A stretch of DNA of 64,000 nt from Demequina sp. NBRC 110055 (GTDB lineage: Bacteria > Actinomycetota > Actinomycetes > Actinomycetales > Demequinaceae). Below, in pieces: positions 1 through 64,000 of the stretch. Each line of letters starts with the position of its first letter. Positions within the stretch are counted from its first letter, which is position 1. The stretch lies in contig NZ_BBRL01000004.1 of NCBI RefSeq assembly GCF_002090135.1, positions 806,001 through 870,000 on the forward strand, given 5' to 3'. The position numbers and the translations under genes were made by a program. Below the pieces are notes generated by a model, which made no database searches, was not told the origin of the DNA, and saw nothing but the letters and a program-made list of their open reading frames with translations.

Positions 1-1
1 C

Positions 2-493
2 AACCTTGCGCGCACCACGGAACCCGTCGACCACTGGACCCTCGACATCGCCAATGGCGCGACGTCGTGGGTGACCGCGGCAGCCATCCCCGAGGGGCGC
101 AACCACCCGGGATCGGCCGTCGTCGGAGGCAAGCTCTACATCATCGGGGGACAGACGGGCCACGACGGTCCGTCCGTCGCGCATGACGACGTGTTCGTCT
201 ATGACCCCGCGTCGAACTCGTGGTCGGCGTCCACACCCATGCCGAGCGCCGTGAACCACCACACCAGTTCGACGATCGTGTTGGACGGTCGCATCGTGGT
301 GATCGGCGGCAAGCTCAACCACACGACCGACACGGCTACCGTGCAGGCGTTCAACCCGACAACGGCGGCGTGGACGCAGCTCACGAGCCTCCCGGCCCCG
401 CGCTCGTCCGGCGTTGCGGGTGTGGTGGGAAGCGGCTTCCTCTACACGGGTGGTGGGCCCGCTAGCGGTTGGCGGGCGACGCCCGTCGTGTAG
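2..493 (+). CDS. Kelch-repeat protein, 3' part only
   Basis: The reading frame is open from base 2, so the gene begins upstream of the window. The visible 163 residues hold kelch motifs: a strand ending YIIGG followed by a segment ending VFVYDPASNSW, then VVIGG followed by VQAFNPTTAAW, and a last repeat ending YTGGG. This is the pattern of four-stranded kelch beta-propeller blades, with a double glycine after a hydrophobic strand and a downstream aromatic pair. Such proteins are usually secreted or surface-exposed binding proteins in actinobacteria, but no signal peptide can be judged here. The last blade ends abruptly after the double glycine, so the protein either closes the propeller with its N-terminal strand or is slightly truncated. 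The substrate is unknown. Confidence 0.8.
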   Translation, partial: NLARTTEPVDHWTLDIANGATSWVTAAAIPEGRNHPGSAVVGGKLYIIGGQTGHDGPSVAHDDVFVYDPASNSWSASTPMPSAVNHHTSSTIVLDGRIVVIGGKLNHTTDTATVQAFNPTTAAWTQLTSLPAPRSSGVAGVVGSGFLYTGGGPASGWRATPVV

Positions 494-529
494 TGCGCCG
501 TCGGGACCGCGTGCGCGCCGGCCCGTCGG

Positions 530-1126
530 CTACTTCGCGCTGATGACATTCGACGTCAACTCCGCGACCGCCGCGTGGCCCGCCGCGGTCAACGAGCCGT
601 CATCGGCCACCAGCGTGGGGTCGGTCAGCGGCTCGCTGACGTCGACATAGACGGCGCCCACCGAGGCCGCCGCCTCGGCGACGGCATCATCCAGGACCGT
701 GACCGCGTCCGAAGGGCCACTGGCCAGGCCCGCCACCGCGTAGATGGTCGCCTTCGGGAACGTCTCGCGTGCCTCGACGTACGTGGCGCGCACCGCCGCG
801 CGGATCTCGCCCGGTGTCGCGTCGAGGTCGGACAGGCCGCCAGAGACCACGACGACATCGGGCTCGTCAACCACCAGAGCGGGGAGTTGTTCGCGAAACG
901 TTGCCATGCACACCGTGCCGCGCTGCGTGTAGCCCGAGTCGGAGCAGCCCGCGTTGATCTCGGCCCATCCCTGCGAGGCGGAAACCGAATCCACCCACGA
1001 GGGCGCATCGGTCGGTGCCACGAGCGTCGCCCCATCGCCCACAAACACGGCGGTCGGAGGCTCGGGCGCGCACGCCGCGAGCGGCGATGCGATCATCGCC
1101 GCCACAAGAATCGCCACGCGTCTCAT
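530..1126 (-). CDS. SGNH/GDSL-hydrolase-like lipoprotein with degenerate active site
   Basis: This 198-residue protein begins with a lipoprotein signal peptide (MRRVAILVAAMIASPLAAC). ATG at 1126 was chosen because it follows GAGGGG at good spacing and gives the signal peptide at residue 1. The mature part matches the SGNH/GDSL esterase layout: block I VFVGDGATL near residue 35, block III VVVSGGLSDL, and a C-terminal DGSLTAAGH block V. The block I serine nucleophile (GDS) is glycine and the block III asparagine (GxND) is serine, while the Asp-His pair remains. The fold call is fairly safe, but catalytic activity is doubtful and the protein may bind a ligand instead. It is divergent from tmk. 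Confidence 0.7.
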   Translation of the reverse strand: MRRVAILVAAMIASPLAACAPEPPTAVFVGDGATLVAPTDAPSWVDSVSASQGWAEINAGCSDSGYTQRGTVCMATFREQLPALVVDEPDVVVVSGGLSDLDATPGEIRAAVRATYVEARETFPKATIYAVAGLASGPSDAVTVLDDAVAEAAASVGAVYVDVSEPLTDPTLVADDGSLTAAGHAAVAELTSNVISAK

Positions 1127-1262
1127 GTCACCCCTCAGTGACCAGTGTCTCCCCAGTCCTATCGGCACCTCAAGGGGCTCGCCGCAGTTTTTTCGTCCGG
1201 CCGATGCCGTGGCTGGCCCCCGCACGTCCACAGCCCCGTGCGCCGGTGTCGGTACCCGCCGG

Positions 1263-1268
1263 TAGGTT
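1263..1268 (+). promoter_or_regulatory. -10 hexamer TAGGTT for leaderless tmk
   Basis: TAGGTT is followed by exactly 6 nt and then the tmk ATG, with no Shine-Dalgarno, so transcription should start at or next to the A of the start codon. The same geometry recurs at several genes in this window. Confidence 0.55.
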
Positions 1269-1274
1269 GGTCGC

Positions 1275-1931
1275 ATGAGCGGCTTCTTCGTGGTGTTCGA
1301 GGGCGGCGACGGCGTGGGCAAGACCACCCAGATCGACCGACTCGCGACGCACCTGCGTGCCGCGGGCCGGGACATCACGGTCACGCGTGAGCCGGGAGGC
1401 ACGGCGCTGGGCGTGGAGCTGCGCCAGGCGATCATGCACGGAGACCACGTGGCGCCGCGGGCCGAGGCCCTGCTGTATGCCGCCGACCGCGCGCACCACA
1501 TCGCCACCAAGGTGCGCCCGGCCCTCGAGGCCGGTGGGATCGTGATCCAGGATCGCTACATCGACTCGTCCGTCGTGTACCAGGGCGGAGCCCGTGGCTT
1601 GGGGGACGAGGTGGAGCGCATCTCCCGCTGGGCGACGGAGGACCTGGTGCCGCACCTCACGATCGTGCTGGACATGGAACCGCGGGCCGAGCGCCTGGAC
1701 CGCGAGCTCGACCGCGTGGAGCGCGAGACCGCCGAGCATCAGGCCACCATGCGCCAGGCGTTCCTCGAGCGCGCCGGGCTGAACCCGGCGCGTTACGCGG
1801 TGATCGATGCGGCGCGCACCATCGACGAGGTAGCGGTCGACGTCGCCGCGGCCGTGGACGCCGCCCTCGTGAAGGTGGGCATCGTCGTCCCACCCGCGGC
1901 GGAGGGCCTCGAGCCGTGGGGCACGCCGTGA
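1275..1931 (+). CDS. tmk: Thymidylate kinase
   Basis: This 218-residue enzyme phosphorylates dTMP to dTDP with ATP in the cytoplasm for dTTP synthesis. The P-loop GGDGVGKTT lies at residues 10-18, the substrate-binding REPGG near residue 40, and the DRY motif in the segment IQDRYIDSSVVYQGG near residue 95. The length is normal for the family. The start is fixed by the P-loop position and the leaderless promoter hexamer. Its stop overlaps the start of holB, an arrangement common in Micrococcales, so the two are probably translationally coupled. Confidence 0.96.
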   Translation: MSGFFVVFEGGDGVGKTTQIDRLATHLRAAGRDITVTREPGGTALGVELRQAIMHGDHVAPRAEALLYAADRAHHIATKVRPALEAGGIVIQDRYIDSSVVYQGGARGLGDEVERISRWATEDLVPHLTIVLDMEPRAERLDRELDRVERETAEHQATMRQAFLERAGLNPARYAVIDAARTIDEVAVDVAAAVDAALVKVGIVVPPAAEGLEPWGTP

Positions 1932-3070
1932 GTGTCTGGGACCAGCTGGTGGGTCAGCAGGAGTCCATCGCGCCGCTGCGCGCGGCCGCCGAGCGGCCCG
2001 AGGCGATGACCCACGCCTGGCTCGTCACCGGCCCGCCTGGCTCGGGCAGGTCGGTTGCAGCGCGGGCGTTTGCCGCCGCGCTGCAGTGCACGGAGGGCGG
2101 CTGCGGCGAGTGCCGCGCGTGCACCACGGCGCTGTCCGGCGCTCACGCCGACGTCACAGTGCTCGCCACCGAAAAGGTCGTCATCGGCATCGACGAGGTG
2201 CGCGACCTGGTGGCGACCGCGCAGTCGCGCCCCTCCGAGGGGCGCTGGCGCATCATCATCGTCGAGGACGCCGACCGTATGGCCGAGCGCACCACCAACC
2301 TGCTGCTCAAGTCCATCGAGGAACCGCCGGCCCGCACCGTATGGGTGCTATGTGCGCCGAGCGCGCAGGACGTCATGGTGACCATCCGCTCGCGCTCGCG
2401 GCATGTGGGCCTGCGCGTGCCGGACCCCGAGGACGTCGCCCGTCTCCTCGTGGAGCGCGACGGCGTCGACCCCGGTCTCGCCCGCGAGTGCGCTTACGCC
2501 GCCCAGAGCCACATCGGCGTCGCCCGCCGCCTGGCCCGCGACCCCGATGCCCGCGCCCGCCGCGAGCAGATCCTCGCCCTCGCCACCGAGATCAGGGGAG
2601 TAGGCGACGCCGTCCTCGCCGCCGCCGACCTCGTCGCCGTGGCCGAGGAGGACGCCAAGGCCGCCACCGAGGAGCGCGACGTGGCCGAGCGCAACGAGCT
2701 CCTGCGCACCCTCGGCGCCGACGACGGCGGACGCCTCCCACCCGCGCTGCGCAGCCAGGTCAAGCAGCTCGAGGAGGACCAGAAGCGCCGCGCCACGCGC
2801 CACAAGCGCGACGTGCTCGACCGCGCGCTGATCGACCTCATGAGCCTGTACCGCGATGTGTCCGTCATCCAAGTGGGCGCCGGCCAGGCGCTCGTCAACG
2901 AGTCGCACCGCGGGCACATCGAGCAGCTCGCGGGCCGCACGCACCTCACCGACACCCTGCGTTGCCTCGACGCCCTGGCCGAAGCCCGTAAGCGCCTCGC
3001 CGGCAACGTGTCGCCCGTGCTCGCCCTGGAGGCGATGGCGCTCGCGCTGCGTCCCCGGACCGCAGCCTGA
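1928..3070 (+). CDS. holB: DNA polymerase III delta' subunit
   Basis: This is the delta' subunit of the clamp-loader complex, which loads the beta sliding clamp onto primed DNA. The N-terminal AAA+ domain carries GPPGSGRS near residue 38, in which the P-loop lysine is arginine, as expected for a non-hydrolysing delta' subunit. A zinc module of four cysteines follows (CTEGGCGECRAC), then an SRSRH sensor/Arg-finger region and a helical collar domain. GTG at 1928 forms a GTGA overlap with the tmk stop and begins SVWDQLVGQ, the usual N-terminus. An in-frame GTG at 1916 is possible but less likely. The product is about 380 residues. Confidence 0.95.
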   Translation: MSVWDQLVGQQESIAPLRAAAERPEAMTHAWLVTGPPGSGRSVAARAFAAALQCTEGGCGECRACTTALSGAHADVTVLATEKVVIGIDEVRDLVATAQSRPSEGRWRIIIVEDADRMAERTTNLLLKSIEEPPARTVWVLCAPSAQDVMVTIRSRSRHVGLRVPDPEDVARLLVERDGVDPGLARECAYAAQSHIGVARRLARDPDARARREQILALATEIRGVGDAVLAAADLVAVAEEDAKAATEERDVAERNELLRTLGADDGGRLPPALRSQVKQLEEDQKRRATRHKRDVLDRALIDLMSLYRDVSVIQVGAGQALVNESHRGHIEQLAGRTHLTDTLRCLDALAEARKRLAGNVSPVLALEAMALALRPRTAA

Positions 3071-3121
3071 GCCGCGCGGAGCCCGTGACGGGAGCGCCCC
3101 CGGAACGTCCTTCGCGCCCCG

Positions 3122-3127
3122 TAGGCT
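3122..3127 (+). promoter_or_regulatory. -10 hexamer TAGGCT for leaderless peptidase gene
   Basis: TAGGCT plus 6 nt directly precedes the ATG at 3134, and no ribosome binding site is present. This supports a separate leaderless transcript just downstream of holB. Confidence 0.5.
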
Positions 3128-3133
3128 GACGCC

Positions 3134-4684
3134 ATGAGATCACCGCTCCGCGCCGTGGCCCTCGCCGCGGCGAGCCTGCTCGTCCTCACCGCCTGCATCC
3201 CCGACAAGACCCAGGTCAGCCCTACGGACGAGGCGACGGGTACGGGCGGCGCGACGGCATCGGCCGCTCCGGAAGCGAGCGACCTGCCCGCGGTGTACTT
3301 CCAGGACGTCGACTGGAGTGCGTGTGGCGAACTCGAATGCGCCACGCTGCAGGTGCCGCTGACCTGGGACGAGCCCGACGGCGAGACGGTCAGCCTCGAG
3401 ATCAACCGTCACCCGGCCCGCAGCGACGCCGAACGCCTCGGCTCGTTGCTCATCAACCCGGGCGGTCCGGGTGGTTCGGGTCTCGACATGACCGAGTACC
3501 TGGCGACCATCGCGGGCGACGACCTGCTGGACGCGTACGACATTGTGGGCTTCGATCCGCGCGGGGTGGGCGAGTCGAGTCCCGTGCAGTGCGGCCCCGA
3601 CGGCGTGATCGACGACTATTACATGTCCGACGTGGTGATCGAGAGCCAGGACGACGTGGACGCCGAGGTGGCCCGCACCGAGGAGTTCGGGGCCGGCTGC
3701 CTCGAGGAGACGGGAGACTTCCTCACCGAGGTCGACACCGTGAGCGCGGCGCGCGACATGGACGTCATCCGCACGGTGCTGGGCGACGACGAGCTGTACT
3801 ACCTGGGCTTCTCGTACGGCACGCAGTTGGGCGCCACCTACGCGGAGGTGTTCCCCGACAACGTGGGTCGGATGGTGCTCGACGGTGCGCTCGACGTGGA
3901 GATGGACGGTCAGGAGCTGACGCTCGGTCAGGCTGGGGGCTTCGAGAACGCCTACCGCAACTACCTCTCGTGGTGCATCGACCAGGGCGACTGCCCGCTG
4001 GGCGACACCGTTGACGAGGGCCTCGCCGAGACCACCGCGCTCCTGAATCAGGCGCTCGACGAGCCGCTGCGCACGCTCGGCACCTACCCGCTGAACCGCA
4101 ACCTGCTGCTGTACGGGATCATCGTGACCCTGTACTCGGAGGACTCCTGGCCGTACCTCACCCAGGGATTCCGGGAGATCGAGACGACCGGCACGGGCGC
4201 CATCATGTACCAACTGGCAAACCTGTATTTCGACCGCGACGCGGCCTCCGACACCTACCTGACGAACTCGACCTGGGCGTTCACCGCCGTCAACTGCGCC
4301 GACAGCGCCGAGGAGGACCCGGTCACCTACGCCGAGATTGAGGAGTTCACGGCCGAGGCAGAGGAGGCGTCGCCGACGTTCGGATGGTGGTTCGCCTCGG
4401 GCACCGGCTGCGAGGGCTGGCCGGCCTCGGACGCCGAGATCGTCGACTCGCTGGAGGCGGCCGCTGCGGGTGCGGCGGGGCGCATCGTGGTGGTCGGAAC
4501 GACAAACGACCCGGCCACGCCGTACGCGTGGGCCGAGGCGATGGCGACCCAGCTCGACGCCCCTCTGGTGACCTACGACGGCGAGGGGCACACGGCGTAC
4601 GGCCGCTCCAACCAGTGCGTCATCGACAGCGTCGACGGCTTCCTCGTCGACGGAGAGTTGCCGGATTCGGGAACTCGCTGCTGA
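3134..4684 (+). CDS. Secreted alpha/beta-hydrolase, tripeptidyl aminopeptidase family
   Basis: This 516-residue lipoprotein (signal ends LLVLTAC, then a Thr/Ala-rich linker) belongs to the Tap/SlpD alpha/beta-hydrolase peptidases that remove N-terminal tripeptides or proline outside the membrane. The oxyanion-hole motif INPGGPGGSG is near residue 112, the nucleophile elbow GFSYGTQ near residue 234, the acid in TNDPATP near residue 459, and the histidine in GEGHTAYG near residue 484. The C-terminal domain typical of the TAP family is present, with paired cysteines near the end. It sits between holB and tRNA-Thr, as in related actinobacteria. The exact peptide specificity cannot be read from sequence. 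Confidence 0.88.
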   Translation: MRSPLRAVALAAASLLVLTACIPDKTQVSPTDEATGTGGATASAAPEASDLPAVYFQDVDWSACGELECATLQVPLTWDEPDGETVSLEINRHPARSDAERLGSLLINPGGPGGSGLDMTEYLATIAGDDLLDAYDIVGFDPRGVGESSPVQCGPDGVIDDYYMSDVVIESQDDVDAEVARTEEFGAGCLEETGDFLTEVDTVSAARDMDVIRTVLGDDELYYLGFSYGTQLGATYAEVFPDNVGRMVLDGALDVEMDGQELTLGQAGGFENAYRNYLSWCIDQGDCPLGDTVDEGLAETTALLNQALDEPLRTLGTYPLNRNLLLYGIIVTLYSEDSWPYLTQGFREIETTGTGAIMYQLANLYFDRDAASDTYLTNSTWAFTAVNCADSAEEDPVTYAEIEEFTAEAEEASPTFGWWFASGTGCEGWPASDAEIVDSLEAAAAGAAGRIVVVGTTNDPATPYAWAEAMATQLDAPLVTYDGEGHTAYGRSNQCVIDSVDGFLVDGELPDSGTRC

Positions 4685-4689
4685 CCCGC

Positions 4690-4695
4690 TATCAT
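4690..4695 (+). promoter_or_regulatory. -10 hexamer TATCAT for tRNA-Thr
   Basis: TATCAT lies 30 nt before the mature tRNA 5' end, right after the peptidase stop. A weak TTCGGG stands about 18 nt upstream as a possible -35 box. Confidence 0.4.
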
Positions 4696-4725
4696 GGTGG
4701 ACCGCACCTCCTCACGGGGGTGCAC

Positions 4726-4801
4726 GCCGCCTTAGCTCAGTCGGCAGAGCGATTCACTCGTAATGAATAGGTCAAGGGTTCGATTCCCTTAGGCGGCTCC
4801 A
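4726..4801 (+). tRNA. tRNA-Thr (anticodon CGT)
   Basis: A full cloverleaf can be drawn. The acceptor stem is GCCGCCT with AGGCGGC, the D-arm starts GCTC, the anticodon stem is ATTCA/TGAAT around loop CTCGTAA (anticodon CGT, reading ACG), and the T-arm is AAGGG-TTCGATT-CCCTT. The discriminator base is T and CCA is encoded. Confidence 0.96.
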
Positions 4802-4804
4802 TCG

Positions 4805-4838
4805 AAAAGGCCCCGATCCACGCGGATCGGGGCCTTTT
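4805..4838 (+). terminator. Strong intrinsic terminator after tRNA-Thr
   Basis: A perfect 15-bp stem, AAAAGGCCCCGATCC paired with GGATCGGGGCCTTTT, closes a 4-nt ACGC loop and ends in a T-run, just behind the tRNA. Confidence 0.9.
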
Positions 4839-4878
4839 GCGTAGGTCCGCGCGCCACCACTCACGCGGCGTGTCTCCT

Positions 4879-4930
4879 GGGAGCCACTCAGTGCCCGGTT
4901 TTCGCAAAGAGCGGGCGCTCAGCGCCTCCC
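4879..4930. repeat. Imperfect hairpin between tRNA terminator and S4 gene
   Basis: GGGAG...AGTGCCCG pairs with CGGGCGCT...CTCCC around a roughly 14-nt loop. It lies downstream of the minus-strand S4 gene and may act as its transcript end, although no clear T-run follows on that strand. Confidence 0.4.
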
Positions 4931-4982
4931 ACGAAGCATGCGCGCTGGCAAGCGAGCGCGCGCAGGGCGCAAGCGGGGCGAG

Positions 4983-5210
4983 CTACTCCGCGACGCGCGC
5001 TCGGCGCCCGCCGAAAGCCACGACATCGCCCACGGCCAGCTGGCGGCCGCGGCGCTCATCGACTTCGCCATTCACAGTGATGAGGCCCTCGCGGATAACC
5101 TCTTTGGCCTCGCCGCCCGAGTCCACCAGCCCCGCCATCTGGAGGAACTGGCCCAGGCGGAGCACGCCCTCGCCCTTGGATACGTCGTCGATCGGTTGGG
5201 GTCTCGCCAT
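4983..5210 (-). CDS. S4-domain RNA-binding protein
   Basis: This 75-residue protein is essentially one S4 RNA-binding domain of the small YaaA/YbcJ-like type. The segment LRLGQFLQMAGLVDSGGEAK is followed by VIREGLITVNGEVDERRGRQL and VGDVV, the typical helix-loop-strand order in which the basic face binds structured RNA. ATG at 5210 was chosen because it gives the usual family length and follows TACGAT plus 6 nt. An upstream GTG at 5297 would add 29 unconserved residues. A role in ribosome or rRNA handling is inferred from the family only. Confidence 0.85.
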   Translation of the reverse strand: MARPQPIDDVSKGEGVLRLGQFLQMAGLVDSGGEAKEVIREGLITVNGEVDERRGRQLAVGDVVAFGGRRARVAE

Positions 5211-5216
5211 AGTCGC

Positions 5217-5222
5217 ATCGTA
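5217..5222 (-). promoter_or_regulatory. -10 hexamer TACGAT for leaderless S4 gene
   Basis: On the minus strand TACGAT is followed by exactly 6 nt and the ATG at 5210. This matches the leaderless geometry seen at tmk and elsewhere and helps fix the start codon. Confidence 0.5.
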
Positions 5223-5307
5223 TCTGCGCGACAGCCCCTTCCGCAGGCGGCCGCCGCGTGCCACGATGCCGTCAGGGAGCAACCGCGCCCCCGCCACGGA
5301 GGTGAGG

Positions 5308-5559
5308 ATGGATACTCGCTACGACCCCGGCGCCTCGGTGCGCGCCACCGCAGTGTCTGCCGCCGAGCAGCTCAAGGCGGGCACGTGGGAGAGCGTGGAG
5401 GCGCTCGCGGTGCTCGCGCTCGCGGCCAAGGACACGCCCGATGCCGCGGCCCTGCTCGCGCGCGCCGCGTCGACCGCCGATGGTCTCAGGCCCGGCTCCT
5501 GGGAGAGTGTCCGCGCGCTCGCCTGGCTCGCCCGCGCGCAGACGGAGCTCAGGGGCTAA
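5308..5559 (+). CDS. Small protein with duplicated WESV motif
   Basis: This 83-residue protein starts at an ATG behind the strong ribosome binding site GGAGGTGAGG. It has no signal peptide or membrane segment. Two copies of a roughly 35-residue helical unit are visible: AGTWESVEALAVLALAAK and PGSWESVRALAWLARAQ, each preceded by an Ala-rich helix (AVSAAEQLK and ARAASTADGL). It looks like a tiny internally duplicated helical protein. No family is recognised and its function is unknown. It is divergent from the S4 gene and ends in a 4-nt tail-to-tail overlap with the next gene. Confidence 0.65.
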   Translation: MDTRYDPGASVRATAVSAAEQLKAGTWESVEALAVLALAAKDTPDAAALLARAASTADGLRPGSWESVRALAWLARAQTELRG

Positions 5560-6134
5560 GGCGACTCGACCCGCTCGAGCAGCGACAGTGACCGCTCGAT
5601 CACGAGCGATGTCGCAGCCGCGTCGTAGTCGGGCAGCGACGCGTCGGTGAACAGGTGGGTGGAACCGTCGTACTCGAACAGCTCAGCATCGCCGGCGCCC
5701 TCGACGAGCGCCCTCGCCGCGGGCAGGTCCTCGTCGAAGAACTCGTCGCCCGTCATCCCGTGAATCTGCACCGGCACGCCCGCGGGCCACGCCTCCGAAT
5801 ACTCCGAGACAGGCATGCACGAGTGCAGCAACAGCGCCCCGGCGGCGTCGGGGCGCGTCTGCGCGAGCCGCTGCGCCATCGTGACCCCGAACGAGAGCCC
5901 GGCGTACACCACCGGCCCGGTCATGGCATCGGCCGCCTGCAAGCCGCGGGAGCGGACCTCGTCGAAGCCCTGCGAGCGCACCCACGCGAAGCCGTCCTCA
6001 ATGGTGTCAAACGTGTGGCCGTCGAAGAGGTCCGGTACCACCACCGTGTGTCCGGCAGCGCGCAGCGAGTCCGCGAAGGTGCGCACGCCGTCGGTCAGTC
6101 CCTGGATGTGATGCAGCAGCAGTATCTGAGCCAT
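5556..6134 (-). CDS. Dienelactone-hydrolase-family alpha/beta-hydrolase
   Basis: This 192-residue cytoplasmic alpha/beta-hydrolase starts with ILLLHHIQGL, the beta-strand and oxyanion region of the family, and has VPDLFDGHTFD typical of dienelactone hydrolases. The nucleophile elbow is GLSFG near residue 101, with serine where classical dienelactone hydrolases have cysteine. The acid lies in TGDEFFDED and the histidine in GSTHLF. The length is slightly short but complete. The substrate is unknown, and the serine makes a general carboxylester or lactone hydrolase likely. The upstream hexamer GACGAT plus 6 nt suggests a leaderless start. Confidence 0.85.
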   Translation of the reverse strand: MAQILLLHHIQGLTDGVRTFADSLRAAGHTVVVPDLFDGHTFDTIEDGFAWVRSQGFDEVRSRGLQAADAMTGPVVYAGLSFGVTMAQRLAQTRPDAAGALLLHSCMPVSEYSEAWPAGVPVQIHGMTGDEFFDEDLPAARALVEGAGDAELFEYDGSTHLFTDASLPDYDAAATSLVIERSLSLLERVESP

Positions 6135-6176
6135 CGGCCCATCGTCGTCGCACTATCCACGATCCGCAACCGCACG

Positions 6177-6182
6177 TACGCT
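6177..6182 (+). promoter_or_regulatory. -10 hexamer TACGCT for leaderless start at 6189
   Basis: TACGCT is followed by 6 nt (GGCGAA) and the ATG at 6189, with no Shine-Dalgarno. It decides this start over far upstream in-frame codons. Confidence 0.5.
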
Positions 6183-6188
6183 GGCGAA

Positions 6189-7202
6189 ATGGGCATCCCC
6201 GGCTCCCTCACGCGCACCGCGCGCACCTTCGCTGCGACGCTCCACCCCAACGGCTATCACGGTTCCTACCAGGGTGGACGCGGGTTCTTTGAAGGCTGGT
6301 ACGTCAAGCTCGTGAGCGCGGACCGGTCCCACCGGATCGCCCTCATCCCCGGCATCTTCCTGAGCGGTCCCGGCGCGACCGCGCCCGACGAGGCCTTCGT
6401 CCAGGTCCTCGACGGCTCGACCGGCGAGTCCTGGTACGAGTCGTTCCCGGTCACCGATTTCCTTGCCGACGCGCGCGAGTTCAACGTCGCGGTGGGGCGC
6501 AATCGCTTCGGCGTCGGAGGCATCGACGTGGACCTCGACGGGCCACGGCTCGCCGGCCGCGTGGGCTTCACCAGCCCGCTCGATCCCTGGCCCGTGACCC
6601 TGACCGAGCCCGGTGTCATGGGCCGCTACGCGTGGGTGCCGGTCATGGAGTGCTATCACGGGCTCGTCTCGTTCGGCCACGACCTCGCCGGCACGCTGAC
6701 CCTCGCCGGCCGTGAGCTGAACTTCGACGGCGGACGCGGCTACCTCGAGAAGGACTGGGGCCGCGCGTTCCCGCAGGCGTACATCTGGATGCAGACCAAC
6801 CATTTCTCGCGCCCGGACGTGAGCCTGTCCGCCTCGATCGCGCGCATCCCGTGGGGACGCGCCAGTTTCGCGGGCTTCATCGTGGGACTGAGGATGGGCG
6901 ACGACCTGCACCGCTTCGCGACCTACACCGGCGCCCGCGTCACCTCACTTCAGGCGGCCGATGCGACCATCACCTGGCGTATGAAGGCTCGGTCTGGAAT
7001 GGAGTTGCGCCTGCGTGCCGAGCGCCGCCGGGGTGGCCTGCTGCATGCGCCCATCCGCACTCAAATGCACAAGCGCGTCGAGGAGACCCTCGACGCCCGC
7101 GTGCATGTGGAGCTGGTGAATGCCAGCGGTGACGTCATCTTTGCCGACACGGGCGAGGCCGCGGGCCTCGAGGTGCACGGGGACGTCGCCCAGTTGGGGT
7201 GA
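6189..7202 (+). CDS. Tocopherol-cyclase-like protein
   Basis: This 337-residue protein carries the two signatures of the tocopherol cyclase family (Pfam PF14249): FFEGWYVKLV near residue 37, and GGRGYLEKDWGRAFP near residue 183 followed by YIWMQTNHF. In plants and cyanobacteria the family closes the chromanol ring of vitamin E, but bacterial homologues without a tocopherol pathway are probably lipocalin-like binding or cyclase proteins acting on other hydrophobic ligands. No neighbouring quinone or prenyl gene is present here. The start is set by the leaderless hexamer and by homology beginning close to residue 15. The function is not assigned beyond the family. Confidence 0.8.
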   Translation: MGIPGSLTRTARTFAATLHPNGYHGSYQGGRGFFEGWYVKLVSADRSHRIALIPGIFLSGPGATAPDEAFVQVLDGSTGESWYESFPVTDFLADAREFNVAVGRNRFGVGGIDVDLDGPRLAGRVGFTSPLDPWPVTLTEPGVMGRYAWVPVMECYHGLVSFGHDLAGTLTLAGRELNFDGGRGYLEKDWGRAFPQAYIWMQTNHFSRPDVSLSASIARIPWGRASFAGFIVGLRMGDDLHRFATYTGARVTSLQAADATITWRMKARSGMELRLRAERRRGGLLHAPIRTQMHKRVEETLDARVHVELVNASGDVIFADTGEAAGLEVHGDVAQLG

Positions 7203-7205
7203 GCG

Positions 7206-7844
7206 TTATCCGAGCGAGCCGAGTTCGCGGAGGGCGCCCAAGTACTCGTCGGTGAGTTCGGGGCACACGACGGGCGCGAGCTCCGCGCCGGACGCGGCGG
7301 GGGAGGCGAGATCGGTACGGGACGCATCCGAGGCATCGGCCACCGCCGCGATGAACTCGGCGCGGGTGCCCTCGGCCACGATTCGGCAGAAGTCGCGCGC
7401 GTAGTCGCGCGAGTCCTCGGAGCCGAAGCGGAGGAAGGCCTCGGCGCGGGTGGCATCGGCCGTGTGGTCGCCGATGGAGGCGGGATCGTCGGCGCCCGAG
7501 GTGAGGACCTCCTCGTCGCTCGACGCCTCAGGGATCGTCTCGAAGCCGGCGTCCAGCGGCCAGCCCAGATCGGTCGACGCGACCGTGGACAGCGCGACCG
7601 AGGTGTCCTGACCGCCCACGCGATCGTGGAAGGACTGCCCGATCGCGACGGAGATGATCTCGTCGACCTCGGTCTCGATGTTCGCGACCGCATCCCAGTA
7701 GATGCCCGCCGGATCGGTGCTCGGCGCAATCTCGGTGGCGCCGGGGGCGGCCAAGGGTGCCGCGTCCTCCGCGGAATCTGCGCCACAGCCCGCGCACAGC
7801 AGCGCCGTCGTGACGGCAAGCGTGGCGATGAGGTGGCGTCGCAT
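7206..7844 (-). CDS. Lipoprotein of unknown function
   Basis: This 212-residue protein has a clear lipoprotein signal ending LLCAGCG, starting at the ATG at 7844 behind GAAAGGA. The mature part is acidic and Ala-rich, with one pair of cysteines later in the protein (DFCRIVAEG and APVVCPELTDEYLG). That segment resembles small haemophore-like or DUF732-like secreted domains with a C-terminal Cys pair, but the match is too weak to name. It lies tail-to-tail with the tocopherol-cyclase-like gene, with a 3-nt gap. Confidence 0.7.
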   Translation of the reverse strand: MRRHLIATLAVTTALLCAGCGADSAEDAAPLAAPGATEIAPSTDPAGIYWDAVANIETEVDEIISVAIGQSFHDRVGGQDTSVALSTVASTDLGWPLDAGFETIPEASSDEEVLTSGADDPASIGDHTADATRAEAFLRFGSEDSRDYARDFCRIVAEGTRAEFIAAVADASDASRTDLASPAASGAELAPVVCPELTDEYLGALRELGSLG

Positions 7845-8222
7845 CGAGGGTCCTTTCAGGCGGGGCGCGTGGAACACGGGCGCCTCGATGCGCGGGGTCT
7901 CCATCGTCACATGGCCATGCCACCTGCCAGCGCGTTTTCGGCTACGCCCCGGTTGCGGTTGCGTCACATTTCGGACACGGACCGGGACCTAGGGCCGTCG
8001 GCTGTGACCGTTCCCAATGGGAGGGTAGTGTGACACGACGGACCCGAAGACGGGTCCTTTCGCGCGAGGCCCCTCGCCGGCGCGACCGTCGCCTCCCGCC
8101 CCGGCCGCACTGCGCTTTCCTCCCTTTGGTGACGGATGTTGCCAGCCCGAGTGATGCATCGGCCCCGCGCCCCTCCTACCCCGGACGCGCCCGCGCGCCC
8201 CTGTACCGAAAGGACGGCTCGC
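7845..8222. promoter_or_regulatory. Divergent intergenic region with long MFS leader
   Basis: This 378-bp gap separates the minus-strand lipoprotein from the MFS gene. A plausible plus-strand promoter is TGTGAC (8003-8008), a 17-nt spacer, and TAGTGT (8026-8031). Right after the expected start site a small hairpin GGACCCG-AAGA-CGGGTCC (8040-8057) is followed by TTT, leaving a leader of about 185 nt before the MFS ATG. No known riboswitch was recognised. Confidence 0.4.
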
Positions 8223-9617
8223 ATGAGCGCCACCGCGACCGCCTCCGCCCCCACCCTGACCGCCTCGCTGAAGCGCGGCGTGTTCTGGAACTACGGCGGC
8301 CTGTACTTCTTCTACTTCGCCATCTGGCAGATCGCCTTCAGCTTCCTGGGCCTGTGGCTCGCCGACGGCGGCATGAAGTCGGGCAACATCGGCCTGGTCA
8401 ACTCCGTGATGGCCATCACCGCGCTGTGCCTGCAGCCGCTCTACGGCTACCTGCAGGACCGCCTGGGGCTGCGCAAGTACCTCTTCGCGTTTGTGGCGCT
8501 GTGCGCCGCGATGGTCGGGCCGTTCTTCTCCTTCGTGTTCGTGCCCCTGATGGGTGTCAACATGACGCTCGCCGCGGTGGTGGGTGGCATGTACCTGGCT
8601 CTGGTCCTGCTCGCCGGTGTGTCGGTCGTCGAGGCCTTCAATGAGCGTGCATCGCGCGCCAACGGGTTCGAGTACGGCCACGCCCGCCTGTTTGGCTCCC
8701 TCGGTGGCGCCTCGGCCACCTTCGTGGGCGGCGTCCTGTGGGCGACCAACCCCGACAGCGTGTGGTGGGCCGCGACGTTCTGCGCCCTCGTGCTGGGTGT
8801 GCTGTTGTTCGTGGCGCGGGTGCCCGATGCCGCCCGTGACACCGGCGTCGCCGATGGCGAGGAGGCCGGCGAGGGCATCTCGATGGCCACCCTCAAGACG
8901 CTGCTGCGCGACCGCAGTTTCGTGGGATTCGTGGTGTTGATGTTCGGCACCGCCGCCCTGTACGACGTCTTCGACCAGCAGTTCTCCGTGTACTTCGCGA
9001 GCCTCGTCGAGCACGGCAACCCCGAGCAGCTCTTCGCCAACGTGGTGACCATCCAGATCTTCGCCGAGGCTGCCGTGATGCTGATCGCGCCGTGGTTCGT
9101 CAACAAGATCGGCGCCAAGCGCGGCCTGCAGTTGTTCGCCGCCATCCTCGTGGTGCGCGTGCTCGGCTCGGCGCTCTTCACCACCACCGAGGCGCTCATC
9201 GCCTGGCGCCTGCTCGCAGCGATCGAGATGCCCCTGATGCTCGTGTCGGTAATGAAGTACATCACCCGCATGTTCAACGTGCGGATCTCGGCCACCGCGT
9301 ACATGCTCGGCTTCGGTGTCGCCAAGTCGCTCGGTGTGGCGCTGTTCTCGACCACCTTCGGCGTGATGTACCAGGAGATCGGCTTCTCCAACGGCTACCT
9401 CATCATGGCCGGCGTGATCACCACCGTGACCGTCATCGCGAGCTTCATGATGCGCAATGACAAGGGTCTGCTGGCTCCCGGTGAGACCGGGTCTGGCGAG
9501 ACCCTCGACGCTGCGGATGCCGACGGCGTGGGGACGGCGGCCGCGGTGGCTGGCTCCGCCTCCGGCGAGGCCCGCCGCCCCGGTGACCCCGAGGTAGTGG
9601 ATTCTGCTCGCAAGTAG
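8223..9617 (+). CDS. MFS oligosaccharide symporter (LacY/OHS type)
   Basis: This 464-residue integral membrane protein has 12 predicted transmembrane segments. Its N-terminal FWNYGGLYFFYFAIWQIAF and the loop YGYLQDRLGLRKYL fit the oligosaccharide:H+ symporter family of the major facilitator superfamily (LacY and sucrose permease type). It is expected to import a short oligosaccharide driven by protons. The ATG at 8223 follows GAAAGGA and begins MSATATASAP; the frame is open further upstream but without a ribosome site. The next gene is a GH43 glycosidase, which suggests import of arabino-oligosaccharides. The C-terminal 45 residues are a Gly/Ala/Asp-rich cytoplasmic tail. Confidence 0.88.
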   Translation: MSATATASAPTLTASLKRGVFWNYGGLYFFYFAIWQIAFSFLGLWLADGGMKSGNIGLVNSVMAITALCLQPLYGYLQDRLGLRKYLFAFVALCAAMVGPFFSFVFVPLMGVNMTLAAVVGGMYLALVLLAGVSVVEAFNERASRANGFEYGHARLFGSLGGASATFVGGVLWATNPDSVWWAATFCALVLGVLLFVARVPDAARDTGVADGEEAGEGISMATLKTLLRDRSFVGFVVLMFGTAALYDVFDQQFSVYFASLVEHGNPEQLFANVVTIQIFAEAAVMLIAPWFVNKIGAKRGLQLFAAILVVRVLGSALFTTTEALIAWRLLAAIEMPLMLVSVMKYITRMFNVRISATAYMLGFGVAKSLGVALFSTTFGVMYQEIGFSNGYLIMAGVITTVTVIASFMMRNDKGLLAPGETGSGETLDAADADGVGTAAAVAGSASGEARRPGDPEVVDSARK

Positions 9618-9623
9618 GTCCGT

Positions 9624-9660
9624 CCCGGCACGCCGCATCGATGGCGCGCGGCGTGCCGGG
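9624..9660 (+). terminator. Hairpin terminator after MFS gene
   Basis: CCCGGCACGCCGC pairs perfectly with GCGGCGTGCCGGG around an 11-nt loop, 6 nt after the stop codon. There is no strong T-run, so termination may be partial. Confidence 0.6.
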
Positions 9661-9686
9661 GCTTCACTTCGCTGTGGAGCTCAACC

Positions 9687-9773
9687 GTTGTCCACTGGGG
9701 CGCGGCGGGGTGCAGGGGAGCGCACTGGTTGTCCACTGGGCTGCTGGCCCGGGGGCCCGCACCCCAGTGGACA
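9687..9773. repeat. Direct and inverted copies of TTGTCCACTGGG
   Basis: GTTGTCCACTGGG occurs at 9687-9699 and 9728-9740, and its inverse CCCCAGTGGACA at 9762-9773. Either direct copy can form a long hairpin with the inverted copy. Confidence 0.7.
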
Positions 9774-9885
9774 CTCCATGTGCCCGCGTGCACCGCGGTG
9801 CATCCTGGTGGGCACTCAGTGAGGCGAAGCGCCAGCCGCACGCACGGGACCTTCGCCGCTTCCTCCACCCCGCTCGTCGGGTACC

Positions 9886-9903
9886 ATTTACAACGTTAGA
9901 AAA
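9886..9903. promoter_or_regulatory. Putative LacI operator at GH43 promoter
   Basis: ATTTACAACGTTAGAAAA has the CAACGTT core of the stronger operators upstream of the ABC and GH2 genes and overlaps the likely -10 box TACCAT. The outer arms are weaker, so affinity may be lower. Confidence 0.5.
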
Positions 9904-9972
9904 TGGCGTCGTCGCTGAGGACGCCGCGCGCGGAGAGTCATCCCGCGCGTGCCCACCAAGACTGAGGTCATC

Positions 9973-11016
9973 ATGTCCAACGACCAGAGCATCCCAAGCC
10001 CCATCGTGCTGCAGCGCGCCGACCCGTGCGTCCTGCGCGTCGACGACCAGTACTACTTCACGGGCTCGTACCCGCTGTACGACCGCATCGTGCTGCGTCG
10101 CGCGGAGCGCCTCGAGGACCTGCAGGCAGCCGACGAGGTCACCATCTGGACCAAGCACCAGTCCGGCCCGCAGTCGAACCTCATCTGGGCCCCCGAGATC
10201 CACCGTGTGAATGGTGCCTGGTACATCTACTACGCCGCCTCGCCCAACGGTGCGCCCAGCGCCGACGAGCCCGGCGCCGCGGAGACCTTCAACCACCGCG
10301 TCTACTGCCTCGAGTGCACCGACGACGACCCGATCACGGGAACGTGGGTCGAGCGCGGCCAGGTCGACACCGGCTGGGAGACGTTCGCTCTCGACGCAAC
10401 CAGCTTTGTGCACGGCGGCGAGCAGTACCTGGTGTGGGCGCAGCAGGACCTCGCGATCGAGGGCAACTCGAACCTGTACATCGCACGTATGGCCAACCCC
10501 TGGACGCTCGCGACCCCCGCGGTCCTCCTCACCCGTCCCGAGTTCGACTGGGAATGCCAGGTGTTCTCCGTCAACGAGGGCGCGAGCGTGCTCATTCGCG
10601 ACGGACGCATCTACCTCACGTACTCCGCCTCGGGCACCGGCATCGAGTACGCGATGGGGCTGCTCACGGCGGACGCCGACGCCGACCTTCTCGACCCCGC
10701 GTCGTGGACCAAGTCGGACCAGCCGGTCTTCACCTCGGACCCGAGCGTCGACATTTACGGACCGGGCCACAACTCGTTCACCGAGGACGCCGACGGCAAC
10801 ACCGTGCTCGTCTACCACGCCCGCACCTACACCACCATCGTGGGCGACCCGCTGTGGGAGCCCAACCGCCAGGCATGCGCGCAGGTGCTGCCGTTCGTCG
10901 ACGGCGAGCCACAGTGGGGCACGCCCGCGCCGCTGCAGCGCCCCGTGCCCACCTCGATCGAGGTGCTGCCGGCGAGCGGGATGACGACGGCCGATGCGGA
11001 GGCTCAGCCCGCGTAA
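9973..11016 (+). CDS. Glycoside hydrolase family 43, probable alpha-L-arabinofuranosidase
   Basis: This 347-residue intracellular protein has no signal peptide. Five-bladed beta-propeller GH43 hallmarks are visible: RADPCVL near residue 17 (Asp base), WAPEIHRVNGAWYIYYAA near residue 77, FALDATSF near residue 140 (pKa-modulating Asp), and SVNEGASVL near residue 201 (Glu acid). It most resembles the GH43 group of exo-acting alpha-L-arabinofuranosidases working on arabinan or arabino-oligosaccharides; xylosidase activity cannot be excluded. It follows the oligosaccharide symporter and has a LacI-type operator, so it probably digests imported arabino-oligosaccharides together with the GH51 and GH2 enzymes. 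The ATG at 9973 was preferred over the upstream frame start at 9949. Confidence 0.88.
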   Translation: MSNDQSIPSPIVLQRADPCVLRVDDQYYFTGSYPLYDRIVLRRAERLEDLQAADEVTIWTKHQSGPQSNLIWAPEIHRVNGAWYIYYAASPNGAPSADEPGAAETFNHRVYCLECTDDDPITGTWVERGQVDTGWETFALDATSFVHGGEQYLVWAQQDLAIEGNSNLYIARMANPWTLATPAVLLTRPEFDWECQVFSVNEGASVLIRDGRIYLTYSASGTGIEYAMGLLTADADADLLDPASWTKSDQPVFTSDPSVDIYGPGHNSFTEDADGNTVLVYHARTYTTIVGDPLWEPNRQACAQVLPFVDGEPQWGTPAPLQRPVPTSIEVLPASGMTTADAEAQPA

Positions 11017-11027
11017 GGATGAATGCG

Positions 11028-11059
11028 AGCGGGGCCGGTGCCGAGGCATCGGCCCCGCT
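11028..11059 (+). terminator. Hairpin terminator after GH43
   Basis: AGCGGGGCCG pairs with CGGCCCCGCT around a 12-nt loop, followed by TTGTCGTTT, 12 nt after the GH43 stop. Confidence 0.65.
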
Positions 11060-11129
11060 TTGTCGTTTCGCGACCAATTCCTACCGACGCATGGAATGTG
11101 GGCGGTCTTGCAGGTGGCATAGTCATCCC

Positions 11130-13298
11130 GTGGACTCGCCTTGGGAGGGCGCCGGGACCACGTCGGCGCCCACAGCGTTGCCCGCCGGCCGCGCCGACGG
11201 CGCCGCCGGCGACTTTGACGCGGCCACGGTCGCACTCGAGGTGCTGTTCGCGTCGCCGCTCGCGATCGTCATCGTGCCCGGCGAGGAGCCGCTGGTGCTC
11301 ACGTCACCGTTGGGCGGCGAGACGCCGACCGCCGTGGCGAGCCTGGCGCTCCGTGTGCAGCACGGTCGCATGACCGAGGAACGAACGCCGGCGGGGTTCG
11401 CGTCGACAGGCGCACATGCCACCGGTGTGACGCACGTGGGGCGCGCCATCGCGGCGGGGCGCAGCCACGTGAGCGATCTTCATGACGAGGACGGGACGGT
11501 GCTTGGCACCCTTGCCATCGTCGACCTCGCCGACGGGGGTCCCTTTGAGGCCGAGGCGGCGCGCGCCATTGCCGACGTGTCGCTGCTCGTGGCCGACAGG
11601 CTGCAGTCGCGGTGCCGTGAGGTGCGCCGTGCCGCTACCGAGGCGCGCTTTAGGAACATCGCGGCTACCTCGCCCGACGCGATCATGTGCGCCGACGGTG
11701 AGGGTCGCACAACGTTCTGGAACGCCGCGGCCGAGCAGCTCTTTGGCTACAGCGCCGCGGAAATGCTCGGCTCGCCGCTCGAGCGGATCATCCCCCAGGA
11801 GCAGCGCGCCGAGTTCTTCCGCGATTTCGAGCGGCTGTCGGCGGCGCTGGGAGGCGCGGCCCCTGACCACCGCGTCCGGGCGGAGGGGCAGCGCCGGGAT
11901 GGCACCAGAATTCCCGTCGAGCTCTCGTTGTCGTCGTGGTGGGAGGGCTCCGAGATGGCCGTGGGCGCCATCGTGAGGGACCTCACCGCACAACTGGACG
12001 TCGAGCGTCGGCTCTACCGACTGGCGACCACCGACTCGCTCACGGGACTCAAGAGCAGGGGCTCCTTGCACGAGGCGCTTGAGCGACACGTGTCGCGCCG
12101 GGAGCCCGTCACGTTCATCATGCTTGACCTGGACGGATTCAAGGAGGTCAACGACACCCTGGGACACACCGTCGGCGACGAGCTCCTGACGATGGTCGCG
12201 ACGAGGCTCAAGGCGTCGATGGAGGGCGCGAGCTGCGTGGGGCGCCTGGGCGGGGACGAGTTCGCCGTTCTTGTCGAGGGCGACGACGCCGCGCGAGCCA
12301 TCGACCTGGGCGACACCCTGATTCGCGCCGTGAGCGGTCAGTACGTCGCCAAGCGCCAGCGCGTCGACATTGGCGTGTCGGTGGGGATCGCGGCGTATCC
12401 GCAAGACGCGCAATCGGCCGAGATGCTGGTGAGCGCCGCCGACCTTGCGCTGTACAGCGCGAAGGGCCGCGGTCGCGGGCATGTGTGCGTGTACGAGCCG
12501 GCGTTGCGCAAGGGTGCCATCGAGCAGCACACGCTGCGCCAGGAACTGCGGACGGCGTATCACGAGGGACAGTTTGAGCTGGTGTACCAACCGCAATGGG
12601 CGCGTGGGGGCGCGACCCTCGTCGGTGCCGAGGCCCTGATGCGGTGGAACCATCCCACGCGAGGGCAATTGTCCCCGGCGCACTTCATCGACACGCTCGC
12701 GCGCAAGCCGATCGCGCCAGCAGTGGGCGAGTGGGTGATCCGCACCGCGTGCGAACAGGCGGCGCGATGGCGCGAGGAGATCCCCGACTTCCACATCGCG
12801 GTCAACCTGTTCGAGTCTCAGCTGCGCAGCGACACGTTGGTCGAATCGGTCGAGCGCATCCTCGCGGACACCGGCCTGCCCGGCAGCGCGCTCGAGTTGG
12901 AGCTTGTCGAGACGATCCTGACCCGCGATGACGACGAGACCGCCCGGGCGCTCGCGGGCCTGCGTGACCTCGGCGTGTCCCTCGCCTTCGACGACTACGG
13001 CACGGGCTTCGCCTCGCTGAGCCTACTCAAGCGCTACCCGGTGTCGCGCCTCAAGATCGACCGGACGTTTGTGCGTGGCGTGGACGCCGATGACGAGAAC
13101 GCCGCCGTCGTCAACGCCGTGCTGTACCTCGCGAGCATCTTCGGCCTGGAGGTGGTGGCCGAGGGCATCGAGACAGAGGCGGAGCTGGCCTTCCTCCGCG
13201 GCACCAGCTGCGCGTTCTACCAGGGCTACCTTTTGGGACGGCCGATGCCCGTGGCCGCCTTCGAAGAGACCTGCCTATCCCCGGCCGCGACAGACTGA
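11130..13298 (+). CDS. GAF-like/PAS-GGDEF-EAL cyclic-di-GMP signalling protein
   Basis: This soluble multidomain protein of about 722 residues makes and/or degrades cyclic di-GMP. An N-terminal GAF-like region (about residues 25-165) precedes a PAS domain (FRNIAATSPDAIM... to about residue 290). A GGDEF domain with intact GGDEF at GRLGGDEFAVL follows, then an EAL domain with GAEALMRW, DDYGTGFASL and KIDRTFV. Both catalytic motifs look intact, so it may be bifunctional. GTG at 11130 was chosen because CATAGT lies 6 nt upstream (leaderless geometry). The ATG at 11091 is an alternative, and the frame is open far upstream only as a shadow of GH43. It sits inside the sugar locus but has no recognised operator. 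Confidence 0.88.
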   Translation: MDSPWEGAGTTSAPTALPAGRADGAAGDFDAATVALEVLFASPLAIVIVPGEEPLVLTSPLGGETPTAVASLALRVQHGRMTEERTPAGFASTGAHATGVTHVGRAIAAGRSHVSDLHDEDGTVLGTLAIVDLADGGPFEAEAARAIADVSLLVADRLQSRCREVRRAATEARFRNIAATSPDAIMCADGEGRTTFWNAAAEQLFGYSAAEMLGSPLERIIPQEQRAEFFRDFERLSAALGGAAPDHRVRAEGQRRDGTRIPVELSLSSWWEGSEMAVGAIVRDLTAQLDVERRLYRLATTDSLTGLKSRGSLHEALERHVSRREPVTFIMLDLDGFKEVNDTLGHTVGDELLTMVATRLKASMEGASCVGRLGGDEFAVLVEGDDAARAIDLGDTLIRAVSGQYVAKRQRVDIGVSVGIAAYPQDAQSAEMLVSAADLALYSAKGRGRGHVCVYEPALRKGAIEQHTLRQELRTAYHEGQFELVYQPQWARGGATLVGAEALMRWNHPTRGQLSPAHFIDTLARKPIAPAVGEWVIRTACEQAARWREEIPDFHIAVNLFESQLRSDTLVESVERILADTGLPGSALELELVETILTRDDDETARALAGLRDLGVSLAFDDYGTGFASLSLLKRYPVSRLKIDRTFVRGVDADDENAAVVNAVLYLASIFGLEVVAEGIETEAELAFLRGTSCAFYQGYLLGRPMPVAAFEETCLSPAATD

Positions 13299-13402
13299 AC
13301 CGCCGCGACCCTGTGAAATGGTCCGAGCTGCGCCACGCCGCCGAGGATGGCCGATGCTGAGGCTCGCCCGGCGTCTCGGGCCGAGTTTCGGTTCACACTG
13401 CC
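13289..13402. repeat. Intergenic inverted-repeat element, copy B
   Basis: The ends are GACAGACTGAACCG and CGGTTCACACTGCC, with an inner GCGCCACGCCG and GGCCGATGC shared in order with the element at 23806-23902. The left end overlaps the stop of the GGDEF-EAL gene and the right end stops just before the lacI stop. Confidence 0.6.
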
Positions 13403-13413
13403 GGGGCAGCAGG

Positions 13414-14406
13414 CTAGCGCTCGACGAGGTGGTGAGGAACCTCGATGTGACCGCGTCTGCCCCGGGCGCCGTCGGCGAGCAGGTCGAGCATGAGGGTGCT
13501 TGCGGAGGCGACGCCGGGGTCGACGCTCGCAAGCGGCGGCACCGTGTACTTGCCCTCCTCGATGGCGTCGTAACCGATGACGCGTACCTGGTCGGGCTGC
13601 GAGTACCCGTGACGGGCGAGGGTGAAGTGCGCGCCGAACGCCAAGGAGTCGTTGAAGCAGAACACCCCGTCGAAGTCGGTGCCGCGCTCCAGCAGGGACT
13701 CGACTGCGGCGGTGCCCTCGGCCCTGTTGTAGTTCTCGACCTCGACCAGCAGGGACTCGTCGAAGCCGATGCCCGCCTCGTCGAGGGCTTGGCGGTAGCC
13801 GGCCAGGCGCAGCCGTGCCGTCTCGGTGTGCGAGTGGGGCTGGACGCCGACGACGGCGATGCGGCGGCAGCCGTGGTCGATGAGGTAGCGCGTGGCGTCG
13901 GCGGCCGCGGCGGTGTTGTCGGGGCCCACATGCGCGACCGCGTCGCCGGCGATGGTCTGGCCCAGCTCGCCGATGAGCAGCAGGGGCACCTCGCTGCGGC
14001 GAGCCTCGATGTCGGCGGCGGTGAGCGCGAGGGGGCTGAGGATGATGCCGTCGACGGCGGGAAGCCGCTGCGCCTCGATGACGGCAAGCTCGACGTCTGC
14101 CTTGGCCTTGGTCTGGGTGACGAGCACCGTGAGTCCGCGCTCCTGGGCGCGGTCGACGAGTTCGGCCGCGAGCTCCGCGAAGTACGGCTCGGCGAGGTTG
14201 GGGATGCACAGCGCGATGGTGCCGCTGCGGCCCTGGCGCAGCTGGCGCGCGGCGAGGTTGGGGCGGTAGCCCAGCTCGTCGATGGCGATCAGGATCCGGT
14301 CGCGCACCGCGTCGCTGACCCAACCGGTGCCGTTGACGACGTTCGACACCGTCTTGGTGCTGACGCCGACGTGTTCCGCGACGTCTGCGAGCCGTACCCG
14401 CTTCAT
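13414..14406 (-). CDS. LacI-family transcriptional repressor
   Basis: This 330-residue regulator has an N-terminal LacI helix-turn-helix (VRLADVAEHVGVSTKTVSNVVNG, residues 4-26) and hinge region (GYRPNLAARQLRQGRSG). A periplasmic-binding-protein-like effector domain follows, with IALCIPNL, DGIILSPL and GVFCFNDSLAFGA. The ATG at 14406 follows GGGAGAGG and places the HTH at residue 4; upstream in-frame codons would add an unconserved tail. It is divergent from the ABC permease gene, and two CAACGTT-type palindromes lie between them. It very probably represses the ABC, GH51, GH2 and GH43 units until a sugar such as an arabinose- or galactose-containing oligosaccharide binds. Confidence 0.92.
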   Translation of the reverse strand: MKRVRLADVAEHVGVSTKTVSNVVNGTGWVSDAVRDRILIAIDELGYRPNLAARQLRQGRSGTIALCIPNLAEPYFAELAAELVDRAQERGLTVLVTQTKAKADVELAVIEAQRLPAVDGIILSPLALTAADIEARRSEVPLLLIGELGQTIAGDAVAHVGPDNTAAAADATRYLIDHGCRRIAVVGVQPHSHTETARLRLAGYRQALDEAGIGFDESLLVEVENYNRAEGTAAVESLLERGTDFDGVFCFNDSLAFGAHFTLARHGYSQPDQVRVIGYDAIEEGKYTVPPLASVDPGVASASTLMLDLLADGARGRRGHIEVPHHLVER

Positions 14407-14475
14407 GGCCTGCCTCTCCCGCGCCCCCACAGGCACCGCTTTTCGACGAGTGGTAGCCCGATCCTAGCGGTGTGC

Positions 14476-14481
14476 TACTGT
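14476..14481 (+). promoter_or_regulatory. Possible -10 hexamer TACTGT of ABC transporter operon
   Basis: TACTGT stands 16 nt before the first operator, so RNA polymerase would initiate inside or next to the operator pair. The minus-strand lacI promoter probably shares this region (TAGGAT on the minus strand near 14461-14466). Confidence 0.35.
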
Positions 14482-14496
14482 GACGAACACAAGTTC

Positions 14497-14512
14497 AGTT
14501 CAACGTCGAACT
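14497..14512. promoter_or_regulatory. Putative LacI operator O1
   Basis: AGTTCAACGTCGAACT is a 16-bp palindrome with one mismatched pair. It lies 85 bp upstream of the permease start and 91 bp upstream of the divergent lacI start. Confidence 0.75.
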
Positions 14513-14565
14513 ATGACGGAGGTCCGGCCGCTCACAAGGCGAGCTCGCGGCCTCTCGATCCAAAT

Positions 14566-14581
14566 AGTTCAACGTTGTACT
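14566..14581. promoter_or_regulatory. Putative LacI operator O2
   Basis: AGTTCAACGTTGTACT is a 16-bp near-perfect palindrome ending 15 bp before the permease ATG. Its centre is 69 bp from O1, a spacing that could allow looping. Confidence 0.78.
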
Positions 14582-14596
14582 AGGTGGAAGGAAGAC

Positions 14597-15469
14597 ATGA
14601 GAGCACACGGAGCGCGGTGGGTCCCCTACCTCTACATCGCCCCGGTCGTGATCATCGCTGGCGTGCTGTTGTACACCACGATTGGGTTCGCGGGCTTTGC
14701 GAGCCTGACGGACTGGAACGGCCTCACCAGCATGGAGTTCATCGGCGTGCAGAACTACGTCGACATGTTCGGCGACAGGACGTTCTACATCGCCCTGCGC
14801 AACACGCTGCTGTTCATGGTGGTCACGATCGTGCTGCAGGCCGCGATCGGCCTGCTCATCGCGGTCATCGCCAAGGAGAAGCTTCCCGGCAGCGGATTCT
14901 TCAAGGCCGTCTTCTTCCTGCCCATCGCCATGGCCCCCGCGATCATCGCGACCGTCTTCAAGTACATGTACGAGGCCAACTACGGCTCGCTGAATGAGAC
15001 CCTGCGCGCGCTGGGCATCCTCGACGACGGCGCCGTCATCCAGTGGCTGGGGGCCGACCTGGGCGTCTGGTCGATCATCATCATCAACGTCTTCTCGTGG
15101 ATGGGCTTCTCGATGATGGTCTACTACGCGAGCCTCATGAGCATTCCCGAGGAGATGTACGAGGCCGCCGAGCTCGACGGCGCGGGCTGGTGGCGCCGCC
15201 TGTTCAGCATCACCATCCCCTCGCTGAAGGGCACGACGGCGGTGCTGGTGACGCTCGGCATCGTCGGCTCGCTGAAGACCTTCGACCAGGTGTGGCTGAC
15301 CACCCAGGGCGGCCCCGGCGTGTCCACCCACTTCCTCACCACGTACCTCTACCAGGCGCGACTCGACCGCGAGGCGGGCTACTCCGCCGCGCTCGGCATC
15401 GTGATCCTCGTCATCGCCTTCGCGCTCGCCGCGATCCAGGGCCGCATGGCGAACAGGAAGGACTCCTGA
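14597..15469 (+). CDS. Sugar ABC transporter permease (MalF type)
   Basis: This 290-residue membrane protein has six transmembrane segments. The EAA loop that contacts the ATPase is visible as EAAELDGAGWWRRLFSITIP near residue 190, which places it in the CUT1 carbohydrate importer family. The ATG at 14597 follows GGAAGGAAG; an earlier in-frame start at 14480 would run through both operators and is rejected. The stop overlaps the next gene's ATG (TGATG), so the two permeases are coupled. No ATPase gene is nearby, and such systems often use a shared MsiK-type ATPase encoded elsewhere. Confidence 0.93.
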   Translation: MRAHGARWVPYLYIAPVVIIAGVLLYTTIGFAGFASLTDWNGLTSMEFIGVQNYVDMFGDRTFYIALRNTLLFMVVTIVLQAAIGLLIAVIAKEKLPGSGFFKAVFFLPIAMAPAIIATVFKYMYEANYGSLNETLRALGILDDGAVIQWLGADLGVWSIIIINVFSWMGFSMMVYYASLMSIPEEMYEAAELDGAGWWRRLFSITIPSLKGTTAVLVTLGIVGSLKTFDQVWLTTQGGPGVSTHFLTTYLYQARLDREAGYSAALGIVILVIAFALAAIQGRMANRKDS

Positions 15470-16272
15470 TGAAGACCCGCAGAACCAAGGCCGCCACCGT
15501 GGCGATGTACGCCGTACTGATCGGCCTCGCCGCGCTGTGGCTCTACCCCATCGGCGTGGCCATCGTGAAGTCCTTCGCGATCGGCGGCATCGGCAACTAC
15601 GAGGCCGTCCTCAACCACCCCCAGTTCAACTACTGGTCCGCGGTAGGCAACAGCTTCCTCATCGCCGGCGGCTCCACAGTCGTCATCGTCATCATCGGGT
15701 CGCTGGGCGCCTTCGCCTTCTCCCGCATGCGCTTCCGTGGCCGCACGGTCATCTACCGCCTGCTGCTCGCGTGCCTCGCGATCCCGATCGCCGCGGTCGT
15801 CACGCCCCTGTTCACGATCATCTCCGGCATGGAGCTGCGCAACACGTACATCGGCGTGATCCTGCCGCTCGTCTCGTTCAACGTCGTCATCATGCTGATG
15901 CTGCTGAAGAACGCGTTCGACGGCATCCCCGAGGAGATCGTCGAGGCCGCCACGATCGATGGCGCGCGCCCGTTCCGCATCTTCTGGCAGATCTTCGTGC
16001 CCCTGTCGGGTCCGGCGATCGCCACCGTCAGCGTGCTCTCGTTCGTGTACTGCTGGAACGAATACCTGCTGCCCAACCTGCTGCTGTCGGACGAGTCGAT
16101 GTACCCGGTCACACAGGCCGTGTCGCTGTTGCAGTTCGAGCGCATGAGCCAGGAGCAGATCGCCCAGCTGTACTCGGGCCTCATCCTCCTGACCATTCCG
16201 TCGCTGCTGGTCTACGTCTCCAGCCAGCGCTACCTGCAGACCGGCATCACCGCCGGCGCGGTCAAGAGCTAG
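15469..16272 (+). CDS. Sugar ABC transporter permease (MalG type)
   Basis: This 267-residue membrane protein is the second CUT1 permease half, with six transmembrane segments and the EAA loop EAATIDGARPFRIFWQIFVP near residue 160. It begins within the stop of the preceding permease (TGATG overlap). It forms the translocation pore together with that protein and receives sugar from the binding protein encoded next. It is slightly short at the N-terminus compared with MalG but has all core helices. Confidence 0.93.
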   Translation: MKTRRTKAATVAMYAVLIGLAALWLYPIGVAIVKSFAIGGIGNYEAVLNHPQFNYWSAVGNSFLIAGGSTVVIVIIGSLGAFAFSRMRFRGRTVIYRLLLACLAIPIAAVVTPLFTIISGMELRNTYIGVILPLVSFNVVIMLMLLKNAFDGIPEEIVEAATIDGARPFRIFWQIFVPLSGPAIATVSVLSFVYCWNEYLLPNLLLSDESMYPVTQAVSLLQFERMSQEQIAQLYSGLILLTIPSLLVYVSSQRYLQTGITAGAVKS

Positions 16273-16359
16273 CGACACGAGTTCAACCCCCACATGAGTG
16301 CCGCCCCCGGTGCTCGTCCCCTAGGTGGGCTTGCCCACCACCACACTCAAGGAGGAGTC

Positions 16360-17673
16360 ATGAAGTCAAGGAACACCGCAACCCGTGCGGCGACGGCATT
16401 CGTCGCCGGCGGTGCGCTGATCGCCCTGGCCGGGTGCTCGGGCGCTTCGGACGGGGCCGACGGCGCTGAGGGCGACGGCGGCACCATCACCCTGCGCTAC
16501 CAGTCCTGGCTGCCTACGGTCGACCAGTGGACCCCGATCATCGAGGCGTTCGAGGCCGCGCACCCCGACATCGAGATCGACTTCCAGGGCGCCGACGACG
16601 CGACCAACTACTTCACCGAGCTCGACAACCTGATCCTCGCGGGCGAGACCCCCGACATGTTCGGCATCCAGGTCGGCTCCGCGTTCGACGACTACGCCGA
16701 ATTCGCGATGCCCACCGAGGACTACGCCGCCGACTGGATCGACGGCATCAAGCCCGAGCTGCTCGAGGAGACCAGCACCTCCGACGGCGAGGTCAAGGCC
16801 GTGCCGATCCTCACCGCCGGAAGCGAGTTCTACCTCTACAACAAGACCGCCTTTGACGAGCTGGGACTGAGCCTGCCCGAAAGCTACGAGGACATGGTCG
16901 CCATTGCCGACGCCGCCAACGCGGCCGGCATGACGCCCTTCGCGATGGGTGCCGCGGACGCGTGGCACGACGTCGACTTCTTCGTGTGGCTGAGCAACCA
17001 GTACGGCGAGGGCGGCGACATCTACCGCGCCGCCGCGGGTGAGATCCCGTGGGAGTCCGACGCCCTCGTGGCGGCCGCCGAGCGCTGGGCTCAGCTCTTC
17101 TCCGACGGCATCTTCCAGGAGGCGGCGACGTCGACGACCACCTACCCGTCGGCTCGTGACGACTACTTCCTGGCCGGCAACTCGCTCGCGATGCCGACCG
17201 GCTCGTGGCACGTCAGCGCGACGCTCGCCGGCAACGCCGAGACCCCGGGTTCCGCGGTCGAGGGCGACGAGATCGGCATGGCGCCGCTGCCCACGCTGGG
17301 TGACAACGAGGCGCTCGCGACCAGCGGTGTCGACTACTCGATCGCGCTGAGCTCCGAGCTCGAGGGCGACAAGCTCGAGGCGGCGACGGCGTTCGCCGAG
17401 TTCCTCTCGGTCGGCGAGGGCCAGCAGATCTGGGTCAACATGATGCAGGGCTTCCCCGCGGCCACCGACATCTCGCCCGAGCTCGGCGACGACGAGTCGC
17501 AGATCGCGCTCGACAGCGTCCAGGCCGTCACGGACTCGCTCCAGGCCGCCGCGTACCCGCGCAAGGTGACCTCGGCCACCAACGGTGGACTCGAGAACGA
17601 CCTGGGCGTCGTCCTCCAGAACATCGCCAACGGCGCCGGCGCCGCGACCGAGCTCGCGACGCTGAACGACTAA
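16360..17673 (+). CDS. Sugar ABC transporter substrate-binding lipoprotein
   Basis: This 437-residue family-1 extracellular solute-binding protein is anchored as a lipoprotein (signal ends LIALAGC). The ATG at 16360 follows the strong GGAGGAG. The body has TLRYQSWLPTVDQWTPIIEA at its start, DMFGIQVGSAF, and a later AMPTGSWHVSA, the usual hinge and ligand-cleft segments. It delivers a carbohydrate to the two permeases just upstream. The gene order permease-permease-binding protein is less common than binding protein first. Given the neighbouring GH51 and GH2 enzymes, arabinose- or galactose-containing oligosaccharides are likely ligands. Confidence 0.92.
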   Translation: MKSRNTATRAATAFVAGGALIALAGCSGASDGADGAEGDGGTITLRYQSWLPTVDQWTPIIEAFEAAHPDIEIDFQGADDATNYFTELDNLILAGETPDMFGIQVGSAFDDYAEFAMPTEDYAADWIDGIKPELLEETSTSDGEVKAVPILTAGSEFYLYNKTAFDELGLSLPESYEDMVAIADAANAAGMTPFAMGAADAWHDVDFFVWLSNQYGEGGDIYRAAAGEIPWESDALVAAAERWAQLFSDGIFQEAATSTTTYPSARDDYFLAGNSLAMPTGSWHVSATLAGNAETPGSAVEGDEIGMAPLPTLGDNEALATSGVDYSIALSSELEGDKLEAATAFAEFLSVGEGQQIWVNMMQGFPAATDISPELGDDESQIALDSVQAVTDSLQAAAYPRKVTSATNGGLENDLGVVLQNIANGAGAATELATLND

Positions 17674-17684
17674 CGCCACACCGC

Positions 17685-17720
17685 ACAGCGCCCGGCATCC
17701 GTCAGGATGCCGGGCGCTGT
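17685..17720 (+). terminator. Terminator of the ABC transporter operon
   Basis: ACAGCGCCCGGCATCC pairs with GGATGCCGGGCGCTGT, a 16-bp perfect stem with loop GTCA, 11 nt after the binding-protein stop. Confidence 0.85.
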
Positions 17721-17790
17721 GCTGTCTTGTGGGTGGCCGACGCGGTGGTGGGCCGCCGTAGCCCACCTCGCCACGGCATCGGCCACACAC

Positions 17791-17829
17791 AAAAACGCCC
17801 CCCGCCGTGGAGAGGAACGGCGGGGGGCG
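17791..17829 (-). terminator. Terminator of the GH51 gene
   Basis: On the minus strand a 12-bp perfect stem, CGCCCCCCGCCG with CGGCGGGGGGCG, is followed by TTTTTG and lies 17 nt after the GH51 stop. Confidence 0.88.
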
Positions 17830-17845
17830 CGGGGGACCGGGCGGC

Positions 17846-19363
17846 TTAGGAGGAGGCTCCGCCCAGACGGATCATCGACCACGACACGGCCGGCAGGTCG
17901 ACGGCGAGGGCGCCGTCGGTGACGGTCGCGGACGCGTTGGGCGCCGGCAGCACGTCGGCCTCGGTGTCCTTCGACGCACGCCAGAACGGGTCGTCGTTCG
18001 CGTAGGTGACGGCCTCGATGAGGCTGAGCTCGCCGAGCGAGGCGAGGTCGAGCTCAAGCCGTGTGGAGTCCTCGGTGGCGCGGTTGACGGCAAACACGAC
18101 GACCTCGCCCGACTCGCGGTCATACGTCGCGACGGCATCGACGAGCGCGGACTGCCCGAAGCGCGCGTTGTCGTAGGACGGTGCGTCGACGGCCACCCGC
18201 AGCACCTCGCCGCGCGCGTGGGCGGCCGTGAGGGCGAACGGGTGGAAGATCGTCTGACGCCACGCGGCGCCGCCCGGCTCGGTGGTAATCGGCGCGATGG
18301 CGTTGACCAGTTGCGCCTGGCTCGCCGAGTGCACGCGGTCGGTGTGACGCAGCAGGGTGATGAGCAGGTTGCCGACCACCACCGCATCGGCCACCGAGTA
18401 GTTGTCCTCCTCGAGGGGCGGCGCGACGGGCCAGTCGTCGCCCTTCGGAATCGTGGGGCTATCGAGGTCGTGGTACCAGACGTTCCACTCGTCGAACGAG
18501 ATGTGGACGCGCTTGGAGGACTTCTTGGCGATCGCCACGGAGTCGGCGGTGGCGCTCACGGCGTCGATGAAGTGGTCCATGTCCTGGGCGCTCGCGAGGA
18601 AGGACCCCAGGTCGCCGTCCTCGATGCGGTAGTAGGCGTGCGCGGAGATGAGGTCGACCTCGTCGAAGCACTCCTCGAGGACCTCTCGCTCCCACGTGCC
18701 GAAGGTGGGCATGTCGGAGCCGGACGAGCCGCACGCGACGAGCGTGAGGTCGGGGTACATCTGGCGCATGCCGCGTGCAGTCTCGGAGGCCAGGCGGCCG
18801 TACTCGCGGGCGGTCTTCGCGCCCAGCTGCCACTTGCCGTCCATCTCGTTGCCCAGGCACCAGAAGGTGACGCCGTGAGGCTCCTCGACTCCGTGCTCGC
18901 GCCGGAGCGCCGCGTGGTGGGTGTCGCCCTTGCCGTTGGAGTACTCGAGGACGTCGAGCGTCTCCTGGATGCCGCGCGTGCCGAGGTTGACGGCCATCAT
19001 CGCCTCGGTGCCGGACGCCTTGGTCCACGCCATGAACTCGTTGAGGCCGAACGTGTTGGGCTCGGTCGAGTGCCACGCGAGGTCGAGGCGCAAAGGGCGA
19101 TCCTCCACGGGGCCGATGCCGTCCTCCCAGCGGTATCCGGAGACGAAGTTTCCTCCTGGATAGCGCACGGTGCTCACGCCGAGCTCCTTGACGAGGGCGA
19201 GCACGTCGCCGCGGAAGCCCTGGTCGTCTGCCGTCGGGTGGCCGGGCTCGAAGATGCCGGTGTAGACGCAGCGGCCGAGGTGCTCGACGAACGTGCCGAA
19301 GGTGCCCCGCCTCACGGGGCCCACGACGAAGTCGGGATGGATGGTGAGGCGTGCGTGGTGCAT
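17846..19363 (-). CDS. abfA: Alpha-L-arabinofuranosidase, GH51
   Basis: This 505-residue cytoplasmic glycosidase removes alpha-L-arabinofuranosyl side chains from arabino-oligosaccharides. The conserved GH51 segments are TFGTFVEHLGRCVYTGIFEP near residue 21, VRYPGGNFVSGYRW near 66, the acid/base Glu in CLGNEMDGKW (E173) and the nucleophile Glu in SFDEWNVW (E292). A C-terminal beta-sandwich follows. The ATG at 19363 follows AAGGAG at good spacing; the frame extends upstream to 19516 but crosses the promoter. It is divergent from the GH2 gene, and the shared intergenic region holds a CAACGTT operator, so both should respond to the LacI protein. The symbol is by family. Confidence 0.95.
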   Translation of the reverse strand: MHHARLTIHPDFVVGPVRRGTFGTFVEHLGRCVYTGIFEPGHPTADDQGFRGDVLALVKELGVSTVRYPGGNFVSGYRWEDGIGPVEDRPLRLDLAWHSTEPNTFGLNEFMAWTKASGTEAMMAVNLGTRGIQETLDVLEYSNGKGDTHHAALRREHGVEEPHGVTFWCLGNEMDGKWQLGAKTAREYGRLASETARGMRQMYPDLTLVACGSSGSDMPTFGTWEREVLEECFDEVDLISAHAYYRIEDGDLGSFLASAQDMDHFIDAVSATADSVAIAKKSSKRVHISFDEWNVWYHDLDSPTIPKGDDWPVAPPLEEDNYSVADAVVVGNLLITLLRHTDRVHSASQAQLVNAIAPITTEPGGAAWRQTIFHPFALTAAHARGEVLRVAVDAPSYDNARFGQSALVDAVATYDRESGEVVVFAVNRATEDSTRLELDLASLGELSLIEAVTYANDDPFWRASKDTEADVLPAPNASATVTDGALAVDLPAVSWSMIRLGGASS

Positions 19364-19428
19364 CGTTGCTCCTTCTCGAGCGCGCAACAGCGCGCGGGTC
19401 GAGGGACGTAGGTGGTGAGGCGGCCGAG

Positions 19429-19453
19429 TTGCATCGGCCCCGGTGCCGACTAT

Positions 19454-19456
<3 letters not shown>
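19429..19456 (+). promoter_or_regulatory. Promoter of the GH2 gene
   Basis: TTGCAT (19429-19434), a 16-nt spacer and TATAGT (19451-19456) form a good sigma-70-type promoter. Its -10 box is overlapped by the operator at 19454-19469. Confidence 0.65.
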
Positions 19457-22538
<3,082 letters not shown>

Positions 22539-22549
22539 AAGGAACAGCT

Positions 22550-23791
22550 ATGAAGATCACCAACGTTGAGGTCCTCGTCACGAGCCCGGGCCGTAACTTC
22601 GTCACCCTGCGTATCACCGCGGACGGCCTGACCGGCCTGGGGGACGCGACTCTCAACGGCCGCGAACTCGCGGTCGCCGCCTACCTCCAGGAGCACGTCG
22701 CCGCGCTGCTCATCGGCCGCGACGCGTCGCGCATCGAGGACGCGTGGCAGTACCTGTACCGGGGTGCCTACTGGCGCCGCGGGCCCGTCACGATGGCCGC
22801 GATCGCCGCGGTCGACACGGCGCTGTGGGACATCAAGGCGAAGGCCGCCGGCATGCCGCTGTACCAGTTGCTGGGCGGGCGCTCCCGCGACGGCCTGCTC
22901 GCCTACGGTCACGCCTCGGGTGCCGAGCTGCCGGAGCTGTTCGACTCCATCCGCCAGCACCTCGACGAGGGCTACCGGGCCATCCGTGTGCAGTCGGGCA
23001 TCCCCGGCCTGCCGTCGGTCTACGGCGTCGCGTCCTCGGCCAACGCCGCCGCGGGCGCGGGCAGCGACGCGCGCTACGACTACGAGCCGGCGCGCCGCAG
23101 TGCCGTGCCCGTCGAGGAGACCTGGGACACCTCGGCGTACCTGCGCCACGTGCCCTCCGTCTTCGAGGCGGTGCGCAACGAGTTCGGACCCGAGCTGCCG
23201 CTGCTGCACGACGCCCACCACCGCCTCACGCCCATCCAGGCGGCGCGGCTGGGCAAGTCGCTCGAGCCCTACGACCTGTTCTGGCTCGAGGACGTCACGC
23301 CCGCGGAGAATGCCGCGGTGCTGCGCCGGGTGCGCGAGCACACCACCACGCCGCTCGCGATCGGCGAGGTGTTCAACACGGTGTGGGACTACCGCGAGAT
23401 GTTCGAGGAGCAGCTCATCGACTACGTGCGCAGCCCCGTCACGCACGCGGGCGGCATCACCGGATTGCGCCGCATCTTCGACTTCGCGTCGGTGTATCAG
23501 ATCAAGTCGGGTGCGCACGGGCCCACCGACGTGTCTCCGGTCGGCCTCGCGGCGGCCCTGCACCTGGGCGTCGCGATCCCGAACTTCGGCATCCAGGAGT
23601 ACATGCAGCACTCGCCCGCGACGCTTGAGGTGTTCCGGTCCGGCTTCACGTTCGCCGACGGCCTGCTCAACCCCTCCGATGCTCCCGGCCTGGGAGTCGA
23701 GTACGACGACGAGGTGGCTGCCGCGCACGCGTATGCGCCCGCGTACTTGCCGGTCAACCGCCTGCGCGACGGGTCCATGCACGACTGGTGA
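22550..23791 (+). CDS. Enolase-superfamily D-mannonate dehydratase-like protein
   Basis: This 413-residue enzyme belongs to the ManD/RspA branch of the enolase superfamily, whose active members dehydrate D-mannonate or D-gluconate to the 2-keto-3-deoxy acid. The N-terminal capping domain starts [17 protein letters not shown], the marker of this branch. Barrel ligands appear in LLHDAHH, WLEDVTP and IGEVFNT, and [12 protein letters not shown] and QEYMQHS follow. The ATG at 22550 follows GAAAGGA 12 nt after the GH2 stop, so it is co-transcribed with GH2. Many family members are poor catalysts, so activity is uncertain, but the position suggests catabolism of a sugar acid from plant polysaccharide. 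Confidence 0.85.
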
Positions 23792-23805
23792 ACCCCACCT
23801 CCCCC

Positions 23806-23902
23806 GACAGTGTGAACCGACTCGCGCCGCGCCACGCCGGTACCGACGGCCGATGCCGTGGCCGGCCCGGCGCGTCGCGTCCCGTTGCGGTTCACACTGT
23901 CC
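23806..23902. repeat. Intergenic inverted-repeat element, copy A
   Basis: GACAGTGTGAACCG at the left end and CGGTTCACACTGTC at the right end are perfect inverted copies about 97 bp apart. They lie in the convergent gap between the mannonate-dehydratase-like and aldehyde dehydrogenase genes. The interior shares GCGCCACGCCG, GGCCGATGC and CCCGGCG with copy B at 13289. Confidence 0.75.
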
Positions 23903-23914
23903 GAGGGGAGGGGC

Positions 23915-25381
23915 TTAGGCGAACGGGTCCGGCGTCATCGTGTACTTGGTCTCGAGGTACTCGTGGATGCCCTCGGCGCCGCCCTCGCGGCCCAGGCCGG
24001 ACATCTTGACGCCGCCAAAGGGCGCCGCGGCGTTGGAGATGACGCCCACGTTGAGGCCCATCATCCCGGTGTCGAGTCGCTCGATCATGCGCTGTCCCCG
24101 CGCCAGGGACTCGGTGTAGACGTAGGACACCAGGCCGTATTCGGTGTCGTTGGCGAGAGCCACGCCCTCGTCCTCGGTGGCAAACGTCGTGATGGCGAGG
24201 ACGGGGCCGAAGATCTCCTCGCGCATGAGGTCGGCGTCCGCGGGGACGTCGGCCAGCACGGTGGGCTCGAAGAAGGTGCCCTCGCCGTCGACCGCCGAGC
24301 CGCCGGCGAGGACGCGGGCGCCACGCTCCACGGCATCGGCCACGAGCGAGGTCACCTTATCCAGCGCGTCCTGATCGATCAGTGGACCGATGTCCACGCC
24401 GTCCTCGGTCCCGCGCCCCACGCTCATGGCCTCGACCCGCTCGGTGACGCGGGACGCAAACTTCGGCGCGACGGACTCGTGCACCAGGAACCGGTTGGCA
24501 GCCGTGCACGCCTGTCCGATGTTGCGGAATTTCGCCGCCATCGCGCCCTCGACCGCGGCGTCCAGGTCCGCATCCTCGAAGACCACGAACGGCGCATTGC
24601 CGCCGAGCTCCATCGAGGTGCGCAGCACCCCGGAGGCGGCCTGCTTCAGCAGCGACGATCCCACCGAGGTGGAGCCGGTGAAGGACAGCTTGCGCAGGCG
24701 CGGGTCGGCGAGGATGGGCTCGGACACGTCGCTGGACGACGAGGTCGTGAGGACGTTGACCACGCCCGCTGGCACGCCCGCCTCCTCGAGGAGCGCGGCG
24801 AACGCGAGGGTGGTCAGCGGCGTCGACGACGCGGGCTTGATGACGACCGTGCAGCCGGCGGCCACCGCGGGGGCGATCTTCCGCGTGGCCATCGCGAGCG
24901 GGAAGTTCCACGGGGTGATGAGGTAGCACGGGCCCACGGCGTGCTGGCTGACGATCATCCGGCCGCTGCCCTCGGGGTTCGCGCCGTACCGGCCGGCAAT
25001 GCGCGGGGCCTCCTCGGAGAACCACCGCAGGAACTCGCCGCCGTAGGTGACCTCGCCGCGCGACTGCTCGAGCGGCTTGCCCATCTCGAGCGTCATGAGC
25101 AGCGCGAAGTCGTCGGCGCGCTCCATGAGCAGGTCGAAGGCGCGGCGCAGGATCTCGCCGCGCTCGCGGGCGGGGGTGCGCGACCACGCCGGGAAGGCGT
25201 CGCTCGCGGCGTCCATGGCGGCGGTCGCGTCGTTGGGGGTGGCCGAGGCGATGGTTGCCAGCCGCATGCCCGTCGCCGGGTCGTTCACGTCGAGCGTGCC
25301 GCCGTCCGATGCCGGCCGCCACTGGCCGCCGATGAACAGCTCGGTGGGGACGGATGACAGGAGGGCGGTCTCGTCGGTCAT
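23915..25381 (-). CDS. NAD(P)-dependent aldehyde dehydrogenase, succinate-semialdehyde type
   Basis: This 488-residue enzyme oxidises an aldehyde to its acid. Family marks are ITPWNFPLAMATRKIAPA near residue 155, the catalytic-base segment MELGGNAPF near 260, the nucleophile cysteine in GQACTAANRF near 295 and EEIFGPVLAI near 390. The GABD-like SFTGSTSVG and overall length fit succinate-semialdehyde or glutarate-semialdehyde dehydrogenases; the true substrate is not fixed by sequence. The ATG at 25381 follows GAAGGAG; the frame extends further upstream only as a shadow of the MTHFR-like gene. It lies 61 nt after the MTHFR-like gene and may be co-transcribed with it. Confidence 0.92.
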   Translation of the reverse strand: MTDETALLSSVPTELFIGGQWRPASDGGTLDVNDPATGMRLATIASATPNDATAAMDAASDAFPAWSRTPARERGEILRRAFDLLMERADDFALLMTLEMGKPLEQSRGEVTYGGEFLRWFSEEAPRIAGRYGANPEGSGRMIVSQHAVGPCYLITPWNFPLAMATRKIAPAVAAGCTVVIKPASSTPLTTLAFAALLEEAGVPAGVVNVLTTSSSSDVSEPILADPRLRKLSFTGSTSVGSSLLKQAASGVLRTSMELGGNAPFVVFEDADLDAAVEGAMAAKFRNIGQACTAANRFLVHESVAPKFASRVTERVEAMSVGRGTEDGVDIGPLIDQDALDKVTSLVADAVERGARVLAGGSAVDGEGTFFEPTVLADVPADADLMREEIFGPVLAITTFATEDEGVALANDTEYGLVSYVYTESLARGQRMIERLDTGMMGLNVGVISNAAAPFGGVKMSGLGREGGAEGIHEYLETKYTMTPDPFA

Positions 25382-25442
25382 GGTGACTCCTTCGCTGGTG
25401 GCGTTGGGAGGGACAACGGCTGAGGAGCCGAGGATCATCCGC

Positions 25443-26273
25443 TCAGCGTGCGCCGATCCAGTCGAGCGTCGCACCGAGACCGCCGAACGTGTACAGGTGT
25501 GTGGAGACCTCACCGTGCACCCGAGTATCGAGCCCGGCGAACAGCGCGTCGAGGAAGTCGTCGGGGTCGGCTGTGCCGAGCATGCCGCCCAGCTGTGCGC
25601 CGTACTTGCGGGCGAGGCTCGCCGTCGAGGCGACGCCCATGCGGCGCGCGAACGCCAGCAGCCTCGCCACCCCCATGGGGCCGGGCACGCCCACGCGGAT
25701 GGGCAGCATGATGCCGTGCTCGCGCACGCGCGCGATCCACGCGAGGACCGCCGGGGCGTCGAAGGACACCTGTGACGTGATCGAGCCCGCGATGCCTTGA
25801 TCGGTGAGCGCGGCACTCTTTCGCGCCAGCGCGTCCCACAGCACGTCGTCCGCGATCGCGGGGTGGCCCTCGGGGTAGCCGCCGACCCCCACCTCGCGCA
25901 CCCCGTGACGCGCCAGCACGCCGGACTCGATGACGTCGAGCGCGCTCGCGAAGGGGCCCGCTGGCGTCCGCGGGTCACCGCCGATGACGAAGACCGACGC
26001 GGCGGCGGCCGCGTGGGCGAAGTCCTGGACGCTGGCCCCGAGCGCTGCCGCGGAGGCGATGCGTCGCGCCGCGAGGTGCGGCACGGGCGTGAGGCCGTGG
26101 GTGACGAGTTCGGAGGCGGTGGCGACCCGGTCGGCGTGGGTCTCGGTGGTCAGGGCCGTCACATGCACGCGCGCTCCGCCGGGAAGCCGCGCGGCGGCCT
26201 CCTGGACCTGGGGAAGGTCGGCCGCGGAGAGCTCGATCGAGAGGTCCGCGAGGACGGCGTCGTGGCCGATCAT
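25443..26273 (-). CDS. Methylenetetrahydrofolate reductase-like protein
   Basis: This 276-residue protein matches the TIM-barrel MTHFR family (PF02219), which uses FAD to reduce 5,10-methylene-THF. Visible segments are VHVTALTTETHADRVA, a PVPHLAARRIAS strand with the conserved His, VIGGDPRTPAGPF (the usual GDPP turn), GYPEGHP and ITSQVSFDA. The start at 26273 overlaps the stop of the pyruvyltransferase-like gene (ATGA), so translation is probably coupled. It is a little shorter and more divergent than standard MetF, and actinobacteria often have a second divergent MTHFR-like protein of uncertain function, so metF was not assigned. Confidence 0.82.
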   Translation of the reverse strand: MIGHDAVLADLSIELSAADLPQVQEAAARLPGGARVHVTALTTETHADRVATASELVTHGLTPVPHLAARRIASAAALGASVQDFAHAAAAASVFVIGGDPRTPAGPFASALDVIESGVLARHGVREVGVGGYPEGHPAIADDVLWDALARKSAALTDQGIAGSITSQVSFDAPAVLAWIARVREHGIMLPIRVGVPGPMGVARLLAFARRMGVASTASLARKYGAQLGGMLGTADPDDFLDALFAGLDTRVHGEVSTHLYTFGGLGATLDWIGAR

Positions 26274-27145
26274 CGAGAGGCGCTCCCCGCGTCCGTGCGT
26301 CCCCACAGGTCCCACGGGAACGCCGCGAGCAGCGTCACGGTCACCGCGTCCAGGTCGAGGGCGGGTTCGGCGATCACGGCGCGCGCCGCGTCCGGGTCGG
26401 CGGCAAACGCGGGCGCCTCACGCCCGGTGCCCTCGTAGTAGTCCTGGTACTTGAAGGGTGGCTCGGCGCGCGGCTGCACCACCGCGCTCGGCACGCCTAG
26501 CGCATCGGCGATCACGATGCCGTGCAGCGACGACGCGATGACGGCCTCCGCGCTCGCGACGGCCGCGATGACCTCGCGTGCTGGCGTGCGCGGGCTGACG
26601 TATCCGGGCAGGCCCCGCCACCGGCTCTCGTCATGAAGATTGGGCAGCAGCACCACCCCGCGCGGCTCGGCGGCACGGGTCACGCCCAGGAGCGTCGGTG
26701 CGAGCAGGCCGGGGTCGCCGAAGACGTCTGGCACATCGAGCCCGCGCTCACGCAGCGCGGCCGCCGTTCGTGGCCCGCGCACCGCGCGCAGGTCGAGGTC
26801 GCGTGGGCGGTACGACCACTCGGGCACCTTGCCGTTCACGCCCGTGCCCCACACGACGTCGCCGGGCTGGGCGAGGTGGAGGATCGACCCGACGGTCAGC
26901 AGACGGGCGGACGATGCCGTGGCTCGGTTGGCGTCTGCCGTGCCACCACCGCTCGCCTCACCTGTCGTATCGCGCCCACGCTCGACGAGTGCCCACACCA
27001 CGAGCGGTCCGAGCAGGTCGCCGAAGTTGTTGGCGCGTCGGTGCGGCCACCGCACCCGCCGTGTGACCGGGCCGGAGCCCACGGAGGCACGCGCATTCCA
27101 GTGCACCACCGCGACCCCGGCGATTCGTGCGGCCTGGCCCTTCAC
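26270..27145 (-). CDS. Polysaccharide pyruvyl transferase family protein
   Basis: This 291-residue protein belongs to the polysaccharide pyruvyltransferase family (PF04230), which adds pyruvate ketals from PEP to sugars of exopolysaccharide or cell-wall glycans. The N-terminal NNFGDLLGPLVVWAL, central VWGTGVNG and FGDPGLLAPTLLG, and the nucleotide-binding-like ASSLHGIVIADALGVPS are the family marks. It lies divergent from the initiating phosphoglycosyltransferase at 27265 and upstream of the MTHFR-like gene. The link with exopolysaccharide modification is by family and neighbourhood; the acceptor sugar is unknown. Confidence 0.85.
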   Translation of the reverse strand: MKGQAARIAGVAVVHWNARASVGSGPVTRRVRWPHRRANNFGDLLGPLVVWALVERGRDTTGEASGGGTADANRATASSARLLTVGSILHLAQPGDVVWGTGVNGKVPEWSYRPRDLDLRAVRGPRTAAALRERGLDVPDVFGDPGLLAPTLLGVTRAAEPRGVVLLPNLHDESRWRGLPGYVSPRTPAREVIAAVASAEAVIASSLHGIVIADALGVPSAVVQPRAEPPFKYQDYYEGTGREAPAFAADPDAARAVIAEPALDLDAVTVTLLAAFPWDLWGRTDAGSASR

Positions 27146-27264
27146 GCGTCCTCCTCAGTTCGGTTCAGGACGAGCGTACGGGTCAGGAACGTCACATCGG
27201 CCCGGGACTGTCGGTGGCCGCCGGTATTGTTGACGCAACGACCAAACTCTTGAGGGAGAGTGCA

Positions 27265-28794
27265 GTGGGGGGAGCCGCGGTGGCAGAGGACCCGTCGGAG
27301 ACGACGCCGAGCGACGTGACGGGCGCCGTGCCGCTGGTGCGCCCCAGCACGCAGCGCATGCGCGGCAGGCGTGGCTGGGCCAAGAAGTATGAGCGCCGCC
27401 TCGCCGTGTCTGACCTGTTCGTGGTGACGCTGTCGATGGCGCTCGCGCATGGGGTGCGTTTCGGCTGGGAGCCGTTCATCCCCGTGCAGGGCGACAACGG
27501 GCCCGCCTACGCCCTCGTGACCGTCGCCATCATCGTCGTATGGGTCGTGCTGCTGGGCTGGTCCAAGTCCCGCGACGCCGCCGTGTTGGGCCACGGGCCG
27601 GAGGAGTTCCAGCGCGTCATGCACGCCTCGTGGCTCGTGTTTGCCGGCATCGCGATCGTGGGCTTCCTGACCCAGTGGCAGATCAGCCGCGGCTACCTGC
27701 TCTTTGCGATCCCCTTCGGCACGCTGATGTTGCTCGTCTACCGCGCGGCGTGGCGCTCGCTCGTCAAGTCGCAACGCGATGCCGGCCAGCTCCAGGCCCA
27801 GTGTGTGGTGGTGGGCCCTCCCAAGACCGTGCGCCAGATGATCCGTCGCCTGCACTCCGTGCCGCGCGCGGGCTACGCGGTCATCGGCGCGTGCCTGCCG
27901 GGGTCGGGGGCGGATCGTCACGAGTCCATCGAGGGCGTGTCGGTCCTCGGCGGTGCCGACGATGCCGCCGAACTCGCCATTCACGCCAACGCCGAGTACG
28001 TCATCCTCGCGGGCACCGACGCCATGTCCCTGCGCGAAACCAAGGAGTTGGGCTGGGAGCTCGAGGGCACGGGCGTGGGCCTCATCGTGGTGCCGACCAT
28101 CGTCGACGTCGCCGGGCCCCGCGTGTCCATGAGTCCCGTGGACGGCCTGCCGCTGATGCACGTCGACGCCCCGCGATTCGAGGGTGGCCGCTACGCGCTG
28201 AAGAACACCCTGGACCGCATCACGGCGTTCATGGGTCTGCTGGTCCTCGCCATCCCCATGGCCCTCGTCGCCATCGCCATCAAGCTCGAGAGCCCCGGCC
28301 CGGTGTTCTTCAAGCAGATCCGCGTGGGTGTGGACCACCGCCTGTTCACCATGTACAAGTTCCGCTCCATGTACACCGACGCCGAGCAGCGGTTGGCCGC
28401 GCTCCACGCCGTGCAGGGTGTGGACGCAGGCAACGAGGTCCTGTTCAAGATGAAGGACGACCCGCGGGTCACCCGTGTGGGCAAGTTCCTCCGCCGCTTT
28501 TCCATCGACGAGCTTCCCCAGTTGATCAACGTGCTGAAGGGCAACATGTCGCTGGTGGGGCCGCGCCCACCGCTGCCGCGCGAGGTGGAGCAGTGGGAGG
28601 AGAACGTGGGGCGCCGCCAGCTCGTGAAGCCGGGCCTCACGGGTCTGTGGCAGGTCTCGGGTCGCTCGGACCTGGACTGGGAGCAGTCCGTACGCCTCGA
28701 CCTGTACTACGCGGAAAACTGGTCCATCGGCGGCGATCTGGTGATCTTGGCCCGCACTGCCTGGGCCGTCGTCGCGGGTCGTGGAGCCTACTAA
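27265..28794 (+). CDS. Exopolysaccharide polyprenyl glycosylphosphotransferase (WbaP/CpsE type)
   Basis: This membrane enzyme of about 509 residues transfers a hexose-1-phosphate from a UDP-sugar to undecaprenyl phosphate, the first step of exopolysaccharide repeat-unit assembly. Four transmembrane helices (residues about 45-170), a CoA-binding-like Rossmann domain (CVVVGPPKTVRQMI) and a fifth membrane helix precede the C-terminal catalytic domain. The catalytic motifs include GPVFFKQIRVG, MYKFRSMYTDAE, FLRRFSIDELPQLINV and GNMSLVGPRPPLP. GTG at 27265 follows GGGAGAG; GTG at 27280 with GGGGGGAG is nearly as good. The rest of the polysaccharide machinery is mostly at 41-57 kb. Confidence 0.92.
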   Translation: MGGAAVAEDPSETTPSDVTGAVPLVRPSTQRMRGRRGWAKKYERRLAVSDLFVVTLSMALAHGVRFGWEPFIPVQGDNGPAYALVTVAIIVVWVVLLGWSKSRDAAVLGHGPEEFQRVMHASWLVFAGIAIVGFLTQWQISRGYLLFAIPFGTLMLLVYRAAWRSLVKSQRDAGQLQAQCVVVGPPKTVRQMIRRLHSVPRAGYAVIGACLPGSGADRHESIEGVSVLGGADDAAELAIHANAEYVILAGTDAMSLRETKELGWELEGTGVGLIVVPTIVDVAGPRVSMSPVDGLPLMHVDAPRFEGGRYALKNTLDRITAFMGLLVLAIPMALVAIAIKLESPGPVFFKQIRVGVDHRLFTMYKFRSMYTDAEQRLAALHAVQGVDAGNEVLFKMKDDPRVTRVGKFLRRFSIDELPQLINVLKGNMSLVGPRPPLPREVEQWEENVGRRQLVKPGLTGLWQVSGRSDLDWEQSVRLDLYYAENWSIGGDLVILARTAWAVVAGRGAY

Positions 28795-28871
28795 ATCGGT
28801 AGCCACGAGTGACATCGGTCACTAGGCTGAGGGAGCGTGTCGTGAGGGCGGCGCGCTCCTGGAGGCAAAGC

Positions 28872-29684
28872 ATGAAAAGGCCGATGCGCACGCTGGCATT
28901 CGTGGGCGCGTCTGCCCTACTCCTGACGGGTTGCACCGGCGATCCGGAGCCGGTGATCTCGACGTCGGCGACCTCGGCGCCTGTCCCCAGCATCTCTGCG
29001 CCGGACGTCGAATCCTCGCCCCAGGGAGGCGATGTTGACGTCACGCCGGCCAGTTACATCGTGACCGCCCCTAGCGACAGGGTCGACGTGTACGACGAGG
29101 TCGACGGCACTGTGACCCAGACCGTGGCCGCGGAGGACGTCCTCAGCGCACCGGGACAGACGCCGCTGACGTTCCTGGTGAAGGAGCTGCGCGACGACTG
29201 GGCCGAGGTGTACCTGCCCGTGCGCCCCAACGGCTCCACGGGCTGGATCCCGCTGGCCGACGAGCAGTTGACCGCGACGTCCTACCGCCTCGAGATCTCG
29301 CTGACGGACTTCACGCTGAGCCTCTTCGAGGGCGACGATGAGGTCTTCACCGCCGAGGTGGGCGTGGGTCGTGACGACCGCCCCACCCCCGGCGGGGTCT
29401 ACTACATCCGTGAGCTCTTGCAGCCGCCGGATCCCGAGGGCGTCTACGGCCCGTTCGCCTACGGCCTGTCGGGCTACTCGCCCGTCCTGGACGAGTTCAA
29501 GGGCGGCGAGGCGATCATCGGCATTCATGGCACCGACGAGCCCGACAGGCTCGGCAGCTACGTCTCCTCGGGCTGCATCCGCATGGCCAACGACGCGATC
29601 ACGGAGCTCGTCACCGAGTTCGGCGTCCCGCTGGGCACGCCGGTCTACATTTCCGACCAGGCCGCGGACCTGACCGCGGCCTAA
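28872..29684 (+). CDS. L,D-transpeptidase (YkuD) lipoprotein
   Basis: This 270-residue lipoprotein (signal ends LLLTGC) has an SH3-like N-terminal domain (residues about 60-130) and a C-terminal YkuD catalytic domain starting YRLEISLTDFTLSLFEGDD. The catalytic motif is IGIHGTDEP followed by YVSSGCIRM, with the nucleophilic cysteine in SSGC. Such enzymes form 3-3 peptidoglycan cross-links or attach proteins to the wall outside the membrane. The ATG at 28872 follows GGAGG; the 63-nt upstream in-frame extension lacks a signal peptide. Confidence 0.92.
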   Translation: MKRPMRTLAFVGASALLLTGCTGDPEPVISTSATSAPVPSISAPDVESSPQGGDVDVTPASYIVTAPSDRVDVYDEVDGTVTQTVAAEDVLSAPGQTPLTFLVKELRDDWAEVYLPVRPNGSTGWIPLADEQLTATSYRLEISLTDFTLSLFEGDDEVFTAEVGVGRDDRPTPGGVYYIRELLQPPDPEGVYGPFAYGLSGYSPVLDEFKGGEAIIGIHGTDEPDRLGSYVSSGCIRMANDAITELVTEFGVPLGTPVYISDQAADLTAA

Positions 29685-29696
29685 GGCGGCTTCAGT

Positions 29697-29723
29697 ACGG
29701 CCGATGCACCACGCATCGGCCGT
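29697..29723 (+). terminator. Hairpin after the L,D-transpeptidase gene
   Basis: ACGGCCGATGC pairs perfectly with GCATCGGCCGT around ACCAC, 12 nt after the stop; only a weak T-tract (CTTGT) follows. The stem is made of the over-represented octamer GGCCGATG in inverted copies. Confidence 0.6.
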
Positions 29724-29756
29724 CTTGTCGTGCCTTCCGTAGGGGAGACAAAAGGC

Positions 29757-29797
29757 GGGCCCCCTCCCGCGAGGCTGAGGCTCGCGGGAGGGGGCCC
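29757..29797 (-). terminator. Terminator of the large secreted-protein gene
   Basis: A 17-bp perfect stem, GGGCCCCCTCCCGCGAG with CTCGCGGGAGGGGGCCC, has a 7-nt loop and is followed by CCTTTTG on the minus strand. Confidence 0.85.
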
Positions 29798-29824
29798 TCC
29801 GGCTGACTAGTGCAGGGGTGCGTG

Positions 29825-32800
29825 TCAGCCGGTGTACGTGACGCTCGCGACGCGAACAGCCACGGGCTTGGGGGCGTCGGCGACCTTGGTCGGCGTGAGC
29901 GGCGGCGCGTCGAGCACCACGGTCGTGGTGGTCGGCGGGTTGGCCGCGCAGGTCGGGGTGGCCGGCGGGTAGTTCACCGTCACCGTGGTCTCGGGGTTGA
30001 CCTGGACCAGGACCTGCACGCCGTCACGCGTCCAACCGAAGTTGTCCTGGGGGTCGTCCACCGGCATCCACTCGCCGTCCTCGTCCTGGACCCAGCCGGG
30101 CCAGTCGGTGGCGACGAAGGTGTCTCCGTTGGTCGGGTCGATCTGGTCCTCGGTGTAGCCCGCCGCGGGTGCGACGGCCGCTCCGGGCCAGAGGATCCGG
30201 CCTTCGCCCAGCGGGTAGGTGCCCGGCAGGGTGTAGTCCTCGCCATCGGGGTTGACGAAGGTGATGGTGGCCATGGGCTCCTCACCCTCCTCGACTCCGT
30301 CGAGCGGCTGGTCATCGGGGTTGGTGACCACGATGTTGTAGGACAGCCACGGGGCATCGGCCACACAGGTGCCGCCGATGAAGGACCCGGTCAGCGTGGG
30401 CTCTGCGGGCTCCTCACAGCCGCCGGCGAACATGTCGTCGCGCCATAGCTGGTCGGTCTCGGAGTTGAACATCGACTCCATGATCGTGAGGGGAGACCAC
30501 TCGCCATCGGCCTCCGAGCAGATCTGGATGGGCGTGCACTCCAGGCCGTTGACCCACGCGATGGCACCCGCGGGGGCCTCGCCGTAGTAGGTCACCATCT
30601 GGGCGGCCCCGTCGGTGAACTCGCAGACCTCGATCACGGGGGGCTCACAGTCGCCCGCGGCGGCGGGGTAGGTGACGCCGGTGATCTCGGTCTCCGGGTT
30701 GAGCTGGACCGTCACGGTCGCGCCGTCACGGGTCCACCCGTAGTTGTCGGTGCCCACGTTCTTCAGCACGCCGTCGATGGTGTCCCAACCAGGCCAGGCG
30801 TTGGGGTTGCCGTCGCCGTCGGTACCGAAGCCGGGCCACTCGATCTGGCCGGACCACAGCGGGTAGTCCGCAGGGTCGATGGCCACGGTGGTCGACCAGG
30901 GGGTGAAGCCCTCCTTCGAGAACGTGATGGTGATCTCGGTGAGGTCGCTGGCCTCGTTGGGCAACTGGGCGGCCGGGTCGTTGAGGTCAACCGTCCAGTT
31001 GATCAGCGGCGTCCCGTCGGAGCAGATGGCCTCGACGTACGAGCTGTCGATGTCGAAGCAGTCCTCGTCGGGCTCGTCGATGGTGAACTCGTACGTGAAC
31101 AGCGCGTAGGGGTTCAGCTCGATGACCATCGGCTGCACCAGTCCCGGCTCGGCGAGCACGGGCGCGGGCATGGCGGTGATGCGGTAGTCACCCGGGCCCA
31201 GGTCGAGGGCACTGATGTCCACCTCGGCCCCCGGCAGGAACGGGCCGTAGGTGTCGACGACGGTGACGCCGTCCTCGCCGAGCTTCACCAGGGTGAACAC
31301 CACGGGGCTCTGGAAGGAGCCGATCACGGCCTCGTAGTCGAACCCGCCGAAGTCGGGGTTGAGGCAGGTGAGGTCGGTGTGCGTGCCACCGGCGCTCGGC
31401 GTGACGGGGGTCGCACAGTCGTTCTTCCAGTAGTCGAGCCAGGCCTCCCAGCCGGACTCGCCCTCGAACTCCTCGGGCCAGTTCCTGCCGTCGAAGGCGA
31501 TGGTGTACCCGTTCTTCTCGACGCTGAACGGCGGGATGATGTCGGCGTCGTGCGTGCCGCTATCGGTGCCGTGGCCATTCGCGAAGTCGAACTCCCACTG
31601 CGAGCCGTTGAAGATCGCGTTGAACGAGATCTCGATGTTGTTGAACGGGTTCTGGCCGGACTCGGTGGCGTGGCAGATCTTCACCTTGTCAGAGACGTCG
31701 AAGCAGTCGCGGGCGTCGCCGGTCCACTCCGTGTACTCCTCGGGCAGGTCCTCCTCGTAGTAGTCCTGGCCGTACCAGCCACCCTCGCCCTCTTCGCAGA
31801 TGGTGACGACCGGGCCGCAGTACTTGGCGTCGACCGCGGTCTCGATGGCGGGGTCGCCCTCCCAGAGGGTGGCGTACTCGTAGCCACCGTCACCGTCGGG
31901 GACGCAGTACTCGTCGTTGGTGAGCTCGCAGCCGGCGGGGACGGGGGCCTGCTCGGAGTAGTTCTCCCACAGGACGTAGTGGTCCCAGCCCTGCGCTGCG
32001 GGGTTGGCGGACGCCGCGAGCGAGGCGTGGCTCGCGGTCCCGGTGTCCTTGTCGAACACGCAGTAGTCCACCGGCGGAGGCTCGCATTCGCCCGAGTTCT
32101 CGATCTTGATGATCCAGTGGACCATCTCGGGGGTCCAGATGGCGTCGTCGGCAGGCTTGCCGCCGTTGGGCCACGTCAGCAGCTTGGAGCTGCGCAGGTT
32201 GTCGAGGACGCCCTGGTCCGAGGTGCCGTCGATCCGGTAGCGGTCCAGCTGGATCCACTGGTCGACGTCACAGACCGGCACTCCACAGTCGCCGGAGCCG
32301 AGCAGGGCCTCCTTGCTGGCGCCCTCGGCCAGCCACTTCTGCGGGAAGTTCGCCTGGGTGACGACGGCCTGGTAGCCCTCGACCAGCCTGTCGACCCCCT
32401 GGTCGACCTTCCAGCAGACGTAGACGTAGTAGTAGCAGTCGGTGGTGGAGCCGCGCTTGAACTTCAGCTCGTAGCCCATCTCTTGGATGGCTGCGATCTG
32501 GTTCTCGCTGAAGTTCTCGCACACGGGCGGCGGGGGAGTCTCACACTTCTTCGGGTCCACGGCGGTGTAGCCCACCTCGTCGTCGTACACGGAGACCTTC
32601 TCGAAGCCGCCGTTGCCGTCGGCCACACAGATCTCGATCATCGACGGCGTGCAGTCGGACTCGTCGACCTGGTCGCGCGGCAGGCCGCCCTCGGCAACCT
32701 CGACGATGTCGGCGACATCGTTCTCGGCGTCCCACTGGCACACATACATGGGGTCGGGCGTGGGCTCGCCGCAGTCAACGTTGGGCCAGATGTCGAGTTC

Positions 32801-33433
32801 ATTGACCTGGATGAAGGTGATACGGAAGTACTCCCAGTTCAGCGTGGCCCACTTCGCGGTGTCCCTGAAGTTCACGGTGTAGGTCTTCTGCCCGTATCCC
32901 GGGGTGTTGACGTCCCAGTGCCAGGAGATGGACTCCTCGGGGCCAAAGGGCTTGCCGTCGTCGTCCAGCTGTTGGATCTTGAAGTTGATGTGCTGGCCGT
33001 CGAAGGCGTACGGCCAGGTGGCGGTGATGGTGCCGTCGCAGTAGTACTCGACGGTCGGCTTGCCCTGCGGCACGTAGTGCACCATGTAGTGCGACACGTC
33101 CTTGCCGGACGAGTGCGTGATGGTGACCGTCTTGGCCGGCGGGTCGACGTTCTTGATCTCCGGCCCGTTGCCGTTCTGCGTGGAAGCGGACTTCACGCAG
33201 TACTTGTCGATGAGTTTGCCGGCGGGCGCGGTGACCTCGACCGATTTCTTATCTCCGGTGACGTCGATCTTGTTCGACCAGCCGTCGCCCGAGACGATGT
33301 CGGAACAGACTTTGACGGAGTCGTCGGTCCCGGTGGCGAGCGCCGGGAGCGACGCCGTCGTCAGTCCGATCATGGCGAGTGTCGCGGCAACCACCGCAGC
33401 CACCCACATGTGGAAATGGGTCCTCAGCTTCAT
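29825..33433 (-). CDS. Large Cys-rich repetitive secreted surface protein
   Basis: This 1202-residue exported protein starts with a Sec signal peptide (MKLRTHFHMWVAAVVAATL... ending SLPALATG) behind AAAGGAGG. It is acidic and rich in Trp, Asp and Pro, with many paired cysteines. Short modules recur: (V/I)C..(D/E)G.GG(F/Y)...(V/L) blocks near residues 240, 500, 540 and 930, a KICHATESGQNPFNN block near 585 of a type common in actinobacterial surface proteins, and two similar modules of about 130 residues ending DN(Y/F)GWTRDG..V.VQ(L/V)NPET near 890 and 1145. The C-terminus is a Thr/Pro tail without LPxTG, membrane helix or basic end, so it is probably released or bound non-covalently. Its function is unknown; adhesion or matrix is a guess. 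Confidence 0.8.
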   Translation of the reverse strand: MKLRTHFHMWVAAVVAATLAMIGLTTASLPALATGTDDSVKVCSDIVSGDGWSNKIDVTGDKKSVEVTAPAGKLIDKYCVKSASTQNGNGPEIKNVDPPAKTVTITHSSGKDVSHYMVHYVPQGKPTVEYYCDGTITATWPYAFDGQHINFKIQQLDDDGKPFGPEESISWHWDVNTPGYGQKTYTVNFRDTAKWATLNWEYFRITFIQVNELDIWPNVDCGEPTPDPMYVCQWDAENDVADIVEVAEGGLPRDQVDESDCTPSMIEICVADGNGGFEKVSVYDDEVGYTAVDPKKCETPPPPVCENFSENQIAAIQEMGYELKFKRGSTTDCYYYVYVCWKVDQGVDRLVEGYQAVVTQANFPQKWLAEGASKEALLGSGDCGVPVCDVDQWIQLDRYRIDGTSDQGVLDNLRSSKLLTWPNGGKPADDAIWTPEMVHWIIKIENSGECEPPPVDYCVFDKDTGTASHASLAASANPAAQGWDHYVLWENYSEQAPVPAGCELTNDEYCVPDGDGGYEYATLWEGDPAIETAVDAKYCGPVVTICEEGEGGWYGQDYYEEDLPEEYTEWTGDARDCFDVSDKVKICHATESGQNPFNNIEISFNAIFNGSQWEFDFANGHGTDSGTHDADIIPPFSVEKNGYTIAFDGRNWPEEFEGESGWEAWLDYWKNDCATPVTPSAGGTHTDLTCLNPDFGGFDYEAVIGSFQSPVVFTLVKLGEDGVTVVDTYGPFLPGAEVDISALDLGPGDYRITAMPAPVLAEPGLVQPMVIELNPYALFTYEFTIDEPDEDCFDIDSSYVEAICSDGTPLINWTVDLNDPAAQLPNEASDLTEITITFSKEGFTPWSTTVAIDPADYPLWSGQIEWPGFGTDGDGNPNAWPGWDTIDGVLKNVGTDNYGWTRDGATVTVQLNPETEITGVTYPAAAGDCEPPVIEVCEFTDGAAQMVTYYGEAPAGAIAWVNGLECTPIQICSEADGEWSPLTIMESMFNSETDQLWRDDMFAGGCEEPAEPTLTGSFIGGTCVADAPWLSYNIVVTNPDDQPLDGVEEGEEPMATITFVNPDGEDYTLPGTYPLGEGRILWPGAAVAPAAGYTEDQIDPTNGDTFVATDWPGWVQDEDGEWMPVDDPQDNFGWTRDGVQVLVQVNPETTVTVNYPPATPTCAANPPTTTTVVLDAPPLTPTKVADAPKPVAVRVASVTYTG

Positions 33434-33505
33434 TGCATTCCTCCTTTGCCGCGGCTGGCGCCCCCCAGAGCGCCCCTCAGCGCCGCGACACTTAAGGACG
33501 ACGGT

Positions 33506-33521
33506 AGTGATATTTGTCACA
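33506..33521. promoter_or_regulatory. CRP/GlxR-like box 1
   Basis: AGTGA-TATTTG-TCACA matches the TGTGA-N6-TCACA consensus with one mismatch; it lies 73 bp upstream of the secreted-protein start. Confidence 0.5.
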
Positions 33522-33573
33522 CTGGCAACTTGGACGTGTTGCTGATGTGGCTGATGTGACAGGAGAATCGTCG

Positions 33574-33589
33574 TGTGACGAAAGTCACA
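33574..33589. promoter_or_regulatory. CRP/GlxR-like box 2
   Basis: TGTGA-CGAAAG-TCACA is an exact match to the CRP/GlxR consensus TGTGA-N6-TCACA, about 210 bp upstream of the dehydrogenase start and 140 bp upstream of the divergent gene. Confidence 0.65.
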
Positions 33590-33666
33590 GTGTTATCGGC
33601 GTGGAAAGCGTGATGCTCCCAAAACCGGGACCAAGGGCCCACGCCCGGACCACACGACCGCGACCC

Positions 33667-33762
33667 GACAGTTCGCACCGGGACGCCCCGCGACGCACCG
33701 CGGACGACCCTCGCGGCACCAAGATCACCGGCGCGCCCGCCCGCGATCCGGTTCACACCGTC
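33667..33762. repeat. Intergenic inverted-repeat element, copy C (diverged)
   Basis: GACAGTTCGCACCG at the left and CGGTTCACACCGTC at the right lie 96 bp apart, matching the ends and size of copies A (23806) and B (13289). The interior is more diverged. Confidence 0.45.
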
Positions 33763-33798
33763 GGCGGGGCGTCCGAGCAGCCGAGCCCCAGTGGAACA

Positions 33799-36684
33799 AT
33801 GGCGCCCGTGACGATCGCCCCGGAGAGCACCGACCTGGCCGCACACCTGCGCGCGCGCGTGGACGGGGAGGTCGACGACAGCCCCCGGCGCCGCGCCGAG
33901 TACTCGACCGACGCCTCCAATTACCGCGTCCCGCCCCAGGTGGTCGTCTTCCCGCGTGACACCGACGACCTCGAGGCCGCGCTCGCGGCCGCGCGAGAGA
34001 TCGCCGCCCCGGTCACCATGCGCGGCGGCGGCACGTCCGTGGCCGGCAACTCCATCGGCCCCGGCGTCGTCATCGACACCAGCCGCCACATGAACCGGCT
34101 GCTCGAGCTCGACCCCGAAAACCGCACGGCCCGCGTCCAGCCCGGCCTCATCCTGGGCGACCTCCAAAAGGAAGCAGCCAAGCACGGCCTGCGCTTCGGC
34201 CCCGACCCCTCCACCACCAACCGCGCGACGCTCGGCGGCCTGATCGGCAACAACGCGTGCGGCCCCCACGCCGTCGCCCACGGCAAGACCAGCGACAACG
34301 TCCACGCCCTCGAGGTCATCACCGGCGACGGCCGCCGCCTCACCGCCGGCCGCAAGGGCACCGCCGCCATCGACGGACTCGACGACCTCATCCGCGCCAA
34401 CCTCGCGCTGATCCGCACCGAGTTCGGTCGGTTCGAGCGCCAGGTCAGCGGCTACTCGCTCCAGCACCTGCTGCCCGAGCTCGGCGGCGACCTCGCCCGC
34501 TTCCTGGTCGGCACCGAGGGCACGCTCGCCACCACGCTCGAGGCCACCGTGCGCCTGGTCCCCATCGCCCCCGTGCGCCTCACGGTCGCCTTCGGCTACG
34601 AGGACATGCCCCAGGCGGCCGATGCCGTCGTGCCGATCATGGCCCACTCACCCCACGCGGTGGAGGGCCTGGATGCCCGCCTCATCGCCCGCATCCGCGC
34701 CGCCAAGGGTGACCAGGCCATCCCCGACCTGCCGCCGGGAGCCGGCTGGCTGTTCGTCGAGGTCGGAGCCGACACCGAGGACGAGGCGCGGGAGATTCTG
34801 GCGAGGATCACGGCCGATGCCGGCACCAGCTCCGTACGGGTCCTCGAGGATCCTGCGGAGGCCGCGCGCCTGTGGGCCATCCGCGCCGACGGCGCCGGGC
34901 TCGCCGGACGCAGCGCCGACAACAAGGAGTGCTGGCCCGGCTGGGAGGACGCCGCCGTCCCGCCCGAGAACCTGGGCACGTATTTGCGCGAGTTCGACAC
35001 GCTCATGGACAGCCACGGCGTCACGGGCCAGCCGTTCGGCCACTTCGGCGACGGCTGCATCCACGTGCGCCTCGACATCCCGCTCCAGGACGACGGCAGG
35101 CCCCTGCGCGCCTTCATGGAGGACGCCGCCGCGCTGGTCGCCCGCCACGGCGGGTCCCTCAGCGGCGAGCATGGCGACGGCCGCGCCCGCGGCGAGCTGC
35201 TCCACACGATGTACTCGCCCGAGGCCATCGGCCTGTTCGGCGACATCAAGCGCCTCTTCGACCCCCAGCGCCACCTCAACCCCGGAGTGGTGGTCGACCC
35301 CGCCCCCCTGGACGCCGACCTGCGCCGCCCCGCCGCGCCCCGCACGCCCAAATCCACGGGCCTCGCCTTCGCGCACGACCACGGTGACCTCACCGAGGCC
35401 GTCCACCGCTGCACAGGTGTGGGGAAGTGCCGCGCTGACTCCATCGGCGGCAACAACGGCTTCATGTGCCCCAGTTACACGGCCACCAAGGACGAGAAGG
35501 ACGTCACGCGCGGCCGCGCGCGCGTGCTGCAGGACGCCATCAACGGCACGCTCATCGGTGGATTGAAGGCCCCCGAGGTACGCGAGTCGCTCGACCTGTG
35601 CCTGAGCTGCAAGGCCTGCAGTTCCGACTGCCCGTCGGGCGTCGACATGGCCGCCTACAAGGCCGAGGTGCTTCACCGCACCTACAAGAACAAGATCCGC
35701 CCCGTCGCGCACTACTCCATTGGGTGGCTGCCGCGCTGGCTCAAGGCCATCGGCATCGCGCCGGGTCTCGTCAACGCGGCGCTCAAACCCCGGTGGATCC
35801 AGAAGACCGCGGTGAGCCTCGCCGGCATGGACACCCGCAGGACGTTGCCCACCTTCTCGACCACGCCGTTCCGCAAGTCTGCCGTCGCGAAGGCGAGGCG
35901 GAAGGGGAAGCCGGCCACGGCATCGGCCGCCGGAAACCGGGTTGTCTTGTGGGCGGACAGCTTCACGGACGGCCTGGACGCGCAGATCCCCGCCGCGATG
36001 GTGTCGGTGCTCGAGGACGCGGGCTTCGAGGTCATCGTGCCCGAGCAGTCCGTGTGCTGCGGCGTCACCTGGATCTCGACGGGCCAGCTGGACGGCGCCC
36101 GCCGCCGCCTCCAGGACCTGCTCCAGGTGCTGGGTCCGTACGCGGTCAACGGCATCCCGATCATCGGCGTCGAGCCTAGTTGCACCGCCACGCTGCGCGG
36201 CGACCTCACGGAATTGCTGCCCGACGACCCTCGCGCTCACGCGGTGGCTCGCGGTACGTTCTCCCTGGCTGAGGTGCTGATGGGGAAGGCGCCGGCCAGA
36301 CCACGTGAGGGGTGGAGCGTGCCACGACTGGACGATGTGACCGCGGTGGTGCAGCCGCACTGCCACCACTACTCGGTGACCGGCTTCACGCCGGACCACG
36401 AACTGCTGAAGACGGCAGGCGCGAGCGTGACGGAGACGGCGGGCTGCTGCGGGCTGGCCGGCAACTGGGGCACGGAGAAGCGTCACTACGACACGTCCGT
36501 CGCGGTCGCAGAGAACTCGCTGCTGCCGGCGCTGCGCCACGCCCCCGATGGTGCGATCTACCTGGCCGATGGCGTCAGCTGCCGCACCCAGGCCGAGGAC
36601 CTCGCCGGCACGCGCGGCATGCATCTCGCGGAGTTGCTCGCGGAGCGCATCGGCGTTTGGCCCGACGCAGGTGCGACGGCATGA
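33799..36684 (+). CDS. Fused FAD-linked oxidase / Fe-S dehydrogenase (YdiJ type)
   Basis: This protein of about 961 residues fuses a GlcD-like flavin half to a GlcF-like iron-sulfur half, as in YdiJ-type D-2-hydroxyacid (D-2-hydroxyglutarate or D-lactate) dehydrogenases. The FAD-binding segment has VTMRGGGTSVAGNSIG near residue 75 and LGGLIGNNACGPHA near 145. The FAD-oxidase C domain has GHFGDGCIHVR and SGEHGDGRARGEL. Cysteine motifs follow: CTGVGKC, CLSCKACSSDCPSG, and the CCG-domain pairs CCGVTW and CCGLAGNWG. ATG at 33799 or GTG at 33808 could start it; neither has a strong ribosome site. Electrons probably go to the respiratory chain. The CRP-like boxes upstream fit carbon-source control. 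Confidence 0.9.
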   Translation: MAPVTIAPESTDLAAHLRARVDGEVDDSPRRRAEYSTDASNYRVPPQVVVFPRDTDDLEAALAAAREIAAPVTMRGGGTSVAGNSIGPGVVIDTSRHMNRLLELDPENRTARVQPGLILGDLQKEAAKHGLRFGPDPSTTNRATLGGLIGNNACGPHAVAHGKTSDNVHALEVITGDGRRLTAGRKGTAAIDGLDDLIRANLALIRTEFGRFERQVSGYSLQHLLPELGGDLARFLVGTEGTLATTLEATVRLVPIAPVRLTVAFGYEDMPQAADAVVPIMAHSPHAVEGLDARLIARIRAAKGDQAIPDLPPGAGWLFVEVGADTEDEAREILARITADAGTSSVRVLEDPAEAARLWAIRADGAGLAGRSADNKECWPGWEDAAVPPENLGTYLREFDTLMDSHGVTGQPFGHFGDGCIHVRLDIPLQDDGRPLRAFMEDAAALVARHGGSLSGEHGDGRARGELLHTMYSPEAIGLFGDIKRLFDPQRHLNPGVVVDPAPLDADLRRPAAPRTPKSTGLAFAHDHGDLTEAVHRCTGVGKCRADSIGGNNGFMCPSYTATKDEKDVTRGRARVLQDAINGTLIGGLKAPEVRESLDLCLSCKACSSDCPSGVDMAAYKAEVLHRTYKNKIRPVAHYSIGWLPRWLKAIGIAPGLVNAALKPRWIQKTAVSLAGMDTRRTLPTFSTTPFRKSAVAKARRKGKPATASAAGNRVVLWADSFTDGLDAQIPAAMVSVLEDAGFEVIVPEQSVCCGVTWISTGQLDGARRRLQDLLQVLGPYAVNGIPIIGVEPSCTATLRGDLTELLPDDPRAHAVARGTFSLAEVLMGKAPARPREGWSVPRLDDVTAVVQPHCHHYSVTGFTPDHELLKTAGASVTETAGCCGLAGNWGTEKRHYDTSVAVAENSLLPALRHAPDGAIYLADGVSCRTQAEDLAGTRGMHLAELLAERIGVWPDAGATA

Positions 36685-37241
36685 GCCTCAAGCGCCTGGG
36701 CGGCTGGATCTTCTGGCTCGCGTTGCTCGCCGGCGTCATCGCCGCGGCGGGCTGGAAGGTCTACGTGGACCCCGACGCCGACGCCGCGCCCGAGCAGTCC
36801 GACGTCGCGTACGTCATCGGCCCGCCCACCGACGCGCGCATGCAGGTGGCGCTCGAGATGCTCGAGTCCGGCAGCGCCGACACGCTCATGGTCTCGCTCA
36901 ACCCCGACGAGACCGAGTGGTCGCTCGCGCAAGCCGCGTGCGCGGGCGCGGGGGACTTCGCCCGCTACCGGGTGCTGTGCGACATGCCCGACCCGTTCAC
37001 CACGCGCGGCGAGGCCCAGTGGCTGGAGTCCGAGGTCACAGCGAACGAGTGGGACAGCGCCTCGGTCATCACCTTCACGCCGCACATCGAACGCGCACGG
37101 GTGTACATGGAGCGCTGCTTTGGCGGCGACCTGTCGATGATCGACTCGGGGGAGGACCTGGACCCCTGGTACTGGGCCTATCAGTACGCGTACCAGACCG
37201 GTGCTTTCATGAAGGCCGGGCTCACGTACGAGCAGTGCTGA
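36681..37241 (+). CDS. YdcF/ElyC-like (DUF218) membrane-anchored protein
   Basis: This 186-residue protein has one N-terminal transmembrane helix (residues 8-25) and an extracytoplasmic DUF218-like domain: VAYVIGPPTDARMQVALEML, then TTRGEAQWLESEVTANEW and VITFTPHIERARVYMERCF, the order seen in YdcF, SanA and ElyC proteins. These are linked to envelope or cell-wall precursor metabolism. The usual GG near the first strand is replaced by GPP, so it is a divergent member. Its ATG overlaps the preceding stop (ATGA), suggesting co-translation with the dehydrogenase. Confidence 0.72.
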   Translation: MSLKRLGGWIFWLALLAGVIAAAGWKVYVDPDADAAPEQSDVAYVIGPPTDARMQVALEMLESGSADTLMVSLNPDETEWSLAQAACAGAGDFARYRVLCDMPDPFTTRGEAQWLESEVTANEWDSASVITFTPHIERARVYMERCFGGDLSMIDSGEDLDPWYWAYQYAYQTGAFMKAGLTYEQC

Positions 37242-37273
37242 GGAGCGGGCGCCGTCCCGCCACGCGCGCCCCG

Positions 37274-37279
37274 TACCCT
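37274..37279 (+). promoter_or_regulatory. -10 hexamer TACCCT for leaderless CAP lipoprotein gene
   Basis: TACCCT plus 6 nt precedes GTG at 37286 without a Shine-Dalgarno. This sets the start so that the signal peptide begins at residue 1. Confidence 0.5.
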
Positions 37280-37285
37280 AGGGGC

Positions 37286-37777
37286 GTGCTCCGCCGCCTC
37301 GTCCTCGCCTCCCTCGCCGCCCTGACGCTCGCCGCCTGCGCGCCCTCGTCCGAGGCCGTCGACCTCCCTGACGCCGCGGCGTTCGAGCGGCAGATCCTCG
37401 AGCAGGTCAACGTGCTGCGTTTCGACCAGAACGTCGACCGCCTGGAGGCGAGCGAGTGCCTGGCGAACCACGCGCGCGAGCGTGCCACGGGTTTGCTGGG
37501 CGCCGTCGAGGCACCCACCGAGGACCTTCCCGCCGACTGCGGCGACTACGACTACGCCGGCGAGAACGTCTCCCGTTCCGATCAGACCGCCACCGAGGTG
37601 GTCGACACCTGGGCCGCCGAGGCCACCCAGGCGCCCAACCTGGTCGACGAGCAGTTCGAGATCGCGGGCGTGGGCTGTGTGCCCGTCGCGGCCGCCGACA
37701 ACACCCGTGTGGCCGAGGACGGCGAGGGTGTGGCCGGCATGGCCTGCTCGATCATCTTCCAGGGATATACGGCATGA
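37286..37777 (+). CDS. CAP/SCP-domain lipoprotein, degenerate
   Basis: This 163-residue lipoprotein (signal ends LTLAAC) has a CAP-like domain: FERQILEQVNVLRFDQNVDRL matches the first CAP helix, CLANHARERA the second, and YAGENV the GEN motif. The histidine-bearing SPxH segment that usually follows is replaced by WAAEATQAPNLVDEQF, so the metal or ligand site is probably incomplete. Cysteine pairs suggest disulfides outside the cell. GTG at 37286 is supported by the leaderless hexamer. It overlaps a second CAP gene and the two look like a tandem duplication. Confidence 0.8.
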   Translation: MLRRLVLASLAALTLAACAPSSEAVDLPDAAAFERQILEQVNVLRFDQNVDRLEASECLANHARERATGLLGAVEAPTEDLPADCGDYDYAGENVSRSDQTATEVVDTWAAEATQAPNLVDEQFEIAGVGCVPVAAADNTRVAEDGEGVAGMACSIIFQGYTA

Positions 37778-38253
37778 GGCCGATGCCCCGGCTGGCGGCC
37801 GTCGCCGGTCTCGCCCTGGCGGCGACGGCCCTCGCGGGCTGCGGCGCCGACGAGCCGGTCGACCTCCCCGACGCGGACACCTACGCGCGGGCGCTGTTCG
37901 ACGAAACAAATGCCGTGCGCGCCAAGAACGACCTCGAGCCTCTTATGTGGGATGACTGTCTGGCAGCCGAGGCCACCGAGCGCGCCGACGCGGTCAAGGA
38001 CGACGAGAAGCTGACCCACGCCACGCTCACCGCGCAGTGCACCGACGGCGAGCTGGCGGGGGAGAACCTCATCCGCATGGACGTTCAGCCCGACGAGGCC
38101 GTCGATGCCTGGATGAACTCCCCCAGTCACGCGGCCAACATTCTCACGCCCGGCTACCACTACCTGGGCGTGGGCTGCGTGCCGGCCGCTCAGGCGCTCG
38201 CGTGCTCGTGGGTCGCGGAGGGTGACCCCGGCGCGGGTTCGGCGATCTCCTAG
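37774..38253 (+). CDS. CAP/SCP-domain lipoprotein
   Basis: This 159-residue lipoprotein (signal ends ATALAGC) carries a CAP domain with the marks ALFDETNAVRAKNDLEPL, AGENLIRM and WMNSPSHAANILTPGYHYLG, keeping the SPSH histidine that its upstream neighbour lost. Bacterial CAP proteins are secreted, and their roles include lipid or glycan binding. The ATG at 37774 overlaps the preceding stop (ATGA). Both proteins share a VDLPDA linker after the signal, which supports duplication. Confidence 0.88.
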   Translation: MRPMPRLAAVAGLALAATALAGCGADEPVDLPDADTYARALFDETNAVRAKNDLEPLMWDDCLAAEATERADAVKDDEKLTHATLTAQCTDGELAGENLIRMDVQPDEAVDAWMNSPSHAANILTPGYHYLGVGCVPAAQALACSWVAEGDPGAGSAIS

Positions 38254-38801
38254 CCCGGCGTTTCGCCCCTGATCCAGTCCGCGATGTCCTTCACGCCGGA
38301 TTCGATGATCGCGAAGGACTCGTCGTAGGCCTCCTGCTCGCGTCCATAGGGGTCGGGGACGTCGGCGATCTCCATGCCGGCGAGCTGGGGCCGGAAGGCC
38401 GCGATGGCCTCTGGAATGTCAGCGAGCCGCTCGGCGGGGGTGTCGCCCTCGAGCTCCGCCCCGGCGCGCGCGGCCTGCACGAGCTCGTCGAAAAGGACGG
38501 TGCGCCGCAGCGCGGCGGGGGTCTGCTGGACAATCTCGGTGCGGTGCTCATGGGTCATCGCCACGACGATGCCCGCCTCGCTGGCGATCGTCGACGTCAG
38601 TTGTCGCGCCGCGTGCCCGCGGCCGTCGATGCCCGCGCCGTCCAGGTTCATCAGCATCTCTGTGGGAATCCCGCGACCCACCATGGCGCCCACGCCCGCG
38701 CTGCTCACCGCGGCGAGGTCGCCCAGGTACTCTTTCAGCAACAATTCCGCGGCAGGGGAGCGGCAGATGTTGCCGGTGCACACCGTCAGGATGCTCGTCA
38801 T
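38250..38801 (-). CDS. Low-molecular-weight protein-tyrosine phosphatase
   Basis: This 183-residue cytoplasmic phosphatase has the P-loop VCTGNICRSP (C(X)5R) at residues 7-16 and the general-acid loop PDPYGRE near residue 155. In exopolysaccharide systems such Wzb-type enzymes dephosphorylate the tyrosine kinase that controls chain length; the partner kinase is probably the autokinase at 41885-43267. The ATG at 38801 places the P-loop at the usual position; the upstream in-frame extension lacks conservation. It is tail-to-tail with the CAP gene and divergent from the DUF4012 gene. Confidence 0.92.
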   Translation of the reverse strand: MTSILTVCTGNICRSPAAELLLKEYLGDLAAVSSAGVGAMVGRGIPTEMLMNLDGAGIDGRGHAARQLTSTIASEAGIVVAMTHEHRTEIVQQTPAALRRTVLFDELVQAARAGAELEGDTPAERLADIPEAIAAFRPQLAGMEIADVPDPYGREQEAYDESFAIIESGVKDIADWIRGETPG

Positions 38802-38860
38802 GGTTGAACCCCTCAGTCCTGTCCGCGTCCCCACCGCCCACGTCGAGGAGCAAGCGAACA

Positions 38861-40636
38861 GTGCCCACCGTAGCGGCCCATGCCGGCACCAGGCCAGCGC
38901 GACGGTGGCCATGGGTCGTGGCCGGCGCCGCTGTCTTGGCCCTGGTACCGGTCGGGTTATTCGCCTGGGACGGCTACCAGCTGCTCACGTCGGTCGATGA
39001 GCTGGAGTCGTCGGCCGCCGCGGCCCAGCAGGCCGTGACCGACCGTGACGCCACGGCGCTGACCACCGAAGTCGCGGACCTGCAGGTCGCGGCCGCGACT
39101 TTCGCCGCGCACTCGTCCGGGTGGCACTGGGACCTCGCGGCCCACGTGCCGTGGGTGAGCGACCAGACGGTGCCGCTGCAGCAGGTGGGTCAGTCGGTCA
39201 GCGTGATCGCGGACGATGCCCTGGGCCCGCTCGCGGACATGGGTGACCTCTCCGCGTTGGAGGCGCCCCCCATTCAGGACGGACGCATCGACCCGTTCTT
39301 CCTGGAGGATTTCCGCGCGCCACTCGCTCAAGCGTCCGATGTCCTGGCCGAGCAGTCGGAGCAGCTCGCCGCCGTCGACATGACCGGCACGCTCGAGCAG
39401 ATTTCCGACCCGTACGAGGGGCTTGAGGACGATCTGTCTCAGATGGGCGACCTGGTCTACGTGGCCCACGTCGCCGCCGAACTCCTGCCCACCATGCTGG
39501 GCGGCGAGGAGCCGCGCACCTACGCGCTGATGGTGCAAAACAACGCCGAGCCGCGCGCCTCGGGTGGCATCCCCGGCGCGGTGCTCGAGCTCACCGTGGA
39601 CGACGGACGCGTGTCGCTCGGCGACTACATCCCAGCCTCCACCATGAGCGACCCCCAGAACCCGGTGGCAACCCTCACGGACGACGAGGAACGCATCTAC
39701 TCCATCAAGATGGCCCAGTACGCGCAGAACGTGAACTTCACCCCCGAATACCCGCGCGCGGCCGAGGTGATGGCGGCGTTCTGGGAGCGCGAGACGGGCG
39801 AGGCCGTCGACGGCGTGCTGTCGATCGACCCCGTCGCCATGGGCTACATGCTCGACGGCATGGAGCCGGTCACCATCGACGACGTGGAGATCACGAGCGA
39901 CAACCTCGCGCAGGTGCTGCTGTCCGACGTGTATTGGAAGTACCCCGAGCCTCAGCAGTCCGATGCGTTCTTCGCCCTCGCGGCCCGCGAGCTCTTCGGC
40001 CAGCTCCTTGGCGGCACCACCGACGTGATGGGTGGTGTCGAGACGGCGATCGACCAGCGGCGCTTCCTCGCGTGGTCGGCCCACGGCTCGGAACAGGACC
40101 TGCTCGCCACGGTCCCGCTCGCCGGAGACCTCGTCAGTGACGGGGACACCACCGGCGTCTACCTCAACGACGCCAACGGCGCGAAGATCGGGTACTACAT
40201 CGACCAGGACATCGAGGTCACCAACACGGTCTGCGCCGGCGGCGAGGTGCGCGGCCAGACCCTCGCGGTTACCTTCACCCACACCTACGACGGCGATATC
40301 GAAGAATTACCCGATTATGTTTCAGGTGGCGGGCAATTCGTCGACGTAGGACAATTCGTGGCGAATATGCATTTCTACCCGCCCGAGGGCTCCACGGTGA
40401 CCCGTGTCGAGCAGGATGGCAACGCGGCGCTGTACAGCCCCGACACTCACGACGGACGCGCCATGCTGACGCTCCGGATCGACCTCAGCCCTGGTGAAGG
40501 CACCACTGTTGAGTTCCAGACCAGCCTCGCCGAGCCTGCACCTCAGGCGCCCCAGGTGGCGTGGACGCCCTTGTCGCGAGTGGCGAATGTTACAGATGTG
40601 AAAACTTTGGGTGGGAGCAGCACAAATACCTGTTAG
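38861..40636 (+). CDS. DUF4012 exopolysaccharide-associated membrane protein
   Basis: This protein of about 591 residues has one N-terminal transmembrane helix (residues about 16-36) and a large extracellular part of the DUF4012 type. Key segments are YALMVQNNAEPRASGGIPGAV, the nitrogen-rich signature of the family, and DGVLSIDPVAMGYMLDGM. It has a distant LytR-CpsA-Psr-like layout and is often encoded in actinobacterial polysaccharide loci, which fits a role in polysaccharide attachment or export; this is not proven. GTG at 38861 follows GAGGAG; a TTG at 38804 would be the upstream alternative. An apparent local AT-rich patch lies near 40300-40370. Confidence 0.85.
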   Translation: MPTVAAHAGTRPARRWPWVVAGAAVLALVPVGLFAWDGYQLLTSVDELESSAAAAQQAVTDRDATALTTEVADLQVAAATFAAHSSGWHWDLAAHVPWVSDQTVPLQQVGQSVSVIADDALGPLADMGDLSALEAPPIQDGRIDPFFLEDFRAPLAQASDVLAEQSEQLAAVDMTGTLEQISDPYEGLEDDLSQMGDLVYVAHVAAELLPTMLGGEEPRTYALMVQNNAEPRASGGIPGAVLELTVDDGRVSLGDYIPASTMSDPQNPVATLTDDEERIYSIKMAQYAQNVNFTPEYPRAAEVMAAFWERETGEAVDGVLSIDPVAMGYMLDGMEPVTIDDVEITSDNLAQVLLSDVYWKYPEPQQSDAFFALAARELFGQLLGGTTDVMGGVETAIDQRRFLAWSAHGSEQDLLATVPLAGDLVSDGDTTGVYLNDANGAKIGYYIDQDIEVTNTVCAGGEVRGQTLAVTFTHTYDGDIEELPDYVSGGGQFVDVGQFVANMHFYPPEGSTVTRVEQDGNAALYSPDTHDGRAMLTLRIDLSPGEGTTVEFQTSLAEPAPQAPQVAWTPLSRVANVTDVKTLGGSSTNTC

Positions 40637-40682
40637 CCTGTCCGTGACTTTGAACGTGCACCATGTCTCACTGGGGGACCAC

Positions 40683-41210
40683 ATGATTCGCAAGACTGCC
40701 GCCGCGCTGATCGCCGGCGTTGCCCTCGCTCTCGCGCCCACCGCCGCCATGGCCTACACGCCCACCCCTGTTGGCGGTAGCACCGCCACGATCCCCGCTG
40801 GTGGCAGCGGCAGTTTCACGTTCGACGGCTTTGTGGCCGGCGAGACCGTCACGTTCACCCTGACCGGTGAGGGTGTCGGTCCCGGCAGCCTCGCGGGCAC
40901 CACCTCGGTCACCAAGGAGGCCGACGCGGATGGCGCGGCCGCCGCGACCGTGACCCTCCCCGAAGACGCCACCGGCACGTATGTGCTCTCGGCCGACGGT
41001 GAGGTCAGCGGCGACGCCGGCGACATCACCATCGAGTCGGGTGCGACCGCCTCGGCCGGCGGCACCGACACCGGCGCCGCCGCCTCGGGTGACGAGCTTT
41101 CCGGCACCGGCCCTTCCGACAACACCGTGCTCGTCGCGGGCGCTGCCGTCCTGCTCATCGCCGGCGCCGGCGCCGTCGTGGTGGCCTCGCGCCGCCGCAC
41201 CGACGCGTAA
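40683..41210 (+). CDS. Small exported protein with LSxTG-type wall/membrane anchor
   Basis: This 175-residue protein has a signal peptide (ending ALAPTAAMA), a beta-rich domain of about 90 residues (STATIPAGGSGSFTFDGF... VTFTLTGEGVG...), an Ala/Gly/Thr linker, and a C-terminal LSGTG followed by a hydrophobic helix and RRRTDA. This is a sortase-signal layout in which the usual LPxTG/LAxTG reads LSGTG. The ATG at 40683 follows GGGGGA. The domain resembles short Ig-like carrier modules of actinobacterial surface proteins. It is likely surface-anchored with unknown function and pairs with the next gene, which has the same architecture. Confidence 0.82.
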   Translation: MIRKTAAALIAGVALALAPTAAMAYTPTPVGGSTATIPAGGSGSFTFDGFVAGETVTFTLTGEGVGPGSLAGTTSVTKEADADGAAAATVTLPEDATGTYVLSADGEVSGDAGDITIESGATASAGGTDTGAAASGDELSGTGPSDNTVLVAGAAVLLIAGAGAVVVASRRRTDA

Positions 41211-41231
41211 CCGCCAGCACAGACTCTTTTC

Positions 41232-41261
41232 GCGGCCCCGCACCGACAGGTGCGGGGCCGC
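41232..41261 (+). terminator. Terminator between the two LSxTG genes
   Basis: GCGGCCCCGCACC pairs with GGTGCGGGGCCGC around loop GACA, 21 nt after the first stop. The T-run lies before rather than after the stem, so strength is uncertain. Confidence 0.7.
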
Positions 41262-41326
41262 TGCTGTGTGTGGCGACCTTGTCACAGCCGGGCGTCAGGA
41301 TTGGGACGCGGGACATTCCGGATGTT

Positions 41327-41884
41327 ATGGTCGCGCGGGCGCGAGACCTCCTCGCCGCCAGTCTGGAGCATCCGTTGATCCGTCGTTCCCTCGCCGCGTG
41401 CACACTCGCAGTGGCTCTCGCCTCCGCCCCGACGGCGGCACTGGCGGCGAACGCCTACCCCGCACCCCAGGACGCGCTCACCGTCAACGCGCAGCGTGTC
41501 GTCCCGGGCGGTGAGGTGATGGTGTCGGTCGGCGGACCGGCCGGAAGCGAAGCCCAGGTCCAGGTGACCAGCTCGGGCGAGGACGCCACCATTGCAGGCA
41601 CCGTGACCTCGGCGGTCAAGGTCATCCAGTCGGATGCGACGCCCGTCATGTTCACCGTCACCGTGCCATCGGCAAGCGGCACCGTCGGTGTGACGGCGCT
41701 CCTCGACGGCGTCGCTGTCGACACCGCCACCATCTCCGTGGTCTCGGAGGCAGCCGCGGCTGCCTCCGATGATCTCAGCGTGACGGGTCCCGAGGTGGTC
41801 GGCATCGCCGTTGCCGCCATCGTGCTCGTCGGCGGAGGCGCCGCGATCGCTATCGCCGCGCGTCGCCGCCGCGACGACGACTAG
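41327..41884 (+). CDS. Second small exported protein with LSxTG-type anchor
   Basis: This protein of about 185 residues has a signal sequence ending APTAALAA, one beta-sandwich-like domain (ALTVNAQRVVPGGEVMVSVGG... GTVGVTALLDGVAVDTATI), then LSVTG, a transmembrane helix and RRRRDDD. The architecture matches its upstream neighbour, suggesting duplication and divergence. ATG at 41327 was preferred because it gives a moderate n-region; the frame is open to 41270 and no ribosome site decides. It is tail-to-tail with the tyrosine autokinase gene with no gap. Confidence 0.75.
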   Translation: MVARARDLLAASLEHPLIRRSLAACTLAVALASAPTAALAANAYPAPQDALTVNAQRVVPGGEVMVSVGGPAGSEAQVQVTSSGEDATIAGTVTSAVKVIQSDATPVMFTVTVPSASGTVGVTALLDGVAVDTATISVVSEAAAAASDDLSVTGPEVVGIAVAAIVLVGGGAAIAIAARRRRDDD

Positions 41885-43267
41885 CTACTTCTTCGTCGCT
41901 TTCTCGCCGTAGGTCGACGAGGCGTAGCCGTAGCGACCGTACCCGTAGGCGTCGGGGCCCTTGGTGGGCAGCATCGTCAGCACGAAGCCCGAGACGGGCG
42001 CCGCCACATTGGCGAGAGCGTCGAGCGCGCCCTCTACCTGATGGGTGCGGGTCTTGCCCGCGGCTACCACGACCACGGAGCCGCCCACCAGGCGCGAGAG
42101 TACTGCGGCATCGGTCACGGGCAGCAGCGGCGGAGCGTCGTACAGCACGACGTCGAACTCGTCGTTGAGGCGCTCGATGAGCTGAGACATCGCCGTCGAG
42201 CCCAGCAACTCCGAGGGGTTGGGCGGAATCGCGCCGGCGGGCAAGAGGTACAGCGAGGTGCGTCCCCACCGCTGCACGGCGTCATGGAGGCCCATGCGGC
42301 CGATGAGCACGTCGGAGAGCCCCACTCCGCCCTCGATGCCCATGTACTCGGCCATCTTCGGCTTGCGCAGGTCGGCACCCACCAGGAGGACCTTCGCACC
42401 TGCGTCGGACAGCGAAATCGCGAGATTCGCTGCCGTAGTGGACTTGCCCTCGCCGGGGAGCGCGGACGTCACGACAAAGGAGCGCTCGCGCCCGGCATCG
42501 AGGAACTGCAGGTTGGTGCGCAGCGTACGGAAGGATTCGGCGCGCGGACTACGCGGGTCGGCGTGAATGACCAGCGGGCGCTCGGTGGCCTTGGGGTCAA
42601 ACACGATGCCGCCGATGACAGGCGTCTCCGCGAGAAGCTCGAGGTCGCGCTCGCCACGGATACGGGTGTCGAGGGCGTGGCGCAGCAGCGCGATCGCCAG
42701 CCCCGCCGCGAGTCCCAGGAGCAGGCCCAGGGCGGTGTTGAGCGGCTTGTTGGGGCTCACCGGAGCCTGAGGGATCTCGGCCTCCTGCACCAGCGTCAAC
42801 TGGACGGGAGAGGCCCCGTCAGCCGCATCAGTCGTCTCGATCGCCTCGACCACCTCAATGAGCGCATTCGCCGTGCCCGTGGCAAGGGACGCCGCGTAGA
42901 CCGGGTCCGTGTTGGTTGCTGTGACATCGATAACCGAAGTGTTCGTCGGGGCGGATGCCGAGATCATGCCGCGCAGGCCGCTCGCGGAGACGTCGAGACC
43001 CAACTCCTCGATGGTGGGCTGCAGCACGGCGGCAGTACGCACGAGGTCGGCGTAGGTCTGCACGCGCTGCACGGTGAAGCTGTTGCCCTGCTGAAGCTCG
43101 GAGGCGTTGTCGGCGCCGGTGGTCGACACGAACACCTTGGACGAAGCCGAATACGAGGGCGTCGCCAGGAGGGAGTACGCCACTCCGGCACCGGCGCCCA
43201 GCACCGTGAGCAACACGATGATCAGCCAGTTCTTGCGTAGTACCAGGAGGTAGTCCTGCAGTTCCAC
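41885..43267 (-). CDS. Polysaccharide co-polymerase / tyrosine autokinase (Wzc/CapAB type)
   Basis: This protein of about 460 residues fuses a Wzz chain-length domain (two transmembrane helices near residues 13-33 and 170-190, with the proline-rich PQAPVSPNKPL before the second) to a cytoplasmic BY-kinase. Walker A is SALPGEGKST, Walker A' LLVGADLRKP and Walker B VVLYDAPPL. The tail YGYGRYGYASSTYGEK carries the tyrosine cluster that is autophosphorylated. It sets exopolysaccharide chain length and export, probably opposed by the phosphatase at 38250-38801. GTG at 43267 (MELQDYLLVL) lies behind GGGGAG and fits the family start; ATG at 43279 is the alternative. Confidence 0.92.
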   Translation of the reverse strand: MELQDYLLVLRKNWLIIVLLTVLGAGAGVAYSLLATPSYSASSKVFVSTTGADNASELQQGNSFTVQRVQTYADLVRTAAVLQPTIEELGLDVSASGLRGMISASAPTNTSVIDVTATNTDPVYAASLATGTANALIEVVEAIETTDAADGASPVQLTLVQEAEIPQAPVSPNKPLNTALGLLLGLAAGLAIALLRHALDTRIRGERDLELLAETPVIGGIVFDPKATERPLVIHADPRSPRAESFRTLRTNLQFLDAGRERSFVVTSALPGEGKSTTAANLAISLSDAGAKVLLVGADLRKPKMAEYMGIEGGVGLSDVLIGRMGLHDAVQRWGRTSLYLLPAGAIPPNPSELLGSTAMSQLIERLNDEFDVVLYDAPPLLPVTDAAVLSRLVGGSVVVVAAGKTRTHQVEGALDALANVAAPVSGFVLTMLPTKGPDAYGYGRYGYASSTYGEKATKK

Positions 43268-43338
43268 GTTTCTCCCCATCAGCAGCCGAACGGACTGCAG
43301 TCATTCTTCCATGTCCACGCGGCGCGCAGGGTGAGCGA

Positions 43339-44340
43339 CTACTCGCGGAGGTGTTCCGCGTTCTCCAGGAACCACTGGTAGGTGGAGCGGAGGCCGTCTT
43401 CGAGGCCGATGCTCGCGGTCCAGCCCGCTTGGGCCAGCTTGGAGACGTCGAGCAGCTTTTGCGGGGTGCCGTCGGGCTTGGTGGTGTCCCATTCGGTGGT
43501 GCCGGTGTAGCCGGTGACGGCGGCGGTGGTCTCCGCGATCTCGGCGATGGTGACGTCGGTTCCGGTGCCGACGTTGACTTGTTGGGGTCCGTCGTAGTTT
43601 TCCAGGAGGTGGAGGCAGGCGGCGGCCATGTCGTCGACGTGGAGGAACTCGCGTCGGGGTGTGCCGGTGCCCCAGTTGGTGACCACGTCCGTGCCGGACT
43701 GGACGGCTTCGTGGTAGCGGCGAATCAGGGCCGGGAGTACGTGGGATCCGGTGGGGGAGAAGTTGTCGCCGGGGCCGTAGAGGTTGGTGGGCATGGCGCT
43801 AATCCATGCTTTGCCGTATTCGCGGCGTGCGGCTTGGATGTGCATGATGCCGGCGATCTTCGCGATCGCGTATGCGTCGTTGGTGTGCTCCAGGTAGCCG
43901 GTGTGGAGGGCGTCCTCCGTGATGGGCTGGGTTGCCATCTTGGGATAGATACAGGACGAACCTAGGAAGAGCAGCCTCTCGACGCCGGTCTCGAGCGCCG
44001 CGTCGATGACGTTGGTTTGGATACGAATGTTGTCGCTCAGGAACTCGACGGGGTACGTGTTGTTGGCGAGGATTCCGCCGACCTTGGCGGCGGCGAGGAC
44101 GACGTATTGGGGGTTGGTGTCGCGCATGAACGCGAACACCGCTTCACGGTCCGTGAGGTCCAGCTCGGATGAGGTGCGTCCGACGAGGTTGGTGAAGCCT
44201 TCTGCTTCGAGTGTGCGCCACATGGCACCACCGACGAGGCCCCGGTGGCCTGCCACATAGAACGTGGCGTCGCGGTCGAGTCGTGCGGGGGTGTAATTGA
44301 CGTTGTCGGTGATGCGCGGGCCGTCGTCGATGGTCGTCAT
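43339..44340 (-). CDS. fcl: GDP-L-fucose synthase
   Basis: This 333-residue short-chain dehydrogenase converts GDP-4-keto-6-deoxymannose to GDP-L-fucose by epimerisation and NADPH reduction. Family marks are the nucleotide motif VAGHRGLVGGAMW near residue 29, AAAKVGGILANNTYP, LGSSCIYP with the catalytic Ser, and AYAIAKIAG with Tyr and Lys; NLYGPGDNF is the fucose-synthase signature. It follows gmd on the same strand with a 20-nt gap, so the two complete GDP-fucose supply for the polysaccharide. Confidence 0.95.
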   Translation of the reverse strand: MTTIDDGPRITDNVNYTPARLDRDATFYVAGHRGLVGGAMWRTLEAEGFTNLVGRTSSELDLTDREAVFAFMRDTNPQYVVLAAAKVGGILANNTYPVEFLSDNIRIQTNVIDAALETGVERLLFLGSSCIYPKMATQPITEDALHTGYLEHTNDAYAIAKIAGIMHIQAARREYGKAWISAMPTNLYGPGDNFSPTGSHVLPALIRRYHEAVQSGTDVVTNWGTGTPRREFLHVDDMAAACLHLLENYDGPQQVNVGTGTDVTIAEIAETTAAVTGYTGTTEWDTTKPDGTPQKLLDVSKLAQAGWTASIGLEDGLRSTYQWFLENAEHLRE

Positions 44341-44360
44341 AGTTCGTCGACTCCAGGGAG

Positions 44361-45386
44361 CTACTTGTAGGTGTCGAGAGTAACGGTGTCGATCCAGGGA
44401 CGGCCTTCGTGCTTGAGCATCTCGATATCGGCATCAACCATCAGACGCGCGAGGTCCGCGGAGTGGACGGAGGCCTTCCACCCGAGCTTCTGCTCGGCCT
44501 TCGTGGGGTCACCGATGAGGGCGTCGACTTCGGTGGGGCGAAGGTAGCGCTCATCGAACTTGACGTGGTCGTGCCAGTTCAGGCCCGCGTGTTCGAAGGA
44601 CGCATCGAGGAAGTCACGCACCGTGATGCCGACACCGGTGGCCAGCACGAAGTCTTCGGGCTCATCTGCCTGCAGCATGCGCCACATGCCTTCGGCGTAT
44701 TCGGCGGCGTATCCCCAGTCACGAATGGAGTCGAGGTTACCGAGCCATAGTTCGTCTTGCAGGCCCGCCTTGATACGTGCGACGGCGCGGGTGATCTTGC
44801 GTGTGACGAACGTTTCGCCGCGGCGGGGAGACTCGTGGTTGAAAAGGATGCCGTTGACGGCAAACATCCCGTAACCCTCACGGTAGTTCTTCGTCACCCA
44901 ATACGAGTAGACCTTGGCGGCACCGTAGGGCGAGCGGGGATAGAAGGGGGTGTCCTCACCCTGCGGGGGCGGGGTGGCGCCGAACATCTCGGAGGTGGAG
45001 GCCTGATAGAAGCGGCAGTGGATGCCGGCCTTGCGAACGGCCTCCAGCATGCGCATGGAACCGATGCCCGTGACGTCACCGGTGTGCTCGGGCTCATCGA
45101 AACTCACTCGCACGTGAGACTGGGCCGCGAGGTTATAAACCTCGTCCGGGTTGATGTCATGAAGGAGCGAGACAAGGCGTGAACCGTCAGAGAGGTCCCC
45201 ATAGTGAAGAAAAAGCCTCGCGTCTTTGTTATGCGGATCGGTGTAAAGGTGGTCGATCCGTGACGTGTTAAACGTCGACGCACGGCGGATGAGGCCATGG
45301 ACTTCGTACCCCTTGGCTAGCAGGAGCTCGGCGAGGTAGGAGCCGTCCTGGCCCGTTACGCCAGTAATAAACGCGCGCTTCGTCAT
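44361..45386 (-). CDS. gmd: GDP-mannose 4,6-dehydratase
   Basis: This 341-residue NADP-dependent enzyme makes GDP-4-keto-6-deoxymannose from GDP-mannose. It has the Rossmann motif [17 protein letters not shown] near residue 8, [15 protein letters not shown], the catalytic STSEMFG region with [10 protein letters not shown], and [16 protein letters not shown] typical of GMD. The ATG at 45386 follows AAAGGAC; the longer frame to 45536 covers the promoter region. It is the first gene of the gmd-fcl pair and divergent from the WecG/TagA gene, with a 237-bp AT-richer gap between. Confidence 0.96.
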
Positions 45387-45623
45387 ATAGGTCCTTTGGC
45401 GGTTGCCGGCTGAAAGACGGCGAATTAGCGGTAGTGAGAACTGTATCGTCAATGAGCGAGGAGAAAACACGGCGCCCACGTCGCACAGTCGCCGACCCTC
45501 AAACCCCACGGTTAACCTGCGAATCTTAGCGTACACTGCTTAGGGTCTTGCGTCCCCGGCAAACGCAATGGCGAAGTTGATCGACCTTGCCTATCAATAC
45601 GATTATACTGTGGAGATTCTCGA
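45387..45623. promoter_or_regulatory. Divergent promoter region at the edge of the lower-GC block
   Basis: This 237-bp gap separates gmd (minus) from the WecG/TagA gene (plus). A good -10 box TATACT (45604-45609) lies 14 nt before the ATG at 45624, giving a very short leader; no clear -35 box sits at 16-18 nt. The base composition becomes visibly more AT-rich here. Confidence 0.45.
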
Positions 45624-46361
45624 ATGGCGCGAATCGGAAATATACATGTTGCCAGGGGATCGCGACGAGACCTCACGGTAAGAGTCCTTGAGATGGCGAG
45701 GCAGTCAGCGGCGGGTTCCCATGTCGTTCTGGCGAACGCCTTTACAGTGCACAACGCCGCCATCAACCCGGAATATGCGGGAGTTGTCAATCGCGCATTT
45801 GCGATTATAGACAGCCGCGTAATCGTCGCGTCATTGCGGCTTCGGAAATTGCGGGGATATGTTCAGCTTCGCGGCTCAGATCTCATGGACGACTTAATTT
45901 CCGCGGGGTTAGAAGAGTACTTGAGCCACGCTTTTGTGGGAGGAAGCCCAGAAGTAATCGGCCGCCTTGAGGATTGGTTCCGTGTGGCGCATCCTGACGC
46001 TATTGGCGAGGCTTTCTATAGTCCGAGCTTCCTTCCTGTCGGCGAAGAGTTGGTGGAGTCGTGCGTCAAGGGAGTCCCTCTAGATGCCGTCGATATTATT
46101 TGGCTTGGTCTGGGAAGCCCGAAGCAAGACTGGGTTGCTGAAAAGATTGCCGTTAGGACTGGCAAAGTGGTTATTGGTGTTGGCGCTGCTTTCGATTTCA
46201 AGGCGGGCAACCGCAAGGAAGCGCCGAAGTTCTTACGACTAGTCGGGCTCGAATGGGCATATCGACTCGTGAAAGAGCCCCGTCGACTCTGGCGTCGATA
46301 TATGACTGGAAATGCCACGTTGCTGCGTTTACTGATTCGCGGCGATGGGGTCTCCCAGTAA
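45624..46361 (+). CDS. WecG/TagA/CpsF-family glycosyltransferase
   Basis: This 245-residue GT26 enzyme probably adds the second sugar (often ManNAc or a uronic acid form) to the lipid-linked primer at the inner membrane face. Family marks are ANAFTVHNAA, LRGSDLMDDL, LGLGSPKQDW and the signature VGAAFDFKAGNRKEAPKF followed by GLEWAYRLVKEPRRLWRRY. It opens a plus-strand operon of closely spaced or overlapping genes to 50.7 kb. Codon use is less GC-biased than in flanking genes, a sign of transfer. Confidence 0.92.
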   Translation: MARIGNIHVARGSRRDLTVRVLEMARQSAAGSHVVLANAFTVHNAAINPEYAGVVNRAFAIIDSRVIVASLRLRKLRGYVQLRGSDLMDDLISAGLEEYLSHAFVGGSPEVIGRLEDWFRVAHPDAIGEAFYSPSFLPVGEELVESCVKGVPLDAVDIIWLGLGSPKQDWVAEKIAVRTGKVVIGVGAAFDFKAGNRKEAPKFLRLVGLEWAYRLVKEPRRLWRRYMTGNATLLRLLIRGDGVSQ

Positions 46362-46376
46362 GTAGAAGGAAAATAG

Positions 46377-46907
46377 ATGAAAAAGCTAAGCAATGCGCGT
46401 CGGATCGCAATTAGGATCTTACGTGGCAGGGAGGCAGAAGCAAAATATCTCGGAGTGGAGCTCGGTGCGAATGTGCGCCTACTCTCATCGGGATTCGGTT
46501 CCGAGCCGTGGCTGGTGTCAATTGGAACTGGAACGACAATTAGCGGAAGGGTTCAATTCATCACGCACGATGGCATCGGGGCGCTCGTGCGAGATGAAAA
46601 TGGCAGACGCTACCGGTACGAGCGTATCGAGGTTGGCGCGCATTGCTTTGTGGGCTTTGGCGTGATCGTCATGCCTGGCGTGAGGATCGGTGACGGCGCA
46701 GTCGTCGGCGCGGGTGCAGTGGTCACGAAGAGTGTCGCGGCGGGCACCGTAGTCGCGGGAAATCCTGCAATGCCCATAGCTGGGACGGCCGACTTGCTAG
46801 ACCGTGTTGCCAAGTGGCCCAGCGATAGCGATCGACGTACGCGTGATCTTCGGCAGTGGTCAACCGAGGTGGCTAGGGGAGTGCACGGGGAATGGGAAAG
46901 TAAATGA
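46377..46907 (+). CDS. Hexapeptide-repeat acyltransferase
   Basis: This 176-residue protein has left-handed beta-helix hexapeptide repeats ([15 protein letters not shown], then [35 protein letters not shown] in one run) ending VVAGNPAM, as in LbH O-acetyltransferases of the WcaF/CysE type. It probably O-acetylates a sugar of the repeat unit. Its last 4 nt overlap the next gene. The donor is expected to be acetyl-CoA; the acceptor sugar is unknown. Confidence 0.85.
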
Positions 46908-47710
46908 GCATGGCGCAACCGGCCCCCATTATCTCAATTGTAACCGTCACGTTTAATGACCTTGAGAATCTCAAGCTCGCATGCGAGAGCGTCTTGCGCC
47001 AGGAGAGCGCGAGTTTTGAGCACATCATTGTCGACGGAGGGTCTAGTGACGGGACCGCCGAATGGGTAGAATCGACCTATGCACTGGACGTAGATTGTAA
47101 ATTTTCATCGGGGCCCGACGACGGCATTTTCGATGCCATGAATCGAGGCCTCAGAGTCGCTACTGGCGAACTCGTCTTGTTCATGAATGGTGGAGATCGC
47201 CTTCCACGCGCCGACTCGCTCGCTGCGGTATCAGAGAGCTATCGCCGTGAGCAGTGGGAATGGTCTTATGGGGCGATCACATATGTTGACGATGAGCTTA
47301 CTCCGATACGTGACTACTCAAACCCGACTTTCAGCCTACGTCGGTTGTCTCTCGGTCTGGACTTCGTGCCACATCCGACTCTTTTCGCAAAGCGTTCAAT
47401 CCTCTTGGAGGAAGGAGGATTCAATTTACGTTTCGGATTCTCAGCGGATCAGGAGTTGGCGGTGCGTCTAGCGAGTCATGGAATGCCCAAGGTTTTCCGA
47501 GAAGTCCAGTCTTTGTACAAGATTAATGGCGCACACGGCGCGAGCTCCTCGATCGGAACTGCGCGTCGCTACCAGGAAATTCGCAAAAGCCACCAAATGC
47601 GGTTGGGTGCATCTGTAATGCTAGACGAGATTTTCACGATTATGCTCGCAGCACGTTGGGAAGCGGGACGCCTTAAGAGACGACTATTCGAGAGGTTCAA
47701 CTTAGCGTGA
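46904..47710 (+). CDS. Glycosyltransferase family 2
   Basis: This 268-residue GT-A glycosyltransferase has the nucleotide-binding start [20 protein letters not shown], the acidic motif [16 protein letters not shown], then [12 protein letters not shown] and LFMNGGDRL. These marks match the WcaA/EpsE-like GT2 subgroup. It is cytoplasmic and probably extends the lipid-linked repeat unit. The start overlaps the acyltransferase stop by 4 nt. The sugar donor cannot be deduced. Confidence 0.92.
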
Positions 47711-48288
47711 GGTTTACCCAAACATATAGGCAATACACGTTTGCAGTTCGCGCGGACCGCGCTTCGCACAACAATCCACCCAGACGGGGTCTAAGACGCC
47801 TCCGTCACCCCGAGTTGGATTATCAGATACGGTTGCGCCAACTTGAGGCAGTCATGAGATTACCTGGCGTTCCAGGCCGACTTTTGGTGGTGGTCGCCCG
47901 GGCCCGTGTGGCGATCGCATCCTTGCGAACGGGAATCACGTTGGGGCCGAATGTCGCTGGACCCGGTCTAGGCATTGCTCATCACGGTAGCGTGGTAGTG
48001 AATGCGCACGCGCGCATCGGGTCTTTCGTGCGCATCCACTCAGCTACGAACATTGGTACCGATGGGACGGGTGCACCAGTCATCGGTAGCCGTGTTTACA
48101 TCGGTCCGGGCGCTGTGATCTATGGTCCTGTCCATGTGGGCGATGGTGCGGTCATTGGAGCGAATGCGGTAGTTAATAAGGACGTGCCCCCGGGCGTCAC
48201 AGTCGCGGGCGCTCCTGCCAAGGTGATTTCCCAGCGCGGCTCCGACGCGATCATGCCTCGCTGGTGGCCTCGCGATCATGAACACTGA
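47707..48288 (+). CDS. Serine-acetyltransferase-like hexapeptide transferase
   Basis: This 193-residue protein has a helical N-terminus and C-terminal hexapeptide repeats (GIAHHGSVVVNAHARIGSFV, VIGSRVYIGPGAVIYGPVHV) ending VTVAGAPAKVI, the fold of CysE and polysaccharide O-acetyltransferases. The position in the operon favours sugar acetylation over cysteine synthesis. GTG at 47707 overlaps the preceding stop by 4 nt. It is the second acyltransferase of the cluster. Confidence 0.85.
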   Translation: MRFTQTYRQYTFAVRADRASHNNPPRRGLRRLRHPELDYQIRLRQLEAVMRLPGVPGRLLVVVARARVAIASLRTGITLGPNVAGPGLGIAHHGSVVVNAHARIGSFVRIHSATNIGTDGTGAPVIGSRVYIGPGAVIYGPVHVGDGAVIGANAVVNKDVPPGVTVAGAPAKVISQRGSDAIMPRWWPRDHEH

Positions 48289-48324
48289 GAGAAGCGCCTC
48301 GCTTCGCCCTGCGATGGGAAGAGA

Positions 48325-49416
48325 ATGAAGATTGTTGTGGTGCTCCCTAGCATTCAAGGTGGAGGAGCGGAGTACGTAGGTCTAACTTGGGCGCGAGAGC
48401 TCGCGGCGCGTGGCCACAATGTGACCTTGGCGCTCTCGGCTCCACCTGAGCCGGGGGCGGCGCCACCCGAGTTAGGCATCGTTCTGATGCGCGGCGGAGG
48501 CCTTGTCCGCAAGTCGCGGTCACTAGCGCGCCTAATCAAGAAATCGCAACCCGACATAGTGCTTAGTCTGATGCCATTCTTCAACATCATGGCGTTGACC
48601 GCTCGTCTACAAACTCCTAGTTCCATCCCGGTGAAAGTCATCATTAGCGGCCGCAACGTCGATCGACTAAGTCGGAAACATCTAGGCTTGTCGGGCCGCG
48701 TCCAAGAATTGATCGCAAAGGCTCTTTATCGATATTGTGATGGATACGTCGCTATCTCGCACCCTGTGGCGGCAGAGGCCATATCGCATTACGGGATTCC
48801 CCAGGATAAAACCGTTGTGGTCCGCAATCCTGCCATGGGGAAAGTCTCTGAGCCGGGCGCCTTGCAGCCGCGCTCGGCGGAAGCGTCTAAGCACCTGTCC
48901 ATCGTCGTTCCTGCACGCTTGGTTGCTCAGAAGAGACCTCTGCTTGCGGTCGATATTGCGGCTTGGCTAAGAGACCAAGGGATCACGGCACGTGTACACT
49001 ACTTCGGAGCCGGGCCCTTACTAAAGGAAATCCAAATCTACGGTGCACGACGAGACGTAGACATCGAGATGCACGGCAGTCCCGGCGATTGGTTTGAACG
49101 CATTCCAGTCAATTCCGTTGTCGTTCTACCGTCGTATACCGAGGGCTTCGGAAATGTCCTTGTCGAGGCGACCGCGCTAGGATTTCCAGTTGTGGCCTAC
49201 TCTGGCGCGCTCGGAGTAGCGGATGCCGTCATCCACGGAGTGACCGGTTTGCTGGTCGACATCGACCGTGTAGAGACATGGGGCGCGAGCGTGCTGAAAG
49301 CCTCGACCATCCAGCCGCCGTACCTGAGCGAGTGGCTACTGGGTTTCAGCATCGATGAGTCTACCGATGCCTTGGAACGTGTTCTGATCCACTTCAACCG
49401 TGGCGAAGATGCCTAA
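48325..49416 (+). CDS. Glycosyltransferase family 4
   Basis: This 363-residue GT-B glycosyltransferase starts IVVVLPSIQGGGAEYVGLTWA, the GT4 donor-domain opening, and has the C-terminal LPSYTEGFGNVLVEATALGFPVVAY, the retaining-GT4 E-x7-E type motif. It follows the acetyltransferase by 36 nt and overlaps the polymerase-like gene by about 16 nt. It most likely transfers a hexose or deoxyhexose in the repeat unit; specificity is unknown. Confidence 0.92.
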   Translation: MKIVVVLPSIQGGGAEYVGLTWARELAARGHNVTLALSAPPEPGAAPPELGIVLMRGGGLVRKSRSLARLIKKSQPDIVLSLMPFFNIMALTARLQTPSSIPVKVIISGRNVDRLSRKHLGLSGRVQELIAKALYRYCDGYVAISHPVAAEAISHYGIPQDKTVVVRNPAMGKVSEPGALQPRSAEASKHLSIVVPARLVAQKRPLLAVDIAAWLRDQGITARVHYFGAGPLLKEIQIYGARRDVDIEMHGSPGDWFERIPVNSVVVLPSYTEGFGNVLVEATALGFPVVAYSGALGVADAVIHGVTGLLVDIDRVETWGASVLKASTIQPPYLSEWLLGFSIDESTDALERVLIHFNRGEDA

Positions 49417-50731
49417 CTCAGGAATTCGGGCGACAGCGCCGGAAGGGACTTATAACAGGTATTTCGTGTCGCACCGCGATGGCAGGAGGAGTTTCCAGGC
49501 ACTGGTACTGGCACTAACTCTTTGGATGTCAGGTCTTCCTTTACTCGGCGGCACGGTTCTTCGGGTGGGGTACATCATCGTGATTGTCGTAGCGGTGGTG
49601 ATAGTAGTTGGCCGCCACCGGTATCCTCAGACGTCTCGCCTAATGAAGATATATGCTGCGCTGTGCCTCGCGGCTGGTGCCCAGACACTTTTGCAGATCT
49701 CGCTTCTAGGGAGAGAGTTCGATCTGCGAGTTGCCCTATCGCGCAGCATTGAGATCTCGGCGATCTTTGGTTTCACGATAGTCGTGTACTACTGCTTGAA
49801 GCGGTACGGCCTACGTTGGGCGGTCGCCCATGCCGCGGTCGGAATGCTGGTCGCCGCACCGCTCGTGAGTACCCGATTCTCGGAAAACCCGTGGAAGTTT
49901 GGCTTTGCATTTCCCCTGACTCTTATTGTAATGGCGATATTTGCCGGTCGTGGAAAGTTTGTTGCCTTAACGATTCTTTCTGCATCGTTCGCGCTTGGTA
50001 TCATCAATGATTATCGCAGCTGGTCCTTGGTAGTGGTCATCGCGATGCTCGCTCTTGCGGTTTCTCCACGTGGCGAAGGCCCAAGCGGTGCCCGTGTTTC
50101 GATTATCCAGTCCAGGCGTCTATGGGGTGTGTTAATCGCTTCAGGTGTCGCGGCCTGGCTGTTGTTACGTCTTGCGACGTCCGGAATGTTGGGAGAATAC
50201 GCTCAGCGACGAATTTCGGCGTCGCTCATTTACGCGGGCGATCCAGTTTCCGGTAGCCGCCCCGAATGGTCGGCCGCGATTGAGCTCATGCGGGGACAGC
50301 CCTTTGGTTACGGAACTGGAATTGTCCCCAACGGCGAGGAACTGTTGACTGCAACGTCCGCGATGCCGGTTCCCGACGCACTGAAACTACAGACGAATGT
50401 TGCGTCTGCGATGCTCGAAGGTCGATTTGAGTTTCACTCCGCGTTGTGGAATGCGTGGTCGAGCTTCGGCGTGATTGGGGCGATAATCGGTTTGGTTTCC
50501 CTGTTCACCCTGGCAGGAATGGGGGCAAGAATTGTTAGGGACTCTTACGGCCTCCCGATGGTGGCCGTAGGTATGCTCCTCCTGATTTGCGTCGCGGTCA
50601 TATGGGATATTCTGTTCTCGCCGACGCACGTCCAAGAGTTGGGCTTAGCTCTGGGCGTGGTTGGCTATTTTGCGGACATGCACAAAGAAACCGTTCGACG
50701 ACGCTCAAGACGGCTGAGTTTGTCTAAGTAA
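49400..50731 (+). CDS. Wzy-like O-antigen/polysaccharide polymerase
   Basis: This protein of about 443 residues has roughly 11-12 hydrophobic helices and one large extracytoplasmic loop, in which SGSRPEWSAAIELMRGQPFGYGTG lies close to a typical Wzy_C/O-antigen-ligase loop. It probably polymerises flipped repeat units at the outer membrane face, in the Wzx/Wzy route. GTG at 49400 or ATG at 49409 are both possible starts; neither has a strong ribosome site, and the gene overlaps the upstream GT4 stop, so coupling is likely. Its 3' end overlaps the convergent GT4 gene by 27 nt. Confidence 0.85.
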   Translation: MAKMPNSGIRATAPEGTYNRYFVSHRDGRRSFQALVLALTLWMSGLPLLGGTVLRVGYIIVIVVAVVIVVGRHRYPQTSRLMKIYAALCLAAGAQTLLQISLLGREFDLRVALSRSIEISAIFGFTIVVYYCLKRYGLRWAVAHAAVGMLVAAPLVSTRFSENPWKFGFAFPLTLIVMAIFAGRGKFVALTILSASFALGIINDYRSWSLVVVIAMLALAVSPRGEGPSGARVSIIQSRRLWGVLIASGVAAWLLLRLATSGMLGEYAQRRISASLIYAGDPVSGSRPEWSAAIELMRGQPFGYGTGIVPNGEELLTATSAMPVPDALKLQTNVASAMLEGRFEFHSALWNAWSSFGVIGAIIGLVSLFTLAGMGARIVRDSYGLPMVAVGMLLLICVAVIWDILFSPTHVQELGLALGVVGYFADMHKETVRRRSRRLSLSK

Positions 50732-51841
50732 GGTGGGGACCACAAGTGCTGCTGAGTTCGCTTGCATCGAGATACTGCAAAGTTGTCGGTCGAATTTGAA
50801 GACTTCGAGCAACCCTTCTGCAAGTTGTCGCGCGTCTGGCGATTGGACGCGGATACCGTTCTGAAAGCCGTCGAGGATGGAATCTTGGTCAGCTCCTGCG
50901 GTCGCGACGACCGGAGTGCCCGAGGCGCAGGACTCAAATAGAACACGCGGTGACCCCTCGAAATGTGACGTCATAAGCATCGCGGCGTGCTCTCGGTACG
51001 CATCCGCGACAGAATCTCTCGGGAGGGCTCCAGCAAATGTCAGTGCCGCAAATACACCCACGTTCCTAGCTTTGTCTTCCATCGCAGCGCGGAACGAACC
51101 ATCGCCGACAACTGTCATACGGGCCCCGGGCTCCAAGAGCAATAGTTCCCTTAGGACGTCAAGGGCGAATAGCGGGTTCTTTTGCTCTTCTAGCCGGCCA
51201 ACCCAGATCACACTCTTGGGCGACGGTGGCGTCGCGGTGAAATGAAAGACATCCGGGTTGTACCAGGTCTTGGACGCCTTAACACGGTTGGATTTCCTCG
51301 ATAGTCGCTCGCCGTCCTCCTTGTTAAATACGACAATCTTGGAAGCTCTTCGCAGAATGCGACTCTCTAGCCACGTGTAGACCTTGGGGAAACTCCGCCA
51401 ACTCGATTCGGAAGTTCTTCCGGTAAGACCGGAGGCGTTGTTATGAATAAACTGGATAATTTCGCGTCGTGACCCGAGTCCCAGCACGAATCCGGTTTCG
51501 ATCCGGTGAGTCTGAATTGGTCCAGCAGGCAACTGTCTGCGGTATTTCATGGTGCCCGCGATAAACGCGAACGAGTCCGGTAAGCGCAACTTTCTCCGCT
51601 TGCGCGTTCGGTCAATCCTTGCGACCGGCATAAAGGGTACAGTCTGACCTCGATAGTTTATGCTCGTCCAGCGACCAAGTGGGCGCTCGCCAGAACTGTC
51701 GATTCCCACAACGGCTATGGACTCTTGCTCCCCCTGGAAGCAGATGAGGTCGCTGATGCAAGTGTCGATCCCACCGGGCAAAAGATTATCAATTTCAATT
51801 TGCTCTGCGATGGTTCGACTTGCCTTAGGAGTGGTTGGCAC
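50705..51841 (-). CDS. Glycosyltransferase family 4
   Basis: This 378-residue GT-B enzyme has the donor-domain opening IDNLLPGGIDTCISDLI near residue 17, IQFIHNN, and the C-terminal SVIWVGRLEEQKNPLFALDVL and LMTSHFEGSPRVLFESCASGTPVVAT, the retaining GT4 motif pair. GTG at 51841 is the assumed start. It lies on the minus strand, opposite the upstream operon, and its end overlaps the polymerase gene by 27 nt. The flippase gene precedes it on the same strand with a 52-nt gap, so both probably share a transcript. Confidence 0.88.
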   Translation of the reverse strand: MPTTPKASRTIAEQIEIDNLLPGGIDTCISDLICFQGEQESIAVVGIDSSGERPLGRWTSINYRGQTVPFMPVARIDRTRKRRKLRLPDSFAFIAGTMKYRRQLPAGPIQTHRIETGFVLGLGSRREIIQFIHNNASGLTGRTSESSWRSFPKVYTWLESRILRRASKIVVFNKEDGERLSRKSNRVKASKTWYNPDVFHFTATPPSPKSVIWVGRLEEQKNPLFALDVLRELLLLEPGARMTVVGDGSFRAAMEDKARNVGVFAALTFAGALPRDSVADAYREHAAMLMTSHFEGSPRVLFESCASGTPVVATAGADQDSILDGFQNGIRVQSPDARQLAEGLLEVFKFDRQLCSISMQANSAALVVPTLLRQTQPS

Positions 51842-51893
51842 GGCTGGTTTGTTCCGTTCGGAGTATGGTCGCTATTGGATCGTTAACGCAGAT

Positions 51894-53213
51894 TCAACGG
51901 GTCGCAACCGTTCTGCGCACGGCGAGCGTCGTGAGTGGAATCGATTGAAATATAAATAGCGCGACTGCTGTTGCCAACACCGGTGCAGCGGGGCCGAGCG
52001 CGACAAGATGTGTTGCGAGAATGATCTTAACGGTGAGAGCAATCACCGCAGTGACAGCCTGTGCGCGTAGGCCACGGGCGTCCGTTAACAACATGCCGGC
52101 AGGTATGGTGATGGCTTGAACTAGAATTAGTGTACAGAACGCGCCCAGCAACCCATATGTGACATTCACCTCGCCCTGACCTATGGTTTTGAGCAACGGG
52201 GGTCCGATCGATATTAGGCCGATGGCCGCGACTGAGCCAAGCACAGCGGTCTGCTTATAAGCCTGTACAAGGATTGGTCGAGCCGGGAGCCCGGCTGCCC
52301 GAGCCCGTGAAAACTTTGGCCACAGCGATGCGCCGCCGGCCGTCAGGGCTGCAAGGAGCGGCGCGTACAACTGTGCCGCGAGAGAATACGATGCAAGTGC
52401 AGCCGGTGTTTGCGTTATGGCGAGAATGTATCGGTCGCTCTGGGTCAAGATCGGGGTAGCTACGAGCACGATAAGCATGGGCGCACCGGTGTGCCATAGG
52501 TTTATTCCCCGTGTCTTTAATTTCGATGTAGCAGTAGTCGCGATACTCCTGAGATTGACGAGTCGCCTTCTTGAAGCGTAACTGAGGCCAATTGCGCTGG
52601 CAAGGAGGGCTCCAACGGACGGAGCCGCGATAAGTATGATCGGGTGAAGCGAGAAGTAGACGGTGGCGACTGCAATCGCCGCCGTCACTGGGGCGTTCGT
52701 TGTTCCGATTGCAATTAAGACCCGGTTCTTTCCAGCGCCGAGCAAGATTCGTTTCCACAAGGACAGGGGGAGATTTATTGCAAAGAGGACAAGCGTAAGA
52801 GCCACGCCGCCAGTCACCCCGGGCATCCCTGGAACGCGCACTTGCAGTTGTGGTACGTGGTCAGATACAGCTGGCAAGAGGGCGGCTGCGAGTACTATTA
52901 CCGCTGCAACGAACGTCAATTTCCTGGCTGCCGCTGCAACCGTGAGTGTCACTATCCGACTGTTGTACGCGTTGGAGGATGCTGAAATAACGTTTGTCAC
53001 CGCAGCCCCAACTCCCAAGTCAGCGAAGGGAAGAAGGAGAACTGTCGACCATATGAGGGTGACGAGTGCAAACGCGCTCGGGCCGAGGGCGCCGATCACC
53101 AGCCAACTTGACCCGAGTGTCAGGACTCCAGACAGTACCGCAATGCTCAGGCGTACCGTCGAGTCGGTGAAAACCTCGTTGCGGAGCAGTAGGGCCTTGA
53201 GCTTACCTAGCAT
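51894..53213 (-). CDS. Wzx-like polysaccharide flippase
   Basis: This 439-residue integral membrane protein has about 12-14 transmembrane helices and the polysaccharide-transport layout: TVRLSIAVLSGVLTLGSSWLV at the start, FADLGVGAAVTNVIS in helix 2-3 and a TQSDRYILAITQTPAALASYSLA segment in the second half (D-R-Y with an A-x-Y-S helix). It should flip lipid-linked repeat units across the membrane for Wzy. Its GC content is lower than in the flanks. No ribosome site was clear before the ATG at 53213. Confidence 0.88.
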   Translation of the reverse strand: MLGKLKALLLRNEVFTDSTVRLSIAVLSGVLTLGSSWLVIGALGPSAFALVTLIWSTVLLLPFADLGVGAAVTNVISASSNAYNSRIVTLTVAAAARKLTFVAAVIVLAAALLPAVSDHVPQLQVRVPGMPGVTGGVALTLVLFAINLPLSLWKRILLGAGKNRVLIAIGTTNAPVTAAIAVATVYFSLHPIILIAAPSVGALLASAIGLSYASRRRLVNLRSIATTATSKLKTRGINLWHTGAPMLIVLVATPILTQSDRYILAITQTPAALASYSLAAQLYAPLLAALTAGGASLWPKFSRARAAGLPARPILVQAYKQTAVLGSVAAIGLISIGPPLLKTIGQGEVNVTYGLLGAFCTLILVQAITIPAGMLLTDARGLRAQAVTAVIALTVKIILATHLVALGPAAPVLATAVALFIFQSIPLTTLAVRRTVATR

Positions 53214-54019
53214 CCGGCTGCCCCAATCTAAGTGCGAGTCTGGTGCAAATGGCTGAGACAGTATACGAAGTCATCGCGTCTCGCGGAGTCACGTTGATCG
53301 CTGCAGAAACAAGGCGCGCGTTGAGCGCGCAGCGCCATTGGCGAAGAGCACCCGCTCCGCACGCTGGGTCCAGGCGGGGTGGCCATTGGGAGCGTTCCGG
53401 CGCGTGTGAGAACTCTGCACGCGTTCGAACTAGGAGTGATCAAAGTGTTCCTCAGTTGAGCTAGCCCGCTCTCCTTGCTAAGCCTATTACCGCAGGCTTC
53501 GACCGTCTTGGGAAGCTCGGGCCTCGTCTCCACGCACGAAGGTAGTTGCGTCGCATCCTCCACTAGGGTCAGGAGTGCCCGTGTGTTAGGCACGGGCGCC
53601 TGTTGATTGGAGCCTTCCGCTGCAATGACCTTCGGTTGCATTTCGCGTATGCAGGTATCGACGGCGAACGCCTTGACTTCAATGGCGTGGCCGCGGAGCC
53701 GCGGACCACGCCCTCGAGAGTGCTGAGAATCGCAGCGGGTTGTGGTGGCGGAGGTCTAGTAGTAAAGGCGTCCCACTTGGTCGCATTAAGGAATGTTTGT
53801 TGCGCGGGCACTTGCCCAGAGGTTCTATTGCTGACGATGTGTTGAGGTGGCTTGTAGCGCTCCTTGCCGCACTACGATCGAGTATCGAGGTCAAGGTGCC
53901 CTGCAACGACGTCAATGGCACGGCGATCGTTGCCCGCCGTTAATTGGATTGACGCGCGGTGGGGGACTGCAATCATCTTTGGTTAGAATATTGAGTAGAC
54001 GAGACGAGCTAGGTGGGCT
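53214..54019. other. 806-bp stretch without a convincing gene
   Basis: Only short open frames lie here (53228-53641 minus, 53243-53464 plus, 53603-53845 plus, 53740-53943 plus), none with a recognised family, good codon use or ribosome site. The plus-strand frame ending at 53943 has a locally protein-like tail (GRIKECLLRGHLPRG). The stretch may be decayed remains of a polysaccharide gene or a recombination scar. A -10-like TAGAAT near 53984 could serve the epimerase gene downstream. Confidence 0.5.
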
Positions 54020-55027
54020 ATGAAGATTTTCGTAACCGGCGCTGCCGGGTTTATTGGATTCCACGTGGCAGCGAGGCTTCTAAGCGAGGGACACGAGGTT
54101 CTGGGTTACGACGCGTTAACTGAGTACTACGATCCGGAACTTAAGCAGGCGCGCCTTGGAGTGCTGAGCAAGTTCTCGGGGTTCTCGTTTGAACGCGGGC
54201 TGCTTGAAGACGAGGGCCGCCTAGCAAAGGTCTACGCGACTTTCGCTCCTGAGCAGGTCTTTCATTTTGCTGCGCAGGCAGGTGTGCGGTACAGCATTGA
54301 GAACCCGAAGTCGTATATGGAGTCCAATGTTGGTGGAACTTTCTCATTGCTCGAGGCCATGCGCGTCCGCCCGCCTAGCCACTTCATGTTTGCGTCGACA
54401 TCGTCGGTCTACGGCGGGAATGTCGAGGTGCCATTCTGCGAAGACCATCGGACTGATGCGCCCGCATCGCTCTACGCCGCGACCAAGCGTGCTGGAGAAG
54501 CTATGTCTCACTCCTATTCCAGCCTTTACGCTATTCCAACCACGTGCTTTCGGTTCTTCACGGTCTATGGCCCTTGGGGCCGGCCCGACATGGCGCTATT
54601 TAAGTTTGTCGATGGTATTTTAAATGATCGCGTCATCGACATCTATGGTCACGGCAAAATGCGTCGTGACTTTACTTATATTGATGACCTCGTCGAGGGG
54701 ATCATTAGGTTGTCGAGGTCCGTGCCTCGTCCCGACGGGGACGCACGACAAGTCCTAGGCTCCTCGAACATCGCGCCTTGGAGAGTCGTCAATATCGGTA
54801 ATGGCAACCCGATCGAGCTGCTGCATTTCGTGCAGGTCATAGAAGAGACTTTGGGAGCAGTGGCTCGAAAAAACTTCATGGAAATGCAGCCCGGTGACGT
54901 AGTGCAAACCTATGCCGATGTCGATAGGCTCGAAAAATTGGTCGGCCATATCCCATTCACCTCCGTGCGTGAGGGGGTCAGGAAATTCGTCGCATGGTAT
55001 GGCGACTATTATGGAGATGGCCGCTAG
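54020..55027 (+). CDS. UDP-glucuronate 4-epimerase-like NAD-dependent epimerase
   Basis: This 335-residue extended short-chain dehydrogenase interconverts UDP-glucuronate and UDP-galacturonate. Marks are the NAD motif VTGAAGFIGFHVAARLL, YDALTEYYDPELKQARL (typical of the GAE/LspL group), the catalytic STSSVYGGN with YAATKRAGE, RFFTVYGPWGRPDMALFKF and GKMRRDFTYIDDLVEGI. The ATG at 54020 follows TAGGTGG. It sits just upstream of ugd, which supplies UDP-glucuronate, so together they should give UDP-galacturonic acid for an acidic polysaccharide. Codon use is still less GC-rich than in ugd. Confidence 0.93.
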   Translation: MKIFVTGAAGFIGFHVAARLLSEGHEVLGYDALTEYYDPELKQARLGVLSKFSGFSFERGLLEDEGRLAKVYATFAPEQVFHFAAQAGVRYSIENPKSYMESNVGGTFSLLEAMRVRPPSHFMFASTSSVYGGNVEVPFCEDHRTDAPASLYAATKRAGEAMSHSYSSLYAIPTTCFRFFTVYGPWGRPDMALFKFVDGILNDRVIDIYGHGKMRRDFTYIDDLVEGIIRLSRSVPRPDGDARQVLGSSNIAPWRVVNIGNGNPIELLHFVQVIEETLGAVARKNFMEMQPGDVVQTYADVDRLEKLVGHIPFTSVREGVRKFVAWYGDYYGDGR

Positions 55028-55207
55028 TGGTCGGAGTTTACCTCGATGGCGGCTTTTAATGGAATTCCTACGGTAGTCTTGTTCTTCTTCTGAGTTCCTT
55101 CGCCGAATCGTGGCTTATCCTTGCCTAACTGGGAAATGTGACAATCGCGACAAACGAGCTTGTGGTCGTGGCGCGCATCCCTCTCGCTAGCGTGAAGGGT
55201 GTCGCCT
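55024..55207 (-). pseudogene. Possible HNH-nuclease C-terminal remnant
   Basis: On the minus strand about 60 codons before a stop at 55024 read GGDTLHASERDARHDHKLVC then RDCHISQLGKDKPRFG. The LVCRDCH segment preceded by a GG-spaced His-rich stretch resembles the end of an HNH endonuclease. The frame continues only into ugd's antisense, with no start or N-terminal HNH part, so it would be a fragment. The evidence is weak. Confidence 0.22.
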
Positions 55208-55215
55208 CCGACCGC

Positions 55216-55221
55216 TAGTGT
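55216..55221 (+). promoter_or_regulatory. -10 hexamer TAGTGT for leaderless ugd
   Basis: TAGTGT, then TTGGGT (6 nt), then the ATG at 55228. The geometry matches the other leaderless starts and argues against the in-frame TTG at 55222. Confidence 0.55.
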
Positions 55222-55227
55222 TTGGGT

Positions 55228-56589
55228 ATGGCTGAGCGTCTTTCCGTTTTTGGTACCGGGTATTTGGGTGCCACTCACGCCGCGGGTATGGCCGAGTTGG
55301 GTCATGAGGTCATCGGTGTCGATATTGATCCCGACAAGGTGGCGCGGCTGTCGAACGGTGAGGTGCCGTTCTTTGAGCCTGGTCTGCCGGAGTTGTTGCG
55401 CAAGCATGTGGACTCGGGGCGTCTGCGTTTCACGACGGATGCGGCGGAGGCTGCCGAGTTCGCCGATGTGCACTTCATCGGTGTGGGCACGCCGCAAAAG
55501 AAGGGCGAGTACGCGGCGGACATGACGTTCGTCGACTCGGTGATCGAGACCCTCGCGCCGCTGCTGACGCGCCCGGCGACGATCCTGGGCAAGTCCACGG
55601 TGCCGGTGGGCACGGCTGCGCGACTGGCCGCGCGGGTGCGCGAGCTCGCGCCCGTGGGCGATGAGGCGCAGTTGGGCTGGAATCCGGAGTTCCTTCGCGA
55701 AGGCCTCGCGGTCGAGGACACGCTGCGTCCGGACCGTCTGGTGGTGGGTGTGGATCCCGCCCGTCCCGGCCGTATCGAGGAGGTCGCCCGGCGCGTGTAC
55801 GCGGACGCCATCGAGCGTGACACGCCGTTCTTGGTGACCGACCTGGCCACCGCGGAACTGGTGAAGGTCTCCGCGAACGCGTTCCTGGCGACCAAGATCT
55901 CGTTTATCAACGCGATCGCGGAGGTGTGCGAGGCCACCGGTGCGGATGTCGTCGATTTGGCCGATGCGATCGGTCACGACGCCCGTATTGGCCGCAAGTT
56001 CCTCGGCGCCGGCCTGGGTTTTGGTGGGGGCTGCCTGCCCAAGGACATTCGCGCGTTCATGGCGCGCGCCGGCGAGTTGGGCGTGGATCAGGCGCTGACC
56101 TTCCTGCGCGAGGTCGATGGCGTCAACATGCGCAGGCGCGAGCACGTCATCAACCTCGCCGGTGAGCTCGTGGGGCACCTGCCGGGTACGCGGGTGGCGG
56201 TGCTGGGTGCGGCGTTCAAGCCCAACAGCGACGACATTCGCGACTCGCCCGCCTTGGATGTGGCAGGCAAGCTTCACCTGCAGGGCGCGACCGTGAGCGT
56301 GCACGACCCCGAGGCGAATGCGAACGCCCAGAAGGTGTGGCCCACCCTGACCTATGTCGACGACGCTATGGGGGCCTGCCGCGACGCCGACCTCGTGGTT
56401 GTCGCGACGGAATGGAAGCAGTTCCGCGAGCTTGACCCGGCGACGGTGAAGCAGGTCGTGAAGCACGCCCGCGTTATCGACGGCCGCAACTGCCTGCCGG
56501 CCCAGGACTGGATCGACGCCGGCTGGGACTACCGCGGCATGGGACGCCTGGGAAGCCCGGAACACATCCACACGGGATTGCGCGACTGA
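55228..56589 (+). CDS. ugd: UDP-glucose 6-dehydrogenase
   Basis: This 453-residue enzyme oxidises UDP-glucose twice to UDP-glucuronate using NAD. It has the Rossmann motif VFGTGYLGATHAAGMAELGH at residue 7, GVGTPQKKGEYAAD, KSTVPVGTAARL, the NPEFLREGLAVED segment and the catalytic cysteine in GFGGGCLPKDIRAF near residue 270. A C-terminal UDP-binding domain starts near VAVLGAAFKPNSDDIRDSPA. Codon use is again strongly GC-biased, so it marks the return to the typical genome after the lower-GC block. It supplies UDP-glucuronate to the epimerase upstream. Confidence 0.96.
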   Translation: MAERLSVFGTGYLGATHAAGMAELGHEVIGVDIDPDKVARLSNGEVPFFEPGLPELLRKHVDSGRLRFTTDAAEAAEFADVHFIGVGTPQKKGEYAADMTFVDSVIETLAPLLTRPATILGKSTVPVGTAARLAARVRELAPVGDEAQLGWNPEFLREGLAVEDTLRPDRLVVGVDPARPGRIEEVARRVYADAIERDTPFLVTDLATAELVKVSANAFLATKISFINAIAEVCEATGADVVDLADAIGHDARIGRKFLGAGLGFGGGCLPKDIRAFMARAGELGVDQALTFLREVDGVNMRRREHVINLAGELVGHLPGTRVAVLGAAFKPNSDDIRDSPALDVAGKLHLQGATVSVHDPEANANAQKVWPTLTYVDDAMGACRDADLVVVATEWKQFRELDPATVKQVVKHARVIDGRNCLPAQDWIDAGWDYRGMGRLGSPEHIHTGLRD

Positions 56590-56631
56590 CGTGGTGGAAG
56601 CCCGAGCGGCGTTGCCGCCTGGGCACGCCAG

Positions 56632-57828
56632 CTAAAGTTCCCGCTCGAACTCGGAGATGAAGGCGTTCAGTTGTCCCGACTCCACCAGGAACCCGTCGTG
56701 GCCGACGGGTGAGTGGACCACCTTCACGCCCGCCGATCCAGCGAACCCGCGGTCTAGTTGAATCGAGTTCTTCAGTGGATACAGCCGATCCGAGTCCACT
56801 GCCACTACAAGAGCAGGCCCGGTGTAGCGCGCGAGCGCCGTCTCGACACCTCCACGCCCGCGGCCCACGTCATGCGACTGGATCGCCTGCGACAGGCGCA
56901 CATAGGTATTGGCGTCAAAGCGTCGCGCGAGCTTGCGCGCGTGGTGCTGCAAGTACGACTGGATGGCGAAGAGACCGCCCTTGCCCAGCGGATCGGAATC
57001 GCCTTGATAACGCCGCCCAAAGCGATCCGCGAGCTCGCCCTCGCTCCGGTAGTTGGTGTGCGCGATCATGCGTGCGATGCCGATGCCCACGTGGGGCCCG
57101 TTGCCGTCGGCGGCGTCGTAGTAGTTGCCGTCGCGGAACTTGGGGTCGGCCTTGATGGCGGCCAATTGCGCGGTGGACCATGCGATCTGGTCGGCGGTGA
57201 CGGCGGCGGTCGAGCCGACGGGGGCGATGGCGCCCACGCGCTCGGGGACGGTCACGGCCCACTCGATGGCGCGCATGCCGCCCATCGAGGGGCCGGCGAT
57301 GAGGCGCCAGCGGTCGATGCCCAGGTAGTCGGCGAGCCGGATCTCCGCGGCGACCATGTCGCGCATGGTGACGTAGGGGAAGCGGCCGCCCCACGGCTGG
57401 CCGTCCTCGGGGTGGGGCGATGCTGGGCCGGTCGTGCCTTGGCAGCCACCGATGACGTTGGCGGAGACGATGAAGTGGCGCTCGGGGTCGATGGGCTTGC
57501 CCGGACCCACGAAGGCGTGCCACCAGCCGCCGGTGTGGTGGCCGGGCTCGGCGGGACCGAAGACGTGGCTGTCGCCCGTAAGCGCGTGCGCGATGTAGAC
57601 GGCGTTGTCCTTGGCGGCGTTGAGCTCGCCCCAGGTCTCATACGCCATGGTGACGTTGGGCAGCACGCCCATGGGGTCGGCCTCGAGGGGCAGGTCACCC
57701 AGGGCGAAGAACTGGCGGTGCCCGGGGTGGTCGCCCTCGCGCCATGCGGCCGAGGCGGGGATGGGTGTGCCCTCGCCGGGTCCTTGGTCCGCGGCGTACG
57801 CGTCCGACTCGATGCCGTCGTCATCCAT
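56632..57828 (-). CDS. metX: Homoserine O-acetyltransferase
   Basis: This 398-residue alpha/beta-hydrolase-fold enzyme makes O-acetylhomoserine from homoserine and acetyl-CoA for methionine synthesis. Key motifs are the oxyanion segment AHALTGDSHVFG, GGCQGTTGPASPHPEDG (the MetX signature), the nucleophile elbow GPSMGGMRAIEW, the aspartate in VVAVDSDRLYP and the histidine in VGHDGFLVESGQ. The ATG at 57828 was chosen because residue 1 then falls at the family start and TATCGT lies 7 nt upstream; the frame runs on to 58104 as a shadow. Short-chain succinyltransferase activity cannot be excluded from sequence. Confidence 0.93.
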   Translation of the reverse strand: MDDDGIESDAYAADQGPGEGTPIPASAAWREGDHPGHRQFFALGDLPLEADPMGVLPNVTMAYETWGELNAAKDNAVYIAHALTGDSHVFGPAEPGHHTGGWWHAFVGPGKPIDPERHFIVSANVIGGCQGTTGPASPHPEDGQPWGGRFPYVTMRDMVAAEIRLADYLGIDRWRLIAGPSMGGMRAIEWAVTVPERVGAIAPVGSTAAVTADQIAWSTAQLAAIKADPKFRDGNYYDAADGNGPHVGIGIARMIAHTNYRSEGELADRFGRRYQGDSDPLGKGGLFAIQSYLQHHARKLARRFDANTYVRLSQAIQSHDVGRGRGGVETALARYTGPALVVAVDSDRLYPLKNSIQLDRGFAGSAGVKVVHSPVGHDGFLVESGQLNAFISEFEREL

Positions 57829-57901
57829 GCTCGCCACGATAGGGCACCGCGCGGGGCTGACGGGGCGTCCATTGGCCCAGGAGCGCGGGCCCGTCGACCT
57901 C

Positions 57902-57919
57902 GTCACAAGGGGTTGTGAC
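57902..57919. promoter_or_regulatory. Perfect inverted repeat GTCACAA-GGGG-TTGTGAC
   Basis: Seven-base arms flank GGGG in the divergent metX/P60 region, and the right arm overlaps the P60 -35 box TTGTGA. It contains the same GTCACA/TGTGAC unit as the three boxes downstream. Confidence 0.6.
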
Positions 57920-57942
57920 CCCGTGGGGCGGATGTTTATAGT
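57913..57942 (+). promoter_or_regulatory. Promoter of the NlpC/P60 gene
   Basis: TTGTGA (57913-57918), an 18-nt spacer and TATAGT (57937-57942) would start a transcript near 57949, about 80 nt before the ATG. Confidence 0.5.
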
Positions 57943-57960
57943 GTGAGGCATTGGTTCGCA

Positions 57961-57984
57961 TGTGACACATGTGACAACTGTGAC
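57961..57984. promoter_or_regulatory. Three TGTGAC boxes with 9-bp period (MtrA-like)
   Basis: TGTGAC starts at 57961, 57970 and 57979. Read on the other strand this is GTCACAGTT-GTCACATGT-GTCACA. Direct GTCACA repeats spaced about 9 bp are the published type of MtrA site in mycobacterial cell-wall hydrolase promoters. Here they lie just downstream of the predicted transcription start. Confidence 0.6.
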
Positions 57985-58027
57985 GTTCCGCGCGGGTTTG
58001 CCCCACGCACCGAGGGAAGCGAGAACG

Positions 58028-59515
58028 ATGGCCCGCTCTGCCGCCGCGCGCCGCCGCATCGAGCGCATCGCCGTGCCGTTCGCCGTCATCGGCATCACGG
58101 TCACCGCGCTCGCCGCCGGGCCTTCGGGTATCGCCGTCGCCGACGACTACCCGGGCGAGGACCAGATCGCCGCCGCGCGCGAGGCCGCCAACGGCGCCGC
58201 CGCGTCGGTGAACTCGCTGGATGCCGCGATCGCGTCGCTCGAGTCCGCGCTGCAGGACGCGGAGGTCGCCGCCCTCAGCGCCGGCGAGGACTATCACGTC
58301 GCGGCCGACGAGGCCGAGGCCGCGCAGGCCGAGCTCGCCAGCGCCGAGCAGCGCGCCGACGAGGCCGAGCAGGCCCTCGCGCTCGCGCGCCGCGGACTCG
58401 CGGGAGCCGCCATGCAGTCGTACAAGAACGCCGGATCGATGGGCTCGCTCGAGGCCATCACGCAGGCCGAGGGCTTCGACCAGGTCATCCAGCGGTCCGA
58501 GGCCGTGAGCCGCGCCTCGGCCGAGGCCGACGTGACCGTGCAGGAGGTGTCCGCGGCCGAGCTCGTCGCGACCACCACGCGTGCCTACGCCGAAGAGGCG
58601 GCCGTCAAGGCTCAGGAGGCCGAGCAGGCCGCGCAGGGTGCGCTCGATGCGGCCGAGTCGGCGCGCGTCGCCGCGGACCAGGCGGTGGCCGATGCCGAGG
58701 TGGCGCGCAGCGCCGCCGTCACCCGTCTCGCGCAGCTGCGCGGGGTGACGGAGGACCTCGAGCGCGAGCGCCAGGACGGCCTCGCCGCCGAGCGCGCCGC
58801 ACGCGAGCGCGCCGCGTTTGAGGCGGAGCAGGAGCGCCTGGAGGCCGAGCAGGACGCCGAGGAGGTGTCGAACGCGGTCGGGGGCGCCGGCTCCTCCGGT
58901 GGGGCGGGTTCCACCTCGACGCCCAAGCCGACGGCGACGTCGACGTCGAAGCCCACCTCGTCTCCCAAGCCGACCTCCTCGCCCAAGCCGACCGAGACAT
59001 CGGCCCCCGATCCGACCCAGACCTCGGAGCCGGAGCCGACGAAGACCTCCGAGCCCGAGCCCACCAAGACGTCGACGCCGGAGCCCACCAAGGAGCCGGA
59101 CCCGGAGCCCGAGCCGTCGTGGTCGTCCTCGGCCGCGCAGGGCCGCGCCGCGACCGCCCACGCGCTGTCGCTGCAGGGCCACCCGTACTCCCAGACCCTC
59201 GACGGCGGCACCGGCCCCACGTACTACGACTGCTCGGGGCTGACGCAGGAGGCGTGGAGTGTGGCGGGCAAGTACATCCCGCGCACGTCGCGCACCCAGT
59301 ACGCCGCGACCACGCACCTGCCGTACTCGGAGCTGCGCCCGGGCGACCTGGTGTTCCTCAGCAGCAACGGCACCACGGCGGGCATCTATCACGTGTCCAT
59401 GTACATCGGCAACGGCATGGTCATGGAGGCCCGCAAGCCCGGCGTCCTGTCCCAGACGCGCTCGCTGTACGCGTGGGGCGTGAGCGACATGATGCCGTAC
59501 ATCGGTCGCCCGTAG
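58028..59515 (+). CDS. Secreted NlpC/P60 peptidoglycan hydrolase with coiled coil
   Basis: This 495-residue secreted protein has a signal peptide ending PSGIAVAD, a long Ala/Glu-rich coiled coil (residues about 45-275), a Pro/Thr/Ser/Glu linker of repeated SEPEPTKT-type units (about 300-370) and a C-terminal NlpC/P60 domain. Catalytic residues are visible as YDCSGLTQEAW (Cys) and YHVSMYIG (His). This architecture matches RipA/CwlO-type D,L-endopeptidases whose coiled coil regulates activity, often through FtsEX. The ATG at 58028 follows GAGGGAAGCGAG. The MtrA-like boxes upstream fit control of cell separation. Confidence 0.93.
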   Translation: MARSAAARRRIERIAVPFAVIGITVTALAAGPSGIAVADDYPGEDQIAAAREAANGAAASVNSLDAAIASLESALQDAEVAALSAGEDYHVAADEAEAAQAELASAEQRADEAEQALALARRGLAGAAMQSYKNAGSMGSLEAITQAEGFDQVIQRSEAVSRASAEADVTVQEVSAAELVATTTRAYAEEAAVKAQEAEQAAQGALDAAESARVAADQAVADAEVARSAAVTRLAQLRGVTEDLERERQDGLAAERAARERAAFEAEQERLEAEQDAEEVSNAVGGAGSSGGAGSTSTPKPTATSTSKPTSSPKPTSSPKPTETSAPDPTQTSEPEPTKTSEPEPTKTSTPEPTKEPDPEPEPSWSSSAAQGRAATAHALSLQGHPYSQTLDGGTGPTYYDCSGLTQEAWSVAGKYIPRTSRTQYAATTHLPYSELRPGDLVFLSSNGTTAGIYHVSMYIGNGMVMEARKPGVLSQTRSLYAWGVSDMMPYIGRP

Positions 59516-59652
59516 CCCTCTTGGCCCCCTACGAGGGGTGAGCTCTGCCCTTTTCGCGGCGCGCCGAGTGTGACATGATCCACACCAAGACGTAATGTCC
59601 GCACCGCTGCAGCTGCTGAGGTGCGGCGAGACCGACGGTGCTGGGGGTCGGC

Positions 59653-60915
59653 ATGAGGGACGCCGCAACGCGAAGTGACGCCGCGCACAGCGCCGCCCTG
59701 AGGCTGGTCGTCATCACCCCCGAGCTGCCCTTCCCCGGCATCGCGAGCGCCGGCGCCACCTACCTCTCCCGCCACCTCGACGTCCTCGAGGAGGTCGGCA
59801 CGGTGCGGGTGATCGCGCCGTCTCACTCCGGCAATCGCCGCGCCCTCGAGACGTGGACGCGGCGCGCCGAGGTGCATCTGGTGGGAGGCGCCGACGCCGA
59901 CCTCCACGTGCGCGGGCGTGACCGCGTCTGGAACGGCCTGCGCGGCGCGGGCCTGGGTGCGGAGTTCCGCCGCCGGCTGCGCCGCGAGCCGCACCTGCGT
60001 GAGACGATCGCGCACGCCGACGTCGTCGAGTTTCACTGGACCGACAGCGCGGGGCTCTTGGCAGACGTGCGACGCCTCAACGCGCGCGCCACGACCGTCA
60101 TCGTCTGCCACGACATCCACGCCCAACTGTGGGGCCGGCGCGCCGCCTACGCGCGCGGCTGGCGCAAGGCCTACTTCGCCGCCCGCGGCTGGGTGACGTC
60201 GCGTGCGGAGAGGCGGTTGTTCTCGCGGGCCGACGCGGTGGTGTTCCTCTCCCACAAGGACCGTGACCTCGCCGTCCAGGCGTGCCCGGGCCGCGAATCC
60301 GCCTTCTGGGTCATCGAGCCGCCGCTCGCGGACGCCGCGCTCGTCCCCGTGGGGAGGGCCGGAGCCGACTTTGCGCCGGGCGCCGACCTCCCGACCGTGG
60401 TGCTCAGCGGCGCGTTCGCGTTCCCCAAGAACTCCCAGGCCGCGATGTGGCTGGTCGACAAGGTGTGGCCGTTGGTGGCGGCGCGGTGCGATGCGCGCCT
60501 GGTGCTGGTGGGCGCCGACCCCACTCCCGCCATGCGCGCGGCCGCCGCGGATCCCCGCATCGAGGTCACCGGGTGGGTCGAGGACCCGCGTGCCTATGTG
60601 GCCGCTGCCGACGTGTTCGTCGCGCCCCTGCTTACCGGCAGCGGCGTGAAGTTCAAGGTCATCGAGGCGCTCGTCCTCGACCGTCCCGTGGTCGGCACCG
60701 ACATCGCGTGGGAGGGCATCGACTGCCCCGGCGCCATGCCCGTGCCCGCCGAGCCCGCGGCCTTTGCGCGCGCGATCCTGTCCGTCCTGTCGGATCCCGA
60801 CGCGGCACGCGAGCAAGCCGGCGTGCGCGGCGCATGGGCCCGCGAACGCTACGGGATGGAGCGCCACCGTCGCGAGCTGCGCGCCGTCCTCGCCACCGTC
60901 GCACCTAGTCCCTAA
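59653..60915 (+). CDS. Glycosyltransferase family 4
   Basis: This protein of about 420 residues is a GT-B glycosyltransferase: LRLVVITPELPFPGIASAGATYLSRHL in the donor domain opening, HDIHAQLWGRRAAYA, VVLSGAFAFPKNSQAAMWLVDKVWP, and APLLTGSGVKFKVIEALVLDRPVVGT with the retaining motif. It resembles PEP-CTERM/XrtA-type GT4 proteins (PDSM-like SG.KnSQA). ATG at 59653 (GGGGG 6 nt upstream) was preferred over GTG at 59638. It opens the second, high-GC sugar-transfer group; role and donor are unknown. Confidence 0.88.
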   Translation: MRDAATRSDAAHSAALRLVVITPELPFPGIASAGATYLSRHLDVLEEVGTVRVIAPSHSGNRRALETWTRRAEVHLVGGADADLHVRGRDRVWNGLRGAGLGAEFRRRLRREPHLRETIAHADVVEFHWTDSAGLLADVRRLNARATTVIVCHDIHAQLWGRRAAYARGWRKAYFAARGWVTSRAERRLFSRADAVVFLSHKDRDLAVQACPGRESAFWVIEPPLADAALVPVGRAGADFAPGADLPTVVLSGAFAFPKNSQAAMWLVDKVWPLVAARCDARLVLVGADPTPAMRAAAADPRIEVTGWVEDPRAYVAAADVFVAPLLTGSGVKFKVIEALVLDRPVVGTDIAWEGIDCPGAMPVPAEPAAFARAILSVLSDPDAAREQAGVRGAWARERYGMERHRRELRAVLATVAPSP

Positions 60916-61017
60916 CGACCGCGCCCGTGGCGTCATCCACGCCACCCGTCGGCGATCCCTGCTCGCCTCCTCACAACGACGTGAACCCCGAAGTCCATCC
61001 CGGAAAGGCTTCAGCGC

Positions 61018-62160
61018 ATGGTCCTGTACGACACCGGCCGGCCCGCATCGGCCCGCCGCGCCCCCTCACCGACTCGCGCGACCGCCGCGCCGCGTCCCGG
61101 CGGCGGCAACCTCCGCGTGCTGCACGTGACGGAGGCCTATGGCGGGGGAGTGGAGGCCGTGATCGCCCAATACCGGGAGCAGCCCGGCGTGGACAGCACG
61201 GTGCTGGCGCGCTCGCGCGAGGGCTCGCGCACCGGGCACGCGCACGCGGCTCCCGTGGGGGTGACCGAGGTCTCCTCTCGCGCGGGCCTGCTGCGGGCGT
61301 GGCTGGGCGTCCGGCGCGGTGACTACGACGTGGTCCATGTGCACTCCACGGTCGCGGGGCTCATGGTCCGCGTGCTGCGCCCGCGCCGGGGCGCGGCGAT
61401 CGTGTACACGCCTCACGCGTTCGCGTTCCTCGGGTACGGGCGCCGGTGGATGCGTCGCGTGGTGCACGTGGCCGAGTGCGTCCTCATCGCACGCACCGAC
61501 GTGGGCGCCGCGGTGAGCCTGCACGAGGCGCGCGAGTTCGCGGCGCTCGGCCTGCCGGAGGAGCGGATCGCCTACGTGCCTCACCAACTGACCCCGGCGT
61601 CCCCCGCCGTACCCAAGGTGGAGCGCTATCCGCGACGCGTGGTGGGCATCGGCCGTCTGTGCGATCAGAAGGACCCGGAACTCTTCGCCGCCGTCGCCAG
61701 GGCGTCGCGCACCCAGGCCGCGTCCGGGGCCATCGAGTTCGTGTGGATCGGCGACGGCGACGACAGGCTGCGCGAGACCTTGGCCGATGCCGGGGTGGCC
61801 GTCCTGGGATGGTTGCCGCGGTGCGAGGTCATGGAACACCTGCGCTCGGCGACCGCCGTCCTCCACACCGCCAAGTACGAGGGCATGCCCGTCTGCCTGC
61901 TGGAGGCGATGGCCTCGGGCACGCCCATCGTCGCCCGGCAGATTCCGTCCGTCAGCGAGCTGTCCGCACCCCTGTTGTTCTCGCGGCCCGAGGAGTCGGT
62001 TGACGCGTTGGTGCGCGTCCTAGACGACGAGGCTCTGTGGCAGCGGCTAGCGTCAGCGGGTATGAGGGAGGTGCAGGAGGAGTTCTCGGCGAAGGCCCAA
62101 GCGGCGTCGCTCGAACACGTCTATAGGACTGCAATGGCGCGTGCGGCCGCCCGCGTCTGA
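61018..62160 (+). CDS. Glycosyltransferase family 4
   Basis: This 380-residue GT-B enzyme has a 30-residue unstructured N-terminus and the opening RVLHVTEAYGGGVEAVIAQY, then VHVHSTVAGLM, VVGIGRLCDQKDPELF and TAKYEGMPVCLLEAMASGTPIVAR, the retaining GT4 pattern. The ATG at 61018 follows GGAAAGG. It ends 20 nt inside the next gene's start, suggesting coupling. The donor is unknown; the neighbouring flippase-like gene indicates assembly of a second glycan. Confidence 0.88.
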   Translation: MVLYDTGRPASARRAPSPTRATAAPRPGGGNLRVLHVTEAYGGGVEAVIAQYREQPGVDSTVLARSREGSRTGHAHAAPVGVTEVSSRAGLLRAWLGVRRGDYDVVHVHSTVAGLMVRVLRPRRGAAIVYTPHAFAFLGYGRRWMRRVVHVAECVLIARTDVGAAVSLHEAREFAALGLPEERIAYVPHQLTPASPAVPKVERYPRRVVGIGRLCDQKDPELFAAVARASRTQAASGAIEFVWIGDGDDRLRETLADAGVAVLGWLPRCEVMEHLRSATAVLHTAKYEGMPVCLLEAMASGTPIVARQIPSVSELSAPLLFSRPEESVDALVRVLDDEALWQRLASAGMREVQEEFSAKAQAASLEHVYRTAMARAAARV

Positions 62161-63373
62161 GGGCCGCGTCCGGGGGTTGGGGCGGAGCCCTGCGTTCTAC
62201 GCGGGTCTCGCCGGCCAGGGCATGGCGCTCGCGGCCATGCTGGTGCCGATTGTGTTGCGTCTCACCGAGCCGCTCACGGACCTCGTGGTGGCGAGCGCGG
62301 TGTCCACCATCGTCGCGATGCTCGCCTCGATGGGGACGCAATCCCTGTTGCCGGTGGTGAGTGACGCGGAGGGTGCGGCGGCCACCAGGGTGCTGATGCT
62401 CGGTGTGCTCGCTGCCGGACCGGTTGCGGCGGGCGCGCTGGGGGCGCTGGGCTACGACCTCCCCACGTGTCTGGCCGCCGGGGCCCTGTGCGCCGCGCAG
62501 ACCGGATACATCGGTGCGCTCGCGGGGCTGGTGCGATTCGAGCGCTTCGCGGACGTCGGTTCGCTGCGCGTCGTCTACGGGGCCGCCAGCCTCGCCGCGG
62601 TTGCGGTCGCGGCGGTGGCCTGGGGCTCCGGGCTGGCGCTCATCCTCGCCGCCGCGGTGAGTTTTCTGGCGGCCGATGCATTCGCCGTCTCCCGTACCTG
62701 GCCGCAGTGGCGTGAGGTGTGGGGGGCCGCGCGGGGGTCGCGGTCGCGCGCGATGGCCGACTACGTCAGGCTCAGCTACCGTGCGACCCTCGCCGGGGTG
62801 CTGGACGCGATCTCCGCGCAGGGCAGCGGCCTTGCGGTCGCGGGGCTCGGGGTGTTGGCGCCGGCATGGGCGGTGATCACGCGGATCTCGGGAGGCATGG
62901 CGACGGTGGGGCACCAGTTGGTGGCGCCGTCCGTCGAAATGGAGGTGGCGGCCGTGGTGCGCCGCGGCGACGTGGTCTCGCGTGCGCAGGTGCGCCGCGG
63001 CTGGGTGCTCGGTGCGGCGCTCGGCGCGCTGACCACGGTCGCGAGCGTGGCCGCCATGGCGTTCTCCGGCGCCGCCGACGGGCTCACCGGTGGGGAGGTC
63101 GCCGTGCTGATGGTGGGCGCGGCGGCGTTCTGGGGTGTGACGGTGGCGCAGACTCCCGTCGCGAAGCTCCTCGTGATGCTGGGAGACCAGCGCGGACGGC
63201 TGATCTGGGAGGCATTCCGCGCCGCGGGCGTGGGTGCTATCTTGCTGACGATGTCCGGCGAGGGGTCGGTCCTGGCGCTGTCGGCACTCGGTGTGCTGGC
63301 CGCCATCGCGTACTACGCGCTGCTGTCGAGGCGCCGTACGCGCGTGGCCTCACGCGTGGTCGAGGGGGGCTGA
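62141..63373 (+). CDS. Flippase-like polytopic membrane protein
   Basis: This protein of about 410 residues is almost wholly hydrophobic, with about 11-12 helices (GLAGQGMALAAMLVPIVL, LVVASAVSTIVAMLASMG onwards). Its layout and place between two glycosyltransferases suggest a polysaccharide-transport (Wzx/MurJ-like) protein, but no strong motif is seen. GTG at 62141 overlaps the upstream GT4 gene by 20 nt; the next glycosyltransferase gene begins 2 nt after its stop. It is high-GC throughout, unlike the flippase at 51894. Confidence 0.72.
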   Translation: MRPPASEGRVRGLGRSPAFYAGLAGQGMALAAMLVPIVLRLTEPLTDLVVASAVSTIVAMLASMGTQSLLPVVSDAEGAAATRVLMLGVLAAGPVAAGALGALGYDLPTCLAAGALCAAQTGYIGALAGLVRFERFADVGSLRVVYGAASLAAVAVAAVAWGSGLALILAAAVSFLAADAFAVSRTWPQWREVWGAARGSRSRAMADYVRLSYRATLAGVLDAISAQGSGLAVAGLGVLAPAWAVITRISGGMATVGHQLVAPSVEMEVAAVVRRGDVVSRAQVRRGWVLGAALGALTTVASVAAMAFSGAADGLTGGEVAVLMVGAAAFWGVTVAQTPVAKLLVMLGDQRGRLIWEAFRAAGVGAILLTMSGEGSVLALSALGVLAAIAYYALLSRRRTRVASRVVEGG

Positions 63374-63375
63374 GT

Positions 63376-64000
63376 GTGCACGTTGTTGAGGTGGTGCGGT
63401 CGCTGGACCACGGCGGCGTCCAGCGCCTGCTGATCTCGCGCCTGCGGCGGGTAGGTCACGACCACGAGACGTGGGTCGTCAACACGCTCCCCTCCGAGCA
63501 TGATCTCGAGGACGCGCTCGTCGCGGCCGGCGGGCACTCGGTGCCGTCGCGTGGGCGCGGATACGTGGCCGGATTGCGCGCGGTTGTCTCCCTGGTGCGG
63601 CGAGTGGACGCGGATGTGGTGGTGGTGCACGCGCCGTCCGATGCGGTGGTGATGAAGGTCGCCCGCGCGCTGCGCCTGATCCGCTGCCCCGTGGTCGAGT
63701 TTGTGCACAACACCCGCTATCGCAGCCGGATCGTCGCGTGGGCGGCCGCCGCGACCAATGGCTTCGCCGATGCCCACTTCGCCGTGAGTGCCTCGTGCCT
63801 GGACGCGCCCCACATGAGGCACACGCGTCACGCCCACCTCATGCGCCAGGGCATCGACGTGGCAGAGGCGCGCCGGTGGGTGCAGGCGCAGTCCGAGGAG
63901 GTCGCGCGGCGGCGCGCGGAGATGGGGGCGGGCCCCGGCGACGTGTTGGCCGTCTTCTGCGGACGCCTTGTCGCCGAGAAGCAGCCGGAACTCGTGGTCG
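63376..64000 (+). CDS. Glycosyltransferase family 4, 5' part only
   Basis: An open frame of 208 codons starts at GTG 63376 (MHVVEVVRSLDHGGVQRLLI) and leaves the window without a stop. The opening H-V-V-E-V-V-R-S-L-D-H-G-G-V-Q-R-L-L is the classic GT4 donor-domain start; later VVVVHAPSDA, PVVEFVHNTRY, MRQGIDVAEA and FCGRLVAEKQPELVV complete the GT4 pattern up to the nucleotide-sugar site. The alternative GTG at 63374 is out of frame. It follows the flippase-like stop by 2 nt, so it belongs to the same transcript. Confidence 0.85.
   Translation, partial: MHVVEVVRSLDHGGVQRLLISRLRRVGHDHETWVVNTLPSEHDLEDALVAAGGHSVPSRGRGYVAGLRAVVSLVRRVDADVVVVHAPSDAVVMKVARALRLIRCPVVEFVHNTRYRSRIVAWAAAATNGFADAHFAVSASCLDAPHMRHTRHAHLMRQGIDVAEARRWVQAQSEEVARRRAEMGAGPGDVLAVFCGRLVAEKQPELVV

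Follow-up and report, generated by a model that had tools for sequence, protein, structure and literature searches.

A transmembrane-free C-terminal tag on Demequina secreted proteins, genetically coupled to a predicted L,D-transpeptidase and proposed as a cell wall sorting signal

Gene structure and expression signals of the locus

The window, i.e., the whole 64,000-nucleotide stretch of DNA that was analysed, encodes on its minus strand a large secreted protein with a short C-terminal tag (hereafter, the tagged protein), flanked by a convergent L,D-transpeptidase (LDT) gene and a divergent oxidoreductase gene. The features are as follows.

28809..29684, plus strand: lipoprotein LDT (YkuD, HGT...SSGCIR; Pfam PF03734, E 1.1e-17), convergent, proposed partner
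29757..29797, minus strand: predicted intrinsic terminator of the tagged gene (17-bp stem and T run)
29825..33433, minus strand: tagged modular secreted protein (ATG 33433-33431, TGA 29827-29825)
29828..29869, minus strand: C-terminal tag, last 14 residues KPVAVRVASVTYTG-COOH (from C-terminus alignments)
29828..29944, minus strand: C-terminal linker and tag (residues 1164-1202; predicted disordered, pLDDT ~30)
29945..30421, minus strand: second WPGW/NFGWTRDG module (residues ~1005-1163; predicted mostly beta)
30644..31066, minus strand: first WPGW/NYGWTRDG module (residues ~790-930)
31469..31675, minus strand: CHAT...NPF...GH...DIIPPF block (residues ~587-655)
31817..31906, minus strand: Cys module with GDGG (residues 510-539)
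32543..32629, minus strand: Cys module with GNGG (residues 269-297)
33332..33433, minus strand: Sec-type signal peptide (residues ~1-34; from sequence, cleavage site inferred)
33440..33447, minus strand: putative ribosome binding site AAAGGAGG, upstream of ATG 33433
33506..33521, no strand assigned: second CRP-like site, one mismatch, 68 bp from the first (sequence pattern)
33574..33589, no strand assigned: perfect CRP/GlxR-like palindrome TGTGAN6TCACA (sequence pattern)
33814..36684, plus strand: FAD/Fe-S oxidoreductase, divergent, syntenic marker (start approximate)

The minus-strand ORF 33433-29825 (ATG start, TGA stop) translates into 1,202 aa and is regarded as coding because its third-position GC (~0.84-0.98 along the ORF) exceeds that of the remaining two codon positions (0.32-0.74). 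A homologue in another Demequina shows 91% identity across residues 1-1201. The protein contains 32 Cys and 41 Trp and starts with a predicted signal peptide, in agreement with the original prediction of a Cys/Trp-rich secreted protein. The gene was also expected to have its own ribosome site, terminator, and upstream CRP-like sites, and all were recovered (AAAGGAGG, the 17-bp stem with T run, and two palindromes); strong expression is plausible. Among 60 regions upstream of tagged Demequina genes, 10 contain a perfect CRP-like site (expected: 0.02) and 28 a site with at most one mismatch (expected: 0.4); these 60 include that of the window, and many are related to one another.

A full-length match to a characterised family, which would have contradicted the expectation that no named family covers the protein, was sought in Pfam, NCBIfam, and the PDB, and none was found above cut-off. 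The sole Pfam match, DUF3862, scored 17.6 bits (cut-off: 25) and the assignment was dropped for that reason; the NCBIfam scan returned neither a family nor a sorting-domain model above cut-off, and the PDB sequence search gave no match. The predicted mixture of module types was present at defined positions: C-x3-G[ND]GG-type Cys modules (GNGG at residue 273, GDGG at 514, one looser copy at 937), a single CHAT block at residue 587 that is also present in other tagged proteins, and two WPGW...N[YF]GWTRDG modules (WPGW at residues 880 and 1111). A fold search with the model of the second of these found no PDB match at E<=0.001. The protein is real and modular, and these searches place it in no named family.

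The convergent gene (28809-29684) carries the HxG and S-x-G-C-x-R motifs of YkuD enzymes, its model matches Bacillus subtilis YkuD (Foldseek to 1y7m: E 7.3e-10), and it is a predicted YkuD-family LDT with a beta-rich region modelled ahead of the YkuD domain. HGT...S-x-GC-x-R is invariant in 14 aligned LDTs, and the catalytic motif is complete in the 19 tag-linked rows of an LDT tree that, with its controls, took 19 of 41 Demequina rows. The divergent gene, which we take to be a D-lactate-dehydrogenase-like oxidoreductase, was rejected as a partner given its presence in 6/7 genomes initially taken as tag-less, and it is probably not part of the tag system. In a FastTree of this oxidoreductase that includes three tag-less genomes (branch support unassessed), G003/G033 and G021 are separate. 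Demequina neighbourhoods are in part inherited synteny.

A conserved free C-terminus shared by unrelated secreted proteins

The tagged protein terminates in ...VASVTYTG-COOH, and the tag contains no transmembrane (TM) segment. An unanchored protein with a plain Thr/Pro C-terminus had been predicted; this description stands insofar as an LPxTG or TM tail is absent, also from the other frames downstream, which eliminates a TM anchor reached beyond the stop by frameshift or overrun, and it fails in that the end is a conserved free tag and not plain sequence. The consensus, approximately A-x-[PA]-V-x-[GA]-x-[PA]-x-[YF]-T-G-COOH (T or A at -2 for the tag as a whole), is common to 80 distinct tagged proteins (positions -3 to -1 being set by the selecting expression), which fall into 23 families by single linkage, i.e., one of 53 proteins and 22 others. 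All 20 C-termini in one alignment end in [YF][TA]G behind a variable linker, as do the proteins of 15/15 named Demequina loci. The combination of LPxTG-like motif, TM segment, and basic tail is absent from all 15 and from the window protein, whose ORF stops at TG, and NCBIfam sorting-domain models gave nothing above cut-off for eight tagged proteins from other loci and two LDTs. No Lpp-type acceptor Lys lies at or near the C-terminus of the window protein, the last 14 residues containing a single Lys at -14. Lys is missing from the last 30 residues of 54/80 tagged proteins and apparently from the entire mature chain of 14/80 (mature start estimated roughly).

Among 44 Demequina genomes, a strict tag pattern gave 54 matches in 30 genomes vs. 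two control matches. Chance is likely for at least five of the 54 (one lacking a stop after it, two whose loci offer no plausible secreted ORF, and two judged by letters only). In the genome of the window, the pattern TWYRCNGGNTRA (TAG stops left out) matched 13 times, and the target is the only match that looks like a tagged secreted protein; two more real-looking ORF ends, VEPFTG (presumably GreA-like) and HFEYTG (presumably peptidase-like), were taken as chance. Outside Demequina there were 31 matches vs. 16 for the reversed-pattern control; the 16 of these 31 matches that were read comprise 11 tagged secreted proteins and five chance-like cases. A phylum scan produced 10 matches, eight of them at ORF ends, with one control match, and no LDT was found within 1.5 kb of those eight ends. 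The tag was not found in six Demequina genomes (G003, G005, G013, G019, G021, and G033) by one strict pattern and one protein search. The tags of G050, G117, and G182 also escaped the strict pattern, and G018, initially counted as a seventh tag-less genome, encodes an LDT of 41% identity next to a tagged gene.

Genetic coupling of the tag to an L,D-transpeptidase

We identified 41 LDT genes (>=48% identity) in 37/44 Demequina genomes, and all 41 adjoin a tagged gene: 38 were scored by script as lying within 1 kb of the tagged ORF (36 within 500 bp) and three by eye (masked bases, an open frame without signal peptide, and a contig end). Both genes are multiplied in G001, G004, G028, and G064, and the LDTs of G007 and G009 are found at another locus, adjoining a different tagged gene. 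Beyond Demequina, LDT-tag pairs recur with different gene orders in three other families. All six sampled genomes of one genus (other family) have neighbouring tagged and LDT genes, with a gap of 4-5 bp in five. An LDT search in 12 genomes of other families, nine of which had no tag match, gave nine matches, all adjoining a tagged gene; six of these are in G050, G117, and G182 (no tag match), each with an FTG-ending neighbour. By comparison, the baseline for the tag ending is 2/504 genes, and 1/12 paralogous control LDTs adjoins a tag.

The association has exceptions. G019 contains only a paralogous LDT, yet the neighbour ends in SFTG; in G053 the LDT lies beside only one of three tagged genes; and no LDT was found within four genes of six tagged genes (L148, L150, L153, L156, L163, and that of L044 at 16593). 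At the level of sequence comparison, tag-LDT coupling is well supported; such comparison establishes that the tag exists, that it occurs across unrelated secreted proteins, and that it is coupled genetically to one LDT group. Within a genome, a single LDT may act on several unrelated substrates.

Proteins that share the module and differ in their tails provide a contrast. Six further Demequina module proteins (1,933-2,867 aa; G016, G032, G036 twice, G010, and G030) all end in an LxxTG-like signal, a TM segment, and a basic tail, and no LDT lies near any of them (17-20 kb read each). Similarly, tblastn found an LDT near 0/24 module proteins outside Demequina vs. 15/15 named Demequina loci. Of those 24 loci, 17 have LxxTG-like + TM + basic tails (read by eye); the seven without (L102, L104, L106, L107, L111, L112, and L114) include several that are cut or from other phyla. 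The Demequina tails mean that the tag is not the only solution in this genus, and they rule out the idea that it replaced LPxTG there. Sortase, found in 44/44 Demequina genomes searched regardless of the tag, does not follow tag presence and was discarded as its partner.

Proposed anchoring mechanism and alternative explanations

Because unrelated secreted proteins have the tag in common and the tag is coupled genetically to an LDT, free secretion of the 1,202 aa protein, as implied earlier, is doubtful, and the protein is probably not unanchored. We lean slightly towards reading it as a Demequina wall surface protein whose TM-less tag signals the adjacent lipoprotein LDT to fix its C-terminus to peptidoglycan. 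The protein would be exported by Sec with the sorting tag at its extreme C-terminus, where the membrane-tethered LDT would bind the flexible tail and recognise the free L-residue-Gly-COOH end, similar to the donor that this enzyme normally uses. The catalytic Cys would attack the carbonyl of the penultimate L-Thr/Ala, the C-terminal Gly would leave in imitation of the D-Ala (or Gly) that the tetrapeptide donor normally loses, and a peptidoglycan amine would resolve the protein acyl-enzyme, fixing the protein to the wall via its C-terminus; overall, an unrelated enzyme would perform sortase-like chemistry. We infer LDT action on the tag, wall attachment, a covalent product, and donor polarity. 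The wider proposal, an Actinomycetota anchoring system in which YkuD LDTs act in a sortase-like way on a free C-terminal L-Thr/Ala-Gly as acyl donor, with Gly replacing D-Ala and the protein C-terminus joined to peptidoglycan, we regard as evenly balanced. LDTs are described as using tetrapeptide donors and exchanging D-Ala4 for glycine (PMC10434034). Thr-Gly differs greatly from the stem peptide that normally serves as donor, which counts against the donor proposal. As described in PMC12729407, known LDT-attached proteins are acyl acceptors, and donor polarity is therefore without precedent there. Among the titles and abstract openings consulted, with few subscription papers covered, we recognised no account of such a tag or of Gram-positive LDT anchoring.

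That acceptor polarity (PMC12729407, PMC12274547) favours a different use of the same coupling evidence, in which the tag merely docks the LDT and attachment is Lpp-like, with a peptidoglycan tetrapeptide as donor and a protein N-terminus or Lys amine as acceptor. We give this a minor share of the probability, given the tagged proteins that seem to lack mature-chain Lys (14/80, rough start) or lack it in the last 30 residues (54/80), and the conserved free [YF]TG that it leaves unexplained. The free aromatic-x-Gly C-terminus on a predicted disordered tail and the beta-rich region before the YkuD domain would also suit a ligand through which the protein binds non-covalently to the LDT or to some other wall partner, or regulates the LDT, much as PDZ domains bind free C-termini; this is rather unlikely, as the full catalytic motif, needless for pure binding, is kept in the 14 aligned LDTs and 19 tag-linked rows.

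Two further explanations dispense with the LDT. A sortase might cut the tag, as a truncated LPxTG signal, between Thr and Gly, in keeping with sortases in all 44 genomes, homologues elsewhere with LxxTG + TM, and the T-G in both signals. We consider this improbable: sortases are present whether or not a genome has the tag, no sortase label occurs within four genes of tagged genes, conventional LxTG+TM+Arg proteins coexist (one in the window at 40611-41884, and the Demequina module relatives), and the window tag lacks L-P/A at -5/-4. Least probable of all, and very much so, is an ordinary modular secreted protein with an ending shared by inherited homology and an LDT neighbour by synteny. The 53/80 proteins in one family and the conserved Demequina locus order agree with it, but 22 more families carry the ending, LDT-tag pairs exist in three other families where the gene order differs (6/6 in genomes without a tag match) and were already met independently in unrelated loci, the baseline is just 2/504 genes, and no LDT lies near the same module where the tail differs.

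If LDT-mediated anchoring is correct, Gram-positive walls would have a second, sortase-independent route for covalent protein display, a very short signal without a membrane segment would suffice, and LDTs, beyond cross-linking and attaching Lpp, would also carry out protein-donor chemistry. A function could then be assigned to a group of actinobacterial LDTs, and proteins that seem freely secreted would in fact belong to the wall. Being so simple, the tag lends itself to reporter-fusion testing and might become a ligation tool.

Comparison with known anchoring systems

The proposed system resembles sortase/LPxTG anchoring in relying on a Cys transpeptidase and in having a Thr-Gly bond within the C-terminal signal of surface proteins that Gram-positives export. 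Unlike a sortase substrate, the tag has no TM segment or Arg tail and the stop codon follows directly after Gly; it reads [YF]-T-G without L-P, and the neighbouring gene encodes a YkuD LDT and not a sortase. PEP-CTERM/exosortase and GlyGly-CTERM/rhombosortase likewise pair a short tag at the C-terminus of many unrelated proteins with a dedicated processing enzyme, as is proposed here, but their signals contain a TM segment, which the Demequina tag lacks, and the enzyme family differs. The proposed use of a YkuD-family LDT to fix a secreted protein is shared with Braun lipoprotein, OutB, and the Coxiella/Brucella/Legionella outer-membrane proteins, which such enzymes are described as fixing to peptidoglycan through a protein Lys or N-terminal amine as acceptor (PMC12729407, PMC12274547). 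Those proteins are Gram-negative, whereas the system proposed here belongs to Actinomycetota and conserves a free [YF]TG at the C-terminus.

Architecture and C-terminus of the tagged protein

The 1,202-aa product of ORF 33433-29825 combines a signal peptide, Cys modules, a CHAT block (CHAT...NPF...) and two WPGW/N[YF]GWTRDG modules (simple ORF and GC3 rules were used for gene calls), which is the anatomy given in the original prediction. Searches of Pfam, NCBIfam and PDB returned nothing above cut-off, in line with the earlier view that no named family covers the full length. A protein search matched 29/59 genomes (own genome counted), and another Demequina has a near-identical copy (91%).

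Features of the window
33433-29825, minus strand: tagged secreted protein
28809-29684, convergent with the tagged gene: lipoprotein L,D-transpeptidase (LDT; YkuD), with a terminator between the two
33506-33589: pair of CRP/GlxR-like palindromes, spaced by 68 bp, ahead of the tagged gene
40611-41210 and 41270-41884: secreted proteins encoded in tandem, each with a conventional tail of LxTG, transmembrane (TM) stretch and Arg
44000-56000: region of 55-60% GC (near 70% in the rest of the window)

Side-by-side alignment of homologues revealed a conserved C-terminus, in which the stop codon directly follows [YF][TA]G in the Demequina homologues at the window locus, and the same ending was found at 15/15 named Demequina loci. 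The linker upstream varies in length and sequence. AlphaFold gave pLDDT 78-93 for most of the module preceding the C-terminus and near 30 for the last 40 residues. The picture is of a flexible arm whose tip stays constant. In 17/24 non-Demequina loci, the module protein instead ends (by reading) in an LxxTG-like motif, a TM stretch and basic residues; the other seven lack such a tail, several of them being cut. Six more Demequina module proteins, at other loci (L231-L236), also carry LxxTG, TM and basic tails; these are giants of 1,933-2,867 aa with the same WPGW module, and the tag-linked LDT is absent nearby.

Such a palindrome pair, with a spacing of 67-69 bp, is found again ahead of tagged genes in several related Demequina. 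The low-GC region presumably carries nucleotide-sugar genes and looks like an acquired surface-glycan island.

The tag occurs on unrelated proteins

A strict DNA pattern ([AP]V.[GA].[APV].[YF][TA]G-stop) gave 54 matches in 30/44 Demequina genomes, at least five of which look like chance, versus two for a reversed-pattern control; absence of the tag was judged from this one pattern and one protein search. At the loci read, the tagged proteins are secreted and differ in make (Ser/Thr/Pro-rich, CHAT-bearing or short). After removal of the first 45 and last 40 residues, single-linkage clustering divided 80 distinct tagged proteins into 23 families, the largest with 53 members. Among the 80, whose [YF][TA]G was fixed by the expression that collected them, position -2 is Thr in 71 and Ala in 9, position -3 is Tyr in 55 and Phe in 25, and position -5 is Ala (34), Pro (34), Val (9) or Ile (3). 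Val occupies position -9 in 67/80 and Ala position -12 in 68/80; positions -10 to -3 are biased by the DNA pattern for part of the set, and position -12 is unbiased, as are the tagged proteins reached via homology or via the LDT. Judged from these sequences, the ending is a tag and more than one family's inheritance.

Pairing of the tag with an L,D-transpeptidase

With the window LDT as query, 37/44 Demequina genomes yielded 41 genes at 48% identity or more. A script placed a tagged ORF within 1 kb of 38 of the 41 (within 500 bp for 36), and the other three adjoin a tagged gene by eye; of these tagged genes, one has masked bases, one lacks a signal peptide in its open frame and one is cut by the contig end. 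Four genomes carry multiple copies of both tagged genes and LDTs, and two have the LDT at another locus beside a different tagged gene. Against the pairing, several tagged genes have no LDT within four genes. Plain tblastn found the LDT at 15/15 named Demequina loci, at 0/24 loci elsewhere and at 0/6 Demequina loci whose module proteins bear sortase-type tails.

In loci examined for unrelated purposes, 2/504 genes end in [YF][TAS]G, which gives the baseline; chance pattern matches had led to four of these loci. A second, paralogous Demequina LDT group had a tag-like ORF in 1/12 loci, that of genome G019. G019 has no member of the tag-linked LDT group, and its paralogous LDT adjoins the gene for a secreted protein of 720 aa that ends in DVSFTG (locus L227, 4667-6829). 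In an unrooted tree of 46 rows (19 of the 41 Demequina tag-linked LDTs, 15 from other families and 12 paralogs), one branch with support 100/98 parts tag-linked from paralogous LDTs; in the rows printed, paralogs have SNGC and A-x-HGT, and tag-linked LDTs have [ST][SH]GC and G-x-HGT. Taken at the level of genes and their neighbours, the C-terminal tag/LDT pair is strongly supported as a genetic unit, and the earlier "no anchor" reading, set against a conserved tag paired genetically with an LDT, is probably wrong.

Sortases are present in 44/44 Demequina genomes. With the two tandem proteins of the window, this genome carries sortase signals alongside the TM-less tag. At two further loci of this genome (L053, L054), what we take to be CHRD-like and DUF4397-like proteins with TM tails lie directly beside sortase genes.

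Recurrence in other families

Run on 396 genomes of the order, the tag pattern also matched in other families. In one genus, each of the six genomes sampled has the gene for a small tagged protein directly ahead of an LDT gene on the same strand; the gap is 4-5 bp in five of them, and in the sixth the LDT call overruns the tagged gene. A second family has an LDT divergent from the gene for a tagged protein of 880 aa; in a third, the LDT follows the tagged gene. The most telling test was the reverse one: an LDT search of 12 genomes gave nine matches in six genomes, and each of the nine has beside it an ORF that ends in [FY]TG. Six of the nine are in G050, G117 and G182, genomes where the tag pattern had given nothing, and the neighbours there end in VIRTPNFTG, VITPNFTG, TKTPSFTG, VVVTVPNFTG, VIAPPNFTG and PVAQNPTFTG, leaving a tag core of roughly P-x-F-T-G-COOH. 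No tag match came from the six LDT-less genomes either, but the strict pattern had also missed the variants just listed. Also against the pairing, eight tag-like ORF ends in distant Actinomycetota (L211, L212, L214, L215, L217, L218, L219 and L220, in G682, G769, G765, G773 and G666) have no LDT within 1.5 kb.

A putative sortase-like mechanism

Demequina peptidoglycan is described as A4-beta type with ornithine in PMC4400432, and that of Lysinimicrobium mangrovi as A4-alpha type in PMC4223460; the latter species appears among our compared loci as Demequina mangrovi. The tagged protein could provide an amine as acceptor, the polarity known for LDT-attached proteins (PMC12729407 and PMC12274547). 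Two points weaken this explanation: 14/80 tagged proteins seemingly have no Lys past the signal peptide, whose cleavage site is a rough estimate, and it is the free carboxyl end that is conserved. We propose instead that the tag is the acyl donor for the LDT, and that the tagged protein would be joined to the wall via its C-terminus, a testable, sortase-like mechanism suggested by analogy. In known LDT reactions (PMC10434034), a tetrapeptide donor forms an acyl-enzyme with release of D-Ala4, which is exchangeable for glycine. The proposal follows from a shared layout: like the tetrapeptide donor, the L-Thr-Gly-COOH protein end presents an L-residue, an achiral Gly and a free carboxylate.
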